A stretch of 56,163 bases of DNA. Origin: Thiohalomonas denitrificans. Its GTDB lineage: Bacteria > Pseudomonadota > Gammaproteobacteria > Thiohalomonadales > Thiohalomonadaceae. Location of the stretch: assembly GCF_016841685.1 (NCBI RefSeq), contig NZ_JAENYR010000018.1, positions 1 to 56,163 on the forward strand, in the 5' to 3' direction. The position numbers and the translations under genes were made by a program. The notes under the pieces are model-generated. The model was given only the letters and a program-made list of their open reading frames with translations. It had not been told where the DNA came from and made no database searches. Below, piece by piece: positions 1-56,163 of this stretch; within the stretch, counting starts at the first letter, position 1; each line of letters starts with the position of its first letter.

Positions 1-7
1 CCCTTCC

Positions 8-96
8 CCACTCACACCTCACCACTCACCACTAGCCACACGCCACTCACCACTCGCCACTCGCCACTCACCACTCGCCACTCGCCACTCGCCACT
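8..96. repeat. Tandem heptamer repeat (CCACTCG/CCACTCA)
   Basis: A run of about twelve imperfect copies of a 7-base unit, CCACTCG or CCACTCA, with a few degenerate copies at its left side. It ends just before the stop codon of the minus-strand glycosyltransferase. There are no unique spacers, so it is a simple tandem repeat and not a CRISPR array. It may continue to the left of the window. Confidence 0.8.
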
Positions 97-101
97 AAGC
101 A

Positions 102-1115
102 TCACCCCACCATCAGGTAGTCGCGGCCCCGCCGATATCCCAGATCATGCAGGTAATCGGCGATGCGTGCCGGCGCGCCATGGTTGTTGACGAAGGAGAG
201 CACGAAAGGACGAGGAGTGCACTCTAGCCACTGCGGGGCAACGACCGGGGCATCGGCGAAGCGCTTGCCGATCTTTGTTGAGTCGATATCGATCCAGGCG
301 GCAGGTCCGAGGCCCTCTCTGATCAGTCGATCGGCACGCCGTCGGCTCTTGCGGCCGGCGCCCCAAAAGGCGAGCGGCCGGCCGCTGTAGAGGCGTGGGT
401 CACAGAGCAGATAGGCGGCACGCAGCCGGTCGAATGCATCGCGGCTGTAGTGTTCGTCGGTCCGTGTCAGCCGACCGGCGCTCTCCCGCCAGTCGAGGAG
501 CTCTTCCGGTACTTTCGCCAGCCTGCGGCCGGCGTGTACCAGGCGCAGAATGAGCTCATAATCCTCGGGGAAATTGCCGTCACGATAGCCGCCCAGGCTC
601 TGGATCGTTTCCTTGCGAAACATCACTGTGGGGTTGGCGATCGGCAGCTCGACATAGACCTCATCGGCGATCGCTTCGGGCGTCAGGCAGGCGTTTTGCC
701 AGCGGATATAGCTTTGCAAACCCTCCTGAACCGCCTCTCGGGGAAATAGCTGTACCTGTGTACCTACCAGATCGATCTCCGGATTCATCTCCAGCCACGT
801 CTTTTGCTTTCGCAGACGCTCGGGGTGCATCCGGTCATCGGCATCCATTCGGGCGATGACCGGCGCCCGGGCTGCCGCGATCCCGGCGTTCATGGCTTTC
901 ACCACCCCTGCATGGGGTCGTGGAAGCAGGCGGAGGCGCGAATCCCGGCGGGCATACTCGCGCACGACACTGGCGGAGGCATCCCGTGAGCCATCATCCA
1001 CGGCCACCAGTTCGTAATCATCGAACGTCTGAGCCCCGATGGAGTCCAGAGTTTCGGCAATAGTCGATTCGGCGTTGTAAAACGGCAGGACCACCGATAG
1101 GGCAGGGCATTTCAT
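102..1115 (-). CDS. Family 2 glycosyltransferase
   Basis: A 337-residue GT-A fold glycosyltransferase, expected to use a nucleotide-sugar donor at the cytoplasmic face of the membrane. The N-terminus starts directly with the family 2 signature (SVVLPFYNAESTI), followed by VDDGS near residue 37 and the metal-binding DADD near residue 90. The open frame extends upstream of 1115, but that part has no family similarity and overlaps the divergent gene, so the ATG at 1115 is preferred. The last ~100 residues contain a glycine motif (FWGAGRKS) resembling the Rossmann-like tail of some polysaccharide-associated enzymes. It diverges from the thioredoxin-like gene across a 48-bp gap. The acceptor cannot be read from the sequence. 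Confidence 0.85.
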   Translation of the reverse strand: MKCPALSVVLPFYNAESTIAETLDSIGAQTFDDYELVAVDDGSRDASASVVREYARRDSRLRLLPRPHAGVVKAMNAGIAAARAPVIARMDADDRMHPERLRKQKTWLEMNPEIDLVGTQVQLFPREAVQEGLQSYIRWQNACLTPEAIADEVYVELPIANPTVMFRKETIQSLGGYRDGNFPEDYELILRLVHAGRRLAKVPEELLDWRESAGRLTRTDEHYSRDAFDRLRAAYLLCDPRLYSGRPLAFWGAGRKSRRRADRLIREGLGPAAWIDIDSTKIGKRFADAPVVAPQWLECTPRPFVLSFVNNHGAPARIADYLHDLGYRRGRDYLMVG

Positions 1116-1163
1116 GGGCGGGGATGGTAACGTGAGCCGCCTTGCGGAAGAAGGGGTAGTTCG

Positions 1164-1703
1164 ATGAACGAAATGACGCGTGCACACAGGTTGGGCGGGT
1201 GGCTCAAGAGGCGCGGCCCGCGTCTCCTGGGGGAATTGCTGCTTTTGCTCGTGATTATCCTCGCCGCCGAGTGGTTCATGACCCGTGACGCCGCGCGCGG
1301 CACCGCACCGGCATTCAGCGCTCAGACTGTAGCGGGTGAGTCTTTCGATCTGCGCCAGTTTCAGGGGCAGCCCGCTCTGATCTATTTCTGGGCCACCTGG
1401 TGTCCCGTGTGTAACGCCGAAAAAGGTACCATCGATACCCTTGCCGAAGAGTACCCCGTCATCACGGTGGCCATGCAATCGGGTGAGGCCGATGCGGTCC
1501 GGGACCACCTGAAGGAGGCGGGCGTCAGCTTTCCGGCCATCGCCGATCCCAACGGCAGGCTCTCACGGGATTATGGGGTCACAGGCGTTCCCGCCTTCTT
1601 CATTCTGGATAGCCGGGGCGATGTGGCCTTTGTTGCCCGTGGCTATACCACCGGCGCAGGATTGCGCCTGCGGCTGATGCTGGCGGACCTGGTTGGGTTT
1701 TGA
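1164..1703 (+). CDS. Membrane-anchored thioredoxin-like protein (TlpA/ScsD type)
   Basis: A 179-residue protein with one hydrophobic segment at about residues 21-37 after a basic N-terminus, then a redoxin domain. The active site is WCPVC with Cys80 and Cys83, and the conserved cis-proline lies in GVPAFF. The layout matches periplasmic, inner-membrane-tethered disulfide oxidoreductases of the TlpA/ScsD group, whose role is thiol-disulfide exchange in the periplasm. It stands alone, divergent from the glycosyltransferase, so its partner (for example a DsbD-type reductant) is not visible here. Confidence 0.85.
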   Translation: MNEMTRAHRLGGWLKRRGPRLLGELLLLLVIILAAEWFMTRDAARGTAPAFSAQTVAGESFDLRQFQGQPALIYFWATWCPVCNAEKGTIDTLAEEYPVITVAMQSGEADAVRDHLKEAGVSFPAIADPNGRLSRDYGVTGVPAFFILDSRGDVAFVARGYTTGAGLRLRLMLADLVGF

Positions 1704-1784
1704 CAGGCCCTTTCGCAGGCGCGCCGGCGCGCCGCGGACGCGTGGCGTGCATCGGATATCGCGGCTTCCGCCGCTCCTGCGGGG

Positions 1785-3260
1785 CTACCCCAATGCCCGC
1801 TCCAGCCGTTCACAGTACACCTTGAGGGCCTTGATGCGGGCGTAGCGTTTGTCATTGCCCTCGACCAGGATCCACGGGGCGTATTCCGTGCTGGTCCGTT
1901 CCACCATATCGGCTACGGCGTGCTCGTAGGCTTCCCACTTTTCGCGGTTGCGGTAATCCTCTTCGGTGATCTTGTACCGCTTCCACGGCACCCTCTCGCG
2001 CTTCTGAAAGCGGCGCCACTGCTCCTCCTTGCTGATGTGTAACCAGTACTTTGTGATAACCGTACCGAATTCGGCAAGCTGCTCTTCGAAGTCATTGATC
2101 TCCGCGTAGGCGCGCAGCCATTCGTCGCGCCGCGCAAACCCCTCGATGCGCTCCACCAGCACCCGGCCATACCAGCTTCGGTCATAGATGGTGATGGCGC
2201 CCGCACGCGGAATGTGTCGCCAGAAGCGCCACAGATAATGGTGGGCACGCTCTTCGTCGGTGGGTGGGCCGACCGATATGGCCCGGTAGTTGCGCGCATC
2301 GAGGGCGGGAACGATGCGGCGGATGACCCCTCCCTTGCCGCCGGCATCCCAGCCCTCGAAGACGAGAATAGAGGAGATCTTCTTCTCTCTGGCAGCCCTG
2401 GCCAGACGGCCCAGGCGGCTCTGGTATTTCTGCAGCTCCGCCTTGTAGCTCTTTTTGGAAAGGCTCTTGGCGAGATCCAGTTGACCCAGGAGATCGTGGG
2501 TGCGGGAGGCCATCGGTTGGTGGTGTGGCTTATCCACCGGCGCGAGCCTCCAGTGCCGGTCTCGCGCCAGATGCTTTTCGATTCGTTCGAGGATGTGCTC
2601 GCCGACCTGCAGATGCCGATAGCGCTCATCGACCCCCTCGACCGGCGTCCAGGGGACCTCGTCGGTGCCGGTCTCGTGAAGCACGTGTTCGGCGATCGAG
2701 CGGAAGCGGTCGTAGAGCTTAAGGTGTTCCTTGTCCTGTCTGGTGACCCGCCAGGCGGTGTCCGGGTTCGATTCCAGCGCTTTCAGGCGCTTCTTCTGAT
2801 CCTTTTTCGACAGGTGCAGCCAGAACTTGATAATCAGGGCCCCGTCGTCGACCAAGGTCTTTTCGAAGGTCCTGATGCGGGTGAGCCGAGCGTCGAGAGC
2901 GGCCCTGGTGATGTCGTTCCCGATCCGGCGCGCGATGGGATCGCTGTACCAGGAGCCGACGTAGAGGCCGATGCCCCCCTTCCGGGGAATAGCGCGCCAG
3001 AATCGCCAGTAATCGGGCCGCTCCCGCTCCTCATCGCTTTTTGCTCCAAATGCGAAGGTACGGAGAACACGCGGGTCCATCCACTCGTTCAGCATATTGA
3101 CGGTGTCGCCTTTACCGGCACCGTCTACGCCGGAAACCAGGATCAATACCGGAATCCCGGCCTCCCGCACTGCCTGCTGGGCCTGCAGCAGTCGAACCCG
3201 CAGCTCCGGCTCACGCTTCCTGAATTCGTCTTTGGTGATCTTGTTGCCCAACTGGGCCAT
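1785..3260 (-). CDS. pap: Polyphosphate:AMP phosphotransferase (tandem PPK2)
   Basis: A 491-residue protein made of two consecutive PPK2 domains. Each has its own Walker A motif: GVDGAGKGD at residues 44-52 and GWDAGGKGG near residue 303. Each also has a later lid/Walker B region (SWYSDP, and DRSWYGR in the second half). Two-domain PPK2 proteins of this length are polyphosphate:AMP phosphotransferases, which use polyphosphate to make ADP from AMP in the cytoplasm. It is a single gene. No ppk1 or ppx is nearby. Confidence 0.9.
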   Translation of the reverse strand: MAQLGNKITKDEFRKREPELRVRLLQAQQAVREAGIPVLILVSGVDGAGKGDTVNMLNEWMDPRVLRTFAFGAKSDEERERPDYWRFWRAIPRKGGIGLYVGSWYSDPIARRIGNDITRAALDARLTRIRTFEKTLVDDGALIIKFWLHLSKKDQKKRLKALESNPDTAWRVTRQDKEHLKLYDRFRSIAEHVLHETGTDEVPWTPVEGVDERYRHLQVGEHILERIEKHLARDRHWRLAPVDKPHHQPMASRTHDLLGQLDLAKSLSKKSYKAELQKYQSRLGRLARAAREKKISSILVFEGWDAGGKGGVIRRIVPALDARNYRAISVGPPTDEERAHHYLWRFWRHIPRAGAITIYDRSWYGRVLVERIEGFARRDEWLRAYAEINDFEEQLAEFGTVITKYWLHISKEEQWRRFQKRERVPWKRYKITEEDYRNREKWEAYEHAVADMVERTSTEYAPWILVEGNDKRYARIKALKVYCERLERALG

Positions 3261-3482
3261 GCGAACCGGCCTGTTTCTTTGAAGATACTGATACCCTAGG
3301 GGTTATGTGGCCCGACAGGAAGAGCCGTTTTGGGAAAGAGAGTGGAATACCTCCCTGATAACCTGTTTGAAAGAGTGCGGGCAGCGTTTAATGGTTAGGG
3401 TAATCGCCAATTTTGCTGTGGCGGAGAGGATGCCCCCTATGGCAACATTACCGTGGTTAGGAAGCTAAAAGGAGTCATCCCG

Positions 3483-3875
3483 ATGAAAACAATGATAAAA
3501 GTGCTCACCATCGCTTTGGTGGTTGGCATGGCCGCCGGATGCCGTACCGCGCCGGTGTACGACATCGATGATGCACCGGTGGTTGCGTCCACTGACAAGC
3601 AACTTAGCGCTGAACAGGTGAAAAAGGCAATCTTCCGTGCCGGAGGGGGGCTCGGCTGGGTAATGAAGGATAGCGGCAACAACCATCTCGAGGGGACACT
3701 GCGTCTGCGCAAGCATATGGCCCAGGTCGACATCCGGTATTCGCCGAAATCCTACTCCATTCAGTACAAGGATAGCCAAGAGCTGAGATACGACGGTGAG
3801 AAGATCCACCAGAATTACAACGGCTGGATTCAGCGCCTGCAGCAGCGCATCCAGGCCGAGATCAGCATGCTTTAG
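3483..3875 (+). CDS. Small predicted lipoprotein
   Basis: A 130-residue protein with a lipoprotein signal peptide: basic start, hydrophobic core and lipobox GMAAGC with the acylated Cys at residue 20. The ATG at 3483 is chosen over an upstream start because it follows an AAAGGAG ribosome binding site and gives a proper signal peptide. The mature part is soluble and ends in a YNGWIQRLQQRI helix. I recognise this as a conserved type of proteobacterial small lipoprotein but cannot name a function. It is a single transcription unit closed by the terminator at 3914. Confidence 0.8.
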   Translation: MKTMIKVLTIALVVGMAAGCRTAPVYDIDDAPVVASTDKQLSAEQVKKAIFRAGGGLGWVMKDSGNNHLEGTLRLRKHMAQVDIRYSPKSYSIQYKDSQELRYDGEKIHQNYNGWIQRLQQRIQAEISML

Positions 3876-3913
3876 GTGTCGTCAGTCGGAAGCAAGCAGA
3901 GTGGTTGTGCCAA

Positions 3914-3948
3914 TGCCGGTCAGTTGATGCTGACCGGCACGGCTTTTT
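3914..3948 (+). terminator. Rho-independent terminator of the small lipoprotein gene
   Basis: A perfect 10-bp stem (TGCCGGTCAG / CTGACCGGCA) with a 6-base loop, followed by CGGC and five Ts. It lies 38 bp downstream of the lipoprotein stop codon. Confidence 0.85.
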
Positions 3949-4008
3949 GGGGCTGGGGAGTCGTGACTCGCCCGGTTCCGAGGGCAGGTCTAGTTCTCAT
4001 CGGTTTCT

Positions 4009-4761
4009 TTATCGCGGTCTTGTCTTTAATGCCTGCCACAGCCCCCTCGGATAAAAGCCCCAGCGGAACAGTTTACCTGCCACCATCAGCACGATTCGGG
4101 TAATGTCGGCGACCGGCCGGAAGTGGCTCTTTCGAGCCCCATGCCGGTAGATGGAAGCGATGGGCGTCGCCTCACAACCGAAGCCCTGGCGCAGTGCCTC
4201 GATGATGATTTCGCTCTCGAAGACGAAACCGTGCGTGCGGTCGTGGTTGATTGTTACGGCCTCAATCAGCTTGGCGGGATAGAGACGAAAGCCGGATTGC
4301 GAATCCTGTACCCAGCGGCCGCCGGCCCAGGAGATCCAGAAATCGGCAAAGCGATTGGCAAAAAGTCGGGCCTTCGGGGCATTCTCGATATCGAGCAACC
4401 GGGCGGCAATGGCCAGGGCGTCCGGATGACGCCTTGCAGTGGCAAGCAACGATGGGATGTCCTCCGGACGGTGTTGCCCGTCTCCATCGAGGGTGATGAC
4501 CGCCCGGGCGCCATCGGATACGGCGCAGTTCAGGCCGTGCGATAAGGTTGCTGCCTTGCCGCTATTGTGCTCGTTGCGAAGCAGCACCACGGGCAGTCCC
4601 TGCAGCTTTTCCACTGTGCCATCGGTCGAGCCGTCATCGACCACGATGACCCAGGGGAGTTGCGCAAGCGCCCGCTCGGCAACGTCCCGGATGGTGGCCT
4701 CTTCGTTGTACGCCGGAATGACAACAGCGGTGTCGGATGAGGGCTCGGCTTTCACGCTCAC
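4009..4761 (-). CDS. APE-cluster family 2 glycosyltransferase
   Basis: A 250-residue dolichyl-phosphate-mannose-synthase-like glycosyltransferase. It shows VIPAYNEE near the N-terminus, VDDGSTDGT, and the metal-binding LDGDGQH motif. A short C-terminal membrane-associated region follows (VLMVAGKLFRWGF). It is the last gene of the minus-strand pigment operon and its start overlaps the ketoreductase stop by 4 bp (ATGA), so translation is probably coupled. Aryl polyene clusters commonly carry such an enzyme, and it could add a sugar or similar head group to the polyene lipid. Its acceptor is unknown. Confidence 0.85.
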   Translation of the reverse strand: MSVKAEPSSDTAVVIPAYNEEATIRDVAERALAQLPWVIVVDDGSTDGTVEKLQGLPVVLLRNEHNSGKAATLSHGLNCAVSDGARAVITLDGDGQHRPEDIPSLLATARRHPDALAIAARLLDIENAPKARLFANRFADFWISWAGGRWVQDSQSGFRLYPAKLIEAVTINHDRTHGFVFESEIIIEALRQGFGCEATPIASIYRHGARKSHFRPVADITRIVLMVAGKLFRWGFYPRGLWQALKTRPR

Positions 4762-5477
4762 CCCATGGCTCCGTTGATGGAGATAATCTGGCCGGAGATG
4801 TAGCCCGCCCGATTCGAGGCCAGGAACGCCACCAAATCTGCCACCTCTTCCGGTGTTCCTGCACGCTGCATGGGTACGATCTGTTTGATCCTCTCCGGAG
4901 GGAAAAGGTCTTCAGTCATGGGAGAGGTGATAACCCCGGGCGCAACCACATTGGCGGTGATTCCTCGGGAGGCAAGTTCGAGCGCCAGTGATTTGGTGGC
5001 GCCCTGAACTCCCGCCTTGGCGGCTGCGTAGTTCGCCTGACCCCGGTTGCCAAGTACGCCGGCCACCGAAGAGAGGCTGATTATCCGGCCCCAGCGGGTG
5101 CGTGCCATGGGCAGAAGAAGTGGCTGGGTGACGCTGTAGAAACCATTCAGTGAAACGTCCACCACCCGACGCCACTGTTCCGGACTCATGCCGGCCAGCA
5201 GCGCATCATCGTGAATGCCGGCATTGTTGATGACCACCTGGATCGGCCCGGACTCAAGGGCCGCCTGCAGACGGATCCGCGCCGATTCGGTATCGCAGAC
5301 GTCGAAACCGATCGCCTCGGCCGAACCTCCCGCCTCGCGGATCTCTTCCACGACCGCGTCGGCCGCTTCGGGGCGCGAATTGGCATGGACCAGCACGTGT
5401 AGCCGCTGTTCGGCCAAGCGCCGGCAGATGGCGGAGCCGATACTGCCGCTACCGCCCGTGACCAGGGCTCGTTTCAT
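4758..5477 (-). CDS. 3-oxoacyl-ACP reductase, FabG-like (ApeQ-like)
   Basis: A 239-residue short-chain dehydrogenase/reductase. The NADP-binding motif VTGGSGSIG is at the N-terminus, NNAG is present, and the catalytic Ser-Tyr-Lys set is visible in SLSSVAG and YAAAKAG. It ends with the FabG-type YISGQIISINGAMG tail. In aryl polyene synthesis the ketoreductase reduces each beta-keto intermediate on the ACP before dehydration. It overlaps the genes on both sides by 4 bp. It is the only ketoreductase recognised in the locus. Confidence 0.9.
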   Translation of the reverse strand: MKRALVTGGSGSIGSAICRRLAEQRLHVLVHANSRPEAADAVVEEIREAGGSAEAIGFDVCDTESARIRLQAALESGPIQVVINNAGIHDDALLAGMSPEQWRRVVDVSLNGFYSVTQPLLLPMARTRWGRIISLSSVAGVLGNRGQANYAAAKAGVQGATKSLALELASRGITANVVAPGVITSPMTEDLFPPERIKQIVPMQRAGTPEEVADLVAFLASNRAGYISGQIISINGAMG

Positions 5478-5908
5478 TGCGCTTCCCTTGGTTGGTGAAC
5501 CACCAGTGCCTTTCCTTCCAGCAGCAGTTTTGCGTCGGAACTGACGGTGAAGGCGTACAGGAAGGCGAATTCGTCGCCACCCTCCCGTTGCGCTTCAATC
5601 GTCAGCGGCTCCGCAGTCTCATCGAGCCTCTCGGCATGTAGCCGGATCTGACGGAGCGCCGCGATATAGCCCACCTTCGGCGGCTCATTCCCTGCACTGC
5701 GCAGCGCTCCGTGCACCGCCATCGCCTGGGCGGCGTACTCGACACCGCAGACGGCCGGCAGGCCCTCCTCATTCCGTAACGGGTTGTCTGTCAGGCGGTG
5801 GGTGGCGCTGCGGCAAACGATACGGGCATCATCCCAATGCACCACCTCGTCAAGCAGGCACATGGTGCCCGCGTGGGGTATCGAGGCGCAGAGTTCATCT
5901 CTGGTCAT
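5474..5908 (-). CDS. Hotdog-fold dehydratase (ApeP-like)
   Basis: A 144-residue FabZ/FabA-related 3-hydroxyacyl-ACP dehydratase. The N-terminal PHAGTMCLLDEV segment carries the catalytic His (residue 12), and GVEYAAQAMA carries the acidic partner. This is the shorter dehydratase form typical of aryl polyene clusters. It would dehydrate the hydroxy intermediate to build the conjugated polyene. It overlaps both neighbours by 4 bp. A second hotdog protein is encoded at 12236-12529. Confidence 0.87.
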   Translation of the reverse strand: MTRDELCASIPHAGTMCLLDEVVHWDDARIVCRSATHRLTDNPLRNEEGLPAVCGVEYAAQAMAVHGALRSAGNEPPKVGYIAALRQIRLHAERLDETAEPLTIEAQREGGDEFAFLYAFTVSSDAKLLLEGKALVVHQPREAQ

Positions 5909-6699
5909 GGCCGATACTCGACGCCGAGGCGGTGAGTTTCGCCGTGCCCGACGACAATCCTGGTCGCCTCCCGCCGGGCCAGGCCCGCCAGAAGTGGCAG
6001 TATTTGGGCCGCCGGATTGTCGCTGCGCAGTGTTTCCAGGGCGCTATCCGTCATGGTCGAAACCGGCGCATCGGATGCGGCAAACCGGACGTCGATACTG
6101 CCAAGCCCGGAGTCGGTCGGCTGCGGCGTCAGTACCAGTGCGGCGGCGAAGGGATACTTCATGGGACGCTTTTCGTTAAGCGGATCCGGAAAAGGCAGGT
6201 CGTAGAGCGCCAGCAGGACCGGGATCTCCTCGCCAATCACCTGGGCCGACGCAGCCATCAGGGCGGCGGCAAAGGTGGCGTCGTATCCCGCCAGGCTGGT
6301 CGAGGGTGTGCGGGCGCCGGTAGCGATGGACCAATAGCCGGCGGGCGCGTTGTGTACGGAGTTGTGAAAACGGGTGGGTGAAACCATCCGCATCGGCGAG
6401 GCGAGCGCCTCGCAGATCTGATCGGCGATATCGCCATCACCGTTGGCCGAGGCGAAGATGACCGCCATCTTCTCCGTGGCCGGCCCCCGGGCCGACACCG
6501 CCTCTTCCGAGACGTGTACCGCCAACCGGGTGCTTTTGCTGCTGCGGCGCCGTTCGGTTGCCGGCAGCACCTCCGGTGCATAGCGCCTCATTGCCTCTGG
6601 TTGGTAGGGCGATTTACCACAGAGGACCGCAGCAGCGTCTTCCCAGCCGTCGAGGCCTGGTGCCGCGATTGCCGCCGATGCGATATGCACGGTCAACAT
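5905..6699 (-). CDS. Chain-length-factor-like ketosynthase partner (ApeC-like)
   Basis: A 264-residue beta-ketoacyl-synthase-like protein without the catalytic Cys. Where a ketosynthase has TACSS, this has SVHNAPAGYWSIATG, the hallmark of the short Ketoacyl-synt_2 / chain-length-factor family. The ATG at 6699 overlaps the ketosynthase stop by 7 bp, and the longer upstream frame is only a shadow of the ketosynthase gene. By analogy with ApeO:ApeC it should dimerise with the ketosynthase just upstream and set chain length. A second protein of this kind lies at 20531-21415. Confidence 0.85.
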   Translation of the reverse strand: MLTVHIASAAIAAPGLDGWEDAAAVLCGKSPYQPEAMRRYAPEVLPATERRRSSKSTRLAVHVSEEAVSARGPATEKMAVIFASANGDGDIADQICEALASPMRMVSPTRFHNSVHNAPAGYWSIATGARTPSTSLAGYDATFAAALMAASAQVIGEEIPVLLALYDLPFPDPLNEKRPMKYPFAAALVLTPQPTDSGLGSIDVRFAASDAPVSTMTDSALETLRSDNPAAQILPLLAGLARREATRIVVGHGETHRLGVEYRP

Positions 6700-7871
6700 G
6701 AAAATTGGCCCAGCAGCAGGCTGCAGTTGTTGCCGCCGAATCCGAACGAGTTGGTCATCACCCGCTCGACCCTCCGTTTTTCGTTCTCCAGGAGCAGGCG
6801 GCTCTTGAGGGCCGGGTCTTTTTCGCCGGTGTTGAGCGTTCCGGGCAGGAAGCCCCGCTCGATAGCCATGGCGGAGATTATCGCTTCGGTGATTCCGGCC
6901 GCCCCCAGCGTGTGGCCGGTCCACCCCTTGGTGGAACTGCAGGGGACGTCGCCGAGTATCGAGCTGACGGCGGTATCCTCTGCGCTGTCATTGATCTGTG
7001 TGGCCGTACCGTGGAGATTCACGTAGTCCACCGCGTTCCCATCCATGCCGGCCCGGGCCAGTGCCGCCTTCATCGCAAGTGCGGCGCCGGCACCTTCCGG
7101 GTGGGGCGTGGACATGTGGTGGGCATCGCTGCTTTCGCCATATCCGAGCAGCGCCACTCCGTCGCGTTTGGGCCGCTCGAGCAGTACGAATCCTGCTGCT
7201 TCGCCGATGGAGATGCCGCTGCGGTCCGGCGCAAAGGGACGGCAGGCACTGGTCGAAACCAGCTCCAGGGAGTTGAACCCGTACAGGGTGGTCAGGCAGA
7301 GGCTGTCGACACCGCCGACTACCGCCGCGTCGCAAAAACCCGCACTAATGAAACGGCGGGCATCGGCGAATACCTTGGCGCTTGAAGAGCAGGCCGTGGA
7401 GACGGCGAAGGCCGGTCCGTCCAGGTCCAGATAACGTCGCACGAAATCGGTTATCGAGAAAAGATCATGACTGTGGCGGTAGCTGTAGCTGGCCGGCAGT
7501 CGTCCCTCCGCATCCCGGCGCTGGTAGGCCAGCTCGGTCTCGAGAATACCCGATGTACTGGTGCCGATGAACACGCCGATGCGGTCGCTCCCGTAACGGG
7601 CGCGTGCCTCCGATACCGCTGCGGCAAAGCCATCAAGAGCGAGCGCCCGTTCGGCGAGTCGGTTGTTGCGGCAGTCGAAGGCCGACAGCGCGGCGCTGAC
7701 CGGCGACTCCTCCAGGCCGTCGACCCGTCCGATCCATGTATTCAGGTCCGAGTGCTCGAAATCGTTGCTGCGCAGGCCGCCGCGGCGTTGGAGCAGCGCA
7801 TCGCACAGATCGGCGCTCCCTTCTCCGGCGGCGCTGAGGGTGGTGTAGGCGGTAAAAAGCAGTGGTTTCAT
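6693..7871 (-). CDS. Beta-ketoacyl-ACP synthase (ApeO-like)
   Basis: A 392-residue FabF/KAS II-type condensing enzyme with an intact triad: Cys161 in STACSSS, His287 in LHGTATQ and His320 in TGHTLGAAG. It is followed directly by its chain-length-factor-like partner, which points to a KS:CLF heterodimer doing the repeated malonyl condensations of polyene synthesis. The ATG at 7871 gives the normal family N-terminus. It lies 57 bp downstream of the exporter gene in the same operon. Confidence 0.9.
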   Translation of the reverse strand: MKPLLFTAYTTLSAAGEGSADLCDALLQRRGGLRSNDFEHSDLNTWIGRVDGLEESPVSAALSAFDCRNNRLAERALALDGFAAAVSEARARYGSDRIGVFIGTSTSGILETELAYQRRDAEGRLPASYSYRHSHDLFSITDFVRRYLDLDGPAFAVSTACSSSAKVFADARRFISAGFCDAAVVGGVDSLCLTTLYGFNSLELVSTSACRPFAPDRSGISIGEAAGFVLLERPKRDGVALLGYGESSDAHHMSTPHPEGAGAALAMKAALARAGMDGNAVDYVNLHGTATQINDSAEDTAVSSILGDVPCSSTKGWTGHTLGAAGITEAIISAMAIERGFLPGTLNTGEKDPALKSRLLLENEKRRVERVMTNSFGFGGNNCSLLLGQFSC

Positions 7872-7928
7872 CGTACAGAGTGAAGCCAGAAATATTCGCT
7901 ACACCGGCGATTCAGTGCAGGCGATAAT

Positions 7929-10259
7929 TTATCGGCGGGATGTGGCTGTGACCACCTTGTCCCGAGAGGGGCTATTATGCGCCATCAGGGCGGTAAAGAT
8001 AAGGCTGAGCGGCGCACCGATGGCCACCGTGGCGCCGATGGCCTTCAGCACCGGGACAGCGGAACCGGCTAGCGCACCGAAAACCAGCACGGTGGTCATG
8101 TTGCAGACCAGCAGGGCGGTTGCTGTCGCCCGGCGTTCCGCCGCATCCGTGCGCAAGCGCTCGTAGAAAAGCCCGTAATCCAGTCCGATGCCGAGCAGGA
8201 GCAGTAGCGAAGAGAGGTGAAACAGAGAGAGCGGTGTTCCGCCCGCGACCAGCAGGGCGGCCGACATGACTATCGCCGCCGCGGTGGGAGTCATGACCCG
8301 GACCACTGCGCCGGGACGGCGCAGGGCAGCAAACAGCACGCCGACGATAATCAGTGCGCCGATAGCAAAAAGCCCCAGCGCCTCGTCACGATACCCGCCG
8401 ATCAGCCGGGCCGCTTCGACCGAAAGGTCGAGGTGGGTAAGCCCCGGCGTCGTTACGGCAAACGCAGCGACGGCCTCCGGGGTTTTGACTCCGGACAGGG
8501 TGATGAGACCGACGGTCTGCCCCTCATAGGTTCTGAGCAGGGCCTGGAGCCGCTCGCCGAGAGGCGAGCCGTCCAGCATCGCGGGAAGCAGCGGCGGTAA
8601 CGAGCGGCTGGCGTCGACATCGTTGGCGAAAGGCGAGAAGAGACCTCGGCGGAAGGGCAGGTCTTCGGTCGCCTTCTCAATCCAGCGCTTCAGTTTGGAA
8701 GCTTCCGGCAACTGCTGCTGCCTCGCTTCCTGCCGTGCGATGCTCGGCAGGTAGTGCGAGGGTAGTTCGAATCCTTGCAGGGCTCCGTCGGAGACCAGCT
8801 CTTCAAGCGCCTCCTCCAGTCGCTCTGCGGATTCCAGTACATCCTGTGTGGATCCCCGTTCGATGAGCAGCAGGTGGCGGACATCGGGAGCACCGATGGC
8901 GTTTCGCAGTCGGCGGTCCAGTTGTTTACCTTCCTCGGATAACGGACTGAGCGCACTGAGATCCCGCTCCCAGACCGTATCACTGCCCGCGAGGGTCAGC
9001 ACACCGACGACTAAGAGCAGCGGCGGTAGCCAGCCGGCGCGACCGTTCATGTGTGCAAACAGCCGCTCCGCACGGTGACTCGTCACGGAAGGGAGGGTCG
9101 GCCCGAGTGTCGGCAGCACCCAGCGCGTGGTGGCGACGGCGGCGAGTAACCCGGTGATGGCGAACACGCCCAACTGGGAGAGGGCGGAAAATCCGGAAAA
9201 CAAAAGCGCGCTGTAACCCAGAGCCGTGGTGAAGACGCCGAGGCGCAGGGTCGGCCAGAGACGGCGGGCCGCTGATGCCGTGGTACCGGTTTCTCGTGCA
9301 TAACTGAAAAGATGAATAGGATAGTCCACCGCCACACCCACCAGGCTGAAACCGAAGGCAAGGGTGATTCCATGCAGGCTGCCGAAGGACAGGGTCACCG
9401 CGGCGGCCCCGGCCAACAGGCCGGTGGCCAGGGGCAGGACGCCGAGGATGACTACCGGTGCCGAGCGATACACGGCCAGCAGCAGCAGGAGTACGCCTCC
9501 GCCGGCGAGCAGTGACAGGCGGCGGGTCTCGCTGCTGATCAGACGTTTCGATTCCACAGCGAAAACCGCAGGGCCGGTCAGTTCCAGCCGCTGTCCGCTC
9601 TCCGCGCTATCCTCGAATGCCGTGCGGATCCGTTGCACCGCGGCGTGTTGTCCGTCCAGATCGAGAGTGTCGTCAGCCATGGTGATCAGGAGCAGCGCCT
9701 TGTCGCCCTCCGGTGTGAACCAGACGCCATGGTGCAAATGCGGTCCCTGCTGGCCGCCCCGCAGATTACGGGCTAGTTCACGACCGGCGGCAACCGGATC
9801 GGCCGATACGTTGCGATTGTCGACGAGAAAAGCTGAGCTCTGCGAGGTGATCTCCTCCAGCCGCTCCTCAAGCGCGTGGTGGAGACCGGCGGAGTCGAGC
9901 CGGGCCGCGGTATCGGTAAGCAGGTAACGGTAGCCAAACAGCGGTTCGGCGGAGGCGGTGGCGGTAAACGGTCCGTTCAGGACTCGTCCGAATTCGCCCT
10001 TGGCGGCAAGGAGATCGAGCATTCGGTTGCTGGTGGTCGCCAGTTTTTCGGCCTCGCCTCCCGAAAGGGCAGCGATGATTAGGCGGGAGGCCGGTCCTTG
10101 CTGCAACTCATCCAATAAGAATCGCTGCTGCTGGTCGTTTCCCTCCGGGAGAAATTGAAGAAGGTCGGTCTGGAGCGCTGGTCCGCGTAACAGGACGACA
10201 CCCGCCAAAATCAGTAGGGCGGCCCAGAGTCCCGCCGGAGACAGATGGCGTGCGGTCAC
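7929..10259 (-). CDS. MMPL/RND-family exporter (ApeN-like)
   Basis: A large inner-membrane transporter of about 776 residues with two repeated halves. Each half has one N-terminal membrane segment, a large periplasmic domain and a block of five to six membrane helices. This is the MMPL layout found in aryl polyene and xanthomonadin clusters, where it is thought to move the lipid pigment to the periplasm. The frame is open to 10433, but the extra N-terminal 58 residues come from the adjacent inverted-repeat element. The GTG at 10259 gives a normal start (TARHLSPAGLWAALLI). Its upstream region is therefore the repeat element at 10264-10620. Confidence 0.82.
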   Translation of the reverse strand: MTARHLSPAGLWAALLILAGVVLLRGPALQTDLLQFLPEGNDQQQRFLLDELQQGPASRLIIAALSGGEAEKLATTSNRMLDLLAAKGEFGRVLNGPFTATASAEPLFGYRYLLTDTAARLDSAGLHHALEERLEEITSQSSAFLVDNRNVSADPVAAGRELARNLRGGQQGPHLHHGVWFTPEGDKALLLITMADDTLDLDGQHAAVQRIRTAFEDSAESGQRLELTGPAVFAVESKRLISSETRRLSLLAGGGVLLLLLAVYRSAPVVILGVLPLATGLLAGAAAVTLSFGSLHGITLAFGFSLVGVAVDYPIHLFSYARETGTTASAARRLWPTLRLGVFTTALGYSALLFSGFSALSQLGVFAITGLLAAVATTRWVLPTLGPTLPSVTSHRAERLFAHMNGRAGWLPPLLLVVGVLTLAGSDTVWERDLSALSPLSEEGKQLDRRLRNAIGAPDVRHLLLIERGSTQDVLESAERLEEALEELVSDGALQGFELPSHYLPSIARQEARQQQLPEASKLKRWIEKATEDLPFRRGLFSPFANDVDASRSLPPLLPAMLDGSPLGERLQALLRTYEGQTVGLITLSGVKTPEAVAAFAVTTPGLTHLDLSVEAARLIGGYRDEALGLFAIGALIIVGVLFAALRRPGAVVRVMTPTAAAIVMSAALLVAGGTPLSLFHLSSLLLLLGIGLDYGLFYERLRTDAAERRATATALLVCNMTTVLVFGALAGSAVPVLKAIGATVAIGAPLSLIFTALMAHNSPSRDKVVTATSRR

Positions 10260-10263
10260 GCTT

Positions 10264-10620
10264 GGCAGCCTGTCGAACTCAGGAATAATCTGCTCGGCAG
10301 CATGCTCCTCGACAATAGGCTCCACGCTTTGTCTACGGCCGCCATCGACGACGGCGTGCGCTGCTCTACTACCTGCACCGACCCACAGGGATGTGGGAAA
10401 TGCTGGAGGATGGCCGGGAGCAATCCCTGCCATGCAGGCGTGCGCCGATGGGAGAGCGGTCCGGATTTCCCCGATTTTTCGTTACGTCGAACCACTCGGC
10501 TTTGGCTCCTTGAGAGGATAGGTTACAGACGCTCTCTGCTACCGCCATCCATGGCGGCACGCGTCCCTCTGACGCCTGCGGTCCATGCTCGTTACGATTA
10601 CCTGAGTCCGACAGGTTGCC
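10264..10620. mobile_element. Inverted-repeat element, family 2, copy in the exporter/LolA gap
   Basis: The ends are GGCAGCCTGTCGAACTCAGG (10264-10283) and its inverted counterpart CCTGAGTCCGACAGGTTGCC (10601-10620), 20 bp with two mismatches. The interior around 10460-10500 resembles the other family 2 copies (TTTCCCCGATTT followed by CGTT and GACCCACT-like bases). No transposase is encoded. Its right end codes the last residues and stop of the LolA-like gene, and its left end stops 4 bp before the preferred exporter start. It fills the 338-bp gap between these two genes. Confidence 0.65.
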
Positions 10621-11215
10621 GGGCGTCGATCTTCATCACCGTGTAATTACCGCTCGCCTCATAAGTGGTGAAGGTTCGGATGACGCCTCGGTTGCCTTCG
10701 ATGAGGATGAGGTCGAGGGCGAAGCCGAGCTTGTCGCCCCGTGGTTTCAGTTCCATCCGCCAATTGGAGCGGGTGCCGTCGAATACCACGTGATAGAACC
10801 TCTCCAGCGTCTCGCGATCACCGGCCAGGGTGGCCCGGAAACTTTCGACGAAACCCTTCACCGGCGGTGCAGCGGAGAGCCGTATTTCCTTCGTCGGCTC
10901 CCCCTGCTTCTCGATTCGAAGTGTGTCGCCATCGACCACGAGCCGTTCGGGTTTGTCGGCCTCAACAGCCTTGATCATGCTGCTGGGCGCTTCGAAGCGA
11001 AGCCTCCCACTAACCTCGATTGGAGGCCCTTCGAGTATCGGGATGTGGCGAAATTCGGTGAACAGGAGTTCATCGGATTTTTCGGCGGCTATGGCGGCGA
11101 GCGTTTGATTGAGCGACCATCCATCGGATGCACCCGCTACTCCGAAGAAGGAGCAGAGTAGCGCAAACAGAGCGCCTCTGGGAGCCTGTCGGATTATGGT
11201 GCCCGCAGCGGGCAA
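10598..11215 (-). CDS. LolA-like outer membrane lipoprotein carrier (ApeM-like)
   Basis: About 205 residues with a signal-peptide-like start (LFALLCSFFGVAGA). A LolA-like beta domain follows: a FTEFRHIPILEGP segment, GRLRFEAPSSM and a DGDTLRI strand. Such proteins in aryl polyene clusters are thought to carry the lipid across the periplasm. The gene lies between two family 2 repeat elements. The start is uncertain: the frame is open through the upstream element and the TTG at 11215, inside that element, is only a proposal. The C-terminal PVGLR and stop are also encoded by repeat sequence. Both ends therefore look remodelled, although the core is intact. Confidence 0.72.
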   Translation of the reverse strand: MPAAGTIIRQAPRGALFALLCSFFGVAGASDGWSLNQTLAAIAAEKSDELLFTEFRHIPILEGPPIEVSGRLRFEAPSSMIKAVEADKPERLVVDGDTLRIEKQGEPTKEIRLSAAPPVKGFVESFRATLAGDRETLERFYHVVFDGTRSNWRMELKPRGDKLGFALDLILIEGNRGVIRTFTTYEASGNYTVMKIDARQPVGLR

Positions 11216-11347
11216 AATGAGAGAGCGATCCCAAACTTTCGCGATTTTCGAGTCGCATAGTGGGTCTACGCAACGAGAAATCGGGGAAATTTGGGCCGCT
11301 CTCCCACCGGCGCAGTAGGAGCAGCCATCATCCGACAGGTTCCTAGG
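11181..11347. mobile_element. Inverted-repeat element, family 2, copy upstream of the LolA-like gene
   Basis: The left end is GGAGCCTGTCGGATTATGG at 11181 and the right end is CATCATCCGACAGGTTCCTAGG ending at 11347. They form an inverted repeat of about 20 bp with few mismatches. The interior has the family block GAGAAATCGGGGAAATTTGGG. The CCTAGG at the right end supplies the TAG stop of the acyltransferase gene (11343-11345). Confidence 0.72.
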
Positions 11348-12236
11348 GTTTGGACCAGAAGTCATAGAAATTGAACCAGTTATAGGGCGCCTGTCGGCAA
11401 TGGTGTTCGAGCCTGTCGGCGTATTTTTGCATCCACCGACGCACATCGTCCATTCGATCTTCACCTTCGATGGTGATCTCTTCGGTCAGTAGTTCAAAGT
11501 GGATCTCATAGCGGGAGCCGCCTCGAAGGATGCCGAATGCCAGGATGACGGGAACCTTCAGCAGGGCGGCAAGCAACAGTGGCCCCCCGGGAAATGCTGC
11601 CTCACGGCCAAAGAAGCGGCAGCAGATAGTGCGCTCATCGGTGGTGACCCGGTCTCCGAGTACACCCAGCATCTCGCCGCTGTCTACCGCCTCCTTGGCT
11701 CGAAGCAGGGTATCGGCGCAACCTATCGGAATCACAGTCCGGGTGATCTCGGGATTGACCGCATTGAGCGCAGCATTGATCTTTTCCGCGTTCCGGTCGT
11801 ACATCAGCACCTTGAGCGGCAGCTCTTTTTCAAAGATACCTCCCGCCCGCATGATCTCGAAGCTGCCGAGGTGCGAACCGAGCAGAATGAGACCTTTTCC
11901 GCGATGGAAGTGCTCCATGACCAGGGACTCGCCATGAATGCTGACGTCAAAACGGTTTTTATCGCGGGAGAGCAGATAGACCCGGTCGAGGATCACCGCG
12001 GCAAAGGTATGATAATGGCGGAAAAGGTCGCGGACAGTCGGCTTACGCCCCAGCGCCTGCAGCAGGTAATCGCGGGAGGCGGCCCGCGACTTTCCTGAAA
12101 AGAGTACGAAGTAGAGCGATATGGGGTAGAGGAAAGCCCGGGCCACCGGTCGGCCCAGCTTCAGGGCAATCCACACAATCAGGCGGATCAAAAAGCGGCT
12201 GCCCCGCTCGGGTTGTCTCATCCACTGCCGGCTCAT
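11343..12236 (-). CDS. LpxL-like lysophospholipid acyltransferase
   Basis: A 297-residue inner-membrane acyltransferase of the lauroyl/myristoyl (HtrB/LpxL) type, with the HxxxxE-type active site visible in GSHLGSFE and a later FFGREAAFPGGP block. Aryl polyene clusters usually carry one or more such enzymes, which probably attach the polyene acyl group to a lipid acceptor. Its start overlaps the dehydratase stop. The TAG stop falls within the CCTAGG end of a repeat element, so the original C-terminus may have been slightly longer or different. Confidence 0.85.
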   Translation of the reverse strand: MSRQWMRQPERGSRFLIRLIVWIALKLGRPVARAFLYPISLYFVLFSGKSRAASRDYLLQALGRKPTVRDLFRHYHTFAAVILDRVYLLSRDKNRFDVSIHGESLVMEHFHRGKGLILLGSHLGSFEIMRAGGIFEKELPLKVLMYDRNAEKINAALNAVNPEITRTVIPIGCADTLLRAKEAVDSGEMLGVLGDRVTTDERTICCRFFGREAAFPGGPLLLAALLKVPVILAFGILRGGSRYEIHFELLTEEITIEGEDRMDDVRRWMQKYADRLEHHCRQAPYNWFNFYDFWSKP

Positions 12237-12529
12237 CAGAGGGCGTTTTCGCTGGCCGGGAGGGAACCGGTGGCGATGCCCCGCTCACCGACACTGACTG
12301 TAAAGTGCATGCGTCCGTCACGCCCCGCGGCCGTATCGACCGCGAAGGTCTCACCGGGCTTGAGCGGGCTGATGAATTTGACACTGCTGAAGACGGCCCC
12401 AGCGTTATTGATCCGGGCAGCACGCAACACATGGTCGAGGATCACCACACCCGGTACCACCGGATTGCCGGGAAAATGGCCCTGGAGTGCCGGGTGGTTA
12501 GCCGCAATCTGGGCCTTGTAGGGTGCCAT
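12236..12529 (-). CDS. Hotdog-fold dehydratase (ApeI-like)
   Basis: A 97-residue small hotdog protein with the FabZ-like HPALQGHFPGNPVVPG signature close to the N-terminus. The ATG at 12529 follows a TGAGGA ribosome binding site just after the ligase stop codon. Together with the protein at 5474-5908 it gives the two dehydratases that aryl polyene systems typically have. It overlaps the acyltransferase start by one base. Confidence 0.85.
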   Translation of the reverse strand: MAPYKAQIAANHPALQGHFPGNPVVPGVVILDHVLRAARINNAGAVFSSVKFISPLKPGETFAVDTAAGRDGRMHFTVSVGERGIATGSLPASENAL

Positions 12530-12537
12530 ATCGATCC

Positions 12538-13851
12538 TCAGGTTTTCGACAACAGTTTTAGTAATCGTTCGCGAGAGAGCTTGCCGCTGGCATTTCGCGG
12601 TAGCGCCTTGACACATTGCAGCGGGCGCGGCAAAAAGACCGGATCGATGCGTTTTCCAAGTTCCTGTAGCAACTCCCTTTTGGTCCGCGTCGGAGCCACC
12701 ACGACAGCGGCCAGCCGATGTACATCACCATCGCTTGCATGCGGCACCAGAAAGGTACCGTCCTCCACGCCGTCAATGGAGTGCAGTTTGTGGTTGAGGT
12801 CACCTAACGAGCCCCGTTTGCCGGCGATCTTTACGAGATCGGCAGTCCGGCCAAGTAGCTCCAGGGTGCCGTCGCCGTTCTCCTTCAGCCGGTCATCCAG
12901 CCGGACCGGCCGGGACAGATGATCGGCTTCGGCCAACCAGTGGCTTCCCTCCCGGTGGATCCGAAAGCCCTCGAACGGTTCCCAGCCCGTTCCTTCCGCT
13001 GAGCGGCGGCTTGCCATGGCACCCGTCTCTGTACTCCCGTAGATTTCCTGGACGGGACAGCCGAATTGCCTTTCGGCGGTTCGAGCCATTTCGGTCGACA
13101 GGGGAGCGGTGGCCGAGAGTATAAACCGAAGCCCAGGCAGGGCCGTTTTTTCCGCAATACAGGCACGAAGATGGAGAGGGGTGGTTATCAGGATTCGCGG
13201 TTCAGGTACCTCAGAGAGCGCTTCGGCGAGGTTGCGCGGGAAGAATGGTCTCCCGGTATGGAACCCCCACCCCCATCGGAGGCCCAGCATGATGGAGGTT
13301 TCCAGTCCAAACATGTGTTGTGGCGGAACGGTCGCTACCAAACTGCCTCTCTCGTCCTGATCGAGACCCAAACGTCGGCCGATCCGTGTCGCACCGGACA
13401 CCATTTCGCCCCAGCGCTTGGGATTCGACCTCGGCCGGCCGGTACTGCCGGAGGTAAATACTTCGGCCATAATCTGATCCCCGGAAAAGGCGGGAATCCG
13501 TTCTGAAGGTGCACTGCAGCCGGGTGGTTCGTGGAACTCCACGCAGGCCACCCCTTCCGGGCAGGGGACGCCGTCGGTCACGCATACCGGTCGCTCCCGG
13601 TCTGATACAACCTGTTTCAGCGCTTCGGGCACGGTACTCGGTGGTAATAGGTTGGGCCGCTTGCAGACAAGGCCCGCCGTCAGGGTTACCAGAAAGCGGT
13701 AGCGGTCTTCACAGACGTTGAGAATGGCGTTGCCGGTGGTCGGTAACCGCTCCGACAGGTGATAGACATCGCCCAGAAAAGTCCGTCCGTCGATGGGACC
13801 GTGTCGGTTCCAGGCCACCGGCTGTCTGTGCGATTGCAGCAGCGGAATCAT
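12538..13851 (-). CDS. Aryl-AMP ligase (ApeH-like)
   Basis: A 437-residue acyl-adenylating enzyme. It shows the ATP-binding loop TSGSTGRPR, the YGSTETGAMASR motif, the GRTADLVKIAGKR hinge and the catalytic Lys in NASGKLSRE, all in order. In aryl polyene synthesis this enzyme activates an aromatic starter acid, such as 4-hydroxybenzoate or a cinnamate, and loads it on an ACP. Its start overlaps the upstream membrane gene by 4 bp. At 437 residues it is shorter than typical acyl-CoA synthetases, as expected for the APE type. Confidence 0.88.
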   Translation of the reverse strand: MIPLLQSHRQPVAWNRHGPIDGRTFLGDVYHLSERLPTTGNAILNVCEDRYRFLVTLTAGLVCKRPNLLPPSTVPEALKQVVSDRERPVCVTDGVPCPEGVACVEFHEPPGCSAPSERIPAFSGDQIMAEVFTSGSTGRPRSNPKRWGEMVSGATRIGRRLGLDQDERGSLVATVPPQHMFGLETSIMLGLRWGWGFHTGRPFFPRNLAEALSEVPEPRILITTPLHLRACIAEKTALPGLRFILSATAPLSTEMARTAERQFGCPVQEIYGSTETGAMASRRSAEGTGWEPFEGFRIHREGSHWLAEADHLSRPVRLDDRLKENGDGTLELLGRTADLVKIAGKRGSLGDLNHKLHSIDGVEDGTFLVPHASDGDVHRLAAVVVAPTRTKRELLQELGKRIDPVFLPRPLQCVKALPRNASGKLSRERLLKLLSKT

Positions 13852-14489
13852 GGTTCCCCCCCTCTTCCGGACAAGCTTTGCGGGTCGACTCTGTACAGGG
13901 CCCGGAAGAACCGGACTGCCGAGTGGTGCCGGAAGCGGATCAATCGAACGGTAAGTTCAATGGCGAACACTCCTGCGATGAACAGGTAGTTGAGCACGTT
14001 GGCGAAGAGTGACCAAACTGCAAGCGGCGCATAAACGGCGAGTAGAATCGACTCAATCAGCATCAGGGCGAAGAACAGGGTCCAGACCCGGGTTACTTGG
14101 CGTGTGTAGCGTTGGGTGTCCGGGTCAGTCTCGTTCATCAGTATCCGGGCGAACCGGGTTACGATTGGTTCAGCGCCGGCTTGCAGACTGCGACCGAAAA
14201 GGATCAATAGACTGAGACTGACCAGAATGGGGGGCAGGTAAAGGGCCTCATAGTCACCATTTACCATGCCGTAACTGCAAAGGCCCACCACTGCAGTGGC
14301 TACGGCGGCCGTGATAAACCTGTGGGACATCAATCCACGTGAGGCATGCAGCAGGGCGACAAGCGCCACTAGTCCCAATCCTGTGCGGGCATAACCGAAG
14401 ATGATCAGAAGATGTAGCCCAACCGGGGCAGCTATGGTCAGTCCGATCGAGAGCCGAGTCAGTATGCGCCGGATGTTGGCGGCCGCCAT
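13848..14489 (-). CDS. COG4648-type membrane protein (ApeG-like)
   Basis: A 213-residue integral membrane protein with about five hydrophobic segments and a short polar loop around residues 125-145 (MNETDPDTQRYTRQVTRVWT). Proteins of this family are regular members of aryl polyene and related acyl clusters, but their function is not known to me. The ATG at 14489 is preferred because it begins just after the ACP stop (4-bp gap) and gives a hydrophobic N-terminus. It overlaps the ligase gene by 4 bp. Confidence 0.75.
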   Translation of the reverse strand: MAAANIRRILTRLSIGLTIAAPVGLHLLIIFGYARTGLGLVALVALLHASRGLMSHRFITAAVATAVVGLCSYGMVNGDYEALYLPPILVSLSLLILFGRSLQAGAEPIVTRFARILMNETDPDTQRYTRQVTRVWTLFFALMLIESILLAVYAPLAVWSLFANVLNYLFIAGVFAIELTVRLIRFRHHSAVRFFRALYRVDPQSLSGRGGEP

Positions 14490-14493
14490 CCCA

Positions 14494-14751
14494 CTACTTC
14501 GCGTTTTCCGCGATGTGGGCACTCAGCGATCGGAGCGAGGCAAAGATATTGGCATTATCGCCGTCATCGGAGCGCAGTTGGAAGCCGTATTTTTTGGAAA
14601 TGGCCATCGCCAGCTCCAGTGCGTCGATGGAGTCGAGACCGAGGCCCTCCCCGAACATGGGCTCCTCCGGCCGGATATCCTCAGGTTCCACGTCGAGATT
14701 CAGTGCGTCGACGATCAATTCGGCTACTTGCTTTTCAAACCTTTCGGACAT
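14494..14751 (-). CDS. Acyl carrier protein 1 of the aryl polyene arm
   Basis: An 85-residue acidic acyl carrier protein with the phosphopantetheine attachment site GLDSID at Ser41. Two adjacent ATGs (14754 and 14751) follow a GAGGGGG ribosome binding site, and the second has the better spacing. It is the first gene of the left-arm operon and should carry the growing aryl polyene chain. The 122 bp upstream separate it from the divergent outer membrane protein gene, so the promoters of both are probably there. Confidence 0.87.
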   Translation of the reverse strand: MSERFEKQVAELIVDALNLDVEPEDIRPEEPMFGEGLGLDSIDALELAMAISKKYGFQLRSDDGDNANIFASLRSLSAHIAENAK

Positions 14752-14873
14752 CATTCCCCCTCTACACGAGGTAAAGCTTTTCGACTTCTGGACATGAAGT
14801 TCAATATGCCGCAAGACTGCAGCGCGCAGGATAACTACAATCGGGCGGCCTATTTTCCGGGGGGGGCGACACG

Positions 14874-15731
14874 GTGTCAATAAAGAAAACTCATCCGCCT
14901 GATCGGTCGTTGGCTGTTCAGGTAACCGTCATTGCGCTGATATTTCTGGTCGGAGGGCGAGCCGCCTGTGCCAAACAGGCCCCGATGTGGGAGTTGGGGG
15001 CTGGCATCGGGCACATCCGTTTTCCCGATTATCGCGGCGCCGAATCGATTTCGGACTATCGGGTCGGCTTTCCCTATCTGGTGTATCGCGGCGACCGGCT
15101 CAAGCTTGACCGCGAAGGTTTTCGTGGTCTGCTGTTCGAGTCCGAGCACTGGAAGTCCGATTTCAGTATCGATGGATCGGTCCCGGTGGACAGTGATAAT
15201 GGGGGGTTGCGTGCAGATATGCCTGACCTCGACCCCGCCCTCGAAGTGGGGCCCTCGCTGGTCTATGAATTCAGCCGCAGTTCGGCCCGTACTGTTGCGC
15301 TGCATCTGCCTGTACGGGCGGTAATTGCCACCGACCTGCGAAAGGCCCATCTGGAAGGCTGGGTGTTTCATCCCCACCTCCGTGCCAACTACTGGGGTCG
15401 GTTCAATTTCGGTGTTTCCGCGGGTCCGCTGTTCGGGGCTTCGTCCTATCACCGCTACTACTACGCCGTCGATCCCGATTACGCCACCCCGGAGCGGCCC
15501 GCCTACCGACCGGATGGTGGTTATAGCGGTTTTCGCATCACGCTGAGTGTTTCGCGCCGGTTCGGCCGCTTGTATGTGGGATCATTCCTGCGCTATGACG
15601 ACCTCTCCGGTGCGGAGTTTGCCGACAGCCCGCTGGTGGAGACGGAGCGGGCGGTGATGGCAGGGGTGAGCATGGCCTGGATCTTTGCTGAGTCGGATCG
15701 GATGGTGACCATCGCCGTCAACGAGCGTTAG
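14874..15731 (+). CDS. MipA/OmpV-family outer membrane protein
   Basis: A 285-residue predicted outer membrane beta-barrel with an N-terminal signal (AVQVTVIALIFLVGG). MipA/OmpV features include GAGIGHIRFPDYRGA near the N-terminus and alternating amphipathic strands to the end. It begins at a GTG and is divergent from the pigment operon. Its position between the two arms of the cluster suggests an outer-membrane role linked to pigment or to lipid placement, but this is inference. Its stop codon overlaps the left direct repeat of a family 1 element, so the extreme C-terminus may have been altered by that insertion. Confidence 0.82.
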   Translation: MSIKKTHPPDRSLAVQVTVIALIFLVGGRAACAKQAPMWELGAGIGHIRFPDYRGAESISDYRVGFPYLVYRGDRLKLDREGFRGLLFESEHWKSDFSIDGSVPVDSDNGGLRADMPDLDPALEVGPSLVYEFSRSSARTVALHLPVRAVIATDLRKAHLEGWVFHPHLRANYWGRFNFGVSAGPLFGASSYHRYYYAVDPDYATPERPAYRPDGGYSGFRITLSVSRRFGRLYVGSFLRYDDLSGAEFADSPLVETERAVMAGVSMAWIFAESDRMVTIAVNER

Positions 15732-15738
15732 GGTACCC

Positions 15739-16001
15739 CAGGGCAACCGCATACTTTGAAGTGAGCGGTGTAAGTCCTTGATAGCAGGTCGTCGGCAGCA
15801 CGCCGCCAAGGATGGTGGTGTTAGACAATGCAGGAGCACACTTGTCGAGGGATGCTGCCGCCGAGCGTACACGATGAAAGACGATTGCTCCTGCATAATC
15901 TTCACTTCCCTACATCCCTGTAGGTCGTATTCACAGCGTACCGGCTATCAAGGACCTGGTTCGCTCGCCGGCATCAAGAATGTGAGTATGCATTTACCCT
16001 G
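15739..16001. mobile_element. Inverted-repeat element, family 1, copy 1 (263 bp)
   Basis: It begins CAGGGCAACCGCATACTTTG and ends ATGCATTTACCCTG. Its imperfect terminal inverted repeats share CAGGGyAAmCGCATACT and, further in, GTCCTTGATAGC. It is flanked on both sides by the 9-bp direct repeat AGGGTACCC (15730-15738 and 16002-16010). There is no coding capacity. An internal palindrome (TGCAGGAGCA / TGCTCCTGCA-like) is shared with copies 3 and 4. It fills most of the 364-bp gap between the outer membrane protein gene and the YdcF-like gene. Confidence 0.85.
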
Positions 16002-16053
16002 AGGGTACCCCCACCGGCCCCATTCCTGTTGAAGGGTGTTTGAATCCGAGTTC

Positions 16054-16088
16054 GGGGCAGCACAAGTAGATGGACACTCTGCTGCCCC
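16054..16088 (-). terminator. Hairpin downstream of the YdcF-like gene
   Basis: A 9-bp stem, GGGGCAGCA / TGCTGCCCC, lies 8-42 bp past the stop codon of the minus-strand YdcF-like gene. There is no clear U-tract, so it may be a weak terminator or an RNA 3' stabiliser. Confidence 0.4.
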
Positions 16089-16095
16089 GGGGCAG

Positions 16096-16761
16096 TCAGT
16101 TGATGCGAGCCAAATTGAAGCGATTGCCTCTCCACTCCGACCAGCGCCTTCCGACCCGGTACCAGTGCAGGAAGTAGCCTTCGCGCAGAATGGCCAGCAG
16201 CTGGATCGGGCCGTAGGTGAAATGCTCTTCGGCCGCACACAGCCGATGGTTGAGACCGAGTCCGCGAGCCAACTCCGAGGTGCGAGCGAGATGGTAGCGG
16301 CAGGTTATAAGCACGGCGACGGGGTTTCCGAGCGCCGGGAGCATTTCGCGTGCCTGACGTAAATTCTCCAGTGTGTGCCGGGAGTGATCCTCCACGTGGA
16401 TCGCCTCTGGCGGGATTCCCTGTCGGACAAGATATTCCCGGCCCGCTCCCGCTTCGGAGAGCTGTGCCCGTCCGGTATACCCACCCAGAATGAGGATGTG
16501 AGCGCCCGGGGTATCGGCGAATAGGCGTACGGCTCGATCGAGACGTCGCTCGAAATCGGGTGTCGGGGTGTCGCTTTGCAGTTTTTGTCCGAGCACAACC
16601 AGCAAGGGGCCGGCCGAGTGGGGCGGAGTTCGTCGCGCCGTACTCAGGACCCGGTGCGACTGCCAAAGCCAGGAAATGCCGCCCGTGACGACGATGATAA
16701 GAGAGGAAAGGGCGAGCATTCGAATACCATCACTGCCAATCGTCTTTAGATAATTATGCAT
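16096..16761 (-). CDS. YdcF/SanA-like DUF218 membrane protein
   Basis: A 221-residue protein with one N-terminal membrane segment (ALSSLIIVVTGGISWLW) and a DUF218 domain. The domain shows LLVVLGQKL, ILGGYTG, the HVEDHSRHTLEN block and LITCRYHLAR. Family members include SanA, ElyC and YdcF, which are linked to cell-envelope physiology. The ATG at 16761 is the most compact start, and longer in-frame starts exist upstream. It is divergent from darA and lies between the two arms of the pigment cluster. No direct role in pigment synthesis is known. Confidence 0.78.
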   Translation of the reverse strand: MHNYLKTIGSDGIRMLALSSLIIVVTGGISWLWQSHRVLSTARRTPPHSAGPLLVVLGQKLQSDTPTPDFERRLDRAVRLFADTPGAHILILGGYTGRAQLSEAGAGREYLVRQGIPPEAIHVEDHSRHTLENLRQAREMLPALGNPVAVLITCRYHLARTSELARGLGLNHRLCAAEEHFTYGPIQLLAILREGYFLHWYRVGRRWSEWRGNRFNLARIN

Positions 16762-16973
16762 AGTTCCCAATCCGCGGATGGAGCCTGACAGGCTGGCGCA
16801 CCTCACCAGCATTTCCCCTTCTGTCCACAAGGGACAGCGTGACACACTGTGACGTATCATGTATTTTTCACGCCCGGTCGGAGAACCCCGCATTCATCGG
16901 CGTTAAAAATCAGAAGGGAGCATCGATAAAGCAGGCCGAAAAGGGTAGGTCACCGCTTTCTCGCTCTATTTCC

Positions 16974-17930
16974 ATGGAAAAAAAGAGAGTCCTCGTTGTT
17001 TATTACTCCCAGACTGGCCAGCTGGCCCGTGTGGTGGAGTCCGTTATCGGTCCGCTTGCGGCGGAGCCGTCGATACGGGTCGATCTGGAGTGCGTCCGCC
17101 CCGAGAACGACTACCCATTTCCATGGCCCTTTTTTCGCTTCCTCGACGTCTTTCCCGAATCGGTCTATCTCGAATCCCCGGCACTGAAGCCTTGCGGCTT
17201 CGACCCTGACGCCGATTATGACCTCATCATTCTCGCTTACCAAGTCTGGTTCCTCTCGCCCTCGCTGCCCATCGCCGGTTTTTTGCAGTCCGCGTCGGGA
17301 CGCCGGGTACTGGCGGGCAAACCGGTGGTTACACTAATCGCCTGCCGCAATATGTGGCTCACCGCCCAGGAGAGGGTTAAAGAACTGCTCGGGGCGGCCG
17401 GCGCCCGCTTGCTCGATAACATCGCGTTGGTCGACGGGGGAAATAGCCTTGCCACCTTTATTACCACCCCTCGCTGGTTACTGACCGGCCACAAAGGTCA
17501 AACGGGTGGCCTGCTGCCACCCGCCGGCGTGGCCGAGGCCGATATCCGGGATTCGGCCCGATTCGGTCGTGCGCTCGTTGCCGCCCTGCGCGGGAATCTC
17601 GAGCGGGGCGAGCATCCCCTGCTGAAAGGGTTGCGCGCAGTCGAAGTGGACGAGAGACTTATCGCCAGTGAACGCATCGGCTATCGGAGCTTCAAGGTAT
17701 GGGGCCGGTTGATCCGGGCGGTGGGCCCCCAGGGCGCGATGCGACGCAAGCCCCTGCTCGCGATCTATTCGGTTTTTCTGGTGGCAATGATTTTGACCGT
17801 GGTTCCTGTCACCCTGCTGCTTCGTAAAGCGCTTTACCCGCTCATGCGGTCATCCCTTCAGCGGCAAAAGAGCCTATTGGAACTGCCTTCGGGTTCGGGT
17901 GATTTTCGACTGGAGGAGTTTAGGGAGTGA
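16974..17930 (+). CDS. darA: DarA-type dialkylresorcinol synthesis protein
   Basis: A 318-residue protein starting with a flavodoxin-like fold (VLVVYYSQTGQLARVV) and ending with a hydrophobic segment (AIYSVFLVAMILTVVPVTLLL). It matches the DarA family, proposed to aromatise the cyclohexanedione made by DarB into a 2,5-dialkylresorcinol. The flavin-type fold suits an oxidation step. The ATG at 16974 is chosen because it starts the flavodoxin domain, and the longer frame upstream adds a non-conserved tail. No strong ribosome binding site is visible. The stop overlaps the darB GTG start by 4 bp. Confidence 0.85.
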   Translation: MEKKRVLVVYYSQTGQLARVVESVIGPLAAEPSIRVDLECVRPENDYPFPWPFFRFLDVFPESVYLESPALKPCGFDPDADYDLIILAYQVWFLSPSLPIAGFLQSASGRRVLAGKPVVTLIACRNMWLTAQERVKELLGAAGARLLDNIALVDGGNSLATFITTPRWLLTGHKGQTGGLLPPAGVAEADIRDSARFGRALVAALRGNLERGEHPLLKGLRAVEVDERLIASERIGYRSFKVWGRLIRAVGPQGAMRRKPLLAIYSVFLVAMILTVVPVTLLLRKALYPLMRSSLQRQKSLLELPSGSGDFRLEEFRE

Positions 17931-19081
17931 GTGCCGAGGTCTATATCAACCGAACCTCGCTCTTTTTGCCCGGGGAGTCCGTTGACAATGACGATATCGA
18001 AGCAATGCTCGGTGAAGTCGCCGGCCGGCGTTCCCGTTCCAAGAACATCGTTCTGCGCAACAACGGAATTCAGGCCCGGCATTATGTGCTTGACCCTGAA
18101 ACGCGCCGTTCCCGTTATTCGAATGCCAGGGTCACTGCCGAGGCGGTAAAAGGTTTTGTCGACAGTGAGTTTTCCCTCGCCGATATCGACTGCCTTAGCT
18201 GCGGTACCAGTTCACCTGATCAGCTCATGCCCAGCCACGGTGTCATGGTCCATGGGGAGTTGCGTGAAGTGGGGCTGTGTGAAGTGATGGCCGCTTCGGG
18301 CATCTGCATGTCGGGTATAACGGCGCTCAAATATGGCTGGCTTTCGGTGCGCACCGGCGAGCACCGCAATGTGGTCGCTACGGGCTCGGAGGTGGCGTCC
18401 ACCTTCATGCAGTCGAAGAACTTTGAGCCGGAATTACAGGCCCGCATCAAAGCACTGGAAGCGCGTCCTGAAATCGCCTTCGATCGTGAATTTCTGCGAT
18501 GGATGCTCTCTGATGGTGCCGGCGCCGTACTGATGCAGGACCATCTCGCAGGACCGGGCCTCTCGCTACGGCTCGACTGGATCGAATCGCTCTCCTTTGC
18601 CTACCGTATGGAGACCTGCATGTACGCAGGCGCGGAGAAGGAGCCGGACGGCACCCTTCGCGGCTGGCGCGAATTTTCCGACCTGGAGGCGGCGGTGCGC
18701 TCTTCCGTCTTTACGGTCAAGCAGGATGTGAAGCTGCTGCACGAAAACATCACCCGCATCGCAGTGGAGGAGGGGCTGTCCGAAGTGAGGCGGCGTCGGG
18801 ATCTGGAAGCCATTGACGTCGATTGGTTTCTTCCGCACATGTCCTCGGAATATTTTCGCCAACCTATCGCCGAAAGCCTGGAGCGAATTGGCTTTGCGAT
18901 CCCCGGGGAGCGCTGGTTCACCAATCTGCAAACTACCGGTAATATCGGTTCAGCCTCCTGGTACGCCATTCTCGATGGTCTGGTCGACAGCGGAAAGCTC
19001 AGTTCCGGCGAACGACTGCTCTGCATGGTGCCTGAGAGTGGTCGCTTTTCAGTGGCTTACCTGCACCTGACGGTGGTGTGA
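17927..19081 (+). CDS. darB: DarB-type ketosynthase III
   Basis: A 384-residue KAS III-like condensing enzyme with the Cys-His-Asn set intact: Cys127 in ASGICMSG, His304 in LPHMSSEYF and Asn339 in TTGNIGSAS. DarB enzymes condense two beta-keto or acyl thioesters and cyclise them to a 2,5-dialkylcyclohexane-1,3-dione, the precursor of dialkylresorcinols. The GTG at 17927 lies behind a TGGAGGAG ribosome binding site inside the end of darA, so the two are translationally coupled. It is followed after one base by the next gene. Confidence 0.9.
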   Translation: MSAEVYINRTSLFLPGESVDNDDIEAMLGEVAGRRSRSKNIVLRNNGIQARHYVLDPETRRSRYSNARVTAEAVKGFVDSEFSLADIDCLSCGTSSPDQLMPSHGVMVHGELREVGLCEVMAASGICMSGITALKYGWLSVRTGEHRNVVATGSEVASTFMQSKNFEPELQARIKALEARPEIAFDREFLRWMLSDGAGAVLMQDHLAGPGLSLRLDWIESLSFAYRMETCMYAGAEKEPDGTLRGWREFSDLEAAVRSSVFTVKQDVKLLHENITRIAVEEGLSEVRRRRDLEAIDVDWFLPHMSSEYFRQPIAESLERIGFAIPGERWFTNLQTTGNIGSASWYAILDGLVDSGKLSSGERLLCMVPESGRFSVAYLHLTVV

Positions 19082-19082
19082 G

Positions 19083-19484
19083 ATGAAAAGACACGAAGTC
19101 CCCCAGGATGCCAATAGCGCCTTGCGGGGTGAGCGAAAGGCGGTTTATGCCCTCGACGAGGAGGGGCGCTATACCGTGGTGGCCTCCAGTGGCTGGCAAG
19201 TGGAGGAGACTGTCACCACGATGGCGGTAGAGCTCTATGCCGAACAGGCCGAGGAGGCCCGCCGCCGGGTATGGGAAGGTCTGGCCGCGCCTCTGGAGTA
19301 CCACATGTTTCGCCGTCGACTGGACATCCCTACTCTGGCCCGGGAAGTGGGAATGATGCGCTGGCGCGTCAGCCGGCATTTGAAACCGAACAACTTCGCC
19401 GGATTGGGGAACAGGATGTTGGCGCGCTATGCCGAGGTGCTCGGTATAAGGATCGACGAGTTGAAAAAGGTGCCTGATGCCTGA
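19083..19484 (+). CDS. Unknown protein with a possible HTH, darB-BtrH linker gene
   Basis: A 133-residue soluble protein. The C-terminal half (about residues 75-130) has a helix-turn-helix-like pattern (YHMFRRRLDIPTLAREVGMMRWRVSRHL). The N-terminal half has short strands and no motif I recognise. It starts one base after darB and overlaps the BtrH-like gene by 8 bp, so it is made with the pathway enzymes. It could be a regulator or a small accessory protein that binds an enzyme or ACP. The sequence alone does not decide. Confidence 0.65.
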   Translation: MKRHEVPQDANSALRGERKAVYALDEEGRYTVVASSGWQVEETVTTMAVELYAEQAEEARRRVWEGLAAPLEYHMFRRRLDIPTLAREVGMMRWRVSRHLKPNNFAGLGNRMLARYAEVLGIRIDELKKVPDA

Positions 19485-20490
19485 TACCACCGCGGCCGCG
19501 CAGCGCCCGGAGTTCCACCATAGCCACTCCGCTCACTGCGAAAGCGGGGTGATGTCGTCGCTACTGCGCCATTATGGACTGGACATCTCGGAGCCGATGG
19601 CCTTCGGTCTCGCATCGGCACTGGCATTTGCCTACGTCCCGATCATCAGGGTGGGTGGGTTTCCGCTCTTCGCCTACCGCATGCCCCCTGGTGCCATCAT
19701 CAAGGGGCTGCGAAAGAGCCTTGGGGTGAAGATGCGTCTGCATCACTACCGGAATGAACAGGCCGGCATGAAAGCCCTTGACGATCACCTCGACAGCGGG
19801 CGCGTGGTCGGACTGCAGAGCTCTGTCTATTGGCTGCCCTACTTCCCCCCCGACATGCGCTTTCACTTCAATGCCCACAACCTGATTGTTTTCGGGCGCA
19901 ACGAAGCCGGCGGTTATCGGATCAGCGACCCGGTCTTCGAGCACACCGTTACCTGCCCCGCTGCCGACCTGCAGAAGGCGCGATTCGTGAAAGGCGTCTT
20001 CGCTCCCAGAGGATTGCTTTACTACCCGGAACGGATGCCGACCACGATCGATTATGATCACGCAGTAGGCAAGGCAGTGAAAAAGACCGCCTTTCGTATG
20101 CTGAAGGCACCGCTTTCCTTCGTCGGTGTGCGAGGTATCCGCACCCTGGCCCGTCGTTTGGGAGGACTGCCTTCTTCCGGTACGGACCCGCGCTATGCAC
20201 GGCTGCTGGTGGCGCAGATCATCCGCATGCAGGAAGAGATCGGTACCGGAGGGGGCGGGTTTCGTTTTATGTACGCCTCCTTCCTTCAGGAGGCATCCGA
20301 CAGGATCGGGCAAAGCCACCTTTCCGAGGCGGCTGCCGCAATGACCGAAGCCGGGGACGCATGGCGGGACTTTGCGCTGGCCGGTGCCAGACTCTGCAGA
20401 GACAGGGGGAATAGCGATTACGCCGGCCTGGCACACAAACTCTTCACCTGTGCCGAGCGCGAAGAGAGCGCCTATCGCATGATGCTGTGA
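19477..20490 (+). CDS. BtrH-like acyltransferase (BtrH_N + DUF4872-type)
   Basis: A 337-residue protein whose N-terminal domain has the papain-like BtrH pattern. Cys21 is in AHCESG, His134 in FNAHNLIVFG and Asp151 in RISDPVFEH. The C-terminal ~130 residues are helical, like DUF4872. BtrH of butirosin synthesis moves an acyl group from an ACP to a small-molecule acceptor. Here the gene is the last of the dar operon, so it is a good candidate for joining the ACP-bound aryl polyene to the resorcinol hydroxyl. That role is inferred from family and context. It converges on the minus-strand chain-length-factor-like gene with a 40-bp gap. Confidence 0.82.
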   Translation: MPDTTAAAQRPEFHHSHSAHCESGVMSSLLRHYGLDISEPMAFGLASALAFAYVPIIRVGGFPLFAYRMPPGAIIKGLRKSLGVKMRLHHYRNEQAGMKALDDHLDSGRVVGLQSSVYWLPYFPPDMRFHFNAHNLIVFGRNEAGGYRISDPVFEHTVTCPAADLQKARFVKGVFAPRGLLYYPERMPTTIDYDHAVGKAVKKTAFRMLKAPLSFVGVRGIRTLARRLGGLPSSGTDPRYARLLVAQIIRMQEEIGTGGGGFRFMYASFLQEASDRIGQSHLSEAAAAMTEAGDAWRDFALAGARLCRDRGNSDYAGLAHKLFTCAEREESAYRMML

Positions 20491-20530
20491 AAAGCGACCC
20501 GCCCAGCTCCTGCGGTACCGCCAGGCGCGC

Positions 20531-21415
20531 TTAGTGGGTCACCAGGCGTAGTGCGGTTAGAAAGCCGCGTGAGTCGCGATTGACGTGGAGTAACTCGGCG
20601 GCGGGTTTTTCCTGAATGAATCGGCTAATCCCCTGCGCGGCATTGCTTTCGTAGTAGCCGGCCGAGCTGATGTAATCGAAACGGCGTCCCGTTTCCAAGC
20701 GGGTTTCCAGCCGCTCCAGCATCGCCTCATCGACCCCGTTGCCACCCGCCAGCCAGGTCATTTTGTCCATCCTCCAGGCTGTCGCGGTTTCGCAGAACCG
20801 GGACTCGTCGGTAAAACGGGCGAGGCGTGTGATCTCGGCAACGAACTCTCCATCCGTGCCGAGGTGCAGCCAGTGACTACCTTCGCCGATCGGTGCGTCC
20901 TTACTCAGACGCAGGCGCCGGCGGTGATGATCGAGGGGCCGTGTGAGCTCGTCGACGCCACCCACCAGCGCCTCTCGTATCCGTCCCTCCATCAGCCCGA
21001 ACCATGCCAGCTCCAGCGCTGCCTCGAAAGGGAACGTCTCCCGTGAAACGGTCATGTTCTCCCCCTCGAGGGCGAGACTCTGGCCAATGTAAAATCCGGC
21101 GGTGTTACTCGAGACGTTGATGAAGGTGAACGGCATCGGAGTCTGGTGCTTCGTCTGGATTTGGTGCATCAGTTCGACTGTGTCGGAGAGGCTGCATTGA
21201 CCCGTGGCCGTATAGACCGGACATGCTGGCAGCGGCCGTTTGCTTGAGCCGTTTGCACACCGGTTGGCACCAATAAGCGCAAGATCGATGAAGCGATTGG
21301 TGCGTCGGAATACCTTGCCGCATGCCTCCCTGACCATGGGGCGAAGATCCGATGTCGTGTTTTCCGCCGTAAAGTGAACGCCCCCGGTACTGAGGATCTT
21401 CAGTGAGTCGATCAT
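20531..21415 (-). CDS. Second chain-length-factor-like ketosynthase partner
   Basis: A 294-residue thiolase-fold protein lacking the ketosynthase Cys. The equivalent loop reads FINVSSNTAGFYIG (residues 98-111), which resembles the NSVHNAPAGYW loop of the first chain-length factor in this locus. It overlaps the start of the upstream ketosynthase frame's stop by 4 bp (ATGA). It should pair with that ketosynthase as a KS:CLF heterodimer. It diverges well from the first chain-length factor, so this is not a recent duplication. Confidence 0.75.
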   Translation of the reverse strand: MIDSLKILSTGGVHFTAENTTSDLRPMVREACGKVFRRTNRFIDLALIGANRCANGSSKRPLPACPVYTATGQCSLSDTVELMHQIQTKHQTPMPFTFINVSSNTAGFYIGQSLALEGENMTVSRETFPFEAALELAWFGLMEGRIREALVGGVDELTRPLDHHRRRLRLSKDAPIGEGSHWLHLGTDGEFVAEITRLARFTDESRFCETATAWRMDKMTWLAGGNGVDEAMLERLETRLETGRRFDYISSAGYYESNAAQGISRFIQEKPAAELLHVNRDSRGFLTALRLVTH

Positions 21416-22575
21416 CGGCTCTTCTCTATGATCAGACTGGTGTTATTGCCGCCAAAACCGAAATAGTTACATAGTACAACGCCACGCCCCATGGTCAGCG
21501 GCGTTCTCATGGGTACGACGCCGAGTTTCGGATCGGGCCGGCTAAAACCTGCAGTGGGCGGCAGAAAACCTTCGTGCAGGCAGCCCGAAAGGGCCGCGGT
21601 TTCCAGAGCACCGCACGCACCGAGTGTGTGACCGATGCTACCCTTTATCGAAGTTAGCGGGGGGAGTTGTTCCGGGAATACCCGACGCGTTCCCACGGCC
21701 TCGGTTTCGTCATTCAACGCTGTTGCCGTCCCGTGTGCCTTTATGGCCGTGATGTTCTCGGGTAACAGGCCGGCCTCGGCAAGGGCTCCGCGGATTGAGC
21801 GTTCTATGCTCTCGGATTTCGAAGCGGTGAGATTACTCGTATCGGTGTGGCTGAATCCGGCGACAAACCGCAATGGGTTCGTTCCTGTGCAATCCGCGTC
21901 GCCTCCCAGGATGATAGCGCCGACACCCTCGCCGAGCACCAGGCCGCTGCGCTTCTCATCGAATGGGCGTACCCCATCCCGGCTCAGCAGCATCAGTGCC
22001 TCGAAGCCCTCCAGCGAGATGCGATTGAGCAGCTCGACACCGACAACCAAGGCTAGACGGACAAATCCGGCGCGGACCATACGCGCCGCGTGCAGCAGCG
22101 CATTGGCGCTGGAGGTGCAGGCAGTATTGTAGACGAACTCGCGTTCACGGCTGCCGATATGTTCGGCAATACGGGCCGCAAGGCCTCCGTAGCGGGATTC
22201 GACCGGCACGAAGTCCGCCTGGCCGCGGGCCAGCGCCTCAGTGTACCGCTGTTCCCAATAGCCGATATCCAGAGAGGATGTGCCGACGAATACGGCTGTC
22301 TCGGCGAGGGCTTCATCCTCGAGGCCCGCCTCGGCGACGGCATCGTCGATCGCGGCCACAACCGCAGGCGGCAGCAGCGACGCCGTGTGCCCGGGGGTGG
22401 TCGACCGGAAGTAGGATACCTTCCCCTTGCTGATGTCCGAGAGGGCGATGCTCGCTTGCGGAGACTCCGCCTCCCGGAGTCGGGCGGTGACAATCCCCTG
22501 GTCGCGGCCGAGTGCGCATACGGTCCCGGTACCGAGAAGGTAAACCGCATCCTGTTTGGGAAATGGTCGCTGCAC
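21412..22575 (-). CDS. Second beta-ketoacyl-ACP synthase
   Basis: A FabF-like condensing enzyme of about 387 residues with Cys153 in NTACTSSA, His281 in KAHGTATA and His316 in SIGHTLGACG, so it should be active. The open frame reaches a TTG at 22611, but the GTG at 22575 begins two bases after the ACP stop and gives a normal N-terminus. It lies between an ACP and a chain-length-factor-like gene. It may elongate the alkyl chain precursors for the resorcinol, or act as the second (ApeR-like) ketosynthase of polyene synthesis. Confidence 0.88.
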   Translation of the reverse strand: MQRPFPKQDAVYLLGTGTVCALGRDQGIVTARLREAESPQASIALSDISKGKVSYFRSTTPGHTASLLPPAVVAAIDDAVAEAGLEDEALAETAVFVGTSSLDIGYWEQRYTEALARGQADFVPVESRYGGLAARIAEHIGSREREFVYNTACTSSANALLHAARMVRAGFVRLALVVGVELLNRISLEGFEALMLLSRDGVRPFDEKRSGLVLGEGVGAIILGGDADCTGTNPLRFVAGFSHTDTSNLTASKSESIERSIRGALAEAGLLPENITAIKAHGTATALNDETEAVGTRRVFPEQLPPLTSIKGSIGHTLGACGALETAALSGCLHEGFLPPTAGFSRPDPKLGVVPMRTPLTMGRGVVLCNYFGFGGNNTSLIIEKSR

Positions 22576-22576
22576 G

Positions 22577-22843
22577 CTATTCGGGGCGCACGTAATCGGC
22601 AAAGGCGTCAATCGAGGTGAAGATGCGGCGTACCTCCTTATTGTCCGTTATCTTGACACCGAACTGCCGCTCCATGGCCACCGAGAGCTGAAGACCATCG
22701 AGGGAATCAAGCTCCAGGGGGCTTTCGGGGCCGAAAAGGGGAGCATCATCCGGTATTTCCTCGGGAGAGGCGTCCTTGTCGCATTCGGTGATGATGAACT
22801 GCTTAAGTTCCCGTTTGAATGTGGAGTCCGCTGAACCTTTCAT
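22577..22843 (-). CDS. Acyl carrier protein 2
   Basis: An 88-residue acidic acyl carrier protein with the phosphopantetheine site LELDSLDG at Ser47. It is only loosely similar to ACP 1 (Ser41 in GLDSID), so the two are probably used by different synthases. It is followed after one base by the second ketosynthase and preceded by 6 bp from the ABC permease. Confidence 0.87.
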   Translation of the reverse strand: MKGSADSTFKRELKQFIITECDKDASPEEIPDDAPLFGPESPLELDSLDGLQLSVAMERQFGVKITDNKEVRRIFTSIDAFADYVRPE

Positions 22844-22849
22844 CCTTCA

Positions 22850-24046
22850 CTATCTGATCGTTCGGGTGAAAATCGCCGAAGCCAGGGCTAGGCTGACGCC
22901 GCCAAACAGCACGAGTCCGCCCGCTTCCGGCAGCACATCCTTCCAAGACCCGTGGCGTAAAAAGATGTCGAGAAAACCTTCCATGCCCCAGGACATGGGG
23001 GATATCACGGCCACCGCCTGCATTGCCGGTGGCATGATGAATTTCGGCACCATGATACCGCCAAGCGCAGCAAAGATGATATTGGAAATGCCGCCGAGTG
23101 TCGTTGCCTGTACCGTCGTGCGGGCGAAGACGGAAATCAATAGCGCGAAACCGATGGCAGCGATACTGGTTCCGCTGGAGATGATCAGCAGGCCGAAAAC
23201 TGAATCGGCCATCTCCAGCCGGTCCCCGCCGAGTAGTGGAACCACATAAATCCCCACCAAAATCATCAGTACCATCTGCACCTGGTTGACCAGGTAATAC
23301 GGTACTACCTTGGTGGTCAGCATGAGGTGAGGGGAGATATTGATTACCCGCAACCGCATCAGGGAGCCCTGTTGACGTTCAATGATATAGGCGGTGGATA
23401 TGGGAATCACGACGAAGAACATCGAAAATACCAGCCACGCGGGCACGCTCTGCTGAACCGCGGTCGGTATCAGGGATGCGCTGTGTTCGCCGTAGATATA
23501 TTGCTGTCGTATGGACGGCTTGATAAATGCGATGTCGGTATCCATCGAAGCCCCGATAGCCGAGACCATCCGCTCGGCGGTCATTCGGCTGACGATCCCG
23601 CCGACTGAAGCGGCAACAAGCTCTTTCAGTTGCGGCTGCACCGATGGCGCCAGGAGAATCTCGAGGGATACCTCTTCCTGACCCGGGGCACCATTGCGGA
23701 GTCGTGTCTCAGCCGATTCTGTCCAGCCTTCCGGAATGAGGATGGCGAATTTGTACTCATCCCGGGAGAGCTGTTTTCGGATCTCCGCTACGTCCCGCTC
23801 TACGGCAGTAAAGGCAAAGCCGTCGAGTTCCGACAGCCTTTCATGAAGTGCATTTGCCAGTTCACCTTGATCGTGGCTGGCGATCAGCGCCTGTACGGCT
23901 GTTCGTTGATCGCCGAGGGTGTCCTGCATCGCCATCGACATAATCAGGATGAAAACCGCCGGCATCACGAACAGCACCAGTAGCCCGTGCCGGTCCTTGC
24001 CGAGGAGCAGTAGCTCTTTCTTCAATAGCGCAGCCAGAGGGGGCAT
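22850..24046 (-). CDS. ABC-2 type transporter permease
   Basis: A 398-residue inner-membrane permease. One N-terminal helix is followed by a ~150-residue extracytoplasmic domain and five to six helices, including the family's REEQ-like cytoplasmic segment (IIERQQGSLMRLRV). It forms a pair with the ATPase gene 1 bp upstream and precedes ACP 2 by 6 bp. The operon position suggests export of the resorcinol, the polyene or the joined pigment. The substrate is not shown by sequence. Confidence 0.85.
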   Translation of the reverse strand: MPPLAALLKKELLLLGKDRHGLLVLFVMPAVFILIMSMAMQDTLGDQRTAVQALIASHDQGELANALHERLSELDGFAFTAVERDVAEIRKQLSRDEYKFAILIPEGWTESAETRLRNGAPGQEEVSLEILLAPSVQPQLKELVAASVGGIVSRMTAERMVSAIGASMDTDIAFIKPSIRQQYIYGEHSASLIPTAVQQSVPAWLVFSMFFVVIPISTAYIIERQQGSLMRLRVINISPHLMLTTKVVPYYLVNQVQMVLMILVGIYVVPLLGGDRLEMADSVFGLLIISSGTSIAAIGFALLISVFARTTVQATTLGGISNIIFAALGGIMVPKFIMPPAMQAVAVISPMSWGMEGFLDIFLRHGSWKDVLPEAGGLVLFGGVSLALASAIFTRTIR

Positions 24047-24047
24047 A

Positions 24048-24950
24048 TCAGTCCCGGAGCGTCCGATGAGTGAGTTCCAGGAAAAGCGATTCCAGATTGC
24101 GGTTGCCGTAATCGATATACTCCACGCCTATCCTGGCCTCTGTTAGTTGTTTCAGGAGCGTTGATATCTCTTCAGCAGTTGCTTCCGCCAGCCGGATGCG
24201 GCGATCTCCGGCCGTTAGCGCCAAGGTGGAGGCGAGCAGCTCCGGCAACGGCCGCGACAGGCCGATCTCCAGGCGGTTGCTGCTGTTGTGAAGAAGCGAA
24301 TCCAGAGAGTCGTTCACCAGAATCCGTCCTTCATCGATGATCGCCACATCCGTACAGATCTGCTGTACCTCTTCCATGTAGTGGGAGGTATAGATCACCG
24401 TGACTCCTTCCCGGTTGAGCCACTGGATGGTTTCCAGGATGAAACTGCGAGACTGGGGATCGATGCCGATTGTTGGTTCGTCCAGACAGAGAATGCGGGG
24501 ATTTCCAAGCAGTCCGATGGCCAGATTGAGGCGCCGTTTAAGGCCGCCGGAATACAGCCCACTGCGACGATCGAGCCAGGTTTCGAGGCCCGCAGTTTCC
24601 ACGCAGAAGGCGATCCGGCGACGACGCTCGCTCCTGGAGAGGCCCAGGGCACTGGCGAAAAAATCGAGGTTTTCCCGCGCGCTGAGTGTAGGGTAAAAGG
24701 CGAGGCTCTGTGGAACCAGTCCCATGAAAGCCCGAATGCGCCGGAGCTCCCGTCGCAGATCGAGTTTTTTCACGGACAGGGTGCCGCTGTCCATCGGTAT
24801 GAGACCGAAAAGAATGGATAGCAGGGTCGTCTTCCCGGCTCCATTCGGGCCCAGAAGCCCAAATACGGCACCCTCGGGGATCGTGAGCGATATACCGCGA
24901 AGGACTGGCTGACCACCGTATGCCTTTTCGATGTCGTTCAGTTCGATCAC
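24048..24950 (-). CDS. ABC transporter ATP-binding protein
   Basis: A 300-residue ATPase with Walker A GPNGAGKTT, Q-loop VPQSLAF, signature YSGGLKRRL, Walker B ILCLDEP and the switch His in YTSHYMEEV. A C-terminal extension of about 80 residues follows. It is the first gene of the minus-strand right-arm operon and the partner of the permease at 22850-24046. The promoter of the operon should lie in the 149 bp between it and the hydrolase gene. Confidence 0.9.
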   Translation of the reverse strand: MIELNDIEKAYGGQPVLRGISLTIPEGAVFGLLGPNGAGKTTLLSILFGLIPMDSGTLSVKKLDLRRELRRIRAFMGLVPQSLAFYPTLSARENLDFFASALGLSRSERRRRIAFCVETAGLETWLDRRSGLYSGGLKRRLNLAIGLLGNPRILCLDEPTIGIDPQSRSFILETIQWLNREGVTVIYTSHYMEEVQQICTDVAIIDEGRILVNDSLDSLLHNSSNRLEIGLSRPLPELLASTLALTAGDRRIRLAEATAEEISTLLKQLTEARIGVEYIDYGNRNLESLFLELTHRTLRD

Positions 24951-25099
24951 GAGGTCAACACCGGGATAGAAAAAACGCGATTATACGGGCATGAATCGAT
25001 TTCCGCATTCCCGCAAACGCTGGCGGGCAGCATGGACGCCAGTTCACCTCGGTATGTGCCGGAAAGCGGCGCAGGTAGTCAAAGGTCGGGGCGGTAGAG

Positions 25100-25978
25100 C
25101 TATTGCTCAGACGGAGCACCGGTTGATCCCAAATCGCACAATTCCGAAAAGATGGAGTCGGTTCTGTCGACGGGCAGGGAAAAGTGACCTTCGTCCTCCA
25201 GCTGATGGAGTTTTGCGCCCGGGATCATTCCTGCGTAATAGGCTGCGCTGGCCGGCGGGACAATGCTGTCCTGGTTTCCGTGCCAGATGCTTACGGGCAC
25301 CCCGATGTCTGCCGGAGAAAATGGCCAGGGGTGGCCGTAGAGATAAAAATCCTGCAGTGCTCCTCCACGTATCCCTTGAACCATCCCTTCGTTATAGGAA
25401 GCGAACAGACACTCCTTTATTTCTGGCCGTGCCATCACGGCCTGATCGGCGGCAGCCAGAGGCATTTGTTCCAGAATCGCCTCGGGCCCGCGCCCCAAAA
25501 GCCGCGCTGGCAGCGTGCGCAAGGCATATCGCAAGGAGGGCAGATTGGACCTGATGAAAGGGGCAAACCAGCTGCGGGAGCGGGGCCGTCGCAATGGACC
25601 GAGCCCGCTGGCCAGGGCCACCGCCGCCACGCGCGGTCCGTTTCGCCACGCCGCGGCCAGGGCAAATGGCGCACCACCCGAGACCCCGAATAGCCGGTAA
25701 CGGCCGATTCCGTAGTGGTCGGCCAGTTCGTTGAGGTCATCACCCCAATCGCCCAATGTGCGATGATGTTGCGGGTCCGATTGGCCGTAGCCGGGTCTAT
25801 CGGCGGCTATCAGGCGTATGCCGGCGCGATACGCCGCGCCTGCGTTCAACGCGGCTTCCAGTCGGGATCCCGGAAAGCCGTGACAGTAGAACACGGGCGT
25901 GCCCGCCTCCGTTCCGAATTGTGTAACCGCGAGTCGGCGCCCGTCGTGCAGCATCACGGATTCAAAAGCCTCAGTCAC
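25100..25978 (-). CDS. Alpha/beta hydrolase
   Basis: A 292-residue soluble alpha/beta-fold hydrolase. The oxyanion region is YCHGFPGSR, the nucleophile elbow is GVSGGAP (Ser), the acid is in GNQDSIVP and the His in DEGHFSLP. There is no signal peptide, so it is cytoplasmic. It starts at a GTG at 25978. It is the first gene outside the ABC operon on the same strand. It could release or edit acyl-thioesters, and no dedicated APE thioesterase was recognised elsewhere in the locus. Cluster membership is plausible but not certain. Confidence 0.82.
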   Translation of the reverse strand: MTEAFESVMLHDGRRLAVTQFGTEAGTPVFYCHGFPGSRLEAALNAGAAYRAGIRLIAADRPGYGQSDPQHHRTLGDWGDDLNELADHYGIGRYRLFGVSGGAPFALAAAWRNGPRVAAVALASGLGPLRRPRSRSWFAPFIRSNLPSLRYALRTLPARLLGRGPEAILEQMPLAAADQAVMARPEIKECLFASYNEGMVQGIRGGALQDFYLYGHPWPFSPADIGVPVSIWHGNQDSIVPPASAAYYAGMIPGAKLHQLEDEGHFSLPVDRTDSIFSELCDLGSTGAPSEQ

Positions 25979-26071
25979 CCGAATTTACCCTTTCAGGAAC
26001 AATTTAACAGCCCCCGGAGGAGCCGGTGCAGATAGGTGGCGGCCCTGCCGGAAAAGCCTATAGAGAATCTG

Positions 26072-26101
26072 TTTATACCGCGTCAAGTGTCGGTGTATAA
26101 T
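26072..26101 (+). promoter_or_regulatory. Candidate sigma-70 promoter of the lipoprotein gene
   Basis: A perfect -10 box TATAAT at 26096-26101 follows TTTATA at 26072-26077 with an 18-bp spacer. The lipoprotein ATG is 35 bp downstream of the -10 box. Confidence 0.5.
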
Positions 26102-26135
26102 CGGCAGTTCTAACAAATACTAAGGAGAACAAAGG

Positions 26136-26696
26136 ATGGTATCGAAGCTTTTCAAAGGAGCGGCACTTGGCGTTTTGACGGTGGCGTTCCTCGCCGGATG
26201 CGGGGCCAGCAATCCGACTCAGCCTAACAAGCAGCCGCTAAGCAAAGAAGCATTGGCCAAAGCCGTTGTGATTAATAGTACCACCCCGTATCGCAAGGGC
26301 GTGTCCGTGCCGGCGGCAGTGCAACGGGAGTGTACCCTGCAGACTCAGCTACCCGACTTTATCGAGTCTTATGCCGAAAAGGCCGGTGTTGCGGTGGCGA
26401 GCGTAAACAGCGCATCCTCCAAAAAGGGACGAGTCCTTGACATGGAGATCATCCATATCGTGGGTAGCGGCGGTGGCGCCTGGTCCGGAGCGAAAAGCGT
26501 CTCGGTGGAAGGCAAGCTCTATACTGACGGCAAGCTGACCGGTACTTTCACCGCGACCCGTCACTCCGGCGGCGGATTGTTCGGTGGCTACAAAGGCACC
26601 TGTTCGATTCTTGGCCGTTGCGTCAAGGCGCTGGGCCAGGATATCTCACGGTGGCTGGAAAGCCCGTACATGGATGCACGGCTCGGCGACGCTTAA
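26136..26696 (+). CDS. Predicted lipoprotein (DUF4410-like)
   Basis: A 186-residue lipoprotein with a clear signal and lipobox FLAGC (Cys22). It follows an AAGGAG ribosome binding site 8 bp before the ATG. The mature domain has Gly-rich strands (GSGGGAWSGA, GTFTATRHSGGG) and ends CSILGRCVKALGQDISRWL, a pattern seen in DUF4410-like lipoproteins of unknown function. It has its own promoter and a strong downstream hairpin. It sits within the pigment region, but no functional link to it is visible. Confidence 0.8.
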   Translation: MVSKLFKGAALGVLTVAFLAGCGASNPTQPNKQPLSKEALAKAVVINSTTPYRKGVSVPAAVQRECTLQTQLPDFIESYAEKAGVAVASVNSASSKKGRVLDMEIIHIVGSGGGAWSGAKSVSVEGKLYTDGKLTGTFTATRHSGGGLFGGYKGTCSILGRCVKALGQDISRWLESPYMDARLGDA

Positions 26697-26712
26697 CAGC
26701 GGTCATTTATGT

Positions 26713-26745
26713 CAAAGAGGGGGTTTCTGCGGAGCCCCCTCTTTG
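26713..26745. terminator. Hairpin terminator after the lipoprotein gene
   Basis: A perfect 11-bp stem, CAAAGAGGGGG / CCCCCTCTTTG, with an 11-base loop, 16 bp after the lipoprotein stop. No long T-run follows. It may act in both directions between the convergent lipoprotein and methyltransferase genes. Confidence 0.65.
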
Positions 26746-26757
26746 CGCCGCTCTCCA

Positions 26758-26848
26758 CTAGTGTCCTGTCGTCCGTCCAATGCCGCCCCTCAGAGCCCCC
26801 GAGCGAGGCGATAAGCGGGACGGCCGCTATTCTCGGACAGGCTCCTAG
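26758..26848. mobile_element. Inverted-repeat element, family 2, short copy
   Basis: This 91-bp copy is bounded by CTAG on both sides: CTAGTGTCCTGTCG at 26758 and GGACAGGCTCCTAG ending at 26848. The interior resembles part of the other family 2 copies (rc: CCCGCTTATCGCCTCG against CCCATTATTCGCCTCG). It is probably an internally shortened copy. Confidence 0.6.
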
Positions 26849-26895
26849 AAGCCCGGTCCGATTCTCTCGGAATTTCTTCATGCCTGGCGGAGAGT

Positions 26896-27972
26896 TCACT
26901 CACCGTGACTTTCGCATTTGATGAGACTCTGGCAAATACCAAGCTCGTCTACGACTTCACTGATGACCAGCCCGGCTTCGTTGATACACCATTCCATATC
27001 CGCAAAGCTGTACATTTTGCTGCAGCCGTTGGCCATGACCGTGAAGTAGGGTGACGTATTGATAATGCAGTAGGCCGAGGCCTCGAAGCGCTGTCGGTCC
27101 CAGAGCGGCTCCATAATCATGATCCTGCCCCGTCTGCTGAGCGCCGCCTTAGCCTTTTCAAGGATCCTGACCACGTCTTTCTTGCTGAAACAGTCCAGGA
27201 ACTGACTCATCCAAATCAGATCCCACTCGCCACTCAACGGTTCTTCATCAAGGATGTTACCGGCGACAGTAGCGATCCTGTCCTGAAGTCCCTTCTCGAG
27301 AATATTTCGCTCCACCAGGGTGATTTGCTCGGGGAGATCAAACAGGGAAATGGCAATGTCATCACTGCTCTCTGCCAGCGATATGGAAAAATTGCCGGTA
27401 TTCCCACCGATTTCCAGGAAATTTCCAGGCTTTTCGGACAGCACCCTGCTCTGGCCCTCCTTTAGCGCTGAATCGGAGTAGTAGTGATCGAAGCGGAACC
27501 AGCTATCACGGACTTTCTCGGGAAGGCTGGACAGACCAGGGTAAATGACCGGCCAATCGCCGAATTCCTTCAAGCCGATCGGCCTCTCTTCCGCGATGCA
27601 ATCTTCCAGGTGAAAAAGTGCCCTGTAATTGACGTAATGGTTGTAATCCATATTGATATTCGTCATCTCGTCCTTGAGAAGGAACCAACCCGTCTTTGTC
27701 AGAAACCACAGGCTGTCTTCCCGGTGAACGATATCGGCGCTCATACCGGTTTCCAGGAGCACTTCCAGTCCATATTCCGAAACGCCCGTTTCGCGTTTGA
27801 GCCCGGCGATATCGAGTCCGTCACGATGCTCATGCAATACCCGGAGGATCTCAAGGTCGCGCAGGACACGAGCAGCCTGGAAAATTATGGGAGCAAAGGC
27901 GATGCGTTGAGCCTTGTATTGGGCATCCAATGCACTCGGTTGTTCTTTTTCCTCGTGAAATAAATCTTTCAT
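26896..27972 (-). CDS. SAM-dependent O-methyltransferase-like protein
   Basis: A 358-residue protein. A helical N-terminal dimerisation/winged-helix domain is followed by a methyltransferase domain whose motif I reads FLEIGGNTGNFS, as in COMT-type small-molecule O-methyltransferases. The ATG at 27972 is preferred because the upstream extension is Pro/Arg-rich and lacks family features. Methyltransferases are common tailoring genes of aryl polyene pigments, where they methylate the aryl hydroxyl or ring. The gene stands alone, about 0.9 kb from the hydrolase, so membership of the pathway is probable but unproven. Confidence 0.8.
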   Translation of the reverse strand: MKDLFHEEKEQPSALDAQYKAQRIAFAPIIFQAARVLRDLEILRVLHEHRDGLDIAGLKRETGVSEYGLEVLLETGMSADIVHREDSLWFLTKTGWFLLKDEMTNINMDYNHYVNYRALFHLEDCIAEERPIGLKEFGDWPVIYPGLSSLPEKVRDSWFRFDHYYSDSALKEGQSRVLSEKPGNFLEIGGNTGNFSISLAESSDDIAISLFDLPEQITLVERNILEKGLQDRIATVAGNILDEEPLSGEWDLIWMSQFLDCFSKKDVVRILEKAKAALSRRGRIMIMEPLWDRQRFEASAYCIINTSPYFTVMANGCSKMYSFADMEWCINEAGLVISEVVDELGICQSLIKCESHGE

Positions 27973-28105
27973 TCCGCTCGTATATTCATGGTAGGGGAAA
28001 TGGATCGGGCGACCGTTTACAGGGCGATTATACGAGGGCGGGTCGGGTTCCGCACATTTCGCTACAGAAACGGAAGAATTTCGTCTATTACCTCCCGGAT
28101 ACATA

Positions 28106-28270
28106 AAGGGTAACCGCATACTTCAAAGCGAGCGGTGTAAGTCCTTGATAGCAGGTCGTCGGCAGCAGGGATGCTGCCGTCGAGCGTACACGGATGTATT
28201 CACAGCGTACCTGCTATCAAGGACTTATATCGCTTGCCGGCATCAAAAATGTGAGTATGCGTTTACCCTG
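28106..28270. mobile_element. Inverted-repeat element, family 1, copy 2 (165 bp, deleted inside)
   Basis: It begins AAGGGTAACCGCATACTTC and ends ATGCGTTTACCCTG. It lacks about 100 bp of the centre present in copies 1 and 3. The flanks are a near-perfect 10-bp direct repeat: CGGATACATA (28096-28105) and CAGATACATA (28271-28280). It lies in the 411-bp gap between the divergent methyltransferase and hydrolase genes, 113 bp before the hydrolase start, and may influence either promoter. Confidence 0.8.
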
Positions 28271-28383
28271 CAGATACATAGAGGGCGCCAAGGCACTCTC
28301 CGTATACTCTTCTATAGTTATATCTTTCCGGGTCGTGAAATGAGACATACTGAACAGCAGTTGGTGTTTATTCAGGGGGAGTC

Positions 28384-29727
28384 GTGAGAGGCGTTTTACC
28401 GGCCATCGTCATTCTGTTCTCCATGATTCCCGTGGCCGCAATCGGCACCTCGATTGATTCAAACTGTATCGATGAGCCGATTTTTGAAGGCGAGGTGTGC
28501 GTCTACGAAGCCAACACCGGTGCCGAGCAGGCTGTGGTGCTGGTCCACGGCATCGGCGGCAGCGCCGTCTTCGACTGGGAATACCTGATCCCGATTCTCG
28601 CCGAACGTTACCATGTGGTTGCCCTGGACCTGCCCGGTTTCGGCGACTCCAGCAAGGCCAGCCGACGCTATACCCCAACGCGCTATGCACACCTTCTGCG
28701 ATTCGTCACCGAGCGCTACATCAAGACCCCTTTCAGCTTGGTGGGTCATTCGCTGGGTGGGGCCGTCGCACTGCGGTACGCAGCCCTGTATCCAGATGGC
28801 CTGGACCGAATGGTGCTCGCCAATGCCGCTGGGATCCTCCATGGTTTGGCACTCAGCAAGCATCTGGCCGGTGGCTGGACGGAAAGAATGGGCTTTCCGG
28901 AAGCGGCCGGTTGGGTTGAGCGTCTGACCGGAAAGATCTTGGAGGAGGTGGAGCGTTTGCCGATGTCGCCGGATGACTGGATGAACAGCGGGCCGCACCG
29001 GGGAGAGGAGCTGAATGGCGACGCGAGTCGGGTAGCCGCCATGGAGTTGGCACAAGAGGATTTCAGTGCGCCCATTGGAATGATCGAGATCCCGACTCTG
29101 GTGATCTGGGGAGATAGCGACCGGATCGCGCCGCTGCGTACCGGCATCGTGCTCTCGCGCCGCATGCAGAATGCCCGATTGGTGCAAATGGAGAATACCG
29201 GTCACGCCTCGATGCGGGAGGCTCCGCGACGCTTCAATCGCCTGGTATCGGACTTTTTGGAAAAGCCTCTGACCAAGAAGGGGCGCGAGCCTGAACCGAT
29301 CACCTCGGTCGACTCCGAGCGGGTTGGCCGCTGCGAGAATCGGTCCGGGATGACATTCGAAGGGCATTATCGTCGTATCGAACTGCGCCACTGCAAAGGG
29401 GTCACCATCAAAGCGTCCACAGTGGGCCGCATTTCGCTGTTCGAATCGCGGGTCGATATCATCGATAGCCAGGTGCTCTCCTCATCCACCGCACTGACCG
29501 CTGAAGGCTCCTATGTACGGGCGACTGCCACAACTTTTAGGGGTGAAACGGCGATTGCCGCATCCCGAAGTCGTTTCGACCTTGCCGGCGTATCTCTGAT
29601 AGGAAAGCGTGCCGCAGTAGAGGCCAAACGCTCGTCGAAGTTTATTTTCTCGGTCTGTGACATTTCGAGTGGCACAAATAAGGGTCACCTGCACGGCTTT
29701 CGCAACCTTAAGGCAGAGTCTCTTTAG
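28384..29727 (+). CDS. Secreted alpha/beta hydrolase with repetitive C-terminal domain
   Basis: A 447-residue protein with an N-terminal signal peptide (PAIVILFSMIPVAAIG). Residues ~45-300 form an alpha/beta hydrolase domain with VLVHGIGG, nucleophile GHSLGG, acid WGDSDRIAP and His in ENTGHAS. The final ~130 residues have short repeated strands (KGVTIKASTVGRISLFESRVDIIDSQV-like pattern), suggesting a small right-handed beta-helix. It begins at a GTG behind GGGGAG. This domain pair is unusual. The protein is probably periplasmic or surface-exposed, with an ester-type substrate. Confidence 0.8.
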   Translation: MRGVLPAIVILFSMIPVAAIGTSIDSNCIDEPIFEGEVCVYEANTGAEQAVVLVHGIGGSAVFDWEYLIPILAERYHVVALDLPGFGDSSKASRRYTPTRYAHLLRFVTERYIKTPFSLVGHSLGGAVALRYAALYPDGLDRMVLANAAGILHGLALSKHLAGGWTERMGFPEAAGWVERLTGKILEEVERLPMSPDDWMNSGPHRGEELNGDASRVAAMELAQEDFSAPIGMIEIPTLVIWGDSDRIAPLRTGIVLSRRMQNARLVQMENTGHASMREAPRRFNRLVSDFLEKPLTKKGREPEPITSVDSERVGRCENRSGMTFEGHYRRIELRHCKGVTIKASTVGRISLFESRVDIIDSQVLSSSTALTAEGSYVRATATTFRGETAIAASRSRFDLAGVSLIGKRAAVEAKRSSKFIFSVCDISSGTNKGHLHGFRNLKAESL

Positions 29728-29763
29728 GCACGGCAATTGCCCGGGCTCACTGCCGAAGGCATC

Positions 29764-30204
29764 CTAACGCTTGCGGCGGGATTGGTACTTCACCACCCAC
29801 TGGCTGATCTCGGAGTAGGGGAGCTGCTCGAAATCGTGCCAGCGTTCCAGACTCTCACTGACCAGGGCGCCGATGTCGTCCACGTGTTCGGCATCTTCGC
29901 CTTGCGCCACCGAACTCAGGCCGAGCAGGCCGCCGCACTCCACCTTCATCTCCTTGCCGTGGGGCAGCGGTCCATCGAGCTGTTTCAGGCGCAGGGCGAA
30001 GAGGGCGTTTTCCCGCAGTCGCGCAATCAGACCGCCACAGCGCTGATGCCCGCCCGGTGACTGGCAGGCGATTGCTTCACGTTCAGCGATTAAGACCTTT
30101 TCGGAGTGAGAGCAGGCGGCGCAGCCCCGCAGGACCGCCTTGGCGAACACGCAGGGAAGTTCGTTGACTTCGGCACAGGTCTTTTTGAACTCGAGTTCGT
30201 CCAT
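29764..30204 (-). CDS. Cys-rich small protein of unknown function
   Basis: A 146-residue soluble protein with Cys residues at 10, 18, 28, 31, 47 and 56. The pattern includes CxxC (GCAAC) and a CQSPGGHQRCGG segment, which could bind a metal or an Fe-S cluster. The ATG at 30204 overlaps the stop of the upstream Sel1 gene (TGATG), so the two are probably co-translated. I do not recognise the family. Confidence 0.7.
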   Translation of the reverse strand: MDELEFKKTCAEVNELPCVFAKAVLRGCAACSHSEKVLIAEREAIACQSPGGHQRCGGLIARLRENALFALRLKQLDGPLPHGKEMKVECGGLLGLSSVAQGEDAEHVDDIGALVSESLERWHDFEQLPYSEISQWVVKYQSRRKR

Positions 30205-30833
30205 CAGTGGATCGCTTGCATGCGCTCCATCATGTTTTTTTTGTAGGCTTCTATCTCGCTCTGGTCGAGCCGTGCGGTAAGCATCTGCAACTCTCTCTGC
30301 GCCGGTTCGCTGCCATTCATCACCGCCAGGGTGAGCCACTGGAAAGCCGCTTCGGCGTTTTCAGCGACAAGGCTCCCCTCGGAAAGCAGTTTACCGAGTA
30401 CGTACAGGGCCTTGGGATGGCCCTGGTTGGCGGCTTGCTCATAGAGACCGAGCGCCTCGGTAGCCGCGGGAGTGCCCGGGTGGGCGCCTTCGATGAGCAG
30501 TTCGGCCAGCGAGCACTGGGCATCCGAATCCCCCCTCCTGGCTCCTTTTTGGAAGTAGTCGCGGGCCTTCTTGGCGCTGCTGGCCACGCCGTGGCCATTG
30601 GCGTACATCCAGCCGAGCAGAGTCATTGCCTCGCCGATGTCCTGGCTGGCCGCCCTGGAGAGCCACTCCACCGCCTTTCCGGGGTTCGGCTTGACACCGC
30701 GGCCGTTGGCGTAGAGCACGCCGAGTGTGAACTGGGCCTGTGGATCGCCCTTTTCAGCCCGGGCTTCGATGTCCGGGAGCTGGTCCTTCTTGAAACCTTC
30801 GAGAATAGCCTGCAGGCGTTGACTGGTACTCAT
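30204..30833 (-). CDS. Sel1-repeat protein
   Basis: A 209-residue protein with four Sel1-like (TPR-related) repeats between about residues 28 and 175. Each carries an A-x-LG-x-hY-x-G-x-G-V pattern (LGVLYANGRGV, LGWMYANGHGV). There is no signal peptide. Such proteins usually act as protein-binding scaffolds. It is coupled to the Cys-rich gene that follows. Confidence 0.82.
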   Translation of the reverse strand: MSTSQRLQAILEGFKKDQLPDIEARAEKGDPQAQFTLGVLYANGRGVKPNPGKAVEWLSRAASQDIGEAMTLLGWMYANGHGVASSAKKARDYFQKGARRGDSDAQCSLAELLIEGAHPGTPAATEALGLYEQAANQGHPKALYVLGKLLSEGSLVAENAEAAFQWLTLAVMNGSEPAQRELQMLTARLDQSEIEAYKKNMMERMQAIH

Positions 30834-30907
30834 GCCGTTCGTATATCCGATTCAAAGCCTCAAGTATATCAGACGTGGCCAATTTGTTTCGAGGTTTCCC
30901 GGAAGAG

Positions 30908-31168
30908 CAGGGCAACCGCCTACTTTGAAGCGAGCGGTGTAAGTCCTTGATAGCAGGTCGTCGGCAGCACGCCGCCAGGGATGGCGGTGTTCGACAATGC
31001 AGGAGCACACTTGTCGAGGGATGCTGCCCTCGAGCGTACACGGATGAAAGATGATTGCTCCTGCATAATCTTCACTTCCTACATCCCTGTAGGTCGTATT
31101 CACAGCGTACCGGCTATCAAGGACTTGGTTCGCTGCCGGCATCAAAATGCGAGTATGCGTTTACCCTG
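30908..31168. mobile_element. Inverted-repeat element, family 1, copy 3 (261 bp)
   Basis: It begins CAGGGCAACCGCCTACTTTG and ends ATGCGTTTACCCTG, and is nearly identical in layout to copy 1. A perfect 10-bp direct repeat, CCCGGAAGAG, flanks it (30898-30907 and 31169-31178). It occupies most of the 367-bp gap between the Sel1 gene and the 905-residue membrane protein gene. Confidence 0.87.
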
Positions 31169-31200
31169 CCCGGAAGAGCAGTCCGGGCGCGAGTCGGTTG

Positions 31201-33918
31201 TCATCGAGGGGCCACCTGCAACCGGCTATCCCGGGAAACGGTGGCACGAGACAATTGGGTGGATAGCTGCTGCAGGATGCGCCCGTCGCAGACCACTTCA
31301 TAGAAGCGACGGCTCTCTGCAAAAGGCGCATCGAAGGGCTGGTGCTCCGGATCGTAGATCTGAACCGGTGCCTCGCGGATGACCAACGTATGGCTGTTCC
31401 CTTCCCGGTCCGGGAAACGCGCGGTGTGAAGTTGGCTCCCGGGATACTCGAGGATCCGGTTCTCGATCGGGCGAAGTTTCAGTTCCCGGGTCAGTTTCTT
31501 GAAAGCCGATGGTTCCAGGATGATTCCATTGAGGTTGTAGACCAGGTCCGTGCCCTCCTTCTGGCCGACCTTCAGCGCGTTCAGGGAGGGTTCGTAGACA
31601 GCTGCATGGGTGGTGGATAGCACCGTGTCGCCGTACCACTCGCGTAGCGCCCAGGCGCAGGCGGAAAGGCGGTCGGCACGATTGATCGCGGGTGATATGG
31701 TGATGCGGGTATCGCCATCGAACAGATATCGCGGAGGTGTGGCATTGAACGCAATGCCAATGCCCAGCTCCAGTTGTGGCAAGTCATGCCCCGCCAGCAG
31801 CTTGTTCTGGTGTTCGAGGATATGCAGCATTTCTACGGCCATGGCGCAGGCGCGGCTCACGGCCAGGTGCTCGCCGTGCGGTGTGTCCCACTCATTGAAG
31901 ACCAGGATCACCGCATCACCCTCGATGAACACCTTTTCCGCTCCATAGCGTTGGATCACCCTGTTGACCGGATCAAAGAAGTTGCGGCTGAAGTGGGTGG
32001 CGGGATTGAGGTTCTTCCGGGTCAGTTCCTCGGTGATTCGGGTAGAACCGCGCAGATCGGCTTTTAAAATGGCATGCCGGACGATCTCTGCATGCTGATC
32101 CTTCACCTCCGAAGGCGCCAGGAATTCGTGCAGGCTTCGGTTCGAACGTGAGGTAAGGATGTCCTTTTCGTCGGCGAGCAAATGCACCTGGGCCGCAGCC
32201 TGCTGAATGTCATAAAACAGTTTCAGGTCCCGACGGTAGGCGGAGAAGTCACGCATGAAGCGCAGCAAAACGTCCGTGACGTCACCTCGCACCTTGCGCT
32301 TGATCCGCAGATACGAACGGGCCAACTGTTGGAGCGGGGGAAGCCCCGGAGTGGTCTTCAAGCGTTGTCTGATGGCAGAAATCCCGCCCGGGTGATCCAG
32401 CGTCCTGTGCAAAGTGGTGGGATTCGCCTGACCGCCATCGGCCAGTCTGGCCGCTTCGTAGGCGGCGAGGATGGTGGTCAACAGTTGGTTCTGCTCGAGT
32501 GCATTGCGCAACAGCGCCAGATTCAGGCGCTGGTGCCGGATTTGGCCGCGCAGACTGCGCGCGCGCTGCTTCTTTCCGGCCTGTCGTGCCTTGTGTACCT
32601 GATCCAGTGTCCAGCGCACGTCCAGAAGTGCCGAGATGTTCAGTGGCTGCATTAGGACGGACGGTCGGTTGAGTGCATGATGGTAATTTCTGCAGGAAGC
32701 AATCGGTTCCTCCTCCTTCGGTTCGCCTCCGGCATCGACCTTGGGTTCAAGCGCAAGCAATGCCGAATTGTTGGGTTCGAACACCGGGCCGAGCACGCTA
32801 TCGATTCGGGTAAAGCTGTGTGGCTCACTGTCGAGGTGCGCTAACAGGAGGTAGTGCCGCACCATCACTTCTTCGTCGTTCGGCGATGCGGCCTGCAGCA
32901 GTGGTGCGTTAAAGGCCTCGACCAACAGCAACCGGGAACTGCCGAACAGGGATAGACGAAGTTCAGCCAACTTCTCCGCTTCGATGCGGGTCAGTGCACC
33001 GAACAGGCAATGGCAGACCTGGTAATAGAGATGTTGGTACCGGCGTGCGCTCGCGATAGCTCCGTCCGACGATAACGTGATCGAGCCGGGCCGGCTGAGC
33101 TGTGACAGGGAGCGGTCGATTGCCGCATGGATCTGTCCCTGAATCAACTTGATGATCGCCGTGTAAAGCAGGCTCAGTTCCATCGGCTGCCTGGTCTTGG
33201 CGATCCGGACCAGAGCCGCCTGGATCATGGGTATGTAGGTCTCGGCCAGACTTCGTAATTGGTTGCGGGTGAGCAGATTCAGGTCGCGTTGGGATTCCTT
33301 GCGATATCGCGATACCAGATCAGCAGTCAATGCCTGCACTGTGCGGGTGAACAGCGGACTCAGAAGCACATCGATATGAACATTGTCGATGCCACGGGGA
33401 AAGCCGCCGAGATCGATGCACTGATCGTGGCCGCGTTTGAGCCTGACGACCGAAACCCGGGGGGTGATTTGGCGCTGGAAAAGCCCGTAGACAAGCAGCG
33501 ACAAACCGAAAAAGATGGCAATATCGCTGATGCCAAACACTACGGTGACGGCGCTTATATCGACCTGAAACAGGCGAAGTATCCGACCCAGGAAGAGCTG
33601 ATCGATGACTTGGGCGAAGATGCCTCCGGTCGCCAGTTGCACGCCGACACCGGTCAGGGGCGCGGCGTTCAGAAAGCCTCGACCGAGACGGAACAGCAGC
33701 AGGAAGATCACCAGCAGACCGCCGAACAGCGGCCAACCTTCGGCACTCTGTCCGGTCCGTAGATAGTCTCCAAAGGACCCGGGCAGGCGTGAGGTCGTGA
33801 TATGGAGTCCGGTGTCGCCCGCCAGCTGCCGAACCGTCTCGCCCCAGGGTCCGACGACCAGGCCTTTGCTGGCGATTTCCAGCAAAATGACGAGAAGGGG
33901 GACCCAGGCGAAACGCAT
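31201..33918 (-). CDS. LspA-like membrane domain fused to a class III cyclase-like domain
   Basis: A 905-residue protein. The N-terminal ~145 residues form four hydrophobic segments with a signal-peptidase-II-like pattern: EIASKGLVV near the start, Asp106 in AQVIDQLF and Asp132 in GISDIAIFF. A long helical middle region follows. The C-terminal region has a nucleotidyl-cyclase-like pattern, with Asp621 in KADLRGST, Asp668 in EGDAVILVF, and LGIGIAF. Both metal-type Asp residues of the cyclase fold are present, but substrate residues cannot be judged. The ATG at 33918 is used. The upstream TTG would add five residues. The function is unknown, and an envelope sensor is possible. Confidence 0.72.
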   Translation of the reverse strand: MRFAWVPLLVILLEIASKGLVVGPWGETVRQLAGDTGLHITTSRLPGSFGDYLRTGQSAEGWPLFGGLLVIFLLLFRLGRGFLNAAPLTGVGVQLATGGIFAQVIDQLFLGRILRLFQVDISAVTVVFGISDIAIFFGLSLLVYGLFQRQITPRVSVVRLKRGHDQCIDLGGFPRGIDNVHIDVLLSPLFTRTVQALTADLVSRYRKESQRDLNLLTRNQLRSLAETYIPMIQAALVRIAKTRQPMELSLLYTAIIKLIQGQIHAAIDRSLSQLSRPGSITLSSDGAIASARRYQHLYYQVCHCLFGALTRIEAEKLAELRLSLFGSSRLLLVEAFNAPLLQAASPNDEEVMVRHYLLLAHLDSEPHSFTRIDSVLGPVFEPNNSALLALEPKVDAGGEPKEEEPIASCRNYHHALNRPSVLMQPLNISALLDVRWTLDQVHKARQAGKKQRARSLRGQIRHQRLNLALLRNALEQNQLLTTILAAYEAARLADGGQANPTTLHRTLDHPGGISAIRQRLKTTPGLPPLQQLARSYLRIKRKVRGDVTDVLLRFMRDFSAYRRDLKLFYDIQQAAAQVHLLADEKDILTSRSNRSLHEFLAPSEVKDQHAEIVRHAILKADLRGSTRITEELTRKNLNPATHFSRNFFDPVNRVIQRYGAEKVFIEGDAVILVFNEWDTPHGEHLAVSRACAMAVEMLHILEHQNKLLAGHDLPQLELGIGIAFNATPPRYLFDGDTRITISPAINRADRLSACAWALREWYGDTVLSTTHAAVYEPSLNALKVGQKEGTDLVYNLNGIILEPSAFKKLTRELKLRPIENRILEYPGSQLHTARFPDREGNSHTLVIREAPVQIYDPEHQPFDAPFAESRRFYEVVCDGRILQQLSTQLSRATVSRDSRLQVAPR

Positions 33919-34164
33919 CGATCGGCCTAACAATAGTTATAAAGCATTACATTCTACCGGTGGCACGGTTCGGGAGGAAATCGATATGAACCCGGTGAGC
34001 GGTGAGCTACGTTAGCCGTGCGCCACGGCTGTTTCGAAGTTAGTAATAAACTACGCCCCCGATGGCACCCAAATGGAGCATCGGGGTGATTCCGGGCACC
34101 AATACAGTGCGTCTTATGGTTGCGGTGCGACTTTAAGCCGTTGTTTTATTGTCAGGCATCGGGA

Positions 34165-34180
34165 TGGTGCGCTTCTTGCA
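34165..34180 (+). promoter_or_regulatory. Candidate sigma-54 promoter for amt
   Basis: TGGTGC-N5-TTGCA matches the -24/-12 consensus with the exact 12-bp spacing between GG and GC. The start site would fall near 34191, 25 bp before the amt ATG. Ammonium transporter genes are commonly NtrC/sigma-54 controlled. No NtrC site was identified by eye in the 297-bp gap. Confidence 0.5.
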
Positions 34181-34215
34181 CTTCCTTGCATCATTCGCGA
34201 GCAAGAGGTCCCACA

Positions 34216-35409
34216 ATGGAGCACGCAACCGCTGCCAACGACACCCTTTTCGTTCTTCTCGGCGCCATTATGGTTTTGGCCATGCACGCCGGCTTCGCCT
34301 TCCTCGAAGTGGGGACTGTGCGCTTCAAGAATCAGGTCAACGCGCTGGTGAAGATCCTCTCCGACTTCGGGGTTTCCACGATCGCTTACTTCTTTTTCGG
34401 TTACGGCGTCGCCTATAACGTGACCTTCTTCGAAGGGGCGGAATCGCTGACGGATGCCAATGGCTATCCATTGGTGAAGTTCTTCTTCCTGCTCACCTTC
34501 GCCGCAGCGATTCCCGCTATCGTCTCCGGCGGTATCGCCGAGCGGGCCAAATTCCTGCCGCAGTTGACGGCTACCTTTGCGTTGGTTGCGCTGATCTATC
34601 CGCTATTCGAGGGCATCGCCTGGAACGGTAATTTTGGAATCCAGGCGTGGTTGGCCGAGACCTTCGGCGCTGAGTTCCATGACTTTGCGGGTTCCGTGGT
34701 GGTGCATGCCGTCGGCGGCTGGGTTGCACTGGCGGCGGTAGTGCTGCTGGGGCATCGGAGGGGGCGGTACGGAAAAAATGGCGAGGTCTATGCCCATCCG
34801 CCTTCTTCCATACCCTTTTTGGCATTGGGGGCCTGGATCCTCACGGTTGGTTGGTTCGGCTTCAATGTCATGTCGGCTCAGTCCCTGGAGGGCATTAGCG
34901 GCCTGGTGGCAGTCAATTCGCTGATGGCGATGGTGGGCGGTACGTTGGCGGCCCTCGCCGCGGGCCGCAACGACCCGGGTTTCGTACACAACGGTCCTCT
35001 CGCCGGTCTGGTGGCCGTGTGTGCCGGCTCCGATCTGATGCACCCGCTCGGGGCGCTGGTGACCGGTGGCGTGGCGGGCGTACTGTTCGTCATCACCTTT
35101 ACCCTCACGCAGAATCGCTGGCGTATCGACGACGTACTCGGCGTTTGGCCTCTCCACGGCCTCTGCGGCGCCTGGGGCGGTATCGCCGCCGGTATCTTCG
35201 GCACTGCTGCGGCCGGGGGTCTGGGCGGGGTCGCATTGGGCTCCCAGTTGGTCGGTACACTTATCGGCGTGGCAGTGGCACTGTTCGGTGGTCTGCTGGT
35301 TTACGGCATCCTCAAGAAGAGCGTCGGTATCCGTCTGTCGGAAGAGCAGGAGTTCGAGGGTGCCGACCTGGCCATCCACAAAATCGCCGCATCGCCCAGC
35401 TTCGATTGA
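34216..35409 (+). CDS. amt: Ammonium transporter
   Basis: A 397-residue Amt/Mep/Rh-family inner-membrane channel with about eleven hydrophobic segments. The twin-His pore is visible as HAVGGW and PLHGLCGAWGG, and the conserved Asp lies in EFHDFAG. The ATG at 34216 follows an AAGAGG ribosome binding site and gives the normal N-terminus, whereas the longer frame is upstream leader. No glnK gene adjoins it, which is less usual. It is flanked on the left by a divergent gene and on the right by miaB after 240 bp. Confidence 0.92.
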   Translation: MEHATAANDTLFVLLGAIMVLAMHAGFAFLEVGTVRFKNQVNALVKILSDFGVSTIAYFFFGYGVAYNVTFFEGAESLTDANGYPLVKFFFLLTFAAAIPAIVSGGIAERAKFLPQLTATFALVALIYPLFEGIAWNGNFGIQAWLAETFGAEFHDFAGSVVVHAVGGWVALAAVVLLGHRRGRYGKNGEVYAHPPSSIPFLALGAWILTVGWFGFNVMSAQSLEGISGLVAVNSLMAMVGGTLAALAAGRNDPGFVHNGPLAGLVAVCAGSDLMHPLGALVTGGVAGVLFVITFTLTQNRWRIDDVLGVWPLHGLCGAWGGIAAGIFGTAAAGGLGGVALGSQLVGTLIGVAVALFGGLLVYGILKKSVGIRLSEEQEFEGADLAIHKIAASPSFD

Positions 35410-35649
35410 CTGGCAGCCGGCCCGAAGGGAGCCCCGCTAATGGGCCAATCCCGCTTGGAAAGGGCGCGCCATTCCCTGCGTAGCGCGGCCGTCCCTGTGC
35501 AGCCCGCCTGGCCTTGGCCCATCAGCGGGACTCCGAAGGCGCCATTCCCCGTGTTCCCGGCCGTTTGCAGCTTTCCCCTATGACGCACTTGGTTTTTTTC
35601 TCCCGCGGCCATAAACTATCGGGTTCCTTTTTGGTCGAACGCCTTATCC

Positions 35650-36996
35650 ATGACCCGCAAGCTCTATATTAAGACCTTCGGTTGCCAGATGAACGAGTAC
35701 GACTCGGCGAAAATCGCCGATGTGCTCGGTATCCAATGCGGCCTGGAGCCGGTGGATGCCCCTGAAGAAGCGGACGTGCTGCTGCTCAATACCTGCTCGG
35801 TGCGCGAGAAGGCGCAGGAGAAGGTGTTTTCCGCTCTGGGTAAGTGGAAACCGCTCAAGCAGGCGCGGCCCGATGTAGTGATCGGCGTCGGCGGCTGCGT
35901 GGCGAGTCAGGAGGGCGAGGCAATCCGCACCCGCGCGCCGTTTGTGGACCTGGTGTTCGGTCCCCAGACCCTGCATCGCCTCCCGGAGATGCTGGGTCGG
36001 GTCTGGGAGCAGCGCCAGGCAGTGGTGGACGTCTCCTTCCCGGAGATCGAGAAGTTCGACCGGATGCCGGAGCCGCGCGCCGAGGGCACGACGGCATTCG
36101 TCTCGATTATGGAGGGCTGCTCGAAATACTGCACCTTCTGCGTGGTCCCCTATACCCGTGGCGAGGAGGTCAGCCGCCCCTTCGATGATGTCATCGCCGA
36201 AGTCGCATCCCTGGCGCAGCAGGGCGTCCGGGAGGTCAATCTGCTGGGTCAGAACGTCAATGCCTATCGCGGGCCGATGCATGACGGTGAGGTGGCCGAC
36301 CTCGCCCTGCTGATCCACTATGTGGCGGCTATCGACGGGATCGACCGCATCCGTTTCACCACTTCGCATCCGGTGGAGTTCACGGACGGCCTGATCCAGG
36401 CCTACGCCGAGGTGCCTCAGCTGGTCAGTTTCCTGCATCTGCCGGTGCAGTCCGGTTCCGACCGTATTCTGGCGCAGATGAAGCGCGGGCATGCCGCGCT
36501 GGAATACAAGGCAAAAATCCGTAAGCTGCGCGAGGCGCGGCCGGATATCACCATTTCATCCGATTTCATCGTCGGTTTCCCCGGTGAGACGGATGATGAT
36601 TTCGAGGCCACCATGCGCCTGATTGAGGAGGTTGGGTTCGATCACTCCTTCAGCTTTGTCTACAGCCCACGACCCGGGACGCCAGCGGCGGAATTACCGG
36701 ATGATGTGCCGCTCGAGTTGAAGAAGGCGCGTCTGGCCCGCCTGCAGGCGGCGATCACGGCGCAGGCGCGGGCAATCAGCCGTGGTATGGTGGGCTCGGA
36801 ACAGCGGATCCTGGTGGAGGGGCCATCCCGCAAAGACCCGAATCAGCTCTCCGGGCGTACTGAAAACAATCGGGTGGTGAATTTCCACGGTGATGGTTCG
36901 TTGATCGGGCAGTTTGTCGATGTACGCATCACCGAGGCGCTACCCAACTCCCTGCGTGGTAAAGCGAGTGGGTCGGCCGTTGCCGGCTCGACATGA
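35650..36996 (+). CDS. miaB: tRNA-2-methylthio-N6-dimethylallyladenosine synthase
   Basis: A 448-residue radical-SAM methylthiotransferase. The N-terminal UPF0004 domain ([30 protein letters not shown]) carries three Cys for one Fe-S cluster. The radical-SAM CxxxCxxC is in GCSKYCTFC, and a TRAM domain ends the protein ([20 protein letters not shown]). It modifies A37 of tRNAs reading UNN codons. It starts the miaB-ybeZ-ybeY-corC-lnt run typical of gammaproteobacteria. Confidence 0.96.
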
Positions 36997-37042
36997 TCGC
37001 AGCTACCTTCTACTACCTTTATTTGAGAGACATATTCGCTTC

Positions 37043-38050
37043 GTGCAAGCCAAGGTTTCCACTTCTTTGAAGGACACTCCCGAAAGCCTGGACATCACCC
37101 TGGAACCCGCCTCCAATGAGCGGCTCGCCAATCTCTGTGGGCAATTCGATGAACACCTGAAGCAGATCGAGCGGAGGCTGGGTGTCGAGGTGAACAACCG
37201 CGGCAACATCTTCCGGGTAATCGGCGAGGGGGAATCGGTCGGTGCGGCCGGTGAGGTCATCAAGGGGCTGTACCGTACTACGGGTGAAGAGACCCTGACG
37301 CCTCAGCGGGTCCACCTGTTTCTTCAGGAGTCCGGTATCGAGGAGATGCTGGAGCAGCAGGACGATGTCGAGGAAGTCGTCATCCGCACCAAGCGGGGCG
37401 TGATCAAGGGGCGCGGACCCAACCAGAAGAAATACCTCAAGAATATCCTTACTCACGATATCAATTTCGGGGTAGGCCCGGCGGGCACCGGCAAGACCTA
37501 TCTCGCGGTGGCCTGTGCGGTGGAGGCCCTCGAGCGGGATCAGGTTCGCCGTCTGATCCTCACCCGCCCGGCCGTGGAAGCCGGCGAACGGCTCGGGTTT
37601 CTGCCGGGTGACCTGGCCCAGAAGGTCGACCCCTACCTGCGGCCACTCTATGATGCGCTTTATGAGATGCTCGGTTTCGAACGGGTGGCCAAACTCATCG
37701 AACGTAATGTGATTGAGGTGGCGCCGCTGGCCTATATGCGCGGGCGTACCCTCAACGACTCCTTCATCATTCTCGATGAGGCGCAGAACACCACCGAGGA
37801 GCAGATGAAGATGTTCCTCACCCGGATCGGCTTCGGCTCGACCGCGGTCATCACCGGCGATGTCACTCAAACCGATCTGCCGCGCGGTGCCTCGTCGGGC
37901 CTGCGCCATGCGATCGAGGTCCTCAAGGACGTCAAGGGCATCAGTTTTGCGTTTTTCCTGGCCAAGGACGTGGTCCGACATCCGCTGGTACAGCGCATCG
38001 TCGGCGCCTATGAGCGTTTTGATGAGCAGGAAGGAACCGGTGGCCGTTGA
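37043..38050 (+). CDS. ybeZ: PhoH-like ATPase (YbeZ)
   Basis: A 335-residue PhoH-family P-loop ATPase. It has an N-terminal KH-like region, Walker [10 protein letters not shown], and Walker [10 protein letters not shown] followed by [10 protein letters not shown]. The start is uncertain: the GTG at 37043 gives a length typical for the family, and the frame runs further upstream across the end of miaB without support. It overlaps ybeY. YbeZ and YbeY work together in rRNA/RNA metabolism. Confidence 0.92.
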
Positions 38051-38501
38051 GCTGGATTGGCAGGTCGCCGTGACGGCGACCGGGTTACCGGCCGACAATA
38101 GTGTCATTCAATGGGTGGAGGCCGCTCTCGGCGAAAGCACGGAGAGCGCTACACAGCTGACCGTGCGGGTAGTCGATGAGGCGGAGAGTACCGCCCTGAA
38201 TGGGCGCTATCGGGGCAAACACAAGCCGACCAATGTGCTCTCCTTTCCGTTTGAGGCCCCTCCGGGTGTCGAGTTTCCACTGCTGGGTGACCTCGTAATC
38301 TGTGCGCCGATCGTTGAGCGGGAGGCGATGGAGCAGGGCAAGGGGCAGGAGGCGCACTGGGCCCATATGGTGGTCCACGGCTGTCTGCACCTGCTCGGGT
38401 ATGATCATGTCGACCCGGCCGAGGCCGAAACAATGGAAGCGCTGGAGAGGCGAATACTGGCCAGCCTGGGCTATCGCGACCCTTATGCGGAGCCTGCCTG
38501 A
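38040..38501 (+). CDS. ybeY: Endoribonuclease YbeY
   Basis: A 153-residue zinc-dependent endoribonuclease involved in 16S rRNA 3'-end maturation and ribosome quality control. The metal site [11 protein letters not shown] is near the C-terminus, and NVLSFPFE is conserved. The GTG at 38040 is chosen because it lies 5 bp after AGGAAGG. An ATG at 38022 is the alternative. Its start overlaps the end of ybeZ by 11 bp. Confidence 0.94.
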
Positions 38502-38568
38502 TCATGGGTGTACGATCGGTTTCCACTCTCCGGATAATAACTAACCAGGTACGGCTCCTGAGCGAGAT

Positions 38569-38605
38569 ACAAGATACAAGCACCGCCGGTGGGCTTGTAT
38601 CTTGT
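38569..38605. terminator. Strong hairpin between ybeY and corC
   Basis: A perfect 13-bp stem, ACAAGATACAAGC / GCTTGTATCTTGT, with an 11-base loop (ACCGCCGGTGG) that can pair further. CTTTC follows. It may terminate or attenuate transcription from ybeY into corC, or stabilise the mRNA. Confidence 0.6.
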
Positions 38606-38631
38606 CTTTCGCAGGGTGACCAACGATACAC

Positions 38632-39537
38632 ATGAACGACGATCGACCTAGTAGCGCCGCCGGTGACGAGCGGCCGCAAAAAAGCTGGCTGGAGCGGCTT
38701 GGACAGGTACTCCAGCCCGAACCCAAAGATCGCGAAGAGCTCCTGCGAACTCTCAAGGAGGCGCAGCAGCGGGACCTGATCGACGCCGATGCCTACGCCA
38801 TGATCCAGGGCGTGCTGGAGGTGTCCGAAATGCAGGTTCGCGACATCATGATTCCCCGTTCCCATATGAACGTGGTGGAGCGGGATGCCACTCTCCAGGA
38901 AATCCTGCCGATTATCATCAAGTGTGCCCATTCGCGCTTCCCGGTCATTGGGGATAACCGCGATGAGGTGGTGGGGATCCTGCTTGCCAAGGACCTGCTC
39001 CCCTTCGTTGCCAACGGAGGAGGCGGTTTCAATATCCGCGAGGTCCTGCGCCCGGCGCTTTTCGTGCCCGAGAGCAAGCGCCTCAATGTGCTTCTCAAGG
39101 AGTTTCGCTCCAGCCGTAATCACCTCGCCGTGGTGGTGGACGAATACGGGGGCGTGGCCGGTCTGGTCACCATCGAAGACGTTCTGGAGCAAATCGTCGG
39201 CGAGATCGAGGATGAGCACGACGTCGAGGAGGAGGATACCGATATCCTTCAGGTGGCGGACGGGCGCCACATGGTCCGTGCCTTGACCGCCATCGATGAT
39301 TTCAATGAATTCTTCCGGACCAATTTCAGCGATGAGGAGTTCGATACCATCGGCGGGCTGGTCCTGAAGGGGTTCGGGCATATGCCCAAACGCGGTGAAC
39401 AGTTGGAAATGGGCCAATACCGCTTCACCGTGCTTCGGGCGGATAGTCGCCGCATCTACCTGCTGGAGGTCGCTCCGCTACCACAGGGTCGCAAAACCGG
39501 CACTGGAGATTCGGGTGAACCTCTCTCGGCGACTTGA
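38632..39537 (+). CDS. corC: CorC/HlyC-family CBS-domain protein
   Basis: A 301-residue cytosolic protein. An N-terminal helix is followed by two CBS domains (about residues 65-185, with MIPRSHM and GVAGLVTIEDVLEQIVGEI) and a C-terminal CorC_HlyC transporter-associated domain. E. coli CorC is linked to Mg/Co efflux. It lies in the standard position before lnt, and its end overlaps the lnt start by 23 bp. Confidence 0.93.
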   Translation: MNDDRPSSAAGDERPQKSWLERLGQVLQPEPKDREELLRTLKEAQQRDLIDADAYAMIQGVLEVSEMQVRDIMIPRSHMNVVERDATLQEILPIIIKCAHSRFPVIGDNRDEVVGILLAKDLLPFVANGGGGFNIREVLRPALFVPESKRLNVLLKEFRSSRNHLAVVVDEYGGVAGLVTIEDVLEQIVGEIEDEHDVEEEDTDILQVADGRHMVRALTAIDDFNEFFRTNFSDEEFDTIGGLVLKGFGHMPKRGEQLEMGQYRFTVLRADSRRIYLLEVAPLPQGRKTGTGDSGEPLSAT

Positions 39538-41053
39538 CCTCTCCAGGATCGGGATTCCCGGCCTTGCGGCGTTGTTGGCGGGGGCTCTGCTGCCGCTGGC
39601 ATTCGCCCCTGTCGATATCTTGCCGCTCGCGGTCCTCTCCCCCGCCGTCCTGTTCTGGCTCTGGCGTGATGCCGTACCGGCTCGTGCCGCCGGCCTTGGG
39701 TTTCTGTTCGGGTTGGGACAGTTCGGTATCGGAGTCAGTTGGGTGTTCGTTGCCGTTAACGAGTTCGGCGGCACGGGGGCCGTACCCGCCGTACTACTCA
39801 CCGGGCTCTTCGTTACCGCTCTCGCCCTTTATCCAGCGCTGGTGGGATACCTGGGTCGGCGTCTGGCGCCGCGGATTGGGCCTGCGGGGGCTCTGCTGCT
39901 CCTTTGGCCCGCGTTGTGGACCTGGGGGGAGTGGCTGCGGGGATGGCTCTTTTCCGGCTTCCCCTGGCTGAGTCTGGGATACAGTCAGATCGATGGCCCC
40001 CTGGCCGGGTGGGGACCCATCGCCGGCGTCTATGGCATGAGCTGGGTGGTGGCCTTCACCGCCGGGCTGATGGCGTGGCTGGTTTCTAGCCCGGTCCGAC
40101 AAGTGAATGGGGCGCGCGTTGCCGTGCCGATCCTCGTTGCAGCAATGTTCTGGGGTGGCGCCTGGTGGGCCGACCGGATCGAGTGGACGTCTCCCAAAGG
40201 GGAGCCCCTCACGGTGTCGCTGGTGCAGGGCAATCTGCCCCAGGAGACCAAATGGGACCCCGGAGCGATTCGGGAGCGCCTGGATACCTACGCCGGACTA
40301 ACCCGTGAGCGGCTGGGGCAAAGCGACCTGGTGGTGTGGCCGGAAAACGCCGTGACGGTCTTCTATCACCAGGTTGAAGAGGAGTTTTTCGATCCTCTGG
40401 AGCGTGATGCCGCCGAGGCCGGCACCGATATTATCCTGGGCTTGCCGGTCCTGGCGGAAGATGGACAGCACTATTTTACGAGTATGATGAGCCTCGGCTC
40501 GCATCGGGATTTCTATTTCAAGCAGCACTTGGTGCCGTTCGGAGAATACGTGCCCTTCGAGTCGCTACTGCGCGGCCTGATCCGCCTTTTCGATGTGCCG
40601 ATGTCGAGCTTTATCCCCGGTCCGGAGGGACAGCGACCCTTGCTGGTCGCCGGTCATCGGGCTGCGGTTTCGGTTTGCTATGAGGATGCCTTTGGCAGCC
40701 AATTCGCCCGAACGCTCCAGAATGCCACCCTGTTGGTGAACGGCAGCAACAACGCCTGGTACGGTGATTCGTTGGCCCCCCACCAGCACCTTCAGATCTC
40801 CCGCATGCGTGCCCTGGAGACGGGGCGTCCCATGCTCCGGGCCACCACGAACGGGATTTCGGCGCTGGTCGATGCGCGTGGCCGGTTGCTGGCCACTTCA
40901 ACGCAATTCGAACGGTATGTCGTCACCCATCGCGTTCAACCCATGACGGGCCAAACCCCGTATGGTCGGTGGCGCAACCTTCCGATTCTGATTTGGCTGT
41001 TTGCTGCAACTGCCACTGCCCTCGCGCTGCACCGCAAGCTCTTTAATCGGTAG
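39515..41053 (+). CDS. lnt: Apolipoprotein N-acyltransferase
   Basis: A 512-residue inner-membrane enzyme that adds the third acyl chain to the N-terminal Cys of lipoproteins. The N-terminal half has six or more hydrophobic segments and the C-terminal half is a nitrilase domain. The catalytic Glu-Lys-Cys set is visible in VVWPENAV, FYFKQHLVPFGEY and SVCYEDAFG. The GTG at 39515 follows GGAG and gives the usual family length. Confidence 0.95.
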   Translation: MNLSRRLDLSRIGIPGLAALLAGALLPLAFAPVDILPLAVLSPAVLFWLWRDAVPARAAGLGFLFGLGQFGIGVSWVFVAVNEFGGTGAVPAVLLTGLFVTALALYPALVGYLGRRLAPRIGPAGALLLLWPALWTWGEWLRGWLFSGFPWLSLGYSQIDGPLAGWGPIAGVYGMSWVVAFTAGLMAWLVSSPVRQVNGARVAVPILVAAMFWGGAWWADRIEWTSPKGEPLTVSLVQGNLPQETKWDPGAIRERLDTYAGLTRERLGQSDLVVWPENAVTVFYHQVEEEFFDPLERDAAEAGTDIILGLPVLAEDGQHYFTSMMSLGSHRDFYFKQHLVPFGEYVPFESLLRGLIRLFDVPMSSFIPGPEGQRPLLVAGHRAAVSVCYEDAFGSQFARTLQNATLLVNGSNNAWYGDSLAPHQHLQISRMRALETGRPMLRATTNGISALVDARGRLLATSTQFERYVVTHRVQPMTGQTPYGRWRNLPILIWLFAATATALALHRKLFNR

Positions 41054-41116
41054 GAGGCCGCGCCTTCGCGACGAAATGTGGTACGGACAGAGCCGCCGGG
41101 GCGGCGCTCTACCGAA

Positions 41117-41647
41117 CTACTGCTCCGCATTGGTCAGGCGGCGGAAGGTGGTGCCATGGCACTTGGGGCAGGGCGGGATGTGTCCGGGGCCATGGAAGTG
41201 CAGTTCCTCACCGCAGCTCTTGCACTGCAGGGTCCCCATGGCAGTGACCTCTCCGGTGTGCCACTCGCCGAGGGCGGCGGCCCGCTCGGAGAACTGCTCC
41301 AGCTCCACCCGGGTGTGATCGACGGCATCGGCGAAGAGGTCGGCCAGGCTGCGTTCGATCAGGTTCCAGTCGAATTTCAGCCAATTGCCCAGTTCGCGTC
41401 CGCTCTCGGAGAGGAAGGTGGCGGCGTCCTCCAGGTCTTTGCGCAGGTATTCGCCCACCCTGCGGGACTCTTCCCGGCTCAGTTCGCCAAGCTCCGTAGC
41501 GCGTTCCTGTGCCTCATCGATGGCCCGTTTTACGGTAGGGCCGGTATCGTGTTCGATTTCATCCAGACGATGACGAACCCGTTCAAGCATGCGGTGATAG
41601 CCTTCGGCCAGGCGCTCGCCGAGTCCGTGATTCTCTTTTTCGCTCAT
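41117..41647 (-). CDS. DUF1451 zinc-ribbon protein
   Basis: A 176-residue soluble protein. A long, charged helical region (about residues 1-125) is followed by a C-terminal zinc ribbon with CKSCGEE and CPKCHG. The ATG at 41647 begins a typical MSEKE start. Family members are conserved in gammaproteobacteria but lack a known function. It converges on lnt with a 63-bp gap. Confidence 0.85.
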   Translation of the reverse strand: MSEKENHGLGERLAEGYHRMLERVRHRLDEIEHDTGPTVKRAIDEAQERATELGELSREESRRVGEYLRKDLEDAATFLSESGRELGNWLKFDWNLIERSLADLFADAVDHTRVELEQFSERAAALGEWHTGEVTAMGTLQCKSCGEELHFHGPGHIPPCPKCHGTTFRRLTNAEQ

Positions 41648-41807
41648 GTCGTCTCTACGCCTTCTGTTGTGTAAGGCCGCGCCGGCCAGATAGTGAACTG
41701 CTCCGCCTACCCGGCCGTGGGTGTATCCTTCACATCCCATGTCACCTGTGCTTTGCGGGTGATGCGGTCGTTCGTTCAGTTTGACGGATGTGACCGCATC
41801 TGCCAAC

Positions 41808-42620
41808 TCACTGGCCCGCGATTTTCTTTTCGCCGCGTTTTATCCGTTCCCACACCGCATCCATCTCCTTCAGAGTGACCTCTGCGAGTGATTGGCCCTC
41901 CTGCGCCAGCGTGGCCTCCATGGCGCGGAAGCGACGCTCGAATTTGCTGTTCGCTCCACGCAGGGCCGTTTCCGGATCGGTTCCGGCAAGGCGCGCGAGG
42001 TTTACACAGGCGAACAGCAGGTCTCCCACCTCGTCCTGCAGGGCGCTGCTATTGCGGTGTTCCAGTTCGTCGACGACCTCTTCCGTCTCTTCCCTCACCT
42101 TCTCCAGGGCCCCATGGGCATCGGGCCAGTCGAAGCCGATCCGGGCAGTACGCTTTTGCAGTTTTTCGGCACGGGTGAGCGCGGGTAGGGCGACTGCCAC
42201 GCCATCAAGGACGCTTTGAGCCCGGCTTCCGGCCTTGGCGGCCCGCTCCCGGGCCTTTTGCACCTCCCACGCGATGGTCTGGGCTTCGGCATCCTCCACC
42301 TCTTCATCGCCAAACACGTGGGGGTGGCGCCGCACCATCTTCTCCACCACCGTTTCCACCACATCGGGGAACGCGAAGTGGCCTGCTTCTTCGGCGATGC
42401 GGGCGTGGAAGACGACCTGAAACAGCAGGTCACCGAGCTCCTCGCGCAACTCGGAGAGGGCGTTGCGCTCGATGGCATCGGCAACTTCGTAGGCCTCTTC
42501 GAGGGTGTAAGGGGCAATGGTGGCGAAGGTCTGCTCCCGATCCCAGGGGCACCCCCCATCGGGGGCCCGCAGGCGCGCCATTACCTCCAGCAGGGTTTCC
42601 ATTCGGTCGTAATGTTTCAT
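41808..42620 (-). CDS. mazG: Nucleoside triphosphate pyrophosphohydrolase
   Basis: A 270-residue MazG protein with two MazG domains. The first has LREELGDLLFQVVFH and the catalytic EEAYEVADAI, and the second has EETEEVVDEL and DEVGDLLFACVNLARL. It hydrolyses NTPs to NMP and pyrophosphate, limiting aberrant nucleotides. It lies 18 bp downstream of the double-thioredoxin gene. Confidence 0.95.
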   Translation of the reverse strand: MKHYDRMETLLEVMARLRAPDGGCPWDREQTFATIAPYTLEEAYEVADAIERNALSELREELGDLLFQVVFHARIAEEAGHFAFPDVVETVVEKMVRRHPHVFGDEEVEDAEAQTIAWEVQKARERAAKAGSRAQSVLDGVAVALPALTRAEKLQKRTARIGFDWPDAHGALEKVREETEEVVDELEHRNSSALQDEVGDLLFACVNLARLAGTDPETALRGANSKFERRFRAMEATLAQEGQSLAEVTLKEMDAVWERIKRGEKKIAGQ

Positions 42621-42638
42621 GGCTGAAATTGCTTACCT

Positions 42639-43718
42639 TTACCGGTTGCGGCGGCTCCACTCCTGCAGTGCTACACCCTCCTGGTGGGCGTCGCTGAGGA
42701 TGTATTGCAGCACGCCCTGGATGCGATAAAAATGGGCCACCGAATCCAGCCGCAGGATCTCTTCGCCGTCGCGGTCGAAGAACAGCAGCGTCGGCGCATA
42801 GAACAGCTGGAGCTTTTCCGACCATTCGCGCGCGGTCAGCCTCTCCCCGTCGGGGGTTACAACCGGCGTCTCGTCCCATAGCCCCAACTGCACCGTATCG
42901 AATTGATCGAGGAGATCGCTGATCGCCCGGCGCTGCATGGGACCGGAATGCAGGACGTCGCAGGCGTGGCAGTCGGCCTGCTCGAAAAATACTATTAGCG
43001 GACGTTCGCCCGGGAAACGGGTCCGGTCCAGATGGAACGGAGGCGACGCGAAAGATTCGGACTGATTGAGCTCCCCCTCACGCGGGGCCAGATTCGGATC
43101 GGCGCGCTTGAGGTAACTGCGAAAGCTTTCGGTTTGGTAATGGTCGCCCGCCACGTACTCCAGTGCAGCGCGAAAGCGGTAGGCGCTATGGTAACCGGTG
43201 AGCTTGTGAGCCTGCCGACCCGCGAAATCGTAAAAAATCAGCGTGGGTGTCAGGTTGGCGTTCTCCCGTTCGGCGAAGGCCTTTTCGCCAAGCTCGTTGC
43301 CTTCCAGATCGGTGACGATACGGTCGCCGTGGATATTCACCTCGACCACATCGAAATGAAATTGTGTGTAGCGCCGGATGTCCGGCTGCTTCAGATCTTC
43401 CATCAGTGCCCGGCAGTAGGGGCAGTATTTCTGTCCGAAATAGACGATAAGTCCCTTGCGCCCCGAGCGCTCCGCGTCGGCAAGGTCGTCCGCCAGATCG
43501 AGGAAGGTGAGCTGGAACCAGTCCGGTGTCTTCACCTCCTCCGTGAGCGGCGCATCATTAAACTCTGATGCCTCCTCGGCCTCTTCCGCGAGAGCCTTCT
43601 CCCAGGCATCCCACTCTGCATCCGGCTCCTGTGCCGCTATCGGACCGGACACCAGCAGTAGTAATGTGAGCACGCCCTGGTTTAGGAATTTCCCGAACAT
43701 ATCGGGATAATAAACCAT
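42639..43718 (-). CDS. Periplasmic protein with two thioredoxin-like domains
   Basis: A 359-residue exported protein with a signal sequence (VLTLLLLVSGPIAAQ) and two thioredoxin folds. The first has QKYCPYC near residue 90 and a cis-Pro loop NLTPTLIFYD. The second has QADCHAC near residue 255 and YAPTLLFFD. The arrangement recalls SoxW-like thioredoxins duplicated in tandem. The ATG at 43718 follows AGAGG with good spacing. A later ATG at 43700 is possible. It is followed by mazG. Confidence 0.8.
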   Translation of the reverse strand: MVYYPDMFGKFLNQGVLTLLLLVSGPIAAQEPDAEWDAWEKALAEEAEEASEFNDAPLTEEVKTPDWFQLTFLDLADDLADAERSGRKGLIVYFGQKYCPYCRALMEDLKQPDIRRYTQFHFDVVEVNIHGDRIVTDLEGNELGEKAFAERENANLTPTLIFYDFAGRQAHKLTGYHSAYRFRAALEYVAGDHYQTESFRSYLKRADPNLAPREGELNQSESFASPPFHLDRTRFPGERPLIVFFEQADCHACDVLHSGPMQRRAISDLLDQFDTVQLGLWDETPVVTPDGERLTAREWSEKLQLFYAPTLLFFDRDGEEILRLDSVAHFYRIQGVLQYILSDAHQEGVALQEWSRRNR

Positions 43719-43779
43719 CCGTGAACCTCTGTGCAGGAGTGGTCGCGAAGTATAATGGTGCAAATCACCGGAGACAAAG

Positions 43780-44694
43780 ATGGGCAGACCACGAATTGCA
43801 CTGGCGCTCGGCAGCGGCTCGGCCCGCGGGTGGGCGCATATCGGGGTCATACGCGCCCTTGCCGAGGAGGGGATCGAGCCGGACATCGTCTGTGGCACTT
43901 CGATCGGGGCCATGGTCGGCGCGGGTTATGTGACGGACAGTCTGGATCGTCTCGAGGTCTGGGCACGGGCCCTCGACTGGTGGGACATCGTCCGATTCAT
44001 GGATGTCAAGCTGGCGGGCGGGTTTATCGCCGGGGAGGCCCTGATTGAATACTTTCGCAAGCACATTCGTGACCGGGATATGGAGGAGGCCGAGCGGGTG
44101 TTCGCCGCCGTTGCCACGAATCTTAATACCGGCCGTGAAATCTGGTTGCAGACCGGCCCAATTCTGGAGGCGGTGCGAGCCTCCATGGCACTGCCGGGAC
44201 TCTTCAATCCCGTCAAGCTGAATGGTGAGTTTCTGGTGGATGGCGGGCTGGTCAATCCGGTGCCGGTTTCGGTGGCCCGGGCTCTGGGCGCCGACCTCAT
44301 TATTGCAGTCAATCTCAACGGAAACATCGTCGGCAAGCATCTCATGCACCCGCCCCGTCTCAAGCCGGAGAAAAGCCGCGACCAGAGCAAAGCCGTCTGG
44401 GACCAGATCATGCAGCGCTTCAACGATGAACTGCGCTCCAAGCTGATGGGCGGTGCCGCGCCCGGCCGGGCTCCTAAAGCACCGGGTCTTTTCGATGTCC
44501 TGGCCTCTTCCATCAACATCATGCAGGACCGCATAACCCGCAGCCGTATGGCCGGCGACCCGCCGGACCTCCTGATTGAACCACGCCTGGCCCATGTGGG
44601 ATTGCTGGAATTCGATCGTGCCGACGAGGTTATCGCGATCGGCTACGATACGGTCAAACAGATGCGACCGGCGCTGGCCCGATTCATTGAATGA
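43780..44694 (+). CDS. Patatin-like phospholipase (RssA type)
   Basis: A 304-residue patatin-domain protein. The oxyanion loop GSGSARGWAH is followed by the nucleophile GTSIG (Ser near residue 47), and the catalytic Asp is in VDGGLVNP. There is no signal peptide. Such proteins act as lipid acyl hydrolases. It is divergent from the double-thioredoxin gene with a 61-bp gap. Confidence 0.88.
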   Translation: MGRPRIALALGSGSARGWAHIGVIRALAEEGIEPDIVCGTSIGAMVGAGYVTDSLDRLEVWARALDWWDIVRFMDVKLAGGFIAGEALIEYFRKHIRDRDMEEAERVFAAVATNLNTGREIWLQTGPILEAVRASMALPGLFNPVKLNGEFLVDGGLVNPVPVSVARALGADLIIAVNLNGNIVGKHLMHPPRLKPEKSRDQSKAVWDQIMQRFNDELRSKLMGGAAPGRAPKAPGLFDVLASSINIMQDRITRSRMAGDPPDLLIEPRLAHVGLLEFDRADEVIAIGYDTVKQMRPALARFIE

Positions 44695-44751
44695 AGCTCA
44701 GGCGTGGAAGAGGATTCAGGACTTCGGAGGGCCCTGCCATTGAAGGAGCAC

Positions 44752-44821
44752 CACGGGGAGCACGGTGTACACGGGAGGGACAAAGGCGGAAACCCGGGCT
44801 CTTTGCCCCGTGCTCCCCGTG
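44752..44821. repeat. Inverted repeat between convergent genes
   Basis: CACGGGGAGCACGG (44752-44765) pairs perfectly with CCGTGCTCCCCGTG (44808-44821), a 14-bp stem with a 42-base loop. It lies between the patatin gene and a convergent small gene and may serve as a bidirectional terminator. Confidence 0.6.
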
Positions 44822-44847
44822 ATTAAAGGCAAACTCCTGCTGAGTTG

Positions 44848-45129
44848 CTATTTCTTTTTCAGCGAATCAATCGGCACCACGACATCGCCCTGTGGTTTCG
44901 GTCCATCTTTGAAGTGGGGGCGCATCTCCATGGGCCGGTTGTTTTCTGCGGCCAACTCCTGCTCCCGCTGGCTGATCAGGATCAGGCAGTCCCGGAGACC
45001 AGTAACCGTGTTTTCGCTCAAGGGATGCTTGATACCGGGTTCGGTCGCGGTATCCTTGATAACCTCGGTAAGGACCTTCTTGACGGCACGCAGGATCTGC
45101 TCTTCTTTGCTAAACTCGATTTCGCTCAT
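44848..45129 (-). CDS. Small conserved protein of unknown function
   Basis: A 93-residue soluble, charged protein with a helical N-terminal half (EEQILRAVKKVLTEVIKD) and a disordered, Lys-rich tail. The ATG at 45129 follows GGAGAGAC. The longer frame starting at 45195 overlaps the divergent gene's upstream region and lacks a ribosome binding site. I recognise the sort of protein from gammaproteobacterial genomes but cannot give a function. Confidence 0.7.
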   Translation of the reverse strand: MSEIEFSKEEQILRAVKKVLTEVIKDTATEPGIKHPLSENTVTGLRDCLILISQREQELAAENNRPMEMRPHFKDGPKPQGDVVVPIDSLKKK

Positions 45130-45279
45130 TGTCTCTCCGGACCCGGGGTCCAATTCGTCTTTATCGTTGACCGTCAGGATGCGTCGTATCATCCTGAGCC
45201 GGAATACGAAAAGTCTACATGAATACTCGGCTTTGTCCCAACGTACAGCGGGGCGGTCGACTTTCCAAGGAGTCTCCTC

Positions 45280-45915
45280 ATGTCCCAAGCTCCCGACGCC
45301 CTGCTGTTCATCGCTCCCGGGTGCCCCCACTGTCCCGTGGTCCTGCAGGGGCTTTCCGATTTGGTGAAGACAGGGGAAATCGGTCGTCTGGAGGTGATCA
45401 ACGTGGCCGTCCATCCGGAGAACGCAGCAGAACTGGGCGTGCGTTCTGCGCCCTGGACCCGCATCGGCCCCTTCATCCTGGAGGGGGCGCAGACGCCGGG
45501 GGCACTCAAACAGTGGGCTGAAAAGGCCCTTAAGGGTGAAATGGGCAGCGACTATCTGCATGAGCTGCTGAGTTCCGGCAAACTCGCCGAAGCCGAAGCC
45601 TATCTCGAAGCGGAGCCGCAACGGCTGATGGAAACCCTGGCGATTGTCGGCGATCCCGAAGCGCCGATTCAGGTCCGTCTGGGGGCCAATGCCCTGCTGG
45701 AAAATCGGGAAGGCAGTGCGACGTTGGCTGCCCTTGTGCCCCGATTGGGCGAGCTGTCCCGCCATGCGGATCACCGGATACGAAGTGATGCCTGTCATCT
45801 TCTGGGCCTGAGCGGCGCAGCGGAAGCTGTGGCATACCTTCGTGAAAGGTTGCAGGACGACAGCGCCGAGGTGAAAGAGATCGCGGAGGAGTCGCTGGAG
45901 AAACTGGGCGGGTAG
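45280..45915 (+). CDS. Thioredoxin-like domain with HEAT-type repeats
   Basis: A 211-residue cytosolic protein. Residues 1-85 form a thioredoxin/glutaredoxin-like domain with the active site CPHC (Cys15, Cys18) but no obvious cis-Pro loop of classic type (SAPWTRIG takes that place). Residues ~125-211 contain two HEAT-like repeats (IRSDACHLLGLSGAAEAV). The pairing suggests a redox protein with a protein-binding tail. It precedes the convergent MBL gene. Confidence 0.78.
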   Translation: MSQAPDALLFIAPGCPHCPVVLQGLSDLVKTGEIGRLEVINVAVHPENAAELGVRSAPWTRIGPFILEGAQTPGALKQWAEKALKGEMGSDYLHELLSSGKLAEAEAYLEAEPQRLMETLAIVGDPEAPIQVRLGANALLENREGSATLAALVPRLGELSRHADHRIRSDACHLLGLSGAAEAVAYLRERLQDDSAEVKEIAEESLEKLGG

Positions 45916-45947
45916 GGGCGGCATCCCTGCCGCTTGGGTTACTATTC

Positions 45948-46898
45948 CTATTCGAACATTGCCTGTTCGGCTTCCAGGACCGCCAGGCTGATGTGCTTGC
46001 CGAGCTCTTCGTTGAAGCCGGTCCAGTTCTTGAAGCGTGCCAGACGCTCTTCGATTATCGGCTTCATTTCAAACGGCTCCATACCCTGTTCATAGAACTC
46101 TTCGGCACCGGAATAGACGCCATCCAAGTAACCGCGGTAGTCGTGAACGAATTCCACCCCGCCCGTCTGGCCGTGTCCCGGTACGTAGACTTCCGCCGGG
46201 ATCTGCAAAGCGGCATCGATCACCTCCACACTGCCGCGGAAGGTGCCGTCGTTCATTCCGACGATGCGTTCGTTGCAGACGTTATCGGCGAGGAACAGCA
46301 CCTTTTTCTCCGGGATCCCGATCATGATATCCGTAGTGGTGTGGGCCGGTCCCGGGTGGTGGAACCGAAAGGTGGTGTTACCGAAGCTGACGGCATCGCC
46401 ATCGCCCACTGCGATGTTCGGACCACGGATCTCGGTACCGGCGGTGGCCCCTTCGGTAGAGCGATGCATGATGTCGATCCACTGCTCTCCGGCACCCTCT
46501 TCCACTCCCTTGATCATATTCGGGTGTCCGTAGATGGGGACTTGCGGGTCGGCGTTGCGGAAGGCGTGATTTCCCAGCCAGTGGTCGCCGTGGACATGGG
46601 TGTTGAGCAGGGCGACTATCGGTGCATTCGTGATTTCCCGAATCTGGCGCAGGACCATCTCACCGGTCTGCAAGCTGGAGCCCGGGTCGACGACAACGAC
46701 ACCTGCATCCGTGACGACGAAAGCCGGATTGTTCATGAACCCCTGGTTGTCGGGCGAGGGATAGCCCATCGGGCCGTGAATCACGTAGGTGTCACTGGCG
46801 ACTTGATCGGCGGGGTAGTCCGGGATGGCGGGGCCGCGCTCTGTAGCGAACGCCGGCGCCATCAACAGCATCGCTGTCAATGCGGTTACTTTTTTCAC
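45948..46898 (-). CDS. Periplasmic MBL-fold metallohydrolase
   Basis: A 316-residue exported metallo-beta-lactamase-fold protein. It has a signal peptide (TALTAMLLMAPAFA), the metal site NTHVHGDHW, and further His in PGPAHTT and VPGHGQTG. It resembles the MBL proteins linked to quinoprotein relay or SoxH-like systems, with an unknown substrate. The GTG at 46898 sits 5 bp after a perfect AGGAGG, so it is clearly the start, and the upstream frame is not needed. Confidence 0.87.
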   Translation of the reverse strand: MKKVTALTAMLLMAPAFATERGPAIPDYPADQVASDTYVIHGPMGYPSPDNQGFMNNPAFVVTDAGVVVVDPGSSLQTGEMVLRQIREITNAPIVALLNTHVHGDHWLGNHAFRNADPQVPIYGHPNMIKGVEEGAGEQWIDIMHRSTEGATAGTEIRGPNIAVGDGDAVSFGNTTFRFHHPGPAHTTTDIMIGIPEKKVLFLADNVCNERIVGMNDGTFRGSVEVIDAALQIPAEVYVPGHGQTGGVEFVHDYRGYLDGVYSGAEEFYEQGMEPFEMKPIIEERLARFKNWTGFNEELGKHISLAVLEAEQAMFE

Positions 46899-47041
46899 GG
46901 CATCCTCCTGTGGGTCTTTTCGTCCGGTCGATGCCGGTTTTTTTTGGTGCTTCTGATGAATCCGTGAGTCTAGCATCGACGATTTCGGGAGCCTACTGGG
47001 TGAGTTTGGTCTGTCAGCCGACGATGACACCAGGAAGTAAA

Positions 47042-47237
47042 ATGGGGTGAGCTCCGCGAACCCCATCGAAAAACAACCGTATCCTGATTAATGATGGGGT
47101 TCGCAGGCTCACCCCATCCTACGGTTTTCGGGCGGAGGCCGACAGGTGCAGCCGTTTTTCCCCCGGCTTTCCGTCGATTCCAACCGTCTATTTGTGATCG
47201 GCATGTAGGATGGCGGTGAGCCCCGCGAACCCCATCG
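47042..47237. repeat. REP-like GGGGTTCGC repeats
   Basis: Three copies of a palindromic unit lie in the 433-bp gap before the NfeD gene. ATGGGGTGAGCTCCGCGAACCCCAT (47042-47066) pairs with its inverse at 47094-47117, and a third copy is at 47204-47237 (TGTAGGATGGCGGTGAGCC followed by CCGCGAACCCCATC). Units like this are scattered through many proteobacterial genomes. I see no gene in the gap. Confidence 0.7.
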
Positions 47238-47331
47238 AGAAACGGGTCAAATTTGGTCAATGTGCCACCGAGCGGATTCTGCGTAGGCGAGGGCTGCTAC
47301 ACTTGGAAGAGTACCTAACTGAATCCAAAGT

Positions 47332-48744
47332 ATGGAATTCCTTTTACGGCTTGCCTTCGTTCTCCTGCTCGTCGTCTCCGCGCCGGCCGCTGCCCAGGAT
47401 GGGGAGCCGGCGGATCGGTTTGGCGTAAGGTTGGATATCGAGGGGCCTATCGGCCCCGCGACCAGTGATTATGTCCGGCGCTCTCTCGAGAAGGCGGTGG
47501 AGCAGGGTGCCCAGCTGGTGGTCTTGCGGATGGATACCCCCGGCGGGCTGGACTCGGCGATGCGGGAGATTATCCAGGCCATTCTGAGCTCCCCCATACC
47601 GGTGGTCAGTTACGTCTATCCACGCGGTGCCCGCGCCGCTTCGGCGGGAACCTACATCAGTTATGCCAGCCATATCGCCGCCATGGGACCGGCGACCAAT
47701 CTGGGTGCGGCAACGCCGGTCTCGGTTGGCGGCGGCTCCCCGATCCCCGGAGCCGGCGAACGGGAATCAGACGAGGAACCACCAGGCAGGGACGAAGGTG
47801 ACCAGCCGGCCGCGGATGAACCAGCCCCTACCTACGATGACCCGCGAATGAACAAGGTGGTCAACGACGCCGTAGCCTATATTCGCGGACTGGCCGAGCT
47901 GCGCGGGCGCAATGCCGAGTGGGCGGAACAGGCGGTGCGCCGCGGTGTGAGCCTCAGTGCCAGTGCGGCGCTCGAGAAAAATGTCATCGACCTCATCGCT
48001 GACACTCCCGAGGAACTGCTCCGGAAGATAGACGGCCGCACCGTCACCATCAACAACGTGGAACGGACGCTCGATACCGAAGGAATGGCTCTGGTGCCCA
48101 TGGAACCGGACTGGCGTAGCGAACTGCTGGCGGTTATTACCAATCCCAACATCGCCTATATCCTGATGCTGATCGGCATCTACGGGTTGATCTTCGAGTT
48201 TGCCAATCCCGGGGCCCTGGTGCCGGGGATCATCGGTGCCATCTGCCTGCTGTTGGCCCTCTTCGCGCTCCAGGTCCTGCCCATCAACTACGCCGGACTG
48301 GCCCTGATCATCCTGGGGGTCGCCTTGATGCTCGGGGAGGCGTTTGCACCCAGTTTCGGGGCGCTCGGGATCGGCGGACTGGCGGCATTCGTGATTGGCT
48401 CGATTATCCTTATCGATACGGATGCCCCCGGATTCGGCATATCCCCGGCGCTCATCGGCGGCGTGGCGCTGTTTTCCGGCGCGCTGTTCATGTTTCTGAT
48501 GAGCGCCGTCATGAAGGCGCGGCATCGGCCGGTGGTCAGCGGCAGTGAGGAGATGGTGGGGATGGAAGCCACCGCACTCGAGGATTTCGACCATGAGGGC
48601 CACGTGCGCGCCCACGGTGAGCGGTGGTGGGCCACCACCGACGCACCCGTGCGCAAGGGACAACAGGTTCGGGTCACGAGTTTGGACGGGCTCCGCCTGC
48701 ACGTGACGCCGCAAGGGAAAACGCAGGAAAAACGAGAGGATTAG
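47332..48744 (+). CDS. NfeD-family membrane serine protease
   Basis: A 470-residue protein with a signal peptide and a ClpP-like protease domain (LRMDTPGGLDSAM, Ser in ARAASAGTY, Lys in ALEKNVID). A Pro/Glu-rich linker is inserted at about residues 140-165, followed by four to five membrane segments and a C-terminal OB-fold NfeD domain. It forms an operon with the SPFH gene 3 bp downstream, the usual NfeD-stomatin pair involved in membrane protein quality control. Confidence 0.9.
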   Translation: MEFLLRLAFVLLLVVSAPAAAQDGEPADRFGVRLDIEGPIGPATSDYVRRSLEKAVEQGAQLVVLRMDTPGGLDSAMREIIQAILSSPIPVVSYVYPRGARAASAGTYISYASHIAAMGPATNLGAATPVSVGGGSPIPGAGERESDEEPPGRDEGDQPAADEPAPTYDDPRMNKVVNDAVAYIRGLAELRGRNAEWAEQAVRRGVSLSASAALEKNVIDLIADTPEELLRKIDGRTVTINNVERTLDTEGMALVPMEPDWRSELLAVITNPNIAYILMLIGIYGLIFEFANPGALVPGIIGAICLLLALFALQVLPINYAGLALIILGVALMLGEAFAPSFGALGIGGLAAFVIGSIILIDTDAPGFGISPALIGGVALFSGALFMFLMSAVMKARHRPVVSGSEEMVGMEATALEDFDHEGHVRAHGERWWATTDAPVRKGQQVRVTSLDGLRLHVTPQGKTQEKRED

Positions 48745-48747
48745 GAC

Positions 48748-49500
48748 ATGTTCAACTATTTCACACTGATCGCAGTCGGCTTCATCGCCGTGATTATCTT
48801 CAGCGCCTTCCGGGTGCTGCGGGAGTACGAGCGGGGCGTGGTCTTCCAGCTCGGGCGCTTCTGGAAGGTGAAGGGGCCCGGCCTGCGGCTGGTGATCCCC
48901 GTTATCCAGCAGATGGTCCGGGTGGATATGCGCACCATTGTCATGGATGTCCCCTCGCAGGATGTCATCTCCCGCGACAACGTCTCCGTAAAGGTGAATG
49001 CCGTGATCTATTTCCGCGTTCTCGATGCGGAGCGGGCCATCATCCAGGTAGAGAATTACTATGAGGCCACCAGTCAGCTGGCCCAGACTACCCTTCGTTC
49101 CGTGCTCGGCCAGCACGATCTCGACGAGATGCTTGCCTCGCGTGACAAGCTCAACGACGACATCCAGAACATTCTCGACAAACAGACCGACGCCTGGGGG
49201 ATCAAGGTCTCCAATGTGGAGATCAAGCATGTGGATATCGACGAGAGCATGATCCGCGCCATCGCCAAGCAGGCGGAGGCGGAGCGGGTGCGCCGCGCGA
49301 AGATCATCCACGCCGAAGGCGAGCTGCAGGCCTCGGAGAAGCTGCGCCAGGCATCGGATGTGCTCGGTCAGTCGCCTCAAGCCATTACGCTGCGCTATCT
49401 GCAGACCTTGACCGACATCGCCGGAGAGAAGAACTCCACCATCGTCTTCCCGCTGCCGATGGATATCCTCGAACCGTTGTTGTCGAAGCTGCGCAAGTAG
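48748..49500 (+). CDS. SPFH/stomatin-like protein (slipin)
   Basis: A 250-residue SPFH protein. One N-terminal membrane anchor ([15 protein letters not shown]) is followed by the band-7 domain ([32 protein letters not shown]) and a C-terminal coiled-coil region with [11 protein letters not shown]. It oligomerises in the membrane and is the partner of the NfeD protease encoded just upstream. Confidence 0.93.
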
Positions 49501-49505
49501 ACCCC

Positions 49506-49627
49506 ATGGATTGCATCGCAAGACAAAACTATATGTCTGGCGCTGCAATCCATGAAGTCTCGGGGATTGGTCAATTATTGCGCCAAAAAAAGATCCTTTT
49601 GGCACAATAAGTTGCGATGCAATCCAT
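49506..49627. repeat. Long inverted repeat with a nested hairpin
   Basis: A perfect 16-bp inverted repeat, ATGGATTGCATCGCAA / TTGCGATGCAATCCAT, bounds a 122-bp stretch just after the SPFH stop codon. A partial third copy (TGCAATCCATGA) lies inside, and GCCAAAA...TTTTGGC forms a nested terminator-like hairpin at about 49582-49603. It may be a terminator complex or a small mobile repeat. Confidence 0.65.
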
Positions 49628-49721
49628 ATCAGGAGCCCAGCCCGTTGCCGCACACGGCGTCAGCCGTAAGATTTTCAAACCGCTATGAGCGCTGTCGCGC
49701 TGTTCGCCCACGGGGTGGGCT

Positions 49722-49891
49722 CCTAGGAGCCTGTCGGACTTAACGCTGATCTACTGCGGAAAAGCCGGATTTGGCCACATTTTCCGATCTTTCTCGTTAA
49801 ATAGACCCATTATTCGCCTCGAAAGACCAAAAAATCTGTCTCAAACCGGCTTTCCCTCGCTACGATCGGTCAAGTCCGACAGGCTCCTAGG
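49722..49891. mobile_element. Inverted-repeat element, family 2, best-preserved copy (170 bp)
   Basis: Perfect 20-bp terminal inverted repeats: CCTAGGAGCCTGTCGGACTT at the left and AAGTCCGACAGGCTCCTAGG at the right. The interior has the family block TTTTCCGATCTTTCTCGTT followed by AAATAGACCCATTATTCGC. There is no coding capacity. It is the reference copy for the elements at 10264, 11181 and 26758. It lies in the 439-bp gap before the convergent ftsH-type gene. Confidence 0.8.
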
Positions 49892-49939
49892 CAAGTGGCT
49901 CCGTTTTTTGTAGGAGTCCAGCCATCGGGGTGAATCCCC

Positions 49940-51796
49940 TTAGCGACCGCCTTCCAGGCACCTCCTTACTTCGTCGGCCCAGACCGTCTCCTTCTCCTCG
50001 AGTTCGGCGGCGAGGCGCTTAAGGGCATCGCGGTGGTTTTCCAGCGTATCTTGCGCCCGCTTCTCTGATTCCAGCAGGATTTTGCGGACCGCACGATCCA
50101 CGTTCTCAGCCGACTGTTCACTGTAGCGGCGGGGTTGGGCGATCTCGCGCCCCAGAAACGGGTGCTCTTCGCTCTCACGAAGGTCCACCGGCCCGACTTC
50201 ATCCGACATCCCCCATCGGGAGACCATTGAGCGGGCGAGCTTGGTGGCCTGCCGAATATCGTCATCGGCTCCTGAGCTGATGGTGCCGAGCATGAGTCTT
50301 TCGGCCGACCGACCCGCGAGCGTCACCGCCAGCCGGTCCCGCAGATACTCCTCCGGGAAGGTGTAGCGCTCGTGTTCGGGTAGCTGGTGGGTACCGCCCA
50401 GGGCATGCCCGCGGGGGACAATGCTGACCTTGTAGAGCGGATCGGTGTTCGGCAGGAAGTGAGCAACGAGGGCGTGCCCAGCCTCGTGAAATGCCAGCCT
50501 TCGACGCTCCTCCGGCTGAAAGATGAGTTGCCGTTCCGCACCCATCATGACCCGATCACGGGCTTCATCGAAATGCCTGAGGTCGACGTTTTCACTCCCC
50601 TCGCGGGCGGCAAGAATGGCGGATTCATTCACCAGATTTTTCAGGTCGGCACCTGCGAATCCGGGTGTGCCGCCGGCGACTTGTTCCAGATCCACGCCGG
50701 GGGCGAGCGGTACCTTGGCAGCGTGCAGCTTCAGTATGGCCAATCGCGCTTCGCGATCCGGCAGGTCCAGGTTAACGTGTCGGTCGAAGCGCCCGGGCCG
50801 CAGCAGTGCCGGGTCCAGCACGTCGGGGCGGTTGGTTGCCGCAAGCACGAGTGTCGCCTCCCGTCCCGTGAAACCATCCAGTTCGGCCAGGATCTGGTTA
50901 AGTGTCTGTTCCCGCTCATCGTGCCCTCCGCCAAGACCGGTGCCGCGGGTTCGGCCGATGCTGTCCAGCTCGTCGATAAAGATGATGCTGGGAGCATTCT
51001 TTTTGGCTGCAGCAAAGAGATTGCGTACCCGTGAGGCACCAACCCCCACAAAGACCTCGATGAATTCGGACGCGGAGATGGTGTAGAACGGCACGCCCGC
51101 CTCCCCGGCCAAAGCCCGGGCCAACAGGGTTTTGCCGGTCCCCGGCGGACCCATGAGCAGAATGCCTCGGGGGATTTCCGCCCCCAGGCGCCGGAATTTG
51201 TCGGGCTCTTTCAGGTACTCCACCAACTCCCGGACCTCGCGCTTGGCCGCCTCCTGGCCTGCTACGTCGGAAAAGCTCACCTTCGGTATCTCCGCTCGCT
51301 CGGTGGATCGCTCGAGAAAGCGTTTCATCTCGCCTCCGCCGGGGCCGAGTTGCCCCATCTGGCGGGCGGTTCGCCGGAAAAACCAGACCAGCAGACCGAT
51401 GAACAACAGCCAGGGAACCAGCACGATCAGCAGCCGGGTGAGGAGGCGCTCCTCCTCCGGCGGCTCGACTTCGATGGCGATGTCTCTAGCTTCCAGCTGC
51501 GTCAGAAGCTCCTCAGCCCCGAACTCCGGTATCCGGGTGCTGAACGTGGTGCCGGTTGTTTCCCCCGGGCCAAGCTCCGCTGGCTGGCGCAGTTCTCCTT
51601 CAACACGCCGACCCTGAAGAAGCACCCTTTCTACTGCGCCTTTCTCCACCAACCCCCTGAATTGCGTGTAGGTGATTTCCGTGCGCGGCTCAGCCGGGGG
51701 GACGGAAAAAAGGGCAAAAAGCAAAAGTGCCAGGGCGACCCACAGCAGGATGGGGGCCCATTTCAAGATCTCTTGGCGTTGATTGTTGTCGGCCAT
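49940..51796 (-). CDS. ftsH: FtsH-family AAA metalloprotease
   Basis: A 618-residue membrane-bound ATP-dependent zinc protease. It has two N-terminal membrane segments around a short periplasmic domain, an AAA domain with Walker A GPPGTGKT near residue 216 and Walker [12 protein letters not shown], and the zinc site HEAGH near residue 432. It lacks the genes that usually adjoin the housekeeping ftsH (rlmE, folP), so it is probably an additional paralogue. It degrades membrane and some soluble proteins. Confidence 0.93.
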
Positions 51797-51898
51797 CTCT
51801 CCAGGCAGCCGTAAGCATCACGGGACTCTTACTATACCCTAAACGAAGGCAGTCAGCCCTGCACAGTGAGACGGTCCAGCACAACCCTGTGCCGTCCG

Positions 51899-52127
51899 CA
51901 GGGCAACCGCATACTTTGAAGCGAGCGGTGTAAGTCCTTGATAGCAGGTCGTCGGCAGCACGCCGCCAGGGATGGCGGTGTTAGACAATGCAGGAGCACA
52001 CTTGTCGAGGGATGCTGCCGTCGAGCGTACACGGATGAAAGATGATTGCTCCTGCTTCACAGCGTACCGGCTATCAAGCACCTGGTTCGCTCGCCGGGCA
52101 TCAAATTGGGAGTATGCGTTTACCCTG
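51899..52127. mobile_element. Inverted-repeat element, family 1, copy 4 (229 bp)
   Basis: It begins CAGGGCAACCGCATACTTTG and ends ATGCGTTTACCCTG. About 35 bp of the right-centre found in copies 1 and 3 is missing. No direct repeat flanks it, so it may have suffered recombination or be older. It fills part of the 497-bp gap before the kinase-like gene, and I see no gene in the rest of that gap. Confidence 0.82.
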
Positions 52128-52293
52128 GTCTAGCTAAAGGCTATTGTTTATAGGCGCCGCTAAAACGTGTGTGACAGCTCTCAGGACCACAGGCAGGGGT
52201 CAGACAGTCATGCTGAAGGGGCGAAACCACGCATGGCCCACCGTCCGGAAGACGACTGCTTTAGTTTGCGATGGTTTACCGGGAGGCAGGAGG

Positions 52294-53697
52294 ATGAGTG
52301 GTCAGGACAACGCGGGACGTCCTCTGCAAATGTTCAACGACGCCGCATTTCTGTGGGCGCTTCTACCTGCATCCCGCCGGTGGCATGCACCAGACATCGG
52401 CATCGATGTCTGGTGTGAACTCGGTTCGATCGGCATGGTGTGGCGCCGGGCAGAGCGTCAGGGGTGGTGTCTTACCAGTGCGCGAGGGCTTTCCAGTCCA
52501 CACTCCCGATTGGTGTCTGCCCTGCTGTGTTTCGAACGTGTCTCGCAAGGGATGCCCCGCTACCTGGACCTGCATTGTGGCGACCTGCGCTGGGCCTGCG
52601 TGCGCTACTTTCCGGCGCCGGATTCTGTAGCCGACATCACCACCGACGGACCCCTCCCGCGCCTTCGCGGGGCTGCACTTCTGGCGACCCAATCCACTCA
52701 TTGTGCGCTTCGAGGCGATCTTCTCGGAGAGCGGTTGCAGCACGCCCGAGACACATGGAACAACCTGAGCCGGCCCGAGCGCAAGCGTTGGAGGCAGGCG
52801 ACGGAAGCGCTGGTCGGCAGCGATTGCACCGGTTCGGTCGAGTCTTTACTCGAAGGTCGTAGCCATCGGATTCCACCGGTGCTTATCCTCCGTTCGATGG
52901 CATTCCTTCGTCAGTACGTCGTCCGACAACCTTTGAGGTGCCATCTGTTACGGTGGGCGGCACTGGTCCGACGTCCATGCAGTCGGCAGACAGGCGACGG
53001 CCTCGTGGTCAGTTTTATCGGCCCGGATGGCTCCGGCAAATCGACGCTGCTCTCCAGAGTCGAGGCGGCCCTTGCCGAGGCGGGCGAGTCGATCCGCAGT
53101 GAATATTGGGGGCGCAGTCGCGGTCAGTCGGGCTGGGTAAAGGCCGTCCGCCGCCATGCCCTGCAGCGGCACGGCGGCTCCGCCCGGAGCGATGCAGCAA
53201 AAGTCGCAGTGCCTGGTAGCGCTCTCAAGGTGCAATGGAAAGGGAGGTTGGTCGGTAACCTTGGCGCATTCGTGTATCTGGTCGACTACTGGCGTCGGTG
53301 GCTGACAGGAGTGGTCCCCCGGCGTGGCCGGGATCGCACCTTATTGCTGGACCGTGGACCTGCTGATCTGAAGTCGATGTCTCGTGCCTCACCCTGGGCA
53401 CGCAATCTCTGGCGGTGGGCGCCACAGGTCGATCTGGTGGTGAATTGCCAAGCGAGTCCGAACGCGATCTTCGCAAGAAAAGGTGAACGGACCCCGGAGG
53501 AACTGGCCGCGGATTTGCAGGATTATCACCAGGTGGTCCTGCAGTTGCGGGCGCGCGAACAACTCGCGATCGAGATCGATACCAGTCAGCCGATTCCGGT
53601 CTGCGTCGAGCAAGTCCGGCAGGCGCTGGGACTGGCAAGGATGTGCAAGGGGGGCGGTGTTGATCCGGCAGTGTTTTTTGCGCTCGTGAAGACTTGA
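52294..53697 (+). CDS. Thymidylate-kinase-like protein with N-terminal extension
   Basis: A protein of about 467 residues. The C-terminal half is a dTMP-kinase-like P-loop domain with FIGPDGSGKST near residue 245 and LLLDRGPAD further on. The N-terminal half contains DIGIDVWCEL, a pattern like the active site of nucleotidyltransferase-fold proteins. The ATG at 52294 follows GGAGG-rich sequence, and a longer frame starts at 52144. Proteins with a similar pairing occur near polysaccharide clusters. The substrate is unknown, and it is not a housekeeping Tmk. Confidence 0.7.
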   Translation: MSGQDNAGRPLQMFNDAAFLWALLPASRRWHAPDIGIDVWCELGSIGMVWRRAERQGWCLTSARGLSSPHSRLVSALLCFERVSQGMPRYLDLHCGDLRWACVRYFPAPDSVADITTDGPLPRLRGAALLATQSTHCALRGDLLGERLQHARDTWNNLSRPERKRWRQATEALVGSDCTGSVESLLEGRSHRIPPVLILRSMAFLRQYVVRQPLRCHLLRWAALVRRPCSRQTGDGLVVSFIGPDGSGKSTLLSRVEAALAEAGESIRSEYWGRSRGQSGWVKAVRRHALQRHGGSARSDAAKVAVPGSALKVQWKGRLVGNLGAFVYLVDYWRRWLTGVVPRRGRDRTLLLDRGPADLKSMSRASPWARNLWRWAPQVDLVVNCQASPNAIFARKGERTPEELAADLQDYHQVVLQLRAREQLAIEIDTSQPIPVCVEQVRQALGLARMCKGGGVDPAVFFALVKT

Positions 53698-54015
53698 CCG
53701 GATAGCCTGAACAACGCGCACCGCAATCCGCGCACCAGATTCAGCAGAAAAACTGAAGAAACTCCGTCGGCCGCCGGGACCGGAGGCTGCACAATCGGAA
53801 ACGTCCGGAACTAACAACAAACAGTTAGCGCATTCTGCCCCGCGATAGTGTGACTGTGCGTGAATAGCCAAGAGATGACTCAAGCGCCTCACAAGGGGCT
53901 CATTTCTCTTCTGCCAGTGTTTACGGGCGCATATCCGCCTTTTTTGGATTGGCAGGAAACGACCTGTAGCTGCCGAATTCGTCAGTCAAGACTCGGTCGG
54001 CTTTTCTCCCTAAAT

Positions 54016-54252
54016 CGGACCGAAACCGATGCCGACGGCGCCCACCGTGCGGTGGAGGCGATTCGCCACCAGCTGATGCAGATCCGTCTTTCGCACGGAC
54101 CGGTCGTGTCGTTCAGCATGGGCGTGGCGAGCTACCAGCGTCCGCCGGTCAGACCGGCCGATGCGGTCGGTCTGGCCGATCGGCTGATGTACGAAGCCAA
54201 ATGCCGCGGCAAGAACCAGGTCGTTCAGGAGGAAGACCGGTCCCAGACCTGA
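54016..54252 (+). pseudogene. GGDEF-domain remnant
   Basis: About 79 residues matching the end of a diguanylate cyclase domain: ETDADGAHRAVEAIR, VSFSMGVAS and the closing ADRLMYEAKCRGKNQVV. The GGDEF motif and all upstream parts are absent. The ~50 residues in front within the open frame (from 53860) have no relation to the family. It is therefore a truncated, inactive remnant. Confidence 0.75.
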
Positions 54253-54258
54253 TGCGCT

Positions 54259-55368
54259 TCAACGCAACGGGACTCCGGATTGCACGCGGAAGATGACGGC
54301 GGCAGCACCAAATAGGGAAGCGCCAATCACCGCCAGCGCCAACGTTTCGGGCCAAAGCACGCTCATGTCGGCGCCCTTGAGAAAGATTCCCAGGGTTATG
54401 GTCATGTAGTGACGCAAGGGGCTGGCCAGCGACAGCACCTGCAAGGGCTCGGGCATGCTTTCCACCGGAACCAGCGTCCCGGAAAGGAACATCAGCGGGA
54501 CCAGTCCGAAAAAAGAGAGCAGCAGCGCCTGCTGCAGGGTCTTGCAGATGGTCGCTACCAGCACGCCGATCCCGATGGCGCTGACGAGAAACAGCGCGCT
54601 CAGGGCGATGAACAGGAACAGACTGCCACGAAGCGGCACGTCGAACCCGCGGACGATGAGCAAGCTGGGAAAGATCGACAGCAGCCCCATAAGGAGGGTC
54701 GGCAGGGTCTTGGCGAGGAACAGCTCACCGGTGCGGATCGGCGTCACCCGGAGCTGTTCGATGGTGCCCACCTCCTTCTCCCTCACGATCGAGGCGGCCG
54801 GATGGATTACCCCGACCATCAGGGCCGCCAGGGCAATCATGGAGAGCACCACGAACGGCGTGAAGCTCTGGCGCGGGTTGTACCAGATGCGAAGAACAGG
54901 GGTCACCTGCATGGGCGGCGCGGCCCCCTGGGTTATTCGCTTCTGAAAGGCATGGATAATACGCTCGGCGTAGCCCCTGACGGTGGAGGCAACATTGGAG
55001 TTGGAGCCGTCCAGCAGGATCTGGACGCTGGCCGCCGTATTGCGCCGGATGTCAGCACCGAACCCCTTGGGGACGATCAGCACGATGCGGGCGCGCCCTG
55101 ATTCGAGCCAGTCGCCGGCGGTCGCCACGCTCCGCGGCTGCCCGACGGCACGAAACGCCTCCGTGGTGGTGAACTGCTGAATGAGCGTACGGCTCATCAC
55201 CGTGCGATCGAGGTCGAGCACCGCGAGAGGCAGATCTTTGACGTCAAAAGAGAGCGCGAAGGCGCAGATGATCACTTCGGCCGTGTAGAGCCAAAGGATG
55301 AGCAGCAGGATCACCCGGTCACGAAAGAACTGGATCAACTCCTTGAGCAGCAGGCTCGCAAAACGCAT
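54259..55368 (-). CDS. ABC-2 permease (YbhR/YhhJ-like)
   Basis: A 369-residue ABC-2 type permease. One N-terminal helix (ILLLILWLYTAEVIICAF) is followed by a ~140-residue periplasmic region and five helices with the REKEVGTIEQLRVTPI cytoplasmic motif. The ATG at 55368 overlaps the stop of the upstream permease. With that gene it forms the paired permeases of a YbhF-R-S-type exporter, whose ATPase should lie beyond the window edge. Confidence 0.88.
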   Translation of the reverse strand: MRFASLLLKELIQFFRDRVILLLILWLYTAEVIICAFALSFDVKDLPLAVLDLDRTVMSRTLIQQFTTTEAFRAVGQPRSVATAGDWLESGRARIVLIVPKGFGADIRRNTAASVQILLDGSNSNVASTVRGYAERIIHAFQKRITQGAAPPMQVTPVLRIWYNPRQSFTPFVVLSMIALAALMVGVIHPAASIVREKEVGTIEQLRVTPIRTGELFLAKTLPTLLMGLLSIFPSLLIVRGFDVPLRGSLFLFIALSALFLVSAIGIGVLVATICKTLQQALLLSFFGLVPLMFLSGTLVPVESMPEPLQVLSLASPLRHYMTITLGIFLKGADMSVLWPETLALAVIGASLFGAAAVIFRVQSGVPLR

Positions 55369-56163
55369 CAGGCCACCTTCTTTTTCAGGCGCCATGCCGC
55401 CAGGGCGAAGACCGCCAGCGTGTAGGCCGCCAGCAGTGCCGTGTTGAACCACAACACGCCGATGCCCGCGCCCTTGAGGCTCACGCCCCGGGAGAGCACC
55501 ACGAAGTACCGGGCCGGGAACAGCGCAGTGTAGAGTTCAAACACATAGGGCATGGTGAAGATGGGAAACAGGAATCCCGAAAAAAGAAACGACGGCATCA
55601 GCGTGAAGATGAGGGCCAGCAGCACAGCGGAGAGTTGGGTGCGGGTCACCGTGGAGATCAGCAGGCCGATGCCGACGGTACAGAAGACGTAGATCAGTGC
55701 CGTGGCAAGCAGGAAGCTCGCCGCCCCCTCCAGCGGCACCCGGAACCAGAAATAGCCGGCCAACATCACCAGGCCGATCTGGAAGAAGGCGATTAGGCCA
55801 TACGGGATCAGCTTGCCGATGATGAACTCGGCCGAGGTCAGGGGCGAGGCGTAGATCTGCTGGACCGTTCCCCGCTCCTTCTCGCGCACAATGGCCAGCG
55901 TGGTCAGCAGCGGCGGGAATGCCATCAGGATGACCGCATAGAGCCCCGGGACGATGGTGTTCACGCTGCGCAGCGACGGGTTGTACCAGACCCGCACCTC
56001 GGCGCGGACGGTGCGGGGCGATGGCGTCGCGCCGAAGGCGGCGAGGATGCTTTGGGCGTAATTGGCCACCACCAGCGCCGTTGCCGAATAGGTGCCGTCT
56101 ACCAGCACCTGTACTTCGGCGGGTGCCGGCCGCATCAGCCGGCGCCGGAAGGCCGGGGGGAGC
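55368..56163 (-). CDS. ABC-2 permease (YbhS-like), cut by the window edge
   Basis: The C-terminal ~264 residues of a second ABC-2 permease. The frame is open to the window end, so the start lies beyond 56163. The visible part includes VQVLVDGTYS, the REKERGTVQQIYASPL cytoplasmic motif and about five membrane segments. It is paired with the downstream permease by a 1-base overlap. Confidence 0.88.
   Translation of the reverse strand, partial: LPPAFRRRLMRPAPAEVQVLVDGTYSATALVVANYAQSILAAFGATPSPRTVRAEVRVWYNPSLRSVNTIVPGLYAVILMAFPPLLTTLAIVREKERGTVQQIYASPLTSAEFIIGKLIPYGLIAFFQIGLVMLAGYFWFRVPLEGAASFLLATALIYVFCTVGIGLLISTVTRTQLSAVLLALIFTLMPSFLFSGFLFPIFTMPYVFELYTALFPARYFVVLSRGVSLKGAGIGVLWFNTALLAAYTLAVFALAAWRLKKKVA

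Follow-up and report, generated by a model that had tools for sequence, protein, structure and literature searches.

Azoarcus sp. BH72 produces an ester of a polyene and a dialkylresorcinol, and in its arcuflavin locus the genes azo0293 to azo0290 represent darA, darB, a small gene and a BtrH-like gene (Table 1, PMC3949708). The last of these, azo0290 (darE), was listed as a 'BtrH-like peptidase' and assigned no role in that 2014 paper (PMC3949708), in which the names darG and darH denote other, toxin-antitoxin-like genes, the gene letters differing from those of NCBIfam. For C. pinensis, heterologous expression showed that darA and darB alone suffice for the dialkylresorcinol, and FlxW was suggested as the enzyme that makes the flexirubin ester (PMC3992019). 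In the literature found, flexirubin- and arcuflavin-type pigments had no more than a guess (FlxW) for the enzyme that forms their ester; the 2014 arcuflavin paper was the only one retrieved for DarH or BtrH in combination with flexirubin, and no paper was found in which esterification is linked to a BtrH-like protein.

Several enzymes related to BtrH-like proteins by domain or by fold have been characterised in other pathways. BtrH, the acyl-ACP:aminoglycoside acyltransferase of butirosin biosynthesis, acylates an amine of the aminoglycoside. In the CcbD reaction an acyl group moves from a carrier protein to a cysteine of the enzyme and on to an amine acceptor, and a broad range of acyl groups is tolerated, fatty acyl groups included (PMC12945683); the PDB entries of CcbD comprise a C19S variant and carrier-protein complexes. 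CtaG, from closthioamide biosynthesis, is the proposed mover of HBA from the carrier protein CtaH to a chain on the carrier protein CtaE (PMC6772006); PDB entries for it include the engineered variants C11A, H128A and D144N as well as a complex with p-hydroxybenzoate.

The window analysed here is a stretch of 56,163 nucleotides (positions 1 to 56,163 of contig NZ_JAENYR010000018.1) from Thiohalomonas denitrificans, in which a dar block and an aryl polyene block contain the following features:

4758-7871, minus strand: aryl polyene core, comprising a ketoreductase, an ApeP-like dehydratase, a CLF-like KS (PF13723) and a KS
11343-12236, minus strand: LpxL-like acyltransferase of the polyene block, a rival candidate for the joining step
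12538-13851, minus strand: ArcT-like AMP-ligase of the aryl polyene block
14494-14880, minus strand: second acyl carrier protein, in the polyene block (PP-binding, 1.2e-9)
16839-17930, plus strand: darA, assigned by gene order and conservation (41-60% identical homologues upstream of darB)
17927-19081, plus strand: darB, StlD/DarB family beta-ketosynthase for the dialkylresorcinol precursor (NF005293, 554.8 bits, cut-off 450)
19083-19484, plus strand: darG, 133 aa, NCBIfam DarG_fam (NF053536)
19477-20490, plus strand: darH, BtrH-related acyltransferase, 337 aa (BtrH_N, DUF4872, NCBIfam NF053550, conserved triad, predicted fold)
20531-21415, minus strand: DarK-like, chain-length-factor-like partner of DarJ, no active-site Cys apparent
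21412-22611, minus strand: DarJ-like ketosynthase with intact Cys/His/His motifs (TACTSS, AHGTAT, IGHTLG)
22577-22843, minus strand: DarC-like acyl carrier protein within the dar block, which may serve DarH as acyl donor
22850-24046, minus strand: DarI-like ABC-2 permease, in every DarH-bearing genome tested
24048-24950, minus strand: DarF-like ABC ATPase of the dar syntenic block

The polyene genes spanned 4009-14880 on the minus strand and encoded a GT2, KR, dehydratases, CLF, KS, an MMPL exporter, LolA, the LpxL-like acyltransferase, the AMP-ligase and the second ACP. The initial annotation had darH closing the dar operon, which is accurate for the plus-strand series darA-darB-darG-darH, of which it is the last gene; the dar locus itself continues, with DarK, DarJ, the ACP and the two-gene ABC transporter (20531-24950, minus strand) converging on darH and forming one syntenic block with dar. 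The arrangement resembles that of azo0290/darE, which likewise follows darB and one small gene (darD) directly, in an ester-producing genome (PMC3949708). No family match was obtained for darA in Pfam/NCBIfam profile scans, and because 16839-16973 overlaps a divergent DUF218 gene its listed start is likely too far upstream, the true start probably being near 16974 (MEKKRVLVVYYSQTG). DarG and darH overlap by 8 bp. In DarG, a XRE/lambda-repressor-like helix-turn-helix was predicted at the C-terminal end (residues about 62-133, Z 8-9), preceded by a short hairpin and a long helix, and the protein may be either a regulator or a partner protein. Elsewhere in the window, a 910-aa ORF (31201-33933, minus strand) matched signal peptidase II (Peptidase_A8) weakly, with 29.4 bits, at its N-terminal end.

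The BtrH-like protein that had been called from the sequence at 19477-20490 was confirmed as a plus-strand ORF with an ATG start codon and a 337-aa product. A BtrH_N domain (Pfam PF14399, residues 20-152, 158.4 bits, cut-off 29.7) was followed by a DUF4872 domain (residues 164-334, 176.5 bits, gathering score 28), so that both exceeded the Pfam gathering scores in the order required of the family. The NCBIfam model NF053550, 'BtrH-related acyltransferase DarH', matched over positions 1-324 of 325 with 467.5 bits (cut-off 300); the neighbours in related genomes are the same as here and no difference between the family and the DarH of the window was found. The gene is therefore a fresh example within an already catalogued family and not new as a sequence. 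The model name asserts an acyltransferase, as opposed to the peptidase label given to azo0290/darE in 2014, and does so without naming substrates. No signal peptide was apparent in the sequence, and DarH is most likely cytoplasmic.

Cys21, His134 and Asp151, the residues earlier proposed as a BtrH-type arrangement, each occupy the position claimed for them. All three were invariant across 46 DarH sequences (median pairwise identity 52%) and were also kept in 4 far more distant BtrH-like proteins that share 23-27% identity with the query; the C-terminal domain further contains a glycine-rich motif, E..GTGG..FR, that was invariant in the same two sets. Judged from sequence, these residues form the predicted catalytic triad, as expected of a BtrH-type Cys acyltransferase. 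A plasmid search returned only distant BtrH-like proteins of ~28% identity (Acinetobacter, Streptomyces, others).

The AlphaFold model of DarH was confident (pLDDT 91.1, pTM 0.89) and placed Cys21 at the beginning of a helix and His134 at the beginning of a strand, as in papain-like enzymes. Of the full-length PDB matches to the model, the best was AziU3/U2 (Z 23.9), followed by CtaG at Z up to 23.5 and CcbD at Z up to 21.1, so that the predicted model shares its two-domain fold with CcbD and CtaG (Z 21-24 over about 288-303 residues), while the next fold class, papain-like/C39 domains, matched with Z of ~13 or less and mainly in the N-terminal half. Searching PDB sequences with DarH, by phmmer and by profile, turned up no true relative, the hits being only helical designs and further helical proteins, and the structural link consequently rests on the predicted fold. 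Like DarH, the lincosamide condensing enzymes CcbD/LmbD have this whole-length fold (Z about 21), and their Cys thioester and carrier-protein donor are as proposed for DarH; they differ in their low identity (about 15%), in a Cys-His-Glu triad in place of Cys-His-Asp, and in a product that is an amide with an amino sugar instead of the ester proposed here. CtaG also shares the whole-length fold (Z about 23), its C11A/H128A/D144N variants mark a triad of the same kind and it binds an aromatic acid, but identity is only about 13%, no dar genes are involved and it is a proposed peptidyl transferase (amide). BtrH, compared through the Pfam model only, has BtrH_N (PF14399) and the conserved Cys in common with DarH. 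The fold matches appear to be the best evidence that DarH is a carrier-protein-dependent transferase, although they do not identify its acceptor, and we consider it highly probable that DarH is a carrier-protein-dependent acyltransferase of some kind.

We propose that DarH probably joins a polyenoyl chain to a dialkylresorcinol as an ester, giving a yellow membrane pigment. As a cytoplasmic, carrier-protein-dependent enzyme with a papain-like N-terminal and a helical C-terminal domain, DarH would accept the aryl-polyenoyl chain from an acyl carrier protein as a thioester on Cys21, possibly with the dar-block ACP (22577-22843) as the donor; His134 and Asp151 would activate a phenolic hydroxyl on the dialkylresorcinol that DarA/DarB supply, and this hydroxyl would attack the thioester, yielding a pigment ester of the arcuflavin or flexirubin type that would then be exported via the ABC pair. 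The ping-pong mechanism, the polyenoyl-ACP donor, the resorcinol acceptor and the order of steps are all what we infer to be most likely. The characterised fold relatives for which a mechanism was found make amides, and a phenol ester would represent a change of acceptor for DarH. A separate idea, that DarH is required for resorcinol formation, was set aside because darAB alone yields the dialkylresorcinol in a heterologous host (PMC3992019).

To survey co-occurrence, 369 genomes of the class were scored for DarH and DarB over cut-off and for PF13723 as the polyene CLF/KS marker, and these were detected in 18, 21 and 87 genomes, respectively. The initial annotation had asked whether the gene always accompanies dar and aryl polyene genes: all 18 DarH genomes carried both DarB and PF13723, compared with PF13723 in 69 of the 351 genomes without DarH (Fisher p 1e-12), and a BtrH-like gene beside darA/darB without polyene genes, named in advance as the case that would count against the idea, was seen in none of the 369. 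DarB over cut-off was itself accompanied by polyene genes in 21/21 genomes, including 3 without DarH, so the link between DarH and polyene genes may partly follow from darB. Among the genomes tested, DarG and the dar-type ABC permease (E below 1e-38) had the same distribution as DarH; since DarH comes and goes with darG and the ABC exporter, co-occurrence cannot single it out. The earlier suggestion of DarH as candidate polyene-resorcinol acyltransferase is partly backed, by the predicted CcbD/CtaG-like fold, the triad and co-occurrence, but DarH is not separated by these data from DarG, the ABC exporter, the ACP and DarJ/DarK.

Three genomes (G485, G508 and G396; 96, 82 and 85% complete) carried darAB and PF13723 without DarH, DarG or the ABC permease; darAB stand alone there, and in two loci of this set no acyltransferase was obvious beside darAB among the scanned genes. 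These genomes fit a DarG-DarH-ABC module that couples the polyene and resorcinol pathways. Loci L137, L138 and L139, which hold darAB in polyene-bearing genomes without the module, are natural controls for the coupling idea. DarH, DarG and PF13723 were all absent from 4 genomes with only distant StlD-like ketosynthases, and 2 genomes of the window's own family had PF13723 and no DarH.

Other genomes, of Pseudomonadota, Campylobacterota and Desulfobacterota, supplied 80 loci for comparison; most of these repeat the order darA-darB-darG-darH, and darG accompanied darH in 79 of them. Where at least 8 kb was available on both sides of darH (52 loci), DarA and DarB were found in 48, the ACP and DarJ in 50 and ABC genes in 48. 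The two genes darG and darH usually touch or overlap, the exceptions being several Pasteurellaceae loci (L048, L057, L061, L064, L069 and L070) with gaps of 0.2-2.2 kb. In some Desulfobacterota, darG-darH adjoined type II ketosynthase/ACP genes, with darB elsewhere or not found; in the assemblies of this phylum represented by L039 and L050 their neighbours encode a ketosynthase, an ACP and a PlsC-type acyltransferase, and darAB lay elsewhere or was not found; the L039 cluster additionally had thioesterase, dehydratase and radical SAM genes. DarB over cut-off was not found in the DarH-bearing L049 and L050 genomes, both metagenome assemblies. Some Desulfobacterota genomes give a weak PF13723 signal or none, so the lack of this marker was not read there as a lack of polyene genes. 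For Bacteroidota flexirubin clusters, the sole hint that the family is present is the NCBIfam name flexirubin_DarG.

The same neighbourhood bears on two other readings. DarH might act earlier, moving an acyl group between carrier proteins, for instance onto the dar ACP, or supplying acyl substrates to DarB or DarJ/DarK without forming an ester, and the usual company of an ACP and the KS/CLF pair DarJ/DarK is compatible with such a role, as is the carrier-protein-to-carrier-protein transfer of HBA proposed for CtaG (PMC6772006), which, CcbD apart, is the nearest fold match to have been studied functionally. We regard this as unlikely, given that darA and darB alone give the dialkylresorcinol heterologously (PMC3992019) and that the 3 genomes with darAB do without DarH. 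It is also doubtful, to a slightly greater degree, that the ester is made by DarJ/DarK, the LpxL-like acyltransferase or a FlxW-like ligase with DarH as an auxiliary protein: DarJ has intact KS motifs and scored 169.6 bits against AmcF, the cispentacin acyltransferase subunit model, yet this is below the cut-off and DarJ/DarK resemble an ordinary KS/CLF pair; the LpxL-like enzyme is unlikely to be specific to coupling because phospholipid-type acyltransferases are conserved across polyene clusters in general (PMC3949708); and FlxW was proposed for this step in C. pinensis (PMC3992019), but the dar and polyene genes scanned in the window showed no second AMP-ligase.

That DarH is a hydrolase or peptidase, releasing or editing acyl groups on a carrier protein or cleaving a peptide like the C39 enzymes found beside ABC transporters, is very improbable, for although its papain-like N-terminal domain matches C39 peptidases (Z up to about 13, in this domain only), an ABC pair lies nearby, an ABC transporter is present in every DarH-bearing genome tested and the Azoarcus counterpart was annotated as a 'BtrH-like peptidase' in 2014 (PMC3949708), DarH stands alone, unfused to a transporter, and the far stronger fold matches, which span both domains, are to biosynthetic proteins that include two with an assigned transferase role.

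Returning to DarH as the ester-forming enzyme, we judge it somewhat better than an even chance that this protein is the long-missing ester synthase of these pigments, a papain-like enzyme that turns an ACP thioester into a phenolic ester where its relatives give an amide, and that it belongs, with DarG and the ABC exporter, to a module inherited all-or-none that merges the polyene and resorcinol pathways. A single candidate of a known mechanism class with a named catalytic Cys makes the question of the ester directly testable. If the proposal is true, a fold known until now for making amides would gain phenols as acceptors.
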